Positions 1-33,370 of a DNA stretch of 33,370 nucleotides are shown here, piece after piece. The translations under genes were made by a program, and so were the position numbers. The notes beneath the pieces are model-generated. The model ran no database searches and was not told the DNA's origin. It saw nothing but the letters and a program-made list of their open reading frames with translations. The DNA is from Ignavibacteriales bacterium (lineage in GTDB: Bacteria; Bacteroidota; Ignavibacteria; UBA10030). The stretch lies in assembly GCA_016207415.1 (NCBI GenBank), contig JACQPT010000138.1:1-33370 (forward strand). Direction: 5' to 3'. The stretch's first letter is position 1; each line of letters starts with the position of its first letter.

Positions 1-406
1 CCGACTTATGCAGGCTGGTTTGCCAATACACGCGGTTCCCTCCCTGATGACATTGCATGCACACTGCCGAGTACTGTTCGACGGACAGCGCCAGGCTGGA
101 GTCCGGTTCTTCCACGTGCTTGCTGCGTGGACCATGACAGGACTCACAGTTGGATGATTCCAGATCCCCGCGCGGGCTTTGCCCGAAGAGGCGTCCATGT
201 GTTGTCTTATGATATTTCTGGCTCGCCTCCTCGTGGCAAGCGATACAAGCTTGTTTGTCGCTCACGAACGTCGCTCCTTCGAAAGCGGGGTTCAGTTTCA
301 CCCAATCCACTCGACGGCTGTCAGAATTCGATTGCCCGTGAAGAGGCATCGGCTGCAAAAGAAACAAGAAACATAAAAATACCACTGTGATTGGTGGGTT
401 TTTCAT
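1..406 (-). CDS. Multihaem c-type cytochrome (DmsE-like), partial
   Basis: The reading frame is open from an ATG at 406 and runs off the left edge, so only about 135 N-terminal residues are visible. It begins with a Sec signal peptide: a short basic start, a long hydrophobic stretch and a Gln-rich cleavage region near residue 25. Three CxxCH haem motifs follow (CIACH, CESCH, CMQCH), the second within CESCHGP. This spacing, with a THG segment before the second haem, resembles DmsE-type decahaem or cytochrome c3-like periplasmic electron carriers. The ATG lies 25 nt after the upstream ferredoxin gene, so the two are probably co-transcribed. The role is inferred as periplasmic electron transfer. 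The number of haems and the exact family cannot be judged from this fragment. Confidence 0.85.
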   Translation of the reverse strand, partial: MKNPPITVVFLCFLFLLQPMPLHGQSNSDSRRVDWVKLNPAFEGATFVSDKQACIACHEEASQKYHKTTHGRLFGQSPRGDLESSNCESCHGPRSKHVEEPDSSLALSVEQYSAVCMQCHQGGNRVYWQTSLHKS

Positions 407-431
407 TTTTCAACCTTTCGTCGGTTGGTCG

Positions 432-725
432 TTAAGCGTATACAGATTGTCCGACTTGCTGTAACTCTAATGCCGTTGTCGGACATTCATTGACGCAGAG
501 CATACACCCATCGCAAAGACTGGGCCGCGACAGGTAAGGAAATGTCATCATTTTTTCTGGAAAGCTTTCCCTATTGCGTACGCTATGGAGCTGTAAATAC
601 GAAAGTAAATCACCTTCAGCCTTCGCTAAAATGTTGACGCGCATGTCGATTGCCAGCGGCTGGCAGACATCCATGCAAATACCACATGAGATGCAAAGTT
701 TCGCATTGAGTTTAAGTCTGAACAT
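432..725 (-). CDS. Ferredoxin-like 2x[4Fe-4S] protein
   Basis: This 97-aa protein carries two CxxCxxCxxxC clusters, CISCGICMDVC near residue 11 and CDGCMLCVNEC near residue 72. They are separated by an unusually long linker of about 50 residues. The pattern indicates a soluble bacterial-type ferredoxin binding two [4Fe-4S] clusters. No signal peptide is visible, so it is probably cytoplasmic. I chose the ATG at 725 because an AGAAGG ribosome-binding site lies just upstream, and because the longer frame only extends into the preceding gene. It overlaps the end of the membrane-protein gene by 14 nt, which implies translational coupling. The partner and direction of electron flow are unknown; the membrane protein and downstream cytochrome are the obvious candidates. 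Confidence 0.85.
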   Translation of the reverse strand: MFRLKLNAKLCISCGICMDVCQPLAIDMRVNILAKAEGDLLSYLQLHSVRNRESFPEKMMTFPYLSRPSLCDGCMLCVNECPTTALELQQVGQSVYA

Positions 726-1335
726 TCTTTGCGCCTTCTGTGATCGCTCTGCCGTACAGTCTGAGCGCTTTCGTGGTAGCGTATGCACCCACGACGAAAA
801 GCAGGAGAAACGTGATGTAGAACGTAATGGTCGCAAGCTCCGGATTGAGGTTTGAGCGCCACGAGCGCAGCAATTGCCAAAACGCTGTTCCAGCGGCAGC
901 GTACTCCCGGCCCGGAGATTCCATCACCAGCACGTATCCGATTGTGTTGAGCAATGCCCCGAAAACAACCCAATACGTACTCAAGCGAAAAGATCTGTTA
1001 ACATCCTCCGCGTTCCGAAATACTTTAAGCACCAACGCCATCGACAAGGCTACTGTTCCGAGAGGGACGAAGGGAATGCCGATTTTGATATCCGCCATCA
1101 GGTCGAGATTGAGATGCAAGAAGCCAATCAGGACGGCAAGGAGCAATGTCCCGTCTCGGAGAACAATGTACACCAGCCACCACAGGTCGGCGGCGACTCT
1201 CAAGGTTAGCCTGCCAAGAATACGTTCAAAATATGGTCGTCCGATGTGCAGTAGAAAGGAAAGTATGGAGAGCAAGATCCCGACATCACACAGCGTTTGT
1301 GCCGTCCAGATTTCCAGTGCTTTGTATGTCGACAT
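712..1335 (-). CDS. Predicted multi-pass membrane protein, unknown function
   Basis: This 207-aa protein has about five or six hydrophobic segments (roughly residues 12-30, 50-72, 86-103, 120-138 and 166-188). No soluble domain is recognised. Histidines within or next to helices (near residues 30 and 73) would be compatible with haem b binding, but that is only a guess. It lies between a PadR-type regulator and a ferredoxin gene whose start overlaps its 3' end, followed by a multihaem cytochrome. The group therefore looks like a small regulated membrane redox module. The ATG at 1335 is preceded by AAAGGA, which also forms the last codons of the PadR frame. I do not recognise the family. Confidence 0.75.
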   Translation of the reverse strand: MSTYKALEIWTAQTLCDVGILLSILSFLLHIGRPYFERILGRLTLRVAADLWWLVYIVLRDGTLLLAVLIGFLHLNLDLMADIKIGIPFVPLGTVALSMALVLKVFRNAEDVNRSFRLSTYWVVFGALLNTIGYVLVMESPGREYAAAGTAFWQLLRSWRSNLNPELATITFYITFLLLFVVGAYATTKALRLYGRAITEGAKNVQT

Positions 1336-1340
1336 GATAT

Positions 1341-1648
1341 TTATTCCTTTATTATTTCATGAGCCAGTTCGTCGATTTTCGCCCTTGCATCCTTCAACGT
1401 GACTCTGCCCTTCTCTGTTATCCGATAGTATTTGCGCACCTTCCCATTCACGGTCTTCTCAGACGACCGCAGCATCCCGTCCTTATCCAGGGAGTGAAAG
1501 ATCGGATAGAGCGTGCCTGGACTGATGTCGTATCCATTACGTCTTAGCTCGTCGATAAGCCCGAGGCCGTATACCGGTCGCTCGGACGCGTAGTGGAGGA
1601 TATGAATTTTGATGAAACAAGGAACAAGCTTCGGATGGTCGAATCCAT
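1341..1648 (-). pseudogene. PadR-family regulator with apparent 1-nt frameshift
   Basis: The frame ending at 1341 encodes a typical PadR winged-helix domain. It has the segments HILHYAS, VYGLGLIDELRR, SPGTLYPIFHSLDKDG and RKYYRITEKGR, about 100 residues in all. No start codon exists in that frame before a TAA. An ATG at 1648 lies in the adjacent frame. Inserting one T into the TT run after ATGGA would join them and give the expected start (Met-Asp-Phe-Asp-His-Pro). The gene is therefore either frameshifted at codon 3 or the sequence has a one-base error. It ends 5 nt before the membrane-protein gene it presumably controls. PadR proteins usually repress their own operon. Confidence 0.75.
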
Positions 1649-1662
1649 CTTGTTATCGGGTT

Positions 1663-1706
1663 TCGATATCGATTGGCAAAATATAAGATGAACGACCAAA
1701 ACTCAA
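1663..1706 (-). promoter_or_regulatory. Possible promoter and operator for the PadR operon
   Basis: Reading the minus strand, TTGAGT (1701-1706) is followed 15 nt later by TATATT (1680-1685). Just downstream lies the perfect 10-nt palindrome TCGATATCGA (1663-1672), about where transcription would start. The 15-bp spacer is shorter than ideal. The layout fits an autoregulated PadR promoter, but the assignment rests on pattern only. Confidence 0.3.
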
Positions 1707-1954
1707 GTTTCGAGGCGCCTTGATATTAAGGAGAGTGGAAGAAGACTTTGTTACACGAGTCAACCGGTGTGCCGGAGGGCTCCTCCTTTTTTTAAGCGAA
1801 AAAGGTGGTTTTCTCTGATTTCCAGTGCGGGTTTTCCCATCGTTGAGAATTCACACGTTCAACTTTTCAACAATTGAGAAAAGGGAGAGCGGTCGGGTGT
1901 CTCGGACAACCCCTTTGTTCAACTGGCTTTTGCCCTCCTCAAACCGGCTGTGCT
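1707..1954. other. Intergenic stretch without a convincing gene
   Basis: This is part of the 540-bp gap between the PadR gene and the nitronate monooxygenase gene. It contains GGAGG-GCT-CCTCC followed by seven T residues (about 1774-1793), which could be a weak plus-strand terminator although no plus-strand gene ends there. It also contains an imperfect palindrome, CTTTTC..GAAAAG, at 1863-1883. A 64-codon plus-strand frame (1825-2019) runs through the downstream terminator and looks like chance. Confidence 0.4.
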
Positions 1955-1988
1955 CAAAAAACGAAGGGCGGCTTATTGCCGCCCTTTC
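1955..1988 (-). terminator. Rho-independent terminator, minus strand
   Basis: AAGGGCGGC (1964-1972) and GCCGCCCTT (1978-1986) form a perfect 9-bp stem with a TTATT loop. On the minus strand the stem is followed by CG and then six T residues (1956-1961). It is oriented to end transcription coming from the nitronate monooxygenase and DUF4920 genes. Confidence 0.85.
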
Positions 1989-2021
1989 GCCAGCCAATTG
2001 TGGTTCAACAAAATGTTAAGA

Positions 2022-2147
2022 TCAGATTATCGTAACAAAATCATCTCCTTCGTAGCTCATCGCCACGGATTTGACACCATCACGTTTTGGTAGCCCCATG
2101 TCACGTAAGTATAGTCTTGTGCTACAGACAAAAAGCTTTTCGAAACT
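2022..2147 (-). pseudogene. Possible DsrE-family C-terminal remnant
   Basis: An open minus-strand frame of about 41 codons ends at 2022. It contains EKLFVCSTRLYLRDMG followed by DGVKSVAM and ends in DFVTII. This resembles the C-terminal third of DsrE/DsrF-like proteins, where a CxxxL..RG segment is followed by a GxxxVxxA region. No upstream part of the domain is seen: the frame is preceded by TGA at 2148 and the nitronate monooxygenase stop lies at 2191. It is probably a fragment of a deleted gene or a chance resemblance. It lies just before the terminator. Confidence 0.3.
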
Positions 2148-2190
2148 TCAGACGAGCTGTCGTACTGTGTAGCATATAATTAACGCTGCG

Positions 2191-3588
2191 TTATTCTCCG
2201 CTCAGCAATTGGCGGACAAGCTCTTTAATGGAAGGAATATGTCCGTTAGCATAGTAGGGATCCTCCGCAAACCGGTATCCAATCGCGCCGGAAAACATGA
2301 GCTCGTGCTCGACGTTAATTCCCTGGATGACTTTTTGCAGCGTCTTGAGAATGCAATAACTCCTTGGGTCGGGACGCAGGCCGGTGACGTACCGATGCTC
2401 TTCGCTGTCCATCCAGCCACTGAACCTGCAACCCGCCAGACATCCACTGCAGTCGGACTGGTCTTTCTGAATCTGCCTCGCTCTTTCCTTTGTTAGAAAG
2501 AGCAGTGTCGAATCGGGAGTTTTGATGGCCGCGTTGAATCCCTGCTCTTTCCACGCTTCTGCCCTCGCCCAATCATCGGGTTCGACATAGACTGTACTTC
2601 CCGTGGAGGTGAGAGGCTCGCAGAAATGAGCGTCGGGAGCTTCTTTGTATTCAACCTGACGCGTTGAACGGTCGTAGAGCTCGCACAGGAACGCGTTGTT
2701 GATTGCCGATGAATAGAAGCTCGTGGGACTGAATTTATTGAGAAGGATGTCTTCCCTCTTGAGCGTGCGGAGTTTCTTCTTCCACTCATCCGAAATCGGG
2801 CTTTCCTTTGTCAGGAGAGGCCTTGTGCCAAGCTGAAACGCTACCGGGCCGATTTCAGGATTGTCGATCCAGTGTGCATATTCCTTCAAATTCCATACAC
2901 CGCCGGCCATGACAATCGGTGTAGCCCGCAAGCCTACCTTGTTCATAAATTCCCGGAGCGTCGCCACACGCGGGTATGGGTCTTCAGGGATGAGAGGATT
3001 CTCTTTATTCGAAAGACCGTTGTGGCCTCCGGCCAACCATGGATCTTCGTAAACAACGCCTCCAAGAAGTTGGGAGACTTTGCTGTACGATCGCGTCCAG
3101 AGTATGCTGAACGCCCGCATCGAAGAAACGATAGGATAGAAATAGGTTTTGTACTTTTCAGCAAGCTCGGCGAGTTTGTACGGCATTCCGGCGCCGCAGG
3201 TAATCCCGTGAATCATTCCCTTCGCGCCGCTAAGAATTCCGTCGACCATCATTTCTGCCTTCGCGAGTCCCCATAGGATATTCATGTGAATCCTCCCTCG
3301 GCCGCCGGAAATTTCATGCGCTATTCTTGCCTGTGCGATGCTTTCACGTATGGCGTCGTTCGCAAGCTGTTTGCTCCGGTTTTGTCTCGTCTTCTCGCTG
3401 CGCCGAACGGATGGCTCATCCAGTGCCTCACAGCTCAGATTCGGGTACGTCCCCGAAAACGTCCCCACGGCATCCGCTGCGGCAAACGCACCCGCGGTAA
3501 GACCGTTGCTTACACCAACACCTTTCCCGCCCTCTACGATGGGAAAGACTTCGGCCCCGGAGATCCTTATTTTCTGGAGGGTTTTCAA
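2191..3588 (-). CDS. Nitronate monooxygenase / 2-nitropropane dioxygenase-like FMN protein
   Basis: This protein of about 465 aa has the TIM-barrel FMN layout of the nitronate monooxygenase family. An N-terminal PIVEGGKGVGVS segment lies near residue 17. A GITCGAGMP segment sits near residue 127, PIVMAGGVWN near 224, and a QLGTR phosphate-binding-like turn near 252. Family members oxidise alkyl nitronates or act on other FMN substrates. The C-terminal third has a CSGCLAGC Cys cluster, so this is not a minimal enzyme and may bind metal or Fe-S. The only start fitting the conserved N-terminus is TTG at 3588; no clear ribosome-binding site precedes it. It follows the DUF4920 gene by 24 nt, which suggests an operon. 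Substrate unknown. Confidence 0.8.
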   Translation of the reverse strand: MKTLQKIRISGAEVFPIVEGGKGVGVSNGLTAGAFAAADAVGTFSGTYPNLSCEALDEPSVRRSEKTRQNRSKQLANDAIRESIAQARIAHEISGGRGRIHMNILWGLAKAEMMVDGILSGAKGMIHGITCGAGMPYKLAELAEKYKTYFYPIVSSMRAFSILWTRSYSKVSQLLGGVVYEDPWLAGGHNGLSNKENPLIPEDPYPRVATLREFMNKVGLRATPIVMAGGVWNLKEYAHWIDNPEIGPVAFQLGTRPLLTKESPISDEWKKKLRTLKREDILLNKFSPTSFYSSAINNAFLCELYDRSTRQVEYKEAPDAHFCEPLTSTGSTVYVEPDDWARAEAWKEQGFNAAIKTPDSTLLFLTKERARQIQKDQSDCSGCLAGCRFSGWMDSEEHRYVTGLRPDPRSYCILKTLQKVIQGINVEHELMFSGAIGYRFAEDPYYANGHIPSIKELVRQLLSGE

Positions 3589-3612
3589 GGAGTGGAGATG
3601 TGGCCGGGCTGG

Positions 3613-4077
3613 TTATTGAATAACCGCGCCTTCACCTTCGATCTGAACAACGGTTTTCGGCCCTTTGACTGTGAAGGGGTCAAAAGTCTTTCCTTCTTCT
3701 TTGGCATGGTGTTCACCCTGTTCCATCTGCTTCTCCTTTGACACGGTTTTGACCGAAACGACGCCTTCCGCAAGAACTTTCTTCCCTTTTGCTTCGACGG
3801 AAAAAACGATGACGCCGTCTTCCGCTTTGAACCGAATACTCTCGTTTTCCTTCTCTCCGGCGACCATGATCCAGCATCCCTGGTGCGTGCAAACGTCGAG
3901 CACAGCTCCCTCCACGAGGACCCTTTTTCCTTCAAACTCCTTCGGGTTCTCGAGGATATCGGAGATCTTCGTTGTCGATTTCAACGTGAGTTCCTTGCCG
4001 TATTTCTCTCCCTGACCGGCAAGGAGAATATTGCTGAGCAACAACGCAAAAACGACCAAAGAAGGCTTTGTTTTCAT
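3613..4077 (-). CDS. DUF4920 secreted protein
   Basis: This protein of about 154 aa has an N-terminal Sec signal peptide. The mature part carries the DUF4920 pattern: an ISDILENPKEFEGKRV region, then VEGAVLDVC-x3-GCW near residue 60, and a later GKKVLAEGVV repeat of the small beta-barrel fold. The Cys-containing DVCxxxGCW segment is the family hallmark and may bind a metal. I chose the ATG at 4077 because AAAGGA lies 6 nt upstream; a second ATG at 4092 would place that ribosome site inside the coding region. The function is unknown; family members often occur beside periplasmic redox genes. It is the first gene of a two-gene unit with the nitronate monooxygenase. Confidence 0.8.
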   Translation of the reverse strand: MKTKPSLVVFALLLSNILLAGQGEKYGKELTLKSTTKISDILENPKEFEGKRVLVEGAVLDVCTHQGCWIMVAGEKENESIRFKAEDGVIVFSVEAKGKKVLAEGVVSVKTVSKEKQMEQGEHHAKEEGKTFDPFTVKGPKTVVQIEGEGAVIQ

Positions 4078-4250
4078 TCCGTTTCCTTTCATTCATCGAC
4101 CTTGGATTTTCTTACACGACAACACATGCAATTTGGCGTAATATCATGACTTTATCAATACAGAAAGACAATCATCGAATTCCTCTGAGATCGTGGAAGT
4201 TCCGCATCAGATTGCCATCCCACACCTCCGGCAAAAAACTCTCCCACGCC

Positions 4251-5081
4251 TTAGAAATCCTGCCGGCGCATTATTTTCACGGCAAGCGCCATTGGCAGAA
4301 TCGCCCACAGGAGAAGTGCACAAACAAGCAGCGTAACGCTCATCGCCGAACCTCCGAGAAATCTGAGCAACGCGGCTCCAGCCGGACCGAAAATTGTCGC
4401 CGTATCGAAGATGATAAGCGAAGCTACCCTCACCACATCGACGGGATTGCCGAATAAGGAAAGGAACAGGAAAAGGTTCATCGTCGAACCGCTGAGCAGC
4501 AATGTTATTCCAATGGCGAGAATATCATAGAACAGGACAAAGAAAAACCAAAGGAACAACGCAAATCCGAATGCCTTCGATTTTCTGCGCGCGAGCGTGG
4601 CGACAAGTATGGAGAGGCTCAAGAAAACAAATGCCAAGCCAAGAGAGAGCACGGTAAAGGCAAGATAACTCGTCAATCCTTGAGGTCCGGATTTCGAGAT
4701 AATCATGATACCGGCAACCATGAACCCGCTGGCCATTGACAGAGCTATGGAGGCAAAAAGGCCAAGGGCTTTACCCATGATGACTTCAGATGACAACACA
4801 GGCTGTGAAAAGAGCAACTCCGCCGAGCCTTTGTCTCCGGTGAAGCTGAGCGTTCCCATGGCCAGGGAAACAAGTGGTATGATATAGAGAACGAGATTCA
4901 GGACGCTCGCAGAACTGCGAGCAAAGTTCTGCATCCCGGAAAACCCTTCAGCAATCATGCCGAAGTAGGCTATTCCTGTGACGAGAATGCCAAAGATGAC
5001 GGCGAAGATCAACGTCCACTTGTTGCGGACGTTGACAGTAAGTTCCTGACGGGCAATATGAAAAACCGGACTAAACGTCAC
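4251..5081 (-). CDS. nosY: NosY, ABC transporter permease of the nos maturation system
   Basis: This protein of about 276 aa has six predicted membrane helices of the ABC-2 permease type. An N-terminal cytoplasmic segment (HIARQELTVNVRNKW) precedes helix 1, and a GDKGSAELLFSQPV loop is typical of NosY. With NosF it forms the transporter that, together with NosD, matures the copper site of N2O reductase. I chose GTG at 5081 because AAAGGA lies 8 nt upstream and the codon follows the nosL stop directly; an in-frame GTG at 5099 would overlap nosL. It is the last gene of the nos operon, and no strong terminator is evident in the 170 bp downstream. Confidence 0.9.
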   Translation of the reverse strand: MTFSPVFHIARQELTVNVRNKWTLIFAVIFGILVTGIAYFGMIAEGFSGMQNFARSSASVLNLVLYIIPLVSLAMGTLSFTGDKGSAELLFSQPVLSSEVIMGKALGLFASIALSMASGFMVAGIMIISKSGPQGLTSYLAFTVLSLGLAFVFLSLSILVATLARRKSKAFGFALFLWFFFVLFYDILAIGITLLLSGSTMNLFLFLSLFGNPVDVVRVASLIIFDTATIFGPAGAALLRFLGGSAMSVTLLVCALLLWAILPMALAVKIMRRQDF

Positions 5082-5082
5082 G

Positions 5083-5619
5083 TTAGTTTTCCTTTTCACC
5101 GCAGCAATCAGCGCCGCAGCCTGAAGAGTTTTCCGAAATCGGTTTTGCGGCAGGGTATTGACCCACGATAGCTTTGGCTTGCAGTGAGTCTGACACAGCC
5201 ACTTTTCCGGACCCCATAGGTGTTTTTATCCCTGTTTCAACAATGATTGCCCGCCCCTTTTCCACCCACGCCTTCGTCCGATAATCCTTGTAGAATTCTT
5301 GTGCAATTGCGACCTCCGAATGCATCGCCCTGAATTTTTCCATGCATTCAATGTCGTCAAACTTGTAGGCCGTTCCATCCACCGCGATGATTTCCGACGC
5401 AAATGCCTGGTCTGAGAAAGCCATCTTGCACTGTGCGCAAGCGTCCTCGGCAAAAATGTCGACGGGCTTGATTTGTGAAGTTGAGCAACCAATTAGAAAG
5501 ACAGTCAAAAACAACACGAGAATAGCCGACCCACTTCTTTTCCCCCTTCGGAACGGGGAAAGAAAAGGGATCGGCTTTGAAAACGAGTTACTGGTGTTGA
5601 CCCTCAAATGTCTCCACAT
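5083..5619 (-). CDS. nosL: NosL, copper-chaperone lipoprotein
   Basis: NosL delivers Cu(I) for assembly of the NosZ copper centres. The mature domain has the diagnostic CAQCKM motif and downstream DDIECMEKF. The C-terminus ends in a Cys-rich CGADCC tail that may also bind metal. A lipoprotein signal (hydrophobic run ending in LIGC) places it in the periplasm. The start is uncertain. The ATG at 5619 lies inside nosF (32-nt overlap) and gives an atypical N-terminal extension. The only later candidate, GTG at 5517, leaves a very short signal. A long inverted repeat lies between them (5525-5575). It sits between nosF and nosY. Confidence 0.88.
   Translation of the reverse strand: MWRHLRVNTSNSFSKPIPFLSPFRRGKRSGSAILVLFLTVFLIGCSTSQIKPVDIFAEDACAQCKMAFSDQAFASEIIAVDGTAYKFDDIECMEKFRAMHSEVAIAQEFYKDYRTKAWVEKGRAIIVETGIKTPMGSGKVAVSDSLQAKAIVGQYPAAKPISENSSGCGADCCGEKEN
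5525..5575 (-). repeat. Long imperfect hairpin at the nosF-nosL junction
   Basis: GCCGACCC (5525-5532) faces GGGATCGGC (5567-5575). Inside, CTTCTTTTCCCC pairs with GGGGAAAGAAAAG around an eight-base centre TTCGGAAC. The shape resembles small dispersed palindromic repeats. It lies in the part of the frame that would encode the nosL N-terminal extension. Confidence 0.6.
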
Positions 5620-6313
5620 AGTGCAAATACATGTCTTCGATTGTTTTATTTTTGAGAAACTTCTCACGCAAACCGTCCACGGATTCCTGCGCGACAAGTT
5701 TTCCGCTCACAAAGATGCCAACTCGGTCGGCAAGCTGCTCAGCTTCGGCCAGCAAATGCGTTGAAAAAAGAATCGTTTTGCCTTGTTCTTTCTGCTCGAG
5801 AACGAATTCGCGAAATCTCTTTACACCCTGAGGATCGAGACTTGCAGTGGGTTCATCAAGCAACAGGATGGGCGTATCGGGCAGGGAGATCACCGCTAAG
5901 CCGAGTCGCTGCACCATGCCACCCGAAAATTCCCCAATGTATTTTTCGGAGAATCCGTTGAATCTAGCCTTCTCCAATGCTTCATCCGCATCCGACCTCG
6001 AAATGCCCCGAAGCGACGCATAAAAATAGAGGATTTCCCGAGCAGTGAGGTTTTCAGGAAAAACAACCCGTTGGGGCAAATAACTCACTGAAGCTTTAGC
6101 CCCTTTTTCGTGCATCTGAACGTCGATGCCATGAACAAGAATCTTGCCCGACGTTGGTTTCACCAACCCGACGATGGACTTCATCGTCGTTGTTTTACCA
6201 CTGCCGTTGGGACCGAGGAACGCAAAGATTTCTCCCCGTTTCACTTCAAAGGATACATCGTCGACAGCGAGAATTGTTCCGAACTTTTTTGTCAGATGGC
6301 GAGCGGCGATCAT
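5588..6313 (-). CDS. nosF: NosF, ABC transporter ATPase
   Basis: This 241-aa protein is a complete ABC ATPase. It has Walker A GPNGSGKTT at about residues 34-42, a Q-loop near residue 81, signature SGGMVQR at about 130-136, Walker B ILLLDEPTASLDP at about 149-161 and the switch histidine in STHLL. It powers the NosFY transporter of N2O reductase maturation. The ATG at 6313 overlaps the nosD stop by 4 nt (ATGA), showing coupling within the operon. Length and motifs match the NosF/CcmA-like family, and the flanking nosD, nosL and nosY fix the assignment. Confidence 0.93.
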   Translation of the reverse strand: MIAARHLTKKFGTILAVDDVSFEVKRGEIFAFLGPNGSGKTTTMKSIVGLVKPTSGKILVHGIDVQMHEKGAKASVSYLPQRVVFPENLTAREILYFYASLRGISRSDADEALEKARFNGFSEKYIGEFSGGMVQRLGLAVISLPDTPILLLDEPTASLDPQGVKRFREFVLEQKEQGKTILFSTHLLAEAEQLADRVGIFVSGKLVAQESVDGLREKFLKNKTIEDMYLHYVETFEGQHQ

Positions 6314-7674
6314 TGACGGCTCCTTCGTTTCATCACCAGGTAACCAATCACGAAAATGCCAAGGCCTGGTAATGCTGCGAATAATGGAACTGAATCATTC
6401 GTCTTCTGGTGGTTACCTCGAGAAGGTGCGAGCAAGGTCAGAATACCAAGTTTCGAGAGGTCGACGGGTTTTACAAGAGGCATTCTGTCAACCTCGGTGT
6501 TGATATTCATGACGGGAAAGGCGTTTGCAGCTACGGCAAAGGCTTGCGATGCAGGACTGTAAAGATACAAACGCAAGTGAGGCGCTTTTCCTTCAAGGTA
6601 CTGAAAGAGATTCTGGATTTTCATAGGAACATCGCCGACGCCGTCTTGGTCGATATCGTATCCGTCGTATGAGCTCCAGTAATTGCCGCGGTCATTGCGG
6701 TTCCACCGTGTTTCCGTCTTTTTCCCGACGACCAGCAGCGGGCTCAGGTTATCAATGAAGTTGTTTTCTGTGAAAACATTCCCGTTAGAGTTCTGAAACA
6801 TCTGAAGCGCCGCATCGTTTCGCGCAATGATGTTGTGCTGAAAAACATTGTTCCTGCTTGCCTCAAAGAAGAGCCCAATGTTATTGTCCGCTACGACATT
6901 GGAATCGACAATCATATCGTGACAATCCTGAAAAAGGATTCCATATGAGGCGAACCCTCTGTTGCGTAGGAATGCATTGTTACGAATCCTAATCCCTCGT
7001 GAATACATCACGGCCGCGCCGGCAACATTGTCGGTGAAGGAGTTGAGGAGGAAGACGTTCGAATCGGCATACATGTAATGCAATCCATAGCGCACTCCAC
7101 GCACGTTATTGCGCTCAATGTGAGTCCTGCTGGCATTCTGGATGTAGAAGCCATCGCGAACGTCGGCGATGTCGTTGCCATCGAGAATGTTGTCGTAGGA
7201 ATTCCAGAGGTGGATTCCGCTGCCACGCTCACCAAGCTCAAGCTCCTTCCGACCCCGGATGTCGTTCCGTCGTACGCGGTTGTTGTCTGCTCCGAACAAG
7301 TAAACTCCAAACAGCACGTCCTGCAAAACGTTATCTTCGATCACATTGTAGTCTGATTTTACCAAAATCCCGGCGTCTTCGTCTACAAGCATTTTTCCTG
7401 AGCGCTCCACGACAAACCCTCGCACAACGCAAGAGTCGACCTTCACGGTAATAACGCTCCCGACACCGGTGCCCCTGATGACCGGACTACCGAGACCGAT
7501 AAGTATCAGCTTTTTGTCTATGATGATGTTTCCGTCGTACTCACCGGCTGGGACGAGAATCGTCTCTCCGGCCTGCGCGTTTGAAATCAAGGATTGCAAG
7601 TTTGATATTCCTTGAGACTCCATTTGACCTGAGGCCAGTACTGCGATTGCCGATATAACACTCCAGGGTCTCAT
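6310..7674 (-). CDS. nosD: NosD, periplasmic copper-site maturation protein
   Basis: This protein of about 454 aa is made mostly of right-handed parallel beta-helix repeats. Recurring N-x-I-x-x-N and G-I-x-x-x turns (for example DYNVIEDN, NNRVRRND, YDNILDGND) span residues 60-330. A signal peptide starts it, and a C-terminal hydrophobic helix followed by RRSRQ could anchor it in the membrane. NosD works with NosF and NosY in building the CuZ centre. The DGVGDVPM segment after the repeats is characteristic. I chose the ATG at 7674 because it overlaps the upstream stop as ATGA; the longer open frame to 8016 only shadows the preceding gene. Confidence 0.92.
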   Translation of the reverse strand: MRPWSVISAIAVLASGQMESQGISNLQSLISNAQAGETILVPAGEYDGNIIIDKKLILIGLGSPVIRGTGVGSVITVKVDSCVVRGFVVERSGKMLVDEDAGILVKSDYNVIEDNVLQDVLFGVYLFGADNNRVRRNDIRGRKELELGERGSGIHLWNSYDNILDGNDIADVRDGFYIQNASRTHIERNNVRGVRYGLHYMYADSNVFLLNSFTDNVAGAAVMYSRGIRIRNNAFLRNRGFASYGILFQDCHDMIVDSNVVADNNIGLFFEASRNNVFQHNIIARNDAALQMFQNSNGNVFTENNFIDNLSPLLVVGKKTETRWNRNDRGNYWSSYDGYDIDQDGVGDVPMKIQNLFQYLEGKAPHLRLYLYSPASQAFAVAANAFPVMNINTEVDRMPLVKPVDLSKLGILTLLAPSRGNHQKTNDSVPLFAALPGLGIFVIGYLVMKRRSRQ

Positions 7675-8483
7675 GATATGCTCATGACTAATGTGAAAAT
7701 GACCGCGAAGAACACAGACTGGCCCAAGAGAATAAACCCGAGATTTTTGAATCTGACTCTGTTGGAGAGTCTGATGGTCCCGTAAACTGAGTGAATGATC
7801 ATGGGAACGAATGCAACAAGAGCCAGCTCGGTTGTGTAATGAAATGATGCGAGCAGCAAAACCGCAGCCACCGTGACAACATGATAAGCAAGATTCAACC
7901 AGCCAAGCGAGAATCTTTCCTTCATTCCGAAGACGTTTTCTTTTGCTTTCGCCGCTTGAATCTTCATGTGGACGTAGAACACGGTTGAGCCGAAAAAGAG
8001 AAGAGTGAAGCTCCAAATCTGAAACCCCTCAACATTCAGCGTCCCTTCCAGAAGATAATAAGAGCTTAGACCGGTCAAGGAGAGACCTAGAGTGGCCACC
8101 AAATCTGAGCTTATCGTCTTTTGAGAGCCCCTCGTGAGGAGGAATGTGGCCACAAACGCCAAAAGAGACAGAGCTCCAAATCCCAGCAGCCACCAAAAAC
8201 CTTGCAACAACAAAGGAATAACCAGGAAGATAGCATTAAAGAAAAAAACCGCAGTCCAGAATTTAGCGTTCTGAACCTTCTGGTCTTCTTGAGCAACCAA
8301 AAAGATGTGCCTGAGGACCGTTTGCAAAAGCCCCGACGCCATGAACACAGCGACTGTCGAAAGTGCAAGCAACAAGAGTTCTCCCGACACGACCTGCTTT
8401 ACGCTGGCCACGACGATCATCGGCACGAGGAGGACCGCCCACGCACCATGCTCTTTTGGCAATGGGATGTCCCTTATACTCAT
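7671..8483 (-). CDS. YwiC-like membrane protein in the nos operon
   Basis: This protein of about 270 aa has around eight hydrophobic helices and the characteristic N-terminal PLPKEHGAWAVLLVP signature of the YwiC-like family. The function of the family is unestablished. Members occur next to anaerobic respiration genes, including the original ywiC beside Bacillus narGHJI/fnr genes. I chose the ATG at 8483, which overlaps the upstream stop as ATGA. An ATG at 8528 would add 15 residues before the conserved block and overlap the upstream gene by 49 nt. Its position between nosZ and nosD suggests a role in N2O reductase assembly or electron supply, but that is inference. Confidence 0.82.
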   Translation of the reverse strand: MSIRDIPLPKEHGAWAVLLVPMIVVASVKQVVSGELLLLALSTVAVFMASGLLQTVLRHIFLVAQEDQKVQNAKFWTAVFFFNAIFLVIPLLLQGFWWLLGFGALSLLAFVATFLLTRGSQKTISSDLVATLGLSLTGLSSYYLLEGTLNVEGFQIWSFTLLFFGSTVFYVHMKIQAAKAKENVFGMKERFSLGWLNLAYHVVTVAAVLLLASFHYTTELALVAFVPMIIHSVYGTIRLSNRVRFKNLGFILLGQSVFFAVIFTLVMSIS

Positions 8484-9124
8484 GAGGAAATTTTCGAATC
8501 TTTCAACATCGCTCTCCTCGAAAGCCACATCGCCACCAGGAAGAGTGCAGGAACCAGAGCCATAAAATAAGAACCGACCTGCGGATAACTGTAGACCTCA
8601 AAATTCGCCATCGTTGAGTGCCCAAACATAGGTGGCGTGAAAGGAGGCACTTTCACGGCGGCCATCGGGTCAAGCTCATGCCCGTAGAGATACAGCTTAT
8701 GGTAAAAGCTCCAGAGAGAAAAGATTCCAAAGTACGTGAAGAGAACAAACAGGTCCACCAGTTTCGACATCTTGCCGAGCACAACGACTCTGAGTGCAAG
8801 AAGCATCACACCACCAATGACGAACGGAATCCATTTAAACTCGGTAAAGTCGTCTTCGACGAGCGGCCGCATTCCGATATAGTGATTGAGCGAATTGATT
8901 TCCTTCAGGTCATCACGGTTCGGCGACTTTTCTCCCTCCAGCTTGTAAGAGTAGATGTTCAACACCAGTCCCTCAGGGAATTGATTCGAATAGAGCTCCA
9001 TGTTCCACAACGGGAAGAAAAACGTCGGGAGGAGCATCAATGCCGCGGCAAGGATTATCGCGCGACTCTTCAGGTCAACGGGCGTCTCGAAGAACGCCGT
9101 TGTTTTTTGGATAATCTTTTCCAT
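8480..9124 (-). CDS. Nos-cluster four-TM membrane protein, unknown
   Basis: This 214-aa protein has about four membrane segments (near residues 22-40, 99-116, 123-142 and 183-203) and a long periplasmic-looking loop between the first two. The loop carries NSLNHYIGM, and a later loop carries HELDPMAAVKVPPFTPP. The His and Met residues there could bind copper, though nothing proves it. It directly follows nosZ, where Wolinella-type clade II clusters place the integral membrane protein NosB; similar position and size are the only link I can offer. The start at ATG 9124 has AAAGGA upstream. Confidence 0.7.
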   Translation of the reverse strand: MEKIIQKTTAFFETPVDLKSRAIILAAALMLLPTFFFPLWNMELYSNQFPEGLVLNIYSYKLEGEKSPNRDDLKEINSLNHYIGMRPLVEDDFTEFKWIPFVIGGVMLLALRVVVLGKMSKLVDLFVLFTYFGIFSLWSFYHKLYLYGHELDPMAAVKVPPFTPPMFGHSTMANFEVYSYPQVGSYFMALVPALFLVAMWLSRRAMLKDSKISS

Positions 9125-9185
9125 TTCTGGAAAATCCTTTCTGAATCTCGGTAGATCGGCCTTAAGTCCGACCTACCGACAGTTA

Positions 9186-11048
9186 TTACTGAGATGCTAT
9201 CGAACTTCCTCCGCCTTTCACCAGCAAATATCCCTGCATTTCCTGGTGCAGAGCTGAGCAGAAGTTCGTGCAATAAAACGGATACACACCCGGTTTGTCT
9301 GCGACGAATTCTATCGTCTTGGTTTCGCCCGGGTCAACAACGACGTTGATATTATACTCATTGATGGCCAAACCGTGCAGTTCATCCGTGGTTTGCTCTA
9401 TATTTGTCAGATAGACCGTCACTTTGTCCCCTTTGTTCACTTCAAATGATGTCGGCGTAAACGATGTGCGGACGGCTATCATGTAGACTTCAACATTTTT
9501 GCCGTTTCTCACGACCTTTGCGTCTTTTTGATCCCAGATAGCTTTTGAATGTTTGTTTTCTTCTTTTGGGTAGACCTCTATCGGTTTGATCTTGTCGGCT
9601 TTCACAATTTGAGCATAGTGCGGTTCGGGTTCAGTGAATGCGTCCATGACTAAACTCATCTTCTCTCCGTCGATGTCTATCAACTGCGAAGACTCCGGTT
9701 GCGACGGCCCTACACTTAAATGACGGCCGTGAGAGAGTTTATTCAGTGAGATCAGATATTTGCCATCGGGATTCTTTGTGTCCCCCTCGGCGGCCGCGAG
9801 GTGTCCGATGTTGTACGCAACAGGAATCTTATCCACAACTTCCCACGTCCCGAGCTTCCACTTGGCAATGGCGCTTTCGACAAAAAGTGACGTGTATGCA
9901 AAACCTTTGTCGTCAAACTGAGTATGGAGGGGCCCAAGACCAACATTGACCTCGGCATCTTTTACGGCATCATAGCTTAATACCGGAATCCCGTCCTCGT
10001 TGCCCGTAAAGTCTTTCTTTTGAATGGCTGTCATCATTTTTTCATAATTGAACACCGTGGTGATGCTCTGGAGCTTTCCGCTGGCAACAATGTATTTGCC
10101 GTCGGGGCTCACATCTACCCCGTGCGGTGATTTCGCTGCCGGCAACAAATACACGACACCTTCGGTTTGCTTCGGGTCTATCACCTTCACGCCGCCAATC
10201 ATCCTGAACTTGCCATCTTTGATCGCCTTTTCCGCCGACTTCCAGTTCACCGCAACAACATAATCGCGATCCTTCTGCGTCGACGTGACTTCAAGCTTCC
10301 CAATCGCCCTCTCACTGTTGTAGCATGTCCAGAACCCCCAATCTTTGCTCGGACCCTTTCCTGCATCGCCAAGATCATAATTAAACGGAGGCATGAGCAC
10401 TTGCCAGCCGAGCGACATGTTGCCGGTCTTCGGGTCAACAGCAATTCCAGCCACTACACCCTTGTACTTCGTTGCGTAGTCTTCGATCTTCTCGTATGAG
10501 CCTTTGGGAAGGGGTATCGAGAAGCGCGAGCCGGCCAGAATGTATTCGGTGTTCTCAGTGCTGAACGATGAGCAATGATTTCCTGAAACGTTGGGAAGAG
10601 GTCCAAGAATTTGTTTCGTCTTGAAATCCCTCAGGTCGATTCGAGCCATGCGGTTGTTCGCGTTGTCCGAAATAAACAACCATCGGCCATCATAGTCGCC
10701 GTCGGTTTCACTGAGCGACGGATGGTGCGCATCACCCCAGGTGTAACCGCTAAGCATTTCTTTGGACTCCTTATCGAATCCATATCCAGTCGCCGGATAG
10801 GGACTAAACACTGGAATTGTGGAGATATGACGCATCGACGGAATTCCATAGACGTATACTTGTCCCGAATGTCCTCCCGATTTGAAGATATAATACTCAT
10901 CAAGATCTCCTGGTGCCACGTAGCTCTTGAGCGCCGCTTCTTGCACATCAGATCGTGCGGACACACGACCTTTCTTTTCTCCGCCACAACCACCCAGAAT
11001 GCTCGCCGCAAGAACGAAAACAGCAAGTAAAAAGATTCTTGTTTTCAT
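9186..11048 (-). CDS. nosZ: NosZ, nitrous-oxide reductase (clade II, Sec lipoprotein)
   Basis: NosZ reduces N2O to N2 in the periplasm. This 620-aa protein starts with a lipoprotein signal ending in LGGC (Cys about 21) and lacks a twin-arginine motif; both are marks of the clade II (atypical) enzyme. The beta-propeller carries the CuZ histidines, including DAHHPSLSETDGDYDG near residue 106 and further HGVD and GHLAAAEG segments. The C-terminal cupredoxin domain has the CuA site CTNFCSALHQEM near residues 593-604 and an upstream ELHGLAI His. All expected ligands I can trace are present, so it should be functional. Start ATG 11048 follows AAGGG. It sits between the cytochromes and nos maturation genes. 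Confidence 0.97.
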   Translation of the reverse strand: MKTRIFLLAVFVLAASILGGCGGEKKGRVSARSDVQEAALKSYVAPGDLDEYYIFKSGGHSGQVYVYGIPSMRHISTIPVFSPYPATGYGFDKESKEMLSGYTWGDAHHPSLSETDGDYDGRWLFISDNANNRMARIDLRDFKTKQILGPLPNVSGNHCSSFSTENTEYILAGSRFSIPLPKGSYEKIEDYATKYKGVVAGIAVDPKTGNMSLGWQVLMPPFNYDLGDAGKGPSKDWGFWTCYNSERAIGKLEVTSTQKDRDYVVAVNWKSAEKAIKDGKFRMIGGVKVIDPKQTEGVVYLLPAAKSPHGVDVSPDGKYIVASGKLQSITTVFNYEKMMTAIQKKDFTGNEDGIPVLSYDAVKDAEVNVGLGPLHTQFDDKGFAYTSLFVESAIAKWKLGTWEVVDKIPVAYNIGHLAAAEGDTKNPDGKYLISLNKLSHGRHLSVGPSQPESSQLIDIDGEKMSLVMDAFTEPEPHYAQIVKADKIKPIEVYPKEENKHSKAIWDQKDAKVVRNGKNVEVYMIAVRTSFTPTSFEVNKGDKVTVYLTNIEQTTDELHGLAINEYNINVVVDPGETKTIEFVADKPGVYPFYCTNFCSALHQEMQGYLLVKGGGSSIASQ

Positions 11049-11105
11049 AAGTTGACCCTTGTTTAGTGAGTTATGTTAATGAGATGGATAGAACACATTT
11101 GTTAA

Positions 11106-12320
11106 TCACTTTTTGACCTTCAATTCTTTCTGTTTCAACTCGTACGCGTGTCGCAGTTTTTCAATTGCTTCCTTTCTCTCTTCCTCCGTCAATACGATCA
11201 TCGTCGATAACACCACCTCCATTGTACCCGTTGGTTTCGCAAGAAAATCGTCAAGCGTCCTCCCAAAACGGGACTGAACGTCTTCGACAGCGAGGGCAAG
11301 GTCGGGGCCGATCTGTGCTGCGGCATCGATTCCAAGTGTTGAAACCGAGTGACAGACAAAGCAGTTTTTCTTCACAAAGAATGCCCCCGGACCTTTGAGC
11401 ATACGCTCTTCCTTTTCAGCTTCCTCTTTTGTCGGGACATCTTTGAAATTGTTGTTTGGGATATAGCTAACGGGAATATCCTTTTTCTTCCAGCTCATGA
11501 CGAGCATCGAAAGCGCATGCGCGTCTGCGCTGTTGAGATTAAAATTCGGCATGACGGATTCAGGCACGAGTTCTTTCGGATTCTTGAAATGCGAAACATG
11601 CCATGTGAACTCCGTGTGCAGTCCTTTGATCCGTTCATAATTGAATTGCTCCGGAGACTTGTCGCCTTCGTAGGTGAGGTCAGGGCCAACAGTTCCTCCT
11701 CGGCCGTTGATAACGTGACACGCGCGACAACCTTTCTCGGTCACCAGCTCCTTTGCGCGGTTGATGTAGCCCGCCCCTTTTGTTTCCTTATCGAAACGAT
11801 GGCATGAATTGCATTGCACCTGCATCAACGCCTTTTTGTCGCTCATGACGTAAAAATCGCCAAGCTCCCTGCCGAGCATGGGCTGTTGCCATTGTTCCAC
11901 CAATCCATGAGCAGCTTCCATATCAGTTGCGTAACCCTGGCCGCCGTGACAGGTTGTGCAGGTAAATTTCGAAAGCGGATGACTTTTCAGGATTTCCTTC
12001 GGATGAGTTCGGTAAGGCTCAGGTGCGTTTTCCAAACCGCTCCACTCAACGCCCTGATGGCACGTGACGCATCGGTCTGCCTTGTCGAGTTCTTGCACAA
12101 AGATTTGTTGAAGTCCGCCGGGGATTTGCGCTGCCCGTTCGGGCCCAAACTTCTCTTCGACGAAATCCTTGAATTCCGACTGATATTCCGCCCATTCCGG
12201 AACAAAATAGTCGTAGATGCTCCACCCAACGCTCGCGACGAGCATAATGCCAACAATGCTGAGAATGAACTTGTCGGTTTTCACAAATGTGAGTTTTTCT
12301 TTCATCGTCGTGTGATCCAT
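11106..12320 (-). CDS. Membrane-anchored pentahaem cytochrome c
   Basis: This 404-aa protein has a single N-terminal membrane helix (about residues 18-36) and five CxxCH motifs at about residues 84, 121, 170, 198 and 320. The sequence around the later motifs is like class I cytochrome c (for example GTVGPDLTYEG), with Met-containing segments that could be axial ligands. It follows the cytochrome b gene by 21 nt and precedes nosZ by 57 nt. It is therefore the likely c-type subunit of the bc complex and the electron donor to NosZ. That role is inferred from gene order. The ATG at 12320 is used; a second ATG at 12305 is possible. Confidence 0.9.
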   Translation of the reverse strand: MDHTTMKEKLTFVKTDKFILSIVGIMLVASVGWSIYDYFVPEWAEYQSEFKDFVEEKFGPERAAQIPGGLQQIFVQELDKADRCVTCHQGVEWSGLENAPEPYRTHPKEILKSHPLSKFTCTTCHGGQGYATDMEAAHGLVEQWQQPMLGRELGDFYVMSDKKALMQVQCNSCHRFDKETKGAGYINRAKELVTEKGCRACHVINGRGGTVGPDLTYEGDKSPEQFNYERIKGLHTEFTWHVSHFKNPKELVPESVMPNFNLNSADAHALSMLVMSWKKKDIPVSYIPNNNFKDVPTKEEAEKEERMLKGPGAFFVKKNCFVCHSVSTLGIDAAAQIGPDLALAVEDVQSRFGRTLDDFLAKPTGTMEVVLSTMIVLTEEERKEAIEKLRHAYELKQKELKVKK

Positions 12321-12341
12321 GTGTCGTTCTTTCTCGATAAA

Positions 12342-13667
12342 TCAGAATTTCACGGGCATTGTCGGCCACTGCTCCCACGGCCAGTAGAAATTCCAGTAAG
12401 GGCCGCGCAGAAACGTCCCGACAATCGTCAGCACAATGATGAACAAACAGATGCCGATGAACACGTAGTTTTGCCCGCTCCGCTCACGCGCAAACCAGAC
12501 TCCGACCGAATTTACGCCTGATCTATCCCGGTAAGGCCACCAAATCGCCAGTCCCAATAAGGCTGTGGGAAGGAGAATGCCTCCGACCAGTGCACCGTTG
12601 ATCGTGAATGAGCCGAGCTTCACTGTTGTGATCGTCACCAGCTCCTGAAGCCAGAGAAAATACCATGGTGCCTTTGCAGGATTAGGTGTGACGGACGGGT
12701 TTGCTGGAGCCTCCAGAGGTGCACGGAAAATCACCGACAGGATCAAGACGCTGAGAAACGTCAGCAATGAAACGATCCAGATTCTGCGAATCAGGTGAGG
12801 AGATGAAGCAACAGAGTTCTTTTCTTCGTCGATGGAGACCGTTCGCACATGTACACTCGTGCCATTCGTGATACCAAGAAGTGAGTACGTCTTCGACTTG
12901 ACCGGCTTTTGAGCTTCAGGTTTCATCGAGCTCGCTTCCTTGTCGGCGACGGCGAGTCCTCCGTCCTTCCGGACACGCCACATGTGATAAGAAAACAGCA
13001 ACAGGACCATCATCGGCAGGAAGAACACATGGAGCACGTAGAATCGAATAAGAGCATTTTGATCGATCGTACTGCCTCCCAGGAGTACGAAACGAATCCA
13101 ATCGCCAACGACCGGCGCGGCGCTCGCAATGTTCGTCCCGACAGTGATTGCCCAAAACGCAAGCTGATCCCAGGGCAGCAGGTAGCCTGTAAACGAAAGA
13201 AGCAGCGTAAGGATGAAAAGCGCGATGCCGATAATCCAGTTCAAAGGACGGTTCGAACCGACGGCAATTCCATTCTTGTACGCTCCGGTCAAGAAGACTC
13301 GAATCATGTGCAAGAACACCGCCGCGACCATGAGATGTGCGGAGATCCGGTGCATGGACCGCAACAGCCAACCGAAAGAAACGACGAACTCAATATCCTT
13401 TATCGAGGAGTAAGCTCGCTCCACCGACGGGACATACAAGAACATCAAAACGACACCCGTGACGACGAGAATGATAAATAACACAAACGAGATCGTCCCT
13501 AGCCACAGCGAGTAACTCCAGGAAAGACTCTCTTTTGAAATTTTATTCGGGAACCAGTGAAGGAGCAAGTTCTTGACAATCGCATCTCCGGCTTCTTTCT
13601 CGCTGCCGGGATTCCATGTCCATGTAAGCCTCTTATAGAGTTTTTTCGTTGTTTCGACCATTGGCAT
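12342..13667 (-). CDS. Cytochrome b (b6-type) of a bc complex
   Basis: This 441-aa membrane protein carries the paired haem b ligands H106/H120 and H213/H228. The second pair is 15 positions apart, as in b6-type rather than mitochondrial-type cytochrome b. A C-terminal part with NPAKAPWYFLWLQEL corresponds to subunit IV, so both parts are fused. It oxidises quinol in the membrane together with the Rieske protein. The ATG at 13667 is preceded by GGAG at a 7-nt spacing. A hydrophilic insert between helices (residues about 232-300) may contact the cytoplasmic flavoprotein, but this is speculative. It lies between the Rieske and pentahaem genes of the nos operon. Confidence 0.92.
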   Translation of the reverse strand: MPMVETTKKLYKRLTWTWNPGSEKEAGDAIVKNLLLHWFPNKISKESLSWSYSLWLGTISFVLFIILVVTGVVLMFLYVPSVERAYSSIKDIEFVVSFGWLLRSMHRISAHLMVAAVFLHMIRVFLTGAYKNGIAVGSNRPLNWIIGIALFILTLLLSFTGYLLPWDQLAFWAITVGTNIASAAPVVGDWIRFVLLGGSTIDQNALIRFYVLHVFFLPMMVLLLFSYHMWRVRKDGGLAVADKEASSMKPEAQKPVKSKTYSLLGITNGTSVHVRTVSIDEEKNSVASSPHLIRRIWIVSLLTFLSVLILSVIFRAPLEAPANPSVTPNPAKAPWYFLWLQELVTITTVKLGSFTINGALVGGILLPTALLGLAIWWPYRDRSGVNSVGVWFARERSGQNYVFIGICLFIIVLTIVGTFLRGPYWNFYWPWEQWPTMPVKF

Positions 13668-13679
13668 AAAGTGACTCCG

Positions 13680-14225
13680 TTAGACTGTGAGCCGAAAATT
13701 CTGTTCCACCTCTTCGCCGAGATTGACCACAAGCTGTCCGTCGTCGGGAGCGATTTCGAGTTTATACCAATGCAGCGGGGATGGCGCAGGACCTGCATAA
13801 TTCGTTCCGTCGGCGTAAAATTTTGAGCCATGACAGGGACAATGGAACTCAAAGGTGATGTTCTTCTTTTCGTTACCTATCTCGACTTGTTTCGGCGAAT
13901 TCAGTTTCGTGTATTTCACCGTGCATCCAAGGTGCGTGCACGCTCCTGAAATGGCATAGTAGGATTTGGCCTCTTTGAAAACATAGAGCCGCCGGTCTTC
14001 GAGAAACGTCACGCCGTCCGCCAGCTGAGACGGCAGACCAATTTTGAATTTTTGCGGCGCTTCATACAGTACGTTGGGCAGAAGTGAACGGAATGACTGA
14101 TAGAAGAATCCGGCCAGACTTGCCAGAACCCCTCCCGTCCCGACGATTTGGAGAAACGACCTCCGGTCAGATTTCGTCGAATTCGGTTTCGACAACTGCG
14201 CTTTCAGGCTTTCCAGGAGTTTCAT
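13680..14225 (-). CDS. Rieske [2Fe-2S] protein of the bc complex
   Basis: This protein of about 181 aa carries the Rieske ligands CTHLGC (about residues 96-101) and CPCHGS (about 129-134). An N-terminal SDRRSFLQ twin-arginine-like motif precedes a hydrophobic anchor helix, so it is probably Tat-inserted. It passes electrons from quinol to the c-type cytochrome. I chose the ATG at 14225 because AGGAG lies 8 nt upstream; the ATG at 14258 would overlap the previous gene. It is followed after 12 nt by cytochrome b, and the three genes form one bc complex. Confidence 0.95.
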   Translation of the reverse strand: MKLLESLKAQLSKPNSTKSDRRSFLQIVGTGGVLASLAGFFYQSFRSLLPNVLYEAPQKFKIGLPSQLADGVTFLEDRRLYVFKEAKSYYAISGACTHLGCTVKYTKLNSPKQVEIGNEKKNITFEFHCPCHGSKFYADGTNYAGPAPSPLHWYKLEIAPDDGQLVVNLGEEVEQNFRLTV

Positions 14226-14247
14226 TGTTGTGCTCTCCTCATTGGCT

Positions 14248-16149
14248 TCAGACAGCAACTCGTTGTTCGTAGTAGAACACTTCCATGGTCATCGCATCGG
14301 TCGGACAGCGGACTGCACAGAGGCCGCATCGAATGCAGGTTTCATCGTCCTTGATCATCGCCGAGGCGTGCTGAAAGGGGTCGATGTTGTACTGCTTGAG
14401 GAGTTTTGCTTTCGTTGCTTCGTCAAGGTCGAGTTCCGATAACGGCACAAGTTGGAGGCAGTATTCCGGACAGACATCGACACATCTGTTACACATGACG
14501 CATTTGTCCGCATCGTAAATCGTTTGAACGTGACAGGCAAGACACCTCTCCGCCTGGCGCCGGGCTTGTTCTTCGGTATATCCCACCTCAACTTCAGAAA
14601 TTCCCGTGCGACGGTTCAAGTCAATCGTCGGGGGCGCCTGGCGTTCAATTTGTTCGAAGCCGTTGGGCCTTGTGAACCTCACCGACGGGATTTTTTCTAT
14701 TGAAAGATTAAAGTAGGTCTGGGATTTCCTTCGTCGAAGAAATTCGTCGATTGAGAGTGCGGCGCGTTTGCCGTTTGCCACGGCATCAATGATGTTCCGC
14801 GGGCCAAACGCAGCATCGCCGCCAGCATACACACCTTCGGCAGTCGTGGAGAGCGTCGTCGGATCTACTTTGATGAGTTTTCCCGGCGTTAACTCGATAC
14901 CGTCAGACGAACGGATGAAGGAGAGGTCTGTCTGCTGGCCGATTGCCAGAATTATTGAATCGACGTGGAGTTTCTCGCTCAAGCTTCCATCATATTCCGG
15001 ATTGAACCGTCCGTTCTCATCGTACGTGCGCGTAACGCCGATGAATTCCACCCCTTGCACTTTTCCTTTTTGCCCGAAGAATCGTTTTGGGCCGCGCTGG
15101 GGATGAAAGATCACTCCCTCTTTCTTTGCCTCTTCAAATTCTTCGTGTCCCTGGGCAGTCCGAAGTACTGGCATTTCCTGAAAAGACTCGAGGCTTGCTA
15201 CATGGACTTCTTCAGCGCCTCTCCTCATTGCTGTTCGTGCAGCGTCCACAGCAGAATGGATGTCCCCTTCCTGAGGCTCTATTCCCCCACGCAAAGCTGT
15301 GCGAGCCGCATCAAACGCGACGAACCCTCCGCCGATGACAAGAACTTTCCTGCCAAGGTCAACCCGGTATCCGTTGTTGATGTTAATCAGATAGTCGATT
15401 GCTTTGACCACGCCGTCTAAGTCGGATCCTTCGATGCTCAGATCGCGTCCTTTTTGCGTTCCGACTGAAAGGAAGATTGCATCAAAGACCTCTTTCCGGA
15501 GATCCTTGAGGTTGAATTTTTCACTGAGAGGTTTGTTGAAGACGATTTCGACTCCCAAGGATTTGATCTTCTCAATTTCCTTGTCGATGAGTGAACGCAA
15601 GAGCCGATATTCGGGAATTCCATGTCGCAGCATTCCGCCCGCAACGTTCGTAGCTTCGAATACCGTCACGCTATAACCCATCAATGCCAGGTCATGCGCG
15701 CAAGATAAACCTGACGGCCCTGAACCCGCGACAGCGACCTTTTTATTCTTGGCAGTCTTCTTCTGTGATTCGATTTGCAGCGGCAGGTGCCACGGCCACT
15801 TGTTTCCCGGCTCGCCGCCACCTTGCAGGAGCTCGTTCTGCGCTTCGGGGTCGAGAGATTCAACACCGTATTTTTCCGTGACAAACCGTTTCAGAGCGCG
15901 AATGCTTACCGGCGCATCGATTTTTCCACGGCGACACCAGTCTTCACACGGCGCCGCACACACGCGGCCGCAAACGCTGGCAAAAGGGTTGGGCGAACGG
16001 GCTGTGAGGAAGGCCTCTTCATACTTCTGCTTAGCAATCAGCTGAACGTAGCGCCCCGCGTCCGTGTGAATCGGACAACCTATCTGGCAGGGCACGAGGT
16101 TTTTCCAAAACTCGATATCGGGAATCTTGATTTCGAAACTTGAAGGCAT
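14248..16149 (-). CDS. GltD-like FAD/Fe-S oxidoreductase with ferredoxin domains
   Basis: This 633-aa protein has the layout of glutamate-synthase small-subunit relatives. An N-terminal Cys-rich Fe-S domain (CQIGCP, CGRVCAAPCEDWC) leads into an FAD Rossmann fold (AGSGPSGLSCA). An NAD(P)-binding fold (VIGGGFVAFDAART) follows, with FAD closure at GVYAGGDAAFGP. C-terminal clusters CVMCNRCVDVC and CIRCGLCAVRC add two [4Fe-4S] sites. Such proteins move electrons between NAD(P)H and Fe-S partners. It has no membrane segment. It is the first gene of the nos/bc operon, suggesting an NAD(P)H- or ferredoxin-linked input. An internal DAARTAxR repeat (see findings) is unusual. The assigned substrate is inference. 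Confidence 0.9.
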   Translation of the reverse strand: MPSSFEIKIPDIEFWKNLVPCQIGCPIHTDAGRYVQLIAKQKYEEAFLTARSPNPFASVCGRVCAAPCEDWCRRGKIDAPVSIRALKRFVTEKYGVESLDPEAQNELLQGGGEPGNKWPWHLPLQIESQKKTAKNKKVAVAGSGPSGLSCAHDLALMGYSVTVFEATNVAGGMLRHGIPEYRLLRSLIDKEIEKIKSLGVEIVFNKPLSEKFNLKDLRKEVFDAIFLSVGTQKGRDLSIEGSDLDGVVKAIDYLININNGYRVDLGRKVLVIGGGFVAFDAARTALRGGIEPQEGDIHSAVDAARTAMRRGAEEVHVASLESFQEMPVLRTAQGHEEFEEAKKEGVIFHPQRGPKRFFGQKGKVQGVEFIGVTRTYDENGRFNPEYDGSLSEKLHVDSIILAIGQQTDLSFIRSSDGIELTPGKLIKVDPTTLSTTAEGVYAGGDAAFGPRNIIDAVANGKRAALSIDEFLRRRKSQTYFNLSIEKIPSVRFTRPNGFEQIERQAPPTIDLNRRTGISEVEVGYTEEQARRQAERCLACHVQTIYDADKCVMCNRCVDVCPEYCLQLVPLSELDLDEATKAKLLKQYNIDPFQHASAMIKDDETCIRCGLCAVRCPTDAMTMEVFYYEQRVAV

Positions 16150-16260
16150 TGCGGTTCTTTGCGTCCGGTCTCATAGAGCAATTCCTGTGCCATTAATCGG
16201 ACTTTTTTATCTGTTATTTTTGTAGCGAAAATGAGGCTTTTTATGAGTTGGCCTAAGGGG

Positions 16261-16283
16261 GCTTTTCTCACTGTTGAGAAAGC
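16261..16283. promoter_or_regulatory. Imperfect palindrome upstream of the nos/bc operon
   Basis: GCTTTTCTCA and TGAGAAAGC surround a four-base centre, forming a 23-nt near-palindrome in the 184-bp gap between mobA and the start of the nos/bc operon. Its position 110-130 nt before the flavoprotein start fits an operator. On the minus strand no T-tract follows, so it is not a mobA terminator. A looser relative occurs at 1863-1883. The regulator is unknown. Confidence 0.4.
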
Positions 16284-16333
16284 GTCTTTTTATTTGCAAA
16301 ACGCGACAATTGAAGGTGACGGAAGGATATAAT

Positions 16334-16951
16334 TCAATCTTGGATCGAGGAGTGATTTTGGAGAATTTCGAAGTAGTCTCCGGGAGCGTTTATGTTTTTC
16401 AAAAGGAGTTCGCCGTCTTTGCCAAAATCCGCTTGCAGTGCGACGACTGTCGGACGGATTGACTTCAGAAATCGCTTGACGGAGTAATCGCCACGGGACA
16501 ACCAGGTCTGAATCTTAAACCGTAACTGAGTTCGAAACAAACCACATAATGGTTGAATATCCTCAGCGAAGGAAACAACTGTCGCTTCTCCTTGCGCACG
16601 CTCGACAACGTAATGAATCAGCTCTGCATTGACCAAGGGCAGATCGCACGGGACTACAAAGGCATAATCGGTGTTCGAATAACAGAGGCCCGCATGCATT
16701 CCACCTAGCGGCCCACAATCGAGGATGATGTCGGGAAAAACAGGAGCCCCGAGTTCTTCGTATTTCTTTTCACGACCCGAAACCACAATCACGTGAGGAA
16801 ATAACTCCTGAAGTAGATCGGCTAGTCGTTCGAGAAAGCTTTTGTCACCTAATGTGAGCAAAGCTTTGTCGCGACCCATGCGGGAGCTTCGCCCACCTGC
16901 AAGAATCACGCCCGTTGTGTTTTCGCATTTGATAGGGCACACTTTCGACAT
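16334..16951 (-). CDS. mobA: MobA-like molybdenum cofactor guanylyltransferase
   Basis: This protein of about 205 aa has the nucleotidyltransferase signature LAGGRSSRMGRDKA near the N-terminus, then a CGPLGGMHAGL segment and the CDLP motif (FVVPCDLPLV) near residue 100. MobA attaches GMP to molybdopterin, giving the bis-MGD cofactor needed by DMSO-reductase-family enzymes such as the NxrA-like protein upstream. The ATG at 16951 shares one base with the moaA stop (TAATG), which fixes the start. It is the last gene of the long molybdoenzyme array. A short Cys-containing N-terminal extension precedes the fold. Confidence 0.9.
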   Translation of the reverse strand: MSKVCPIKCENTTGVILAGGRSSRMGRDKALLTLGDKSFLERLADLLQELFPHVIVVSGREKKYEELGAPVFPDIILDCGPLGGMHAGLCYSNTDYAFVVPCDLPLVNAELIHYVVERAQGEATVVSFAEDIQPLCGLFRTQLRFKIQTWLSRGDYSVKRFLKSIRPTVVALQADFGKDGELLLKNINAPGDYFEILQNHSSIQD

Positions 16952-17937
16952 TACCCTCCGATGGCAACCATGGCACGATCTTGCAACTTCGCCAATTCGG
17001 CCGTGTCGGGATGGCCGCTCCATTTTGCTTTCACTTCAGATTGTATGACATCCTCAATTTCCTCTCGGCCAGCACCCGAGCGGAGGAGATTTTTCAAGTC
17101 CGCACCGTCACGTGCAAACAGGCAGTTGCGAATTTTTCCATCCGCGGTCAACCGCAAACGATTACAGTTTCTGCAGAAAGGCTTACTCATGGTTGTAATG
17201 AAACCAATGACGGCGTTGTTCTCCTGGACTTGGAATCGCACCGCAGTTTCCGGACCGTTCGGTGCCAGAGGCCGAAGTGTATACACAGTTTCAATGCGTT
17301 TCTTCATCTCGGCAAAGGAGATAAAAGCCGCGGAACTCCATCGATTACCGAGGAAGGGCATGTATTCAATGAAGCGTACATCAACGCTGCTGGTTCCCGC
17401 AAATTCCACAAAGTCCGGCAACTCATCATCGTTGAATCCCTTCATCACCACCACATTGATCTTGATAGCCTCGAATCCAGCATGTCGCGCCGTTTCAATT
17501 CCACGGACCACCGTCATTAAATGTGCGTGCTGTGTCACGAAAGTGAATTGTTCTTCCCTCAAGGAATCCAGGCTGATGTTTAATTGCTGGACTCCAGCTT
17601 CGCGAAGAACCTTCGCCTTGTCCGGAAGCAGCACACCATTTGTCGAAAGAGCGAGACAACGAAGAGCCGGTATATTCGAAAGACGTCTGCACAAGTCTTC
17701 AATCCTCTTCCGGACGAGTGGTTCTCCACCGGTCAGACGAATTTTCTCGACGCCCATGCCAACAAAGATATTCGAGATGAATTCAAACTCCTCAAACGAA
17801 AGGATTTCGGTTCTATCTCTCGATTCCGCAAAACCTTCTGGCATGCAATAACGGCATTGGAGATTGCATTTTCCCGTAACCGAGATTCGGAGATACGTTT
17901 GGTGACGGCCGAAGGAATCTACGAGCTTCGACATCAT
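16951..17937 (-). CDS. moaA: MoaA, GTP 3',8-cyclase
   Basis: MoaA catalyses the first step of molybdopterin synthesis. This protein of about 328 aa has the radical-SAM cluster CNLQCRYC (Cys 24, 28, 31) and the second Fe-S site CRNCNRLRL...RNC in the C-terminal part. The expected LTGGEPL and STNG segments are present. The last two residues are Gly-Gly, as required for MoaA activity. I chose the ATG at 17937 (or 17934) because AAAGGAAG lies directly upstream. It begins 7 nt after the CMD-like gene stop and is coupled to mobA, so the cofactor genes sit in the molybdoenzyme operon. Confidence 0.95.
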   Translation of the reverse strand: MMSKLVDSFGRHQTYLRISVTGKCNLQCRYCMPEGFAESRDRTEILSFEEFEFISNIFVGMGVEKIRLTGGEPLVRKRIEDLCRRLSNIPALRCLALSTNGVLLPDKAKVLREAGVQQLNISLDSLREEQFTFVTQHAHLMTVVRGIETARHAGFEAIKINVVVMKGFNDDELPDFVEFAGTSSVDVRFIEYMPFLGNRWSSAAFISFAEMKKRIETVYTLRPLAPNGPETAVRFQVQENNAVIGFITTMSKPFCRNCNRLRLTADGKIRNCLFARDGADLKNLLRSGAGREEIEDVIQSEVKAKWSGHPDTAELAKLQDRAMVAIGG

Positions 17938-17944
17938 GCTTCCT

Positions 17945-18265
17945 TTACTTTCTTTTTTTCCTCGTGATATCTTCAATCCATCCAAGAGCTGCCATCATTG
18001 ACGGAAATCCGATAGTAGGCAGGGAAAGTAACGCGACGTGCAAAAGTTCCTCGGCTGTGACTCCGGCTTTGAGAGGTTTACGCACGTGAGAATGGACAGC
18101 ACCTTCAAGGCGTGCTCCTACGGAGATGCCAACCTTTACTAGAGCGCGGGTTCACAGGTCGAGGGGACCAATTCTTTGCACTTCATCTCCTAATCTTTTG
18201 TAGGCTTGGGCAACCTCCGGAAAATCTTTGCCGAATTTTGTATATCGTTTTGGAATCTTCGACAT
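17945..18265 (-). pseudogene. Carboxymuconolactone decarboxylase-like gene with in-frame TGA
   Basis: From the ATG at 18265 the frame codes for MSKIPKRYTKFGKDFPE and continues to a TGA at 18152-18154. It then reads on in the same frame as TRALVKVGISVGARLEG, AVHSHVRKPLKAGV and HVALLSLPTIGFPSMMAA to a TAA at 17945. The total of about 106 residues matches the small AhpD-like CMD family, and both parts belong to one fold. The TGA falls where relatives have a basic residue, so a CGA-to-TGA change is the simplest explanation. The usual CxxC redox pair is absent (EGAVHSH), so selenocysteine is unlikely. It lies in the molybdoenzyme array just before moaA. Confidence 0.8.
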
Positions 18266-18318
18266 CTCAGAATTCTTTCGTGAGTAACACGTTCGTCTGG
18301 TAGTTGGATAAGATTTGA

Positions 18319-18696
18319 CTAGTTCTGGTTTACCGAGCCTTTTATTTGGCGGCACTGCGTGCAAAACAGTTCGGTCGGCTCTTGACACAGAACTTCATAC
18401 GGAATGTCCTCACCGCACGCTTGGCAAAAACCGAAAGCCCGATCTTTGAGACGAGCAAGAGCAAGAATGATCCAGCCAGCTTCAACATCGAGTTTCACAT
18501 GGATAACCTTCCCTGGCCCGCGAAACGGGATTTTAGAAATGCTCGACTTCAAAGGACGCCTACTGAATTCAGCGGCCATTTGCACATATTCCGCGTCGAC
18601 CTCACCATGCGTCGAGGCAAAGATTCGACAGAGTCTCTTTTCGAGTTTCCTTTTGAGGATTCTTTTTTCTTCGTCAGTCAACATTGTTGTTTGCAT
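18319..18696 (-). CDS. DksA/TraR-type zinc-finger protein
   Basis: This 125-aa protein has a C-terminal four-Cys zinc finger, FCQACGEDIPYEVLC followed by FCTQC, typical of the DksA/TraR family. The N-terminal half is helical and charged (LTDEEKRILKRKLEKR) but diverges from classical DksA, lacking the recognisable coiled-coil DxxDxA tip. Family members act on RNA polymerase or in stress responses. The family role is known but its target here is not. Start ATG 18696 or 18684 (MLTDEEK); neither has a strong ribosome site. It lies between the HEAT-repeat and CMD-like genes. Confidence 0.8.
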   Translation of the reverse strand: MQTTMLTDEEKRILKRKLEKRLCRIFASTHGEVDAEYVQMAAEFSRRPLKSSISKIPFRGPGKVIHVKLDVEAGWIILALARLKDRAFGFCQACGEDIPYEVLCQEPTELFCTQCRQIKGSVNQN

Positions 18697-18780
18697 TCAG
18701 TCGTGATCTTGGAAATCCGCTGGAACCGAGCAAGGTTTAACGGTGGAAGGACATCCGATGGCACGGTGGTCCATGGACCT

Positions 18781-19566
18781 TTACTTCGTGTATCCAAGCG
18801 CTTCTTCCGCTTCTTTTCTCACGACGTATGCCCTATCCCATTCGAACGCTTCGTCAACTCCAATAATACGTTTGCAGATTTTTTCGAGATGGACTTTTTC
18901 TTCTGAGCTAAGGTGGCCAAACTTAGCCAGTTTTCCCAGACTTCGTATTGCCTTCGCACGAATGCCGTGATTTGTATCAGCCAGATTCTTGTGCAACTTT
19001 TCCAGGAAGTCGCTTTTTACCTGACGAGGAAGTTGGTGCGGAGGGATAGATTCAACGAATTTGCCGATGGCCCTCGTCGCCGTGTCACGCAGTTCGACAT
19101 TACCGGATTCTGCAGCCTCGAGAGCACACTCAGCCGCCAGGATGACCTTTGGCGATTTGACTTTTCCGAGAGCATACAGAATAAAGGACCGCCTGGAAGA
19201 ATCCTCTGATGATTTGTATGCCGAAATCAAGGGCTCGATGGCATCAACTCCAATTCGACCAAGCGTCTGTGCGATGGCAATCTGCGATTTCAAATCCCCT
19301 TCATCGAGTTTTTCCAGAAGAATCGGAACAGACGACTTACCGAACCGCGCAACGAGATCAATAGCTTCTTCAACAACGGGCACCAATTCGGGCATGTCGA
19401 GCGGGTCAATGTAAAAGAGAGTCGAAATAACGTCAAGTAACCCGCGCGCACTCAAGCTTCGATTTTGAGCAAACTCTTTCTCCGACAACTTCAATCCTTG
19501 CCGAATTTCCTCAAAGTTTGTGCTTGCCAGCAGGGATTCAATTGTTGAGTTCGATTTGTCTGACAT
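18781..19566 (-). CDS. HEAT-repeat protein
   Basis: This protein of about 261 aa is built of helical repeats with the HEAT/PBS-lyase pattern, for example SQIAIAQTLGRIGVDAIEPL, RSFILYALGKVKSP, RDTATRAIGKFVES and IRAKAIRSLGKLAKFG. It has no catalytic motif, signal peptide or membrane segment, so it is probably a cytoplasmic scaffold. The ATG at 19566 follows GGGGAGG, 14 nt after the chaperone stop; an upstream ATG at 19608 would overlap it. Placement next to a TorD-like chaperone suggests it helps assemble the molybdoenzyme, but this is inferred from context only. Confidence 0.82.
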   Translation of the reverse strand: MSDKSNSTIESLLASTNFEEIRQGLKLSEKEFAQNRSLSARGLLDVISTLFYIDPLDMPELVPVVEEAIDLVARFGKSSVPILLEKLDEGDLKSQIAIAQTLGRIGVDAIEPLISAYKSSEDSSRRSFILYALGKVKSPKVILAAECALEAAESGNVELRDTATRAIGKFVESIPPHQLPRQVKSDFLEKLHKNLADTNHGIRAKAIRSLGKLAKFGHLSSEEKVHLEKICKRIIGVDEAFEWDRAYVVRKEAEEALGYTK

Positions 19567-19580
19567 AGTCAGCCTCCCCA

Positions 19581-20330
19581 CTATTTGTGTGTCATGCATG
19601 CGGAACAATCAAAGGGGTCGGGCTTCTTTTCGACATCTTTGTTCGGGCCCACAACTTCGTTCAGAGCGACATCGAGTCTTACAGCTTCGTCGTGCAATAA
19701 CAGTGTTGTCAGACGGCCCATTTCACGATAGAAATGATTGTCTGAGGAATTCATCAGGATCTTGACAAAAACCGCCGTCCAACGTCCAAGATGATCCCGG
19801 AGAAACTTGCGTTGCGTGTCAACACATATTTCCAGCTGATCCGCATTACCATTCTCGCGTGCGTAGGCTTCGTTCAATGCTAAAAACGACATGAACTCGA
19901 GCTCCGTACCGATGAAATCCACACGTTCCGTATTGTCATCGGCAACGTCCAATCCGTATGCATAATAAAAGCCGGCAATATCTGCCATTGCCTGCGTCTT
20001 CTGGAAGACGTTATCGTAACCGTATTCAGTTTCGTAGGGAGGACATTTTGCAGAGCCAAGGTGCGCAAACAAACGATTGTATTCGTACTCAAGGCGGTCA
20101 ACCGTGAGTCCTGCATCTGTGGGTGTGAGCATTGCAAGGACATCGCGAATTGCGCATGTTAGTTCTGAACTCAAAGCTTCATTTCTTAACAGGGCGTTTG
20201 AGTGCTGCTCTTGCGAAAGAAGCTTGATGTTTTCTTTGGACGGGTATTGAAATACCTTTGCCAGGACTCGATAGATCCGTGCTCTCACCTCAGCTGTTGT
20301 GGCCTCAATGCCCAGGGCTGTTGTATTCAT
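19581..20330 (-). CDS. TorD/DmsD-family molybdoenzyme chaperone
   Basis: This 249-aa helical protein has the TorD-fold pattern: an N-terminal R-x-x-x-Y-x-x-L-A-x-x-F block (RARIYRVLAKVFQYPS), LEYEYNRLFAH and the PPYETEYG motif near residue 100, then GTELEFMSFL. Such chaperones bind the Tat leader and guide cofactor insertion into DMSO-reductase-family enzymes. It follows the gamma-subunit gene by 10 nt and is therefore assigned to the NxrA-like enzyme. A C-terminal DCSACMTHK tail with two Cys is an extra feature that could bind metal. Start ATG 20330 follows AGGGA. Confidence 0.9.
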   Translation of the reverse strand: MNTTALGIEATTAEVRARIYRVLAKVFQYPSKENIKLLSQEQHSNALLRNEALSSELTCAIRDVLAMLTPTDAGLTVDRLEYEYNRLFAHLGSAKCPPYETEYGYDNVFQKTQAMADIAGFYYAYGLDVADDNTERVDFIGTELEFMSFLALNEAYARENGNADQLEICVDTQRKFLRDHLGRWTAVFVKILMNSSDNHFYREMGRLTTLLLHDEAVRLDVALNEVVGPNKDVEKKPDPFDCSACMTHK

Positions 20331-20340
20331 AGTCTGTCCC

Positions 20341-22065
20341 TCACTTTGCCTCTATCGAAAACTTATACCAGTTCGTTACCATTTTTTGGCCGTTTCGGTC
20401 TTGCAATGAGCCATCCCACACAGCGAACGAAACAGCGATGCTCATTCCTGACTTTAGGACCACATCGTTCCGATCGTTTGACGCAAGGGGCCTCACAAAC
20501 ACAACCGACCACTTGTCATCTTTCCAGATTCCTTTGCCCGACACGTTTTGCTCCGACGAACCTTGTGATGTTAGTGTGCCAAAGCCTCGTGCGTTAAGAT
20601 CTTCGACGGGAGAAACTCGCAATTGCGAGCTCAACGGATTCGCAGAAGCCCAACCCGCATTCCACGGCATCGAAATCTTGCTAGCGGAATCTTTGCTCAC
20701 GAAATACTCCATTCGGGAGCCGCCCGAGACATCAAAAAAGTAGAAATCAGCATCATTTCGAGGGAAAGCGTTGTCCACGCCGGCGTACTTCTTCAAGTCA
20801 GCTTCCCACCAGCTTTTCCATTGCCAGATATTGACTGCAAAATTCGTGTCGCCCATACCAAAGAACGGTTGACTTGCCGGGTCAAGAGGAAGTTGTATAG
20901 CAGCTGCGTCTCCGAACTTTCCTACATGCAGAGCCTGGTCATCCTGAGTAGCGTCTTCCCATTCTAAACGGAACGCCAGAGACTTCCCGTCGGTGACGCT
21001 CTTGACAGTAACACGATCTATTGGAGTGTCTCTTTGCCACAGTGAAATCAAAGCTAGCTCTTCGCTTTTTACGGCGTTCCATCCCTGGAAAGCCGGGTCA
21101 GCGAACTTTGCGATATCATCTGTTAACACGCTCTCGATTTTGTGGTCGGTCGTGGTGTACGAAATCTGAGATTTGCCCTTTGACAACGAAAGAACATAAT
21201 ACACAAGCGACCATCGGCGGTCGTCTGCAAGATTTTTCCTCTCAGCTAAAGTCATGTGATTCAGTTCTTCTTCTGATGGCCATTGCGAAATGAATTTTTT
21301 GAACTCCCCTACATCGTCGGAAGAATAATATCCTTCCAGATTCGTCAGGTCGCCAAAACTTTCGCGCCCCACTGCAAGTGCATCTTCCCCGTAACCTGGC
21401 ATCGGAGTTCCTCCGATTCCTGCGCTAAACGTACGATAAATATCCTGCGGTCTTCCACCTCCCTTGAAAGCCCCGGCCCTTGTGAAATTGTACGGAGGGA
21501 TTGGACGGCCGTCTTCATCCGCAAGGTTTTTTGAGGAGGGGCCGTCGCCTGTGCCGGTCGTCCCATGGCACATCCAGCAGCCGGCAAGGGCGAACACTGC
21601 TTTTCCTTTTCGAATCCTGTCAAGCGTTGATAAAGGTTCCTGTCCAACAACAAGAGGCTCGGGCGTAGTGTCTGTTTTGAACCTCTCAGAGAATGACTTA
21701 ACGTAGGCAACAAGATCTGTGCGCTCCTCAACAGACAAGACATCCCAGGCGGGCATTGCGGAACCCGGCATCCCGTTGCGAAGAGTCCGTTCGAGATCAT
21801 CGTCTGTTGGAAGAGAACCTGAAGGGGTTGATTGGAACTTGAAAACACCTCTACTGAAATCTCTGGGTTTTGGAAAAAGATACACTGCCGCTGTCCCCTC
21901 ACCTCTTCCGTCAACCCCATGACATGTGCTGCAGTATTTGAGATACAGCGATTTTCCGTTCTCGGCCGAACCCGAAATATCTTGGCCGGAGGTTGGCCAA
22001 ACTTGAAAACCCATCATCATCAGCCCAAAGATCACAACGGCGAAAACCAATAGGGATTTCATCAT
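20341..22065 (-). CDS. Dihaem c / ethylbenzene-dehydrogenase-type haem gamma subunit (NxrC-like)
   Basis: This protein of about 574 aa has a Sec signal peptide, two CxxCH motifs (CSTCHGVDG near residue 45 and CWMCHGT near residue 163) and a C-terminal half of the ethylbenzene-dehydrogenase haem-binding type (from about residue 310 to the end). EB_dh domains bind a b-type haem in gamma subunits of type II DMSO-reductase enzymes. Joining cytochrome c domains to it would let electrons leave or reach the beta-subunit clusters. It lies between beta subunit and chaperone. I chose ATG 22065 (22062 also possible) because GGGAGGAG is adjacent; an ATG at 22104 lacks such a site. Confidence 0.88.
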   Translation of the reverse strand: MMKSLLVFAVVIFGLMMMGFQVWPTSGQDISGSAENGKSLYLKYCSTCHGVDGRGEGTAAVYLFPKPRDFSRGVFKFQSTPSGSLPTDDDLERTLRNGMPGSAMPAWDVLSVEERTDLVAYVKSFSERFKTDTTPEPLVVGQEPLSTLDRIRKGKAVFALAGCWMCHGTTGTGDGPSSKNLADEDGRPIPPYNFTRAGAFKGGGRPQDIYRTFSAGIGGTPMPGYGEDALAVGRESFGDLTNLEGYYSSDDVGEFKKFISQWPSEEELNHMTLAERKNLADDRRWSLVYYVLSLSKGKSQISYTTTDHKIESVLTDDIAKFADPAFQGWNAVKSEELALISLWQRDTPIDRVTVKSVTDGKSLAFRLEWEDATQDDQALHVGKFGDAAAIQLPLDPASQPFFGMGDTNFAVNIWQWKSWWEADLKKYAGVDNAFPRNDADFYFFDVSGGSRMEYFVSKDSASKISMPWNAGWASANPLSSQLRVSPVEDLNARGFGTLTSQGSSEQNVSGKGIWKDDKWSVVFVRPLASNDRNDVVLKSGMSIAVSFAVWDGSLQDRNGQKMVTNWYKFSIEAK

Positions 22066-22137
22066 TTCTCCTCCCTTGGAATAATCATGTTCGTCGATCA
22101 CCATTATTGGGATGTGCTTTTCCTCGCTAACGGTTCC

Positions 22138-23310
22138 TTAAGTGACGTTGAAATGCTTTTCGGGCCGAACAATAACCGGATCGTCAATAGGAACGCGAAT
22201 GACCTCCTGTTTCTTTCTCCCGTAGCCAATGACCTCATCTCCGTCGACTTTGTAACTATAGATGAGTCTTTGTGTCGCTCCGAAAAGTTGGAGAACTCCG
22301 AGCAGTTCGTCCGTTGGGCTTGCATACTCCTTAATGGCGTAGTCAACACCCGGTCCGAACATCTGTTTCAAATATCCTCGCGGAGCCCACCGTGGCGGGA
22401 TGTAATAGATATTCGGCTCCGTGCCAAACTGCGGATATAAAGGAAGCGCAACTTTCGCTCTATGGACGAGATAGTGAACCGGGCTCTCCGGATCATCAAT
22501 CCATCCCTGCAACCGGATTTTGCCGACGCAAGCGGAAATACAGCGAGTCACCATTGGCTCTCCCTCAGTGAGCGGGTCGGAACCTTCCACTCGAGGATAA
22601 CAGGCAATGCATTTTTCGGAAATTCGCGTTTCAGGGTTAAACATCGGTTTCTTGTACGGACACTGCTCCACACATTTTCGATAACCTCGACACTGACCTT
22701 GGTCAATCAAAACAATTCCGTCTTCAGGGCGTTTGTAGATCGCTCCACGCGGACAGGCTGCAAGACATGCGGGATATGTGCAGTGATTGCAGATTCGCTG
22801 CAGATAGAAAAACCATGCCTTGTGCTCCGGGAGCTTCGTTCCGTCAGCAGTGCGGCCCTCTTTGGAGGCCAGCGTCGAGTAAGCAGTGTCTTCGTAGAAG
22901 TTTGGAGAGCGCCACTCCTTTTCCGTGGGAAGATAACCGAGAGCCTGCTCTCCGCTTGTGGCTGCCCTTTTCTTTGCCGCTTCGAAAAGTGTCTCACCGC
23001 GATAAACTCCGTATGGCTTTTCCGCATTTGCCATGGAGCCATCCCAGCCGGGTTGCGGACCAAGCAACTCCAAGGTTTTCACGTCCCAGCTTTGCGGATA
23101 TCCGCCGTAGGGCTTTGTTTCAACGTTATTCCACCACATGGATTCCTGTCCCTTGGAGTATGTCCACGTACTTTTACAGGCCATCGTGCACGTCTGGCAG
23201 GCGATGCAGCGGTTGATGTTGAACACGGCCGCGAACTGTCTTGTTGGCCTCTTGCCTTCGTAGGGATATTCCATTTCACGGCCAAGTTGCCAGTTGTATA
23301 CTCTAGGCAT
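22138..23310 (-). CDS. nxrB: NxrB-like Fe-S beta subunit
   Basis: This 390-aa protein carries the four Fe-S clusters of the NarH/NxrB family. Cys groups are CIACQTCTMAC near residue 35, CNHCTYPACLAAC, CRGYRKCVEQC and CIACY...RCISAC. CRGYRKC, with Tyr in place of one Cys, marks the [3Fe-4S] site. The N-terminus, VYNWQLGREMEYPYEGKRP with NVETKPYGGYP, closely matches what I remember of nitrite oxidoreductase beta subunits of Nitrospira-type bacteria rather than NarH. It has no leader and is presumably exported with the alpha subunit. Start ATG 23310 follows AAAGGAG. The assignment to the Nxr-type group is recognition without an alignment. Confidence 0.9.
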   Translation of the reverse strand: MPRVYNWQLGREMEYPYEGKRPTRQFAAVFNINRCIACQTCTMACKSTWTYSKGQESMWWNNVETKPYGGYPQSWDVKTLELLGPQPGWDGSMANAEKPYGVYRGETLFEAAKKRAATSGEQALGYLPTEKEWRSPNFYEDTAYSTLASKEGRTADGTKLPEHKAWFFYLQRICNHCTYPACLAACPRGAIYKRPEDGIVLIDQGQCRGYRKCVEQCPYKKPMFNPETRISEKCIACYPRVEGSDPLTEGEPMVTRCISACVGKIRLQGWIDDPESPVHYLVHRAKVALPLYPQFGTEPNIYYIPPRWAPRGYLKQMFGPGVDYAIKEYASPTDELLGVLQLFGATQRLIYSYKVDGDEVIGYGRKKQEVIRVPIDDPVIVRPEKHFNVT

Positions 23311-23325
23311 AGGGTTTCTCCTTTC

Positions 23326-23586
23326 CTATTCGGGCTTGCTCCAAACGCTCTCAACCAGGTCTCGAACATACTCTTCCCCCCGCTCCTTGAAAGCGTAATA
23401 AGGGCCAGCATAGAACGGATTCCGAAACGCCGCGAGAATTTTCTCATTCGACCAGTGCATCCGTTTCAGCTCGATGACAAAAGTCTCTGCCATCTCAGCC
23501 ACGTGATCCCTGCCTTCTTCACCTGGAACAACAACATGGGTCAATTCGAAGTCCGTTGGGTTTTGCGAATCATCAGGTTCAGCCAT
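23326..23586 (-). CDS. Small unknown protein between alpha and beta subunits
   Basis: This 86-aa acidic, helical protein has no signal peptide, no membrane segment and no Cys. It contains THVVVPGEEGRDHVAEM, HWSNEKILAAF and the aromatic FYAGPYYAFKERGE segment. Its ATG overlaps the alpha-subunit stop by 8 nt, has AAAGGA upstream, and it ends 15 nt before the beta subunit, so it is almost certainly translated with them. I do not recognise the family. Position suggests a small structural or assembly subunit of the enzyme; the Kuenenia NXR complex is known to have a small tubule-forming subunit, but likeness to it is untested. Confidence 0.8.
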   Translation of the reverse strand: MAEPDDSQNPTDFELTHVVVPGEEGRDHVAEMAETFVIELKRMHWSNEKILAAFRNPFYAGPYYAFKERGEEYVRDLVESVWSKPE

Positions 23587-26500
23587 TGGAATTTCCTTTC
23601 TCCAGGAATTCTCCGGCGAGATATTTCTTCATGGCGTCATTTTCATTCGCCGGCGTCAATTCGGTTTTTATCGGATCCCATACACCTTTGCCGTTCATCC
23701 CGCCATCTTCTGCCTTTGTTATCCGAACGAGAGTTTCTTTTGGACACGTATTGGGCGAGTTGGTATCCTCCTCATAGCCTTCGCCTATGTGTTGCCCTAT
23801 AACATCTTTTCTTACGAGCGAATCAGTCATCATCGTTGGCTGAAGCCATCCGCGGGTGATGCTCTGCTGCGAGCCGTACCGGAAGCTGGCTTGATATCCC
23901 GTGTCTTCGGAAACAGCTTTTCCATCTTCGCGAGTCTCGTGCGCCTTCACCGACTTGGGAGTTGCCATGAATGCGGAATGTTTCATCATTGTCACACCAC
24001 GCGGATACGCGGGATTATATTTGACCCGTAGCATTAATCTGGCAACCTTGTAAAAAGGATCATCGGGATTCCAACCTCTGTACGGACGGTCGGCAGGGTT
24101 TGCATCGACGTAGACATAGTCGCCGTCATTGATCCCAAGTTCTTTTGCGTCCTCAGGATTCATATTGATCTGGTGTTCACCGACGCCGGGCATTCGTCTG
24201 TCCATTCGATAAGGATCGCCGAAGTTGTTGCTCCAGATAAAGTTCCAATCCGTCACTGCCCAAGAAGAGTGATTGGTATGTCGGGACTTTGGCGTGAGAC
24301 ACCAGAATCGATATCCCTGTTCCCAGAGGAAGCTTCGTGTCTGCTTTACTTTCTTCCAAGACATTTTGACGTTGTTGACCGAGCGCTCATCTGCTCCCGG
24401 ATGGTTCAGAGGAAGACCATAGTTTTGAGGCCGGATGGCAGAATGGGAGGCAACGATGACATTGGGAAGGTACGGCGTCGCTTCAACAGGCTCCCGGTGA
24501 ACAATGAGGTTCTCGCCATATTCTATGAATTCGTCCTCCTCGCGGTAAAACTCAATTCGGCCCGTTTTGTTGTAGAAGGGTTTTGATTCGTGAATCTGTT
24601 CCCACCCCGGGATGCGAGGATACGTTCGGAACATCATCAGAGCCGCCGCGTCTTTCTTGAGCAGATCGTCGATCTTGTATCCGCTTGTCGTTGTCCCTGC
24701 ATCAAGGACTCGCTGCAAGTAAACTTCCGATTTCCCTTCCAGAATGAATTTGAAGAAATCTCGATAACGTTTGTCTCCCGTGATATCGGAAAGTTTCTCC
24801 GCTGCACCCGCCATGATGAGGGCATCGTTGCGATTGTCGAAAATCGGCTTCACTCCACCTTTCCAGGCCTGTAGGAATGGATTCGAGCATGATGCCGTCA
24901 TGTCGGGAAATGTCAGCTCTGCCCAACACTCCGCGGGAAAAACCAAATCAGCAAACTCACAACTTCCCGTCCATTCCATCTCGTTAACGCAGATCATTTC
25001 GACTTTGGAGTCGACATTCTTTGCCATGTTGTACGCCCATTTGGCGTTGTTCAGTAAGTTCACATTGGCTGTCCATTCGACTTTAGTCGGGGTTGGCATG
25101 TGAGACTTTCCGGTGAAGACTTTTCGTCCGCCCTTCGTTTCAACAATAAGCGGTAGATCTTCATAGTTCCAGTAGCATGGATTCTCAGGCTTGTAGTATT
25201 TCTTGTTCTTGACATCTAGTCCATGTGTGTTCGGCTCGAGATTCATGTTGAAAGGATCTTCAGCGTTGAACTTTGGCAGTCCGTCGAACACGCAGAATTT
25301 GTAATTCCCAGCCCAATGTCCAACACCTGAACCGGGTTTGCCTATGTTCCCGGTCAAGGCCATCCACAGGAATGTTCCTCTTGTTGTGATGTCGCAATGG
25401 AAATAGTGATTTACACCTTCGCCGGTGTGAACCGCTGCAGGTTTGATCCCCGCGAGATCCTTCGCGAGCCGGACGATGAGCTCTTTCGGAGCGCCGGTAA
25501 TCTCGTGCGTTGTGTTCAGGTCATATTCAGCACAAAGCTCTTTATACAATTGAAATACGGTTTTAACGTTGATTTGCTTTCCCTTTGTGTCCCTCACCGT
25601 GAAGCTTCGCTCAAGCGCTGGATCAATTCCCTTTTCGTCCACATATTTTCCAACATCCTCTCTTGTCACGGCAACAGGCTTCTTTGATTTAGAATCCCAG
25701 AGGACAAAGTCTCCCCACCGCTGTCGCGCTTCGACGTCGATTTTCTGAACTTTTATGCTGTAGCCTTTCAATTCCTGGTTCTTGTAACCTTTGAAAATAT
25801 CCGAGGCACGAAGAAGCTTCAATGTGTCCATTCGGACCAGGAGCGGCATGTCCGTAAACCGTTTAACAAAAGGCGCGTCGTATAGCTTTTCTTTAAACAA
25901 CACGTTTGTGACGCCAAGCTGTAAAGCCGGATCTGTTCCCGGGCGGATGGGAATCCAATAATCGGCTTTTTGTGAAGACGGACTGTACTCGGGAGCTATG
26001 ACAACAATCTTTCCGCCGCGCTCCATTGTTTCAATCCACCAGTGCGCGTCCGACATTTTGTTTTCAACGAAGTTTACACCCTGAATAATGAACAGTCTTG
26101 CATGCCGGAAATTGTTATGGTCGTCGTCGTGCGTTTGAATGCCAGTGACCATTGGATGCCCCGGCGGTAAGTCGCCGTGCCAGTCGTAGTTTGTCCACGA
26201 ACGCGCGCCGTACGGATCCCTGTGATGTTTTCTTGCTTGTTCCTCATCATGTAAGGCAAGCATGTTGGCAAAACGCTTCAGGGCTTGGATCCGAAGAACC
26301 CCGTGCAGCGACATACCAGGCCTGATCTTCACGACTTGTCCCCCGCTCCCGTGCATTGCTTCGATCATTTCTTCCGGATAGCCCTGCATCCTCAGTTTTT
26401 TCCCGCCTTCATCGCCCGCGTATTTGTTCATCACATGCAGCAAGCCTTTTGCCGCATACGTGGAGATCTCATCCCAGTTAACTTTAAGCCAGCCGTCTTC

Positions 26501-26995
26501 GCCGCGCTTGAAATATTTCTTATCGGCAGAGCCTTTCGCATCCGTTGGAAACCCGGAGTCGGCCCATTCCTTCCAGCCTTTGCGAATCATCGGATACTTC
26601 ACCCGGTAAGGCCCGTACATGCGTCGGACATATGTGAAACCTTTCAAGCAACCACGAGGATTCCAGGAGGGGGGAATGCTATTGCCATAGATGTCAGTGA
26701 CAGCCGTTGCATCGTAATTCTGCTCTATGTGAACGACGATACCGTTGCGAACAAATGCTCGAAGTCTGCAATTGTGTGTATCATTTGGAGCGCAAACATA
26801 CGTGAACGTGCGGTCGTAACGATATTGATCTCGATAGACCTTTTCCCAATCTCGGTTCGGATAGTAAGCGAGAGGATTGTCGACCTGGCGGACAAACTGA
26901 AGCAAATCGAGGTTAAGGAGGCTATTCAGCGCAGCAGCTCCAACGATTCCTTTGCCGGTTGTGTTGAGAAAATCGCGACGGTTCAGCTTTTGCAT
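23579..26995 (-). CDS. nxrA: NxrA-like type II molybdoenzyme alpha subunit (Tat-exported)
   Basis: This catalytic subunit of about 1138 aa begins with a Tat leader (NRRDFLN near residue 5). The first Fe-S site reads C68-x3-D72-x3-C76 with a last Cys at 116, the Asp-containing form seen in Nxr-type enzymes, whereas NarG uses His and three Cys. The bis-MGD molybdenum ligand is expected to be D275 in HGDLPPGHP, aligned with the NarG Asp in CDLPP. Later blocks (GEGVNHYFH, TGNIGKPG, NEMEWTGSCEFADLVFPAE) are typical of the family. ATG 26995 is preceded by AAGGAGG. It reduces nitrate or oxidises nitrite in the periplasm; which of these cannot be told from sequence. Confidence 0.9.
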   Translation of the reverse strand: MQKLNRRDFLNTTGKGIVGAAALNSLLNLDLLQFVRQVDNPLAYYPNRDWEKVYRDQYRYDRTFTYVCAPNDTHNCRLRAFVRNGIVVHIEQNYDATAVTDIYGNSIPPSWNPRGCLKGFTYVRRMYGPYRVKYPMIRKGWKEWADSGFPTDAKGSADKKYFKRGEDGWLKVNWDEISTYAAKGLLHVMNKYAGDEGGKKLRMQGYPEEMIEAMHGSGGQVVKIRPGMSLHGVLRIQALKRFANMLALHDEEQARKHHRDPYGARSWTNYDWHGDLPPGHPMVTGIQTHDDDHNNFRHARLFIIQGVNFVENKMSDAHWWIETMERGGKIVVIAPEYSPSSQKADYWIPIRPGTDPALQLGVTNVLFKEKLYDAPFVKRFTDMPLLVRMDTLKLLRASDIFKGYKNQELKGYSIKVQKIDVEARQRWGDFVLWDSKSKKPVAVTREDVGKYVDEKGIDPALERSFTVRDTKGKQINVKTVFQLYKELCAEYDLNTTHEITGAPKELIVRLAKDLAGIKPAAVHTGEGVNHYFHCDITTRGTFLWMALTGNIGKPGSGVGHWAGNYKFCVFDGLPKFNAEDPFNMNLEPNTHGLDVKNKKYYKPENPCYWNYEDLPLIVETKGGRKVFTGKSHMPTPTKVEWTANVNLLNNAKWAYNMAKNVDSKVEMICVNEMEWTGSCEFADLVFPAECWAELTFPDMTASCSNPFLQAWKGGVKPIFDNRNDALIMAGAAEKLSDITGDKRYRDFFKFILEGKSEVYLQRVLDAGTTTSGYKIDDLLKKDAAALMMFRTYPRIPGWEQIHESKPFYNKTGRIEFYREEDEFIEYGENLIVHREPVEATPYLPNVIVASHSAIRPQNYGLPLNHPGADERSVNNVKMSWKKVKQTRSFLWEQGYRFWCLTPKSRHTNHSSWAVTDWNFIWSNNFGDPYRMDRRMPGVGEHQINMNPEDAKELGINDGDYVYVDANPADRPYRGWNPDDPFYKVARLMLRVKYNPAYPRGVTMMKHSAFMATPKSVKAHETREDGKAVSEDTGYQASFRYGSQQSITRGWLQPTMMTDSLVRKDVIGQHIGEGYEEDTNSPNTCPKETLVRITKAEDGGMNGKGVWDPIKTELTPANENDAMKKYLAGEFLEKGNSNG

Positions 26996-27069
26996 GGCGG
27001 GCCTCCTTCTTTTCGCTTTTTGAAGGAAATATTTCAACAGACAACGGCCGCGAAACCGCTGAAGGAACA

Positions 27070-27516
27070 TCAGACGGTCAGTCGTGCGATAAGATCCAAC
27101 TTGGGGTCAAGTTCTTTTCCTAGTACGGCCAGTGTCTTCTCATTCAATATGTTCAACACGATTTCTTTTGCTCGCTTCCATTGCGCGTGTACCGGGCATG
27201 GATTCTTGTCTCCGCAGCCGGGAAAACCGAGGATGCAGTCGTCAAGGAATTTATCCCCATCGATTGCACGAACGATTTCGATCAGTTTTATTTCTTTGGG
27301 CGACCTGGCCAGCGAGAAACCGCCATTGGCGCCTTTGAGAGAAACCACAACCCCGCTTCGTGAGAGTGTCTGAAGAACCTTGCTAAGGAAATGGTGCGGA
27401 ATGTTGAGACTTTCGGATATGTCTCGGAGAAGCAGATACTCGTCTTTGGGCTGCTGGGCAAGAAAAAGCGATGCTTGGAGTGCGTATTCGCAGGACTTGC
27501 TAAAGATGAGAGACAC
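27070..27516 (-). CDS. Rrf2-family Fe-S transcriptional regulator 1
   Basis: This protein of about 148 aa has the Rrf2 winged-helix core (SCEYALQASLFLA, DISESLNIPHHFLSKVLQTL, SLKGANGGFSLAR). Its C-terminal cluster loop has Cys spaced C-x6-C-x5-C (CILGFPGCGDKNPC) followed by VH. IscR and NsrR use similar Cys trios to hold an Fe-S cluster that senses Fe-S status or NO. It is the first gene before the molybdoenzyme operon, 74 nt upstream, so it likely controls it. I chose GTG at 27516 because the TTG at 27549 lies inside the -10 box of the promoter. No strong ribosome site precedes GTG. Confidence 0.85.
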   Translation of the reverse strand: MSLIFSKSCEYALQASLFLAQQPKDEYLLLRDISESLNIPHHFLSKVLQTLSRSGVVVSLKGANGGFSLARSPKEIKLIEIVRAIDGDKFLDDCILGFPGCGDKNPCPVHAQWKRAKEIVLNILNEKTLAVLGKELDPKLDLIARLTV

Positions 27517-27518
27517 AG

Positions 27519-27534
27519 TATTTAGATATTTAGA
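27519..27534. promoter_or_regulatory. Direct repeat at the transcription start, likely operator
   Basis: TATTTAGA occurs twice in tandem (TATTTAGATATTTAGA) between the expected transcription start and the GTG start codon of the Rrf2 gene. This AT-rich repeat is a natural candidate for autoregulatory binding by the Rrf2 protein. Repression from this site would act on the whole molybdoenzyme array. Confidence 0.45.
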
Positions 27535-27547
27535 CCTGTTTGTCCAC

Positions 27548-27576
27548 AATATAGAAATTCATCGCTATCCTGTCAA
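27548..27576 (-). promoter_or_regulatory. Near-consensus sigma70 promoter for the rrf2-molybdoenzyme array
   Basis: On the minus strand, TTGACA (27571-27576) and TATATT (27548-27553) are separated by exactly 17 bp. Transcription would begin near 27541. It lies directly before the Rrf2 regulator and heads the whole downstream array. Confidence 0.85.
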
Positions 27577-27621
27577 GTACTTTTTCTTCGCGGGTCCTAT
27601 GTCATCGCGTCAGATGTCCCC

Positions 27622-28413
27622 TTATGCCGACACCCGTGCAACAACGACAAGATCCTTTGATTCGGGCGATTGATACTCTTGAAGTGCAATACTTCCATAA
27701 GACTGAACTCCTGTGAATCCGGCTTTTTCGAGTAGCCCGATAAGCTCCTGGTGAAGCCACGGCCGGATCGGAACAGTGAGCAGTCTTCCGTTTGATTTTG
27801 GTGATGACCTGTCAAGAGTCTGCACGTTGAAAAGGATTCGGCGGTCCCGATATTCGTACGACCTGATGAATGTTTTCGATGTCGTAACTTTTTTGCTTTG
27901 CAGTTGTTCCCTTTCAGCAAGGATGCGGTCGTAGTTGAGGTTTTGAATAAGCAAGACACCGTCTTCCTTCAACAAACGGAGAAAATTCTTGAGAACCACC
28001 AGCATGCTCTGCTCTGTGAGCACATGAGCAAGAGAGTTTCCCATGCACAACACAAGATCACATTTCTCTGTAACGACATCGGGCAGATTCTCGAAGCTCC
28101 CAACAAGTGCCTTGACTTTGAGTCTCATGTCCGCCGCATGTTGTTGCAGGTGTTTCACCATCTCCTCCGAAGCATCAACGGCAGTCGTTTTAACGCCAAG
28201 CTGCGTCAGCAGCAGGGTATGGAAACCAGTCCCGCTTCCTGCATCTAATGCCGTCGACATCTTGTATCTGTCAACAAGCATGTGGAAATACGGCTTTTCG
28301 CGGATGAACCTTCCGTCAAAATCCGTCATGAGATCGTAGTCCTCAGCGAGCGCGTCATAAAAACCTGCGACTGTCTGATCATCGATCCCGGCGTACTTAG
28401 TCATGAGGTCCAT
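27622..28413 (-). CDS. Class I SAM-dependent methyltransferase
   Basis: This protein of about 263 aa has methyltransferase motif I LDAGSGTGFHTLLL near residue 63, an acidic residue after beta-2 (AVDASEEM), and a motif IV-like CDLVLCMGNSLAH. The rest of the fold is complete. The substrate is unknown. Two starts are possible, ATG 28413 (GAGGGAG 11 nt upstream) and ATG 28404. The gene overlaps the polyferredoxin stop by 17 nt, so it is coupled to it. No link to nitrogen-oxide metabolism is visible beyond position. Confidence 0.8.
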   Translation of the reverse strand: MDLMTKYAGIDDQTVAGFYDALAEDYDLMTDFDGRFIREKPYFHMLVDRYKMSTALDAGSGTGFHTLLLTQLGVKTTAVDASEEMVKHLQQHAADMRLKVKALVGSFENLPDVVTEKCDLVLCMGNSLAHVLTEQSMLVVLKNFLRLLKEDGVLLIQNLNYDRILAEREQLQSKKVTTSKTFIRSYEYRDRRILFNVQTLDRSSPKSNGRLLTVPIRPWLHQELIGLLEKAGFTGVQSYGSIALQEYQSPESKDLVVVARVSA

Positions 28414-29605
28414 AGTCGGGTACACTCCCTCGATTGTGTTGATACGCCGGCGAGTCCAATTGCTGAAACCGGCGTTGATATTCTTCTTTGCCGATTTCGT
28501 TTTGCCATTTTCCAGCCAACATCGCGAGGCCTGTGATTGCCACAAAGGTGCCTGCGACCAAGCCTCCAAAAACCCAGGATGGAACCGGACGCATGTTCTT
28601 CGACACTTTCATGTTCAGCGTATCCTTCACCGGACACACTTCAACGCACGCGAAGCAGCTCATACATTCGTCGCTCCACACCCGCCCAACCTTGTGCACC
28701 CTGATGTTCGCGGGGCATGCTCGAGTGCACAGCTCGCAATCAACGCATGTGGATTTGTTTCTCGTGATTTTCAAAGGACTGAGGAAACTCAGAAACCCCA
28801 ACAACGCTCCGTAGGGACACAGATACCGGCACCAGAAATTCTTTATGACAACAGACAGCGCCACGAAAATCAGGATCGTCCATAAAGCAAATGAATCGAT
28901 GTTAGCAAAGAACAAATACATCTTGATGTCGGCAACCTTGTTGTAGGGACTGTAAATGAACGTTTTAAGTGCTGTGACGTCCATTTGAAGAATTACGGAT
29001 ACGAAGAAGAGAAGCAGGAGATACTTCAGAGAACGAAGGGGATAATCGAGCCAGCGATTCACAGTGAGATTCTTTTTGAAGATTCGCTTTCCCAGGATCC
29101 ACAAAGATTCGCTCAACGTGCCAATCGGACACAACCAGCTGCAGAATGCCTTCTTGAGGAACAATCCTGTCGCGACAATTGCCAGAAGAATGAACAAGCC
29201 GGACGGATGCACGCCGTTGATGATGCCCGTTTCCAACCAATACTTGAGGCTTATCAAAGCACTGATCGGGAGGAAGCCTTCCACTCCGGGTGGGCGCTCG
29301 AAAAAAGGTTCGCTCCCGTTCGAGACTCCCCACTTCACAAAGAGGTGAAATTCCACGCCAATCCAAATGACGAGCAGCAGGAACGCAAATTGAACGACCG
29401 TTCTGAGGAACTGTGGATCATCTTTTAGTCTTACAATGAGCTTCTGATACCATGTCCTTTGCGCTGGAAACCCAAGTCGCACGCGTCGACGTTCGGGAGG
29501 AATCTTTTTTATTCTCGGCTTCGACACCGACCTGCTTCGGTGGGCGTCCGACCATCCCTTATCAGAGAAGTGTACGATGATCTCCTGTTCAGCGACTAGA
29601 CTCAT
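28397..29605 (-). CDS. NapH/CcoG-like membrane polyferredoxin
   Basis: This protein of about 402 aa has around six membrane helices, two membrane-flanking FCSWLCPIGTL and WCRYLCPYGAL motifs and a cytoplasmic double [4Fe-4S] region (CVDCELCTRACP, CMSCFACVEVCP). This is the NapH/NosR-C-terminal/CcoG type that moves electrons between quinol and Fe-S partners or helps build copper/haem centres. A long basic N-terminal segment (KPRIKKIPPERRRVR) precedes helix 1. I chose ATG 29605; the longer frame would start with TTG at 29635. It follows the second Rrf2 gene by 37 nt and could supply electrons for the nos or nitrate system, which is inference. Confidence 0.87.
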   Translation of the reverse strand: MSLVAEQEIIVHFSDKGWSDAHRSRSVSKPRIKKIPPERRRVRLGFPAQRTWYQKLIVRLKDDPQFLRTVVQFAFLLLVIWIGVEFHLFVKWGVSNGSEPFFERPPGVEGFLPISALISLKYWLETGIINGVHPSGLFILLAIVATGLFLKKAFCSWLCPIGTLSESLWILGKRIFKKNLTVNRWLDYPLRSLKYLLLLFFVSVILQMDVTALKTFIYSPYNKVADIKMYLFFANIDSFALWTILIFVALSVVIKNFWCRYLCPYGALLGFLSFLSPLKITRNKSTCVDCELCTRACPANIRVHKVGRVWSDECMSCFACVEVCPVKDTLNMKVSKNMRPVPSWVFGGLVAGTFVAITGLAMLAGKWQNEIGKEEYQRRFQQLDSPAYQHNRGSVPDYGPHD

Positions 29606-29642
29606 ATCAGATAATTTGCTCCGAAATAACCGCAAAAATTTT

Positions 29643-30083
29643 TCAGCTCGCGACTGTTTGGTACTCAGGCTTTTTCATTTCTTTCGCCATTTCGCCGATA
29701 TTTTTGCCTACGAGCATGCTGTAGATGTTGTCCCTCAAACCCGCCCAATGATTGTGCACTGCGCAAGGATTTTTTTCCGAACATTCCGGGAACCCCATCA
29801 AGCACTCGTTGGCGAATGCTACGCCATCAATCGCCTCGACAATATGAAAGAAGGTGATGTCTTTCGCGGGTAGGGCGAGGGCAAATCCTCCCGTCGGACC
29901 TTTTTGCGATGTCAACAATCCTTTATAGGTGAGATCCTGAAGAATCTTTCCGATAAAGTGACGCGGGATATTGAGATTCGAAGCAAGGTCCTTTATAGAT
30001 GTCATTTCCCCCGCGGGCTTCAACGCAAGGTACAGCACCGCTCGTAATGCGTATTCACATTGTCGACTGAAGAAAACACTCAT
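29643..30083 (-). CDS. Rrf2-family Fe-S transcriptional regulator 2
   Basis: This 146-aa Rrf2 protein is a paralogue of the one at 27070-27516. It has a similar winged-helix core (QCEYALRAVLYLA, NLNIPRHFIGKILQDL, KGPTGGFALA) and the same Cys trio C-x6-C-x5-C (CLMGFPECSEKNPC) followed by VH. A role in sensing NO or redox state is likely for a cluster-binding Rrf2 in this setting, but inferred. It lies 11 nt after the Usp gene and 37 nt before the polyferredoxin. ATG 30083 follows AAAGGA. Confidence 0.9.
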   Translation of the reverse strand: MSVFFSRQCEYALRAVLYLALKPAGEMTSIKDLASNLNIPRHFIGKILQDLTYKGLLTSQKGPTGGFALALPAKDITFFHIVEAIDGVAFANECLMGFPECSEKNPCAVHNHWAGLRDNIYSMLVGKNIGEMAKEMKKPEYQTVAS

Positions 30084-30094
30084 GCAGTTCCTTT

Positions 30095-30589
30095 CTAATG
30101 CGCCTGTAATTCTCTTTTGTCTTCGGCTCCGACGGAGGGTTGGTGCACTTTCGGCGGCTTTACTGTCAACACCGGGACGTGCGAATGCCTCACAACTTTT
30201 TCCGCGACACTTCCCATGATGATGTGGGGAAGCCCTGTCCTCCCGTGCGTTGCCATGACGATAAGGTCGATGCCTTCCTCGTTGACGAATTTCATGATTT
30301 CTTCATAGGCAACACCACGCTTTATCACAGCCACCACATTCTCAACCTCTCCCAGCTTTTCAGAAATGAACACCTCAACAGTGGTTTTTGCTTTTTCCGT
30401 TTCATCGTTCAACGCGGTTTCAAGTGTGAAGTCCACCGTAGGGAATGAAACGACAGGAACAACGTCTACTGTGTGAAGGATAAAGAGTTTCGCTTTATAC
30501 GCCCTCGACAGTGATTTCGCAAGCTCAAACGCCTCAAACGACAGTTCCGATAAGTCCGTAGGAACAAGGATTTTCTTGATCGTTTTCAT
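30095..30589 (-). CDS. Universal stress protein (UspA family)
   Basis: This 164-aa protein has the Usp fold: ILVPTDLSELSFEAFELA at the N-terminus, a central DLIVMATHGRTG segment and the ATP-binding G-x2-G-x9-G-S/T pattern (HGRTGLPHIIMGSVAEKV). It is probably cytoplasmic and ATP-binding. Usp proteins respond to starvation, redox stress and low oxygen. It heads the run Usp-Rrf2-polyferredoxin-methyltransferase. ATG 30589 follows GAGGA. The last 20 residues extend beyond the typical domain end. Confidence 0.9.
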   Translation of the reverse strand: MKTIKKILVPTDLSELSFEAFELAKSLSRAYKAKLFILHTVDVVPVVSFPTVDFTLETALNDETEKAKTTVEVFISEKLGEVENVVAVIKRGVAYEEIMKFVNEEGIDLIVMATHGRTGLPHIIMGSVAEKVVRHSHVPVLTVKPPKVHQPSVGAEDKRELQAH

Positions 30590-30758
30590 GGTTTATCCTC
30601 GCATTCTGTTTGGCGACGCTACCCCCGACTTGTGCTCAGCCAACAGCATGCCAGAGGATTTTATCTGTTTTCGACGGATTTTTGGAGCCTGAAGGAGGTG
30701 AACTTCTTGAGGTTGAGAAGGATTTGCAGAAGTAGGAAAAAATCAGAACCCGGGTAAC

Positions 30759-30780
30759 CGCAGACAAAATTACGTCTGCG
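30759..30780. repeat. Small inverted repeat between the Usp gene and the broken lipoprotein gene
   Basis: CGCAGAC (30759-30765) and GTCTGCG (30774-30780) form a 7-bp stem with an 8-base loop, 10 nt after the last coding frame of the lipoprotein gene on the minus strand. It could be a weak terminator, but the T-rich stretch comes only about 16 nt later. The remaining intergenic DNA to 30590 shows no gene. Confidence 0.4.
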
Positions 30781-30790
30781 TGATTTGTTA

Positions 30791-31139
30791 CTAGCGCAAG
30801 TTAAAGGTGCCGGCACCGGGATTGTAAACGTCATGCCGCCATTCCCAAACCAAAACCTCGTTCTTCCTGTTAAGCCGATAATCCTCAAACTCAGCTTGTG
30901 ATTGAAATTGGATTTTGTTGCCGTTGTGGTCATACACCTCGCAAAACATGCATGAACTGACTCCAAGTATGTCGATAGACTCTTGCGCCGACATAATATC
31001 GTTGAGTGGACATCGAGTCAATCTTTGTTTTCAACCATTGCGGAGTATCTCGCTCGAAATTAAAAGAAGTCATGCCGACATCCTCACAAGCGATAAGCAT
31101 GCAAAACAAAAAAATCATGAGGAAGATTGGCTTCGGCAT
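30791..31139 (-). pseudogene. Small lipoprotein gene broken by frameshift
   Basis: From ATG 31139 the frame encodes a lipoprotein signal (hydrophobic run ending in LIAC), then TPQWLKTKIDSMS and GARVYRHTWS before it leaves the family pattern and stops at 30930. The adjacent frame then continues as SSCMFCEVYDHNGNKIQ, FEDYRLNRKNEV and VWEW to a stop at 30791. The two parts read as one small secreted protein with a shift, and perhaps a short deletion, near 30950-30965. The ATG has AGGAA upstream, 7 nt after the preceding gene stop. Family function is unknown. A sequencing error is possible. Confidence 0.55.
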
Positions 31140-31146
31140 TTCCTGA

Positions 31147-31656
31147 TTACCTGCCGCTAGAGTAATGCAACGTATCAAGGTTTGGAATCGAGAAGGCAAA
31201 ACACTTGTAATGTCCGAAGGACGGACCACCTAGCCCGTATGTGAATTGCACAAGCCAGGCTTCATGTCCAGCGCATTTGGCTTTCTCCGCGAGCGTCGGC
31301 AGGATATACGCCCTTGAGGTTTTGCAGGCCACGGCGCCGAGTATTCTTTCCATAATCTCTTCGTCTTTCCCTAACTCGGAAACCTTCGAGATCATTCGCT
31401 GAAGTAGTATTGCTCTCCTTTGCTCGGAGTAATTTGTATTAAACGCGGAAGCAATTCTGTGCAATTCGGCGCTGTCAGGAAACAATCGCGAGAATGTACT
31501 GCCAGTATAGTCGACGGTTGAAACCCTTACCGTGACTTCAACATCATCAGCGGCATTGATCGGATTGTCGATATCACAAGCGACAGAGGTGAGAAGCAAC
31601 GAAGAGAAACAAATCGAAATGAGGTTGGGGGCTTTCTTTGCCGGATTCCTCTCCAT
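31147..31656 (-). CDS. Putative secreted lipoprotein, unknown function
   Basis: This 169-aa protein has a basic N-terminus, a hydrophobic stretch and SVAC at about residues 24-27, suggesting a lipoprotein signal with Cys 27 as lipidation site. The mature part has no recognised domain; it contains FPDSAELHRIASAFN and two later Cys (near residues 110 and 127) plus a third near the end. It lies 7 nt before the broken lipoprotein gene, forming a two-gene unit. I cannot assign a function, and the ribosome site before ATG 31656 is weak. Confidence 0.65.
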   Translation of the reverse strand: MERNPAKKAPNLISICFSSLLLTSVACDIDNPINAADDVEVTVRVSTVDYTGSTFSRLFPDSAELHRIASAFNTNYSEQRRAILLQRMISKVSELGKDEEIMERILGAVACKTSRAYILPTLAEKAKCAGHEAWLVQFTYGLGGPSFGHYKCFAFSIPNLDTLHYSSGR

Positions 31657-31691
31657 TCCGGCGGAGATTCAGATCAGAAAGACTTCAGCTT

Positions 31692-31949
31692 CTAACCAAA
31701 GCTGCTCACGATTCCGTCCAGCGCCTCACCTCGCGCATACATCTCGTTCAGTTTTTGCACAATCCTGAGTATCGATGTCCGGCGCTCCTCAGCGATGTCA
31801 TGTATAAACCTGTGGATATCCGGATAGTCGCACTCGCTTTCCATCCGTTGATAGAATTCCATGAGTTTTGTTTCCGCGCGGAGGGCTTCGTTCAGAGCCG
31901 CACACATGTTGCGGCACGCATGGTTGCACATAAATTCTTCAAGGTTCAT
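31692..31949 (-). CDS. Cys/His-rich small helical protein, unknown
   Basis: This 85-aa protein opens with EEFMCNHACRNMC and continues as two amphipathic helices with many Glu and His residues (KLMEFYQRME, DIHRFIHDIAEERRTS). The N-terminal Cys/His cluster and Glu/His helices could bind metal, in the manner of a ferritin-like or rubrerythrin-like fragment, but no standard motif is complete. ATG 31949 has AAGGA upstream; the earlier ATG at 31973 would overlap korC. It follows korC by 20 nt and is probably expressed with it. Confidence 0.7.
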   Translation of the reverse strand: MNLEEFMCNHACRNMCAALNEALRAETKLMEFYQRMESECDYPDIHRFIHDIAEERRTSILRIVQKLNEMYARGEALDGIVSSFG

Positions 31950-31969
31950 GGTGGGTCCTTTCATGAAAT

Positions 31970-32530
31970 TCACGCTGTTACGATCGATTGAGCAACCAGG
32001 TCTTTGCCCCGCGCCAACGCTTTCTCGTTGACGGGCAGAAGATTCTGCCGGTGCGCTGGCAGGACTTTTCGCAAAGCTTTCATCACACTCTCCGGTGATA
32101 CAATCGGCTTCCGCTCCAGGAACGCGCCCAGCATCACAACATTTGCCACCTGCTTGCTGCCGAGTGCCTGCGCCTCTTTCAACCCGACGATGCTCAGAAT
32201 TTCGATACCGGCCGAGGTGGGAGGCTTGATAATCGTTGATTGCTCGTACAGGAGAAGCCCTCCCGGTTTTATTTTCGCACGAAACTTGTCCATGGAAGGC
32301 TGATTCAGAATAATGCCGGAATCAAACATCGAGACAATAGGAGAGCTGATGCGTTTTTCGGAAATGATCACGATGCAATTCGCCGTCCCCCCTCGCATCT
32401 CCGGACCATACGAGGGCATCCAGCTGACTTCTTTCCCTTCAATCATGGCGGCGTACGCAAGGATTTGCCCCATCGAAAGCACACCCTGGCCGCCGAAGCC
32501 TGCGATGATGATTTCATGTGTACCGTTCAT
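31970..32530 (-). CDS. korC: 2-oxoacid:ferredoxin oxidoreductase gamma subunit (KorC-like)
   Basis: This protein of about 186 aa has the gamma-domain pattern IIIAGFGGQGVLSMGQ at the N-terminus, SWMPSYGPEMRGGTAN near residue 45 and KQVANVVMLGAF later. Gamma subunits complete 2-oxoglutarate or pyruvate:ferredoxin oxidoreductases and contact CoA. No alpha or beta subunit is next to it in this window: upstream lies a MITE-like element and then unrelated small genes. ATG 32530 is preceded by AGGAGG. It is either an orphan subunit or has been cut off from korAB by rearrangement. The exact oxoacid cannot be told. Confidence 0.88.
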   Translation of the reverse strand: MNGTHEIIIAGFGGQGVLSMGQILAYAAMIEGKEVSWMPSYGPEMRGGTANCIVIISEKRISSPIVSMFDSGIILNQPSMDKFRAKIKPGGLLLYEQSTIIKPPTSAGIEILSIVGLKEAQALGSKQVANVVMLGAFLERKPIVSPESVMKALRKVLPAHRQNLLPVNEKALARGKDLVAQSIVTA

Positions 32531-32586
32531 TCTGTTCTTGCCTCCTTTTGTTTCGTCATCGGCCTGGTGAACTTTGACAAGGTCAC

Positions 32587-32758
32587 TAGAACACATCTCA
32601 AAAATACCTTGTCATGCCCGCGGATTGTTAGCGGGCATCCAGAAAATAGCCGTTTTCTGGACTCCTGTCCGACTCTAGTCGAGATCTCGATTCGATGTGA
32701 ACATCGAATCGGACTTAAAATCCGCAGGAGTGACATTGTATTTTTGAGATAGGTTCTA
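32587..32758. mobile_element. MITE-like element with 28-bp terminal inverted repeats
   Basis: The ends TAGAACACATCTCAAAAATA (starting 32587) and TATTTTTGAGATAGGTTCTA (ending 32758) are inverted repeats matching at about 24 of 28 positions and begin and end with TA. The inside folds into further hairpins: GCCCGC/GCGGGC, CCAGAAAA/TTTTCTGG and GATTCGATGT/ACATCGAATC. It has no coding capacity. This is the form of a non-autonomous element using TA targets, or a palindromic dispersed repeat. It lies directly upstream of korC, and the stop codon of the next gene (32756-32758) lies in its right end. Confidence 0.75.
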
Positions 32759-33073
32759 ACCACACATCCCACGTTGCGCCGAATCGCTGCGAATTTGCAG
32801 CTTGTACTTCCCGGCTTTCTTTGGGTCTCGTTGCACAAAAATATTGTCTCCCGCTTTGAGCCCTTCCCATCGAATGAAGTAATGCTCATGCGCAGATTCC
32901 GGCCCGCGACATTCGCAGTGATACGACTCCACCTTCGCACGCTTGTGAGTTGCACCGTGCATAAGGTCGAACTGCCTCCCGAGCATCGGGAAGAATGCGA
33001 GCTTTTCTTTATACACGAGAATGTAGTTCTCGCGAGCTTCTTCCGCCGATATTTTACGAGAGTAAGTGTCCAT
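32756..33073 (-). CDS. Conserved small protein, unknown function
   Basis: This 105-aa protein opens with KISAEEARENYILVYKEKL and FFPMLG, then has VESYHCECRGPESAHEHYF and IRWEGLKAGDNIF. It resembles a small conserved family of unknown function that I cannot name. No signal or membrane segment is present. Its stop codon (TAG at 32756-32758) is formed by the end of the MITE-like element, so the natural C-terminus may have been changed by the insertion. ATG 33073 overlaps the previous gene by 20 nt. Confidence 0.65.
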   Translation of the reverse strand: MDTYSRKISAEEARENYILVYKEKLAFFPMLGRQFDLMHGATHKRAKVESYHCECRGPESAHEHYFIRWEGLKAGDNIFVQRDPKKAGKYKLQIRSDSAQRGMCG

Positions 33074-33296
33074 GCTTCACCAAACGGGCTAAGCTCTTGC
33101 GTGACCTCCGAACCCATGGCACGACAACTCCCAGCGCAAGGGAATACCTGAGGCACCATTCCCAATCCGTAACCCCGACACCGGAAACCAATATGCTGTA
33201 CACATACATAATGGCAACCGATCCCAAAAAAGCCGCCAGGGCAATACTAAATCCTTCAAAGAAAACCATGACGTATGTCAAATCGTGTTTACTCAT
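33054..33296 (-). CDS. Small membrane protein, unknown
   Basis: This 80-aa protein has two hydrophobic segments (about residues 6-36 and 45-60) followed by a basic tail (RRSRKSLARLVKHG). No domain is recognised. ATG 33296 overlaps the preceding stop as ATGA, showing it follows the upstream membrane protein in one transcript. The next gene overlaps its end by 20 nt. Confidence 0.65.
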   Translation of the reverse strand: MSKHDLTYVMVFFEGFSIALAAFLGSVAIMYVYSILVSGVGVTDWEWCLRYSLALGVVVPWVRRSRKSLARLVKHGHLLS

Positions 33297-33370
33297 GTTT
33301 TTTTCAATTGCCGCTTTGACTCTTGGCCTTTGACAATGACGTATGCAATGAGCGCGAAAAGGAAAAAGAC
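33293..33370 (-). CDS. C-terminal end of a membrane protein (partial)
   Basis: The last 25 codons of a gene entering from the right edge read FFLFALIAYVIVKGQESKRQL and end KKT, then TGA. One hydrophobic helix and a basic tail are visible. It is coupled to the next gene through ATGA. Nothing more can be said. Confidence 0.6.
   Translation of the reverse strand, partial: VFFLFALIAYVIVKGQESKRQLKKT

Follow-up and report, generated by a model that had tools for sequence, protein, structure and literature searches.

Gene content of the locus

We analyzed a window of 33,370 nucleotides of DNA from an uncultured Ignavibacteria-like bacterium. The genes of a nitrite oxidoreductase (NXR)-type module lie inside positions 16334-27576, all on the minus strand, and are presented here with their neighbors by decreasing coordinate.

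29643-30083, minus strand: Rrf2b, upstream half of the nos cluster (order as in the nos cluster of the relative G307; Pfam)
28397-29635, minus strand: NosR/NapH-like 4Fe-4S membrane protein, upstream nos half (order as in G307; Pfam)
27622-28569, minus strand: methyltransferase, upstream nos half (order as in G307; Pfam)
27070..27549, minus strand: Rrf2a, Rrf2-family [Fe-S] regulator with cysteines CX6CX5C, heading the NXR module (NCBIfam rrf2_super, 116 bits)
23579..26995, minus strand: nxrA, catalytic Mo subunit carrying a Tat leader (1425 bits to 7b04_B; trees; ligands)
23326..23586, minus strand: 86-aa ORF in the nxrA-nxrB gap, overlapping the end of nxrA (conserved ORF)
22138..23310, minus strand: nxrB, four-cluster Fe-S subunit without leader (586 bits to 7b04_A; beta tree)
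20341..22104, minus strand: nxrC, long type, likely start 22062 (7b04_C and 6h5l_B matches; EB_dh domain)
19581..20330, minus strand: TorD/NarJ-like chaperone (TIGR03482, 84 bits; PF02613)
18781..19608, minus strand: HEAT-repeat protein (PF13646)
18319..18696, minus strand: DksA-like C4 zinc-finger protein (NF033459, 33 bits, weak)
16951..17985, minus strand: moaA, molybdenum cofactor (TIGR02666, 361 bits, above cut-off)
16334..17023, minus strand: mobA-like guanylyltransferase (TIGR02665, 115 bits)
14248..16149, minus strand: GltD-like flavin/Fe-S oxidoreductase, nos cluster (Pfam; G307 comparison; sister-species scar)
13680-14258, minus strand: Rieske protein, nos cluster (Pfam; G307 comparison)
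12342-13667, minus strand: cytochrome b, nos cluster (Pfam; G307 comparison)
11106-12320, minus strand: multiheme cytochrome c, nos cluster (Pfam; G307 comparison)
9186-11048, minus strand: nosZ (nos_propeller, 125 bits)
4251..11048, minus strand: nosZ with downstream nosD, nosF, nosL-like and nosY (related nos genes in G108 and L061)

The upstream half of the nos cluster as a whole spans 27622..30083 (minus strand). Downstream, the Rieske protein, cytochrome b and multiheme cytochrome c (11106..14258) are predicted to form the nos cluster's complex of quinol:cytochrome c type. GC content was 0.485-0.51 throughout, with no step at the NXR module, which gives no support to a recent foreign origin.

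The TorD-like, HEAT, MoaA, MobA and Rrf2 genes named in the initial annotation were each matched by HMMs, and the DksA-like zinc finger was matched weakly. The same annotation counted the HEAT and DksA-like genes in the enzyme array. Since neither has a homologue in any fetched nxr locus, we rejected both as NXR parts, and by this comparison they appear as local additions rather than core components. The DksA-like protein was also considered as the "zinc finger" of the Nitrospina/anammox NXR sets (PMC3578206); this was rejected, no homologue being found in the anammox loci fetched.

The start of nxrA had been placed at 27070. The reading frame is open to this position, but AAGGAGG and an ATG at 26995, together with the Tat motif, indicate that translation very probably begins at 26995. 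The Tat leader claimed for the alpha subunit was recovered, with the motif NRRDFL following this ribosome binding site, and NxrB carries no leader of its own; these calls were made by eye, without a signal-peptide program. An 86-aa ORF at 23326-23586, overlooked in the initial annotation, separates nxrA from nxrB. It was kept in all the non-anammox loci of the clade tested and had no homologue in the anammox loci. The encoded protein has four helices, with no match in Pfam and nothing significant in a PDB fold search.

Relationship of the subunits to nitrite oxidoreductases

We compared the subunits with solved enzyme structures. NxrA matched best the NXR-A of Kuenenia (7b04_B, 1425 bits, 54% identical), and the runners-up were far lower (PcrA 237 bits, EbdA 172 and NarG about 160). 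NxrB also had its best match in this structure (7b04_A, 586 bits, followed by EbdB at 233), and it begins with VYNWQLGR, the N-terminal motif VYNWQLGREMEYPYE being as first described. For NxrC, the C-terminal half matched Kuenenia 7b04_C and the N-terminal half the anammox diheme cytochrome 6h5l_B. This subunit is of the long type, which joins a diheme cytochrome c to a heme-b domain; it has CxxCH motifs at 58 and 176, conserved heme-b ligands Met417 and Lys574 in an EB_dh domain, and a Sec-type leader. Its full-length identity to anammox, Nitrospinota, Elusimicrobia and Schekmanbacteria counterparts was about 29-39%.

The first Fe-S site (FS0) contains the announced Asp and reads CAPNDTHNC. 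In nxrA ORF numbering, the FS0 residues are C93, N96, D97, C101 and C141 and the Mo ligand is D300; these residues align with Kuenenia residues including C67, N70, D71 and D275 (PMC8387239). The signature of the NXR clade is present: at FS0 an Asp (CxxxD) beside three Cys, an Asn near Mo and an Asp as Mo ligand. The Mo-site loop YDWHGDLPPGHP has YDW and DLPP in common with NarG (YDWYCDLPPASP) and differs from the anammox NXR (YTWHGDQAPGHPF). DLPPGH was also present in G179 and in the Natronococcus enzyme, so these letters may simply be ancestral.

Trees of both subunits, taken without Nitrospira NxrA and DdhA sequences, grouped them with anammox, Nitrospinota and Chloroflexota NXRs and excluded NarG, PcrA and EbdA; support for their joining the anammox NXR, whose function is proven, rather than these other families was 91-100. 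A scan of viral contigs for Nitrospira-like NxrA gave a single fragment. Alpha and beta join Ignavibacteria and two Chloroflexota MAGs in a deep lineage whose sister is the clade of NXRs from anammox bacteria, Nitrospinota and Chloroflexota, with 98-100 support for alpha. The proposed kinship with the Nxr group thus holds, but as a sister lineage rather than nested within the sampled clade.

A cytoplasmic NarGHI was rejected on the tree placement away from NarG, the Asp instead of His at FS0 and a heme-b gamma subunit in place of NarI; the narG model reached 176 against 1084 bits on the alpha subunit. The enzyme belongs to the same superfamily as the other type II DMSO reductases, and their HMMs gave the top NCBIfam score for alpha, yet far below the cut-off (TIGR03479, 386/985 bits). 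The trees away from PcrA and EbdA and this cut-off, which was not reached, led us to reject a perchlorate/ethylbenzene type enzyme. More broadly, the structure matches also set the enzyme apart from PcrA and EbdA and the NXR ligand set is kept in full, which makes it very improbable that its substrate is a different one, such as chlorate, selenate or a hydrocarbon.

An NXR module within a nos cluster

The module had been described as adjacent to a complete nos operon. The nos genes do adjoin it, but they lie on both of its sides, and the genes of the two flanks form one uninterrupted nos cluster in the relative G307. In the sister species G001, the nos half was deleted, leaving a gltD/nosY scar which holds a 101-bp piece of the GltD-like gene, and NXR was retained. 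Between the two congeners, synonymous sites of the nxr genes were saturated, so dN/dS tells only that the nxr proteins are conserved; the nosY remnant in the scar looks as constrained as the nxr genes by this measure. Two further genomes, G108 and Dehalococcoidia FeB_14, also have nxr and nos as neighbors, and their NxrA fall in other branches. The sister species and G320 carry NXR without nosZ, and in the sister species the nos-linked cytochrome complex is absent as well.

Regulators of the Rrf2a type head nxr in four genomes, G001, G320 and G108 among them, and one precedes NarGH in the family member G004. The top sigma70-like match of the 16.8-kb stretch searched (TTGACA-17-TATATT, 27576-27548) lies directly ahead of the Rrf2 gene; the total number of such sites in this stretch was not above chance.

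Going by textbook potentials, nitrite oxidation with N2O would release much free energy. Nitrite oxidation could be coupled directly to periplasmic N2O reduction (nitrite + N2O -> nitrate + N2) through the NxrC hemes and the nos-linked cytochromes, the two systems sharing one array here and being neighbors in two further lineages. However, both half reactions would be periplasmic, leaving no obvious proton-motive force, and NXR occurs without nosZ in the sister species and G320; we regard this coupling as extremely improbable. A wider proposal, speculative and rather doubtful, is that NXR-clade enzymes were recruited in or beside nos clusters in at least two independent lineages as a joint N-oxide respiration unit, one cytochrome system serving nitrate/nitrite and N2O, possibly including nitrite oxidation with N2O, and with the 86-aa protein as a new accessory component of the non-anammox enzymes.

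Direction of the enzyme and comparison with known systems

We searched the host genome family by family, the absences holding within MAG limits. No NarG, NirS, NirK or NrfA was found in the host genus, NarG being present in several family members. Matches to NirS were weak and read as beta-propeller repeats, those to NirK corresponded to the cupredoxin end of NosZ, and those to NrfA in G000 were weak. RuBisCO was found in none of the 7 genomes searched. G000 and G001 each have one aa3-type oxidase, and its contig also carries a cytochrome b gene.

On the direction, nitrate reduction or nitrite oxidation, which the initial annotation rightly left open, the gene context now leans to nitrate reduction. 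We consider that the locus probably encodes a periplasmic, soluble and reversible enzyme of the NXR type, whose main use would be to reduce nitrate with electrons from cytochrome c in N-oxide respiration. This reading rests on the bidirectional Kuenenia NXR as the closest solved homologue of alpha, beta and the C-terminal half of gamma, and on the exclusion of NarG, PcrA and EbdA by the trees. The site inside an N2O-reduction cluster that is continuous in G307, the recurrence of nxr-nos neighbors in G108 and FeB_14, and the retention of nxr after nos loss point the same way, as do the regulator type shared with NarGH, the lack of NarG in a genus whose family members have it, the lack of RuBisCO and the NarG-like YDW and DLPP.

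What was observed is the homology and clade of the enzyme, its conserved ligands, the order of the genes, the scar of the deletion and, within MAG limits, the gene absences; localization, electron path and direction are inferred, as follows. The TorD-like protein would aid NxrA folding and Mo-bisMGD loading, NxrA would be exported by Tat with NxrB hitch-hiking, and NxrC by Sec. Heme b would accept or donate electrons where the Fe-S chain ends, and the fused diheme cytochrome c would link it to periplasmic cytochromes. In the host lineage, the module would have been placed within the nos cluster under an Rrf2 of the nitrate-reductase type. Electrons would pass from quinol through the Rieske/cytochrome b complex and cytochrome c to NxrC-B-A and nitrate. 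The same system would also deliver electrons to N2O reductase, its second acceptor, and nitrite would remain as the end product.

Several points stand against nitrate reduction. NXR direction is not readable from sequence or phylogeny (PMC10839748, PMC9306079), the Mo-loop letters may be just ancestral, a site within nos DNA need not force a common pathway, and the sister-species NXR apparently works without the nos-linked complex. The aa3-type oxidase could take the electrons of nitrite oxidised in the periplasm, by way of NxrC and cytochrome c, if the host were a nitrite oxidiser, non-autotrophic or mixotrophic, that has so far escaped recognition. Clade membership, the conserved catalytic features, the oxidase and cytochrome b genes and the lack of nitrite reductases agree with such a host, and similar MAGs have been proposed as non-autotrophic nitrite oxidisers (PMC9306079, PMC4821891). 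Given the lack of RuBisCO, the position inside nos under a NarG-type Rrf2 and the NarG of relatives, we hold this role possible but unlikely.

The genes nxrA and nxrB serve as markers of nitrite oxidation. With a deep NXR lineage embedded in a nos cluster of Ignavibacteria that reduce N2O and are apparently not autotrophs, counts of these markers could be mistaken for nitrification. The locus is also a natural setting for asking what sets NXR direction, with the DLPP/DQAP difference and the diheme-fused gamma as testable candidates, and the 86-aa ORF may represent an unrecognised NXR accessory protein.

Compared with Kuenenia stuttgartiensis NXR-ABC (PDB 7b04, kustd1700/1703/1704), a bidirectional enzyme whose Vmax is much higher when it reduces nitrate with viologen as donor (PMC8387239), alpha and beta are alike over their full length (alpha 54% identity), as are the FS0 Asp, the Mo Asp, the heme-b Met/Lys ligands and the soluble, non-NarI gamma. 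In contrast, the gamma here is the long diheme-fused type, the gene order is A-x-B-C-D, the Mo-loop reads DLPP instead of DQAP, and the 86-aa ORF lacks a counterpart in anammox loci. Nitrospina and anammox bacteria have an alternative NxrC (PMC3578206) that likewise combines a diheme cytochrome c with a heme-b domain; in the present operon, this form is the sole gamma gene. The Nxr-like enzymes of Chloroflexi CFX1/CFX9 and Armatimonadetes also belong to the periplasmic NXR clade in heterotroph hosts with autotrophy not shown; compared by description only, and as far as the excerpts consulted extend, no nos insertion is described there (PMC9306079, PMC4821891). The NXR-NAR of Nitrotoga/Hydrogenobacter is periplasmic as well, with a soluble gamma in Nitrotoga, in a clade mixing nitrate reducers and one nitrite oxidiser; by description, it is reported as a separate sister clade (PMC6050957). 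The stand-ins nearest to that clade, G179 and Natronococcus, had 44% and 40% alpha identity, respectively.

Identity and placement of the enzyme

The top structural match of both large subunits was the Kuenenia nitrite oxidoreductase (NXR; PDB 7b04), with 1425 bits against 237 for the runner-up for alpha and 586 bits against 233 for beta. The two alpha subunits share 54% identity. Alignment showed that the window enzyme keeps every ligand of the first Fe-S site (FS0), its aspartate among them, as well as the asparagine that contacts the substrate, the aspartate on Mo and both heme-b ligands, Met and Lys (reference positions for FS0, Mo and heme-b ligands from PMC8387239). In NCBIfam, the models for narG and for type II DMSO reductases scored well under their cut-offs. 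The two top matches and the FS0 aspartate confirm the NXR type proposed in the initial annotation. The sole gamma gene of the operon, nxrC, encodes the long form, known as the alternative NxrC of Nitrospina and anammox bacteria (PMC3578206); its C-terminal half matches NXR-C (125 bits) and its N-terminal half an anammox diheme cytochrome (197 bits).

Phylogenies were built for alpha (40 rows), beta (29 rows) and, with bootstraps, a careful alpha set (26 rows), all without Nitrospira, and the three trees were concordant on the window enzyme. It was placed beside the anammox/Nitrospinota NXR clade, with NarG, PcrA and EbdA far away, which supports the initial annotation. In the alpha and beta trees it groups with up to four Ignavibacteria/Bacteroidota MAGs, joined in the alpha trees by two Chloroflexota MAGs (99/99); the single one of these sampled for beta was the next branch, with weaker support. 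The sister clade (100/100) holds anammox, Nitrospinota, Elusimicrobia, Schekmanbacteria, Actinomycetota and other Chloroflexota enzymes. Outside both groups branch the enzyme of one compared genome (G179) and one encoded on a plasmid of an archaeon, Natronococcus occultus. On this plasmid (L081, 5995-10409) lie an alpha of the NXR clade (40%), a beta and a TorD, with gamma not listed; the alpha is missing from the gene annotation, and its N-terminal portion is in a different frame. We also observed an NxrA N-terminal fragment (51%; L128, 166-561) beside phage-like genes at the edge of a 28-kb IMG/VR contig, which may be a chimera.

The closest named relatives by NxrA were Ignavibacteriales/Bacteroidetes MAGs, two of groundwater origin. 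Across the class, an NXR-clade alpha was found in 7 of 391 genomes (8 matches, one PcrA-like). Since these few carriers are spread over scattered families, the distribution fits horizontal transfer.

The NXR module inside the nos cluster

The window is one entire contig of a 2.79-Mb MAG (89% complete). Its minus-strand gene series starts near 30.1 kb and ends near 4.3 kb:

Before Rrf2a (-): Rrf2b, NosR/NapH-like 4Fe-4S protein, methyltransferase
16334-27576 (-): NXR module, in the order Rrf2a, nxrA, 86-aa ORF, nxrB, nxrC, TorD-like, HEAT, DksA-like, moaA, mobA
23326-23586 (-): 86-codon frame between nxrA and nxrB, overlapping the nxrA end
~17945-18265 (-): candidate carboxymuconolactone-decarboxylase/AhpD-like frame (likeness by eye) in the DksA-like/moaA gap, with a single in-frame TGA
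After mobA (-): GltD-like, Rieske, cytochrome b, cytochrome c, nosZ, more nos genes

A relative of the same order (G307) carries its nxr genes on a separate contig from its nos cluster, which reads Rrf2b, NosR-like, methyltransferase, COX1-like fragment, DUF6448, GltD-like, Rieske, cytochrome b, cytochrome c, nosZ. Compared with this gene order, the NXR module of the window fills the methyltransferase-to-GltD-like interval. The neighbourhood with a nos operon noted initially is thus real, but nos genes lie on both sides of the module, not on one. The congener G001 (97% complete) shares the left flank, followed by nxrA-B-C-torD; in its locus (L034, 17438-18074), a 101-bp GltD remnant is followed by 2 bases and the distal part of nosY, and nosZ was not found in its genome. 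This scar and the missing nosZ indicate that G001 lost nos and kept NXR, barring mis-assembly of that contig.

Nos genes also lie beside nxr, independently of the window case, in Dehalococcoidia FeB_14 and in a member of the window's own class with an alpha of another branch (G108), where an Rrf2a-like gene, moaA, nxrC and nxrA are divergent from a related nos cluster (back to back in L133, 1-18144). The G108 NxrA has Cys (PNC) at the position of the FS0 Asp of other NXRs.

Homologues of the 86-aa ORF (20-64% identity) occupied the same position in all 12 tested non-anammox clade loci, from several phyla; none was found in the anammox, G179 or Natronococcus loci searched. Its Pfam search gave no match. 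The protein is predicted, mostly confidently, to be helical (four-helix), and this model found no fold relative among solved structures.

Other compared loci showed further neighbours. In several lineages, single membrane proteins that weakly resemble COX1 and stand alone lie beside nxr or nos (L061, 7317-8663; L035, 14303-15841; L132, 8199-8669), and a similar one by eye, without Pfam match, is in L055 (6166-7611). In a Nitrospinota MAG (L056, 10699-13129), two PCP_red (protochlorophyllide reductase C-terminal) domain genes directly follow nxrC, one fused to a radical-SAM/SPASM protein. In another genome (G320; L035, 14303-21297), the nxr operon is split by COX1-like and FG-GAP/UnbV proteins, a weakly NqrB/RnfD-like membrane protein and, by eye, an isochorismatase-like protein.

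Metabolic setting and direction of the enzyme

Genome searches of the MAG and G001 found no NarG and no convincing NirS, NirK or NrfA gene. Both possess aa3-type and cytochrome bd oxidases, and in each genome the aa3 contig also holds a second gene for cytochrome b. RuBisCO was absent from all seven genomes searched (control positive). Rrf2a groups with the regulators that precede nxr in G001, G320 and G108 and with the one at the head of a NarGH operon in a family member (G004), in a split (87/96) that also contains some distant rows.

Taken together, these results are most simply read as pointing to a periplasmic NXR-type nitrate reductase in a partial denitrifier that would also respire N2O and O2. 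The enzyme would receive electrons from cytochrome c, itself supplied by the quinone pool via an energy-conserving Rieske/cytochrome b complex. Because the enzyme class works in both directions (PMC8387239), the strongest competing reading is oxidation of nitrite with O2. On paper, nitrite oxidation could also be coupled directly to the reduction of N2O, though such a coupling would have no obvious means of conserving energy. For the nitrate reductase reading, the Mo-site loop may offer a lead. After the Mo-ligand aspartate, the alignment showed LPPGH in the window lineage and G179, nearly so in Natronococcus, and QAPG(H/F) in the sister clade; before the loop, the window lineage has YDW rather than YTW. 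NarG likewise has YDW and DLPP. The letters hint at direction and fall short of proof, since LPPGH/YDW can be ancestral.

According to a Nitrospinota study, sequence on its own cannot settle NXR direction (PMC10839748). We found no description of the nos-cluster insertion, the congener scar, the recurrent nxr-nos neighbourhood or the small ORF in the open-licence papers searched. NXR-clade enzymes of unknown direction have already been described from non-autotrophic MAGs (PMC9306079, PMC4821891).
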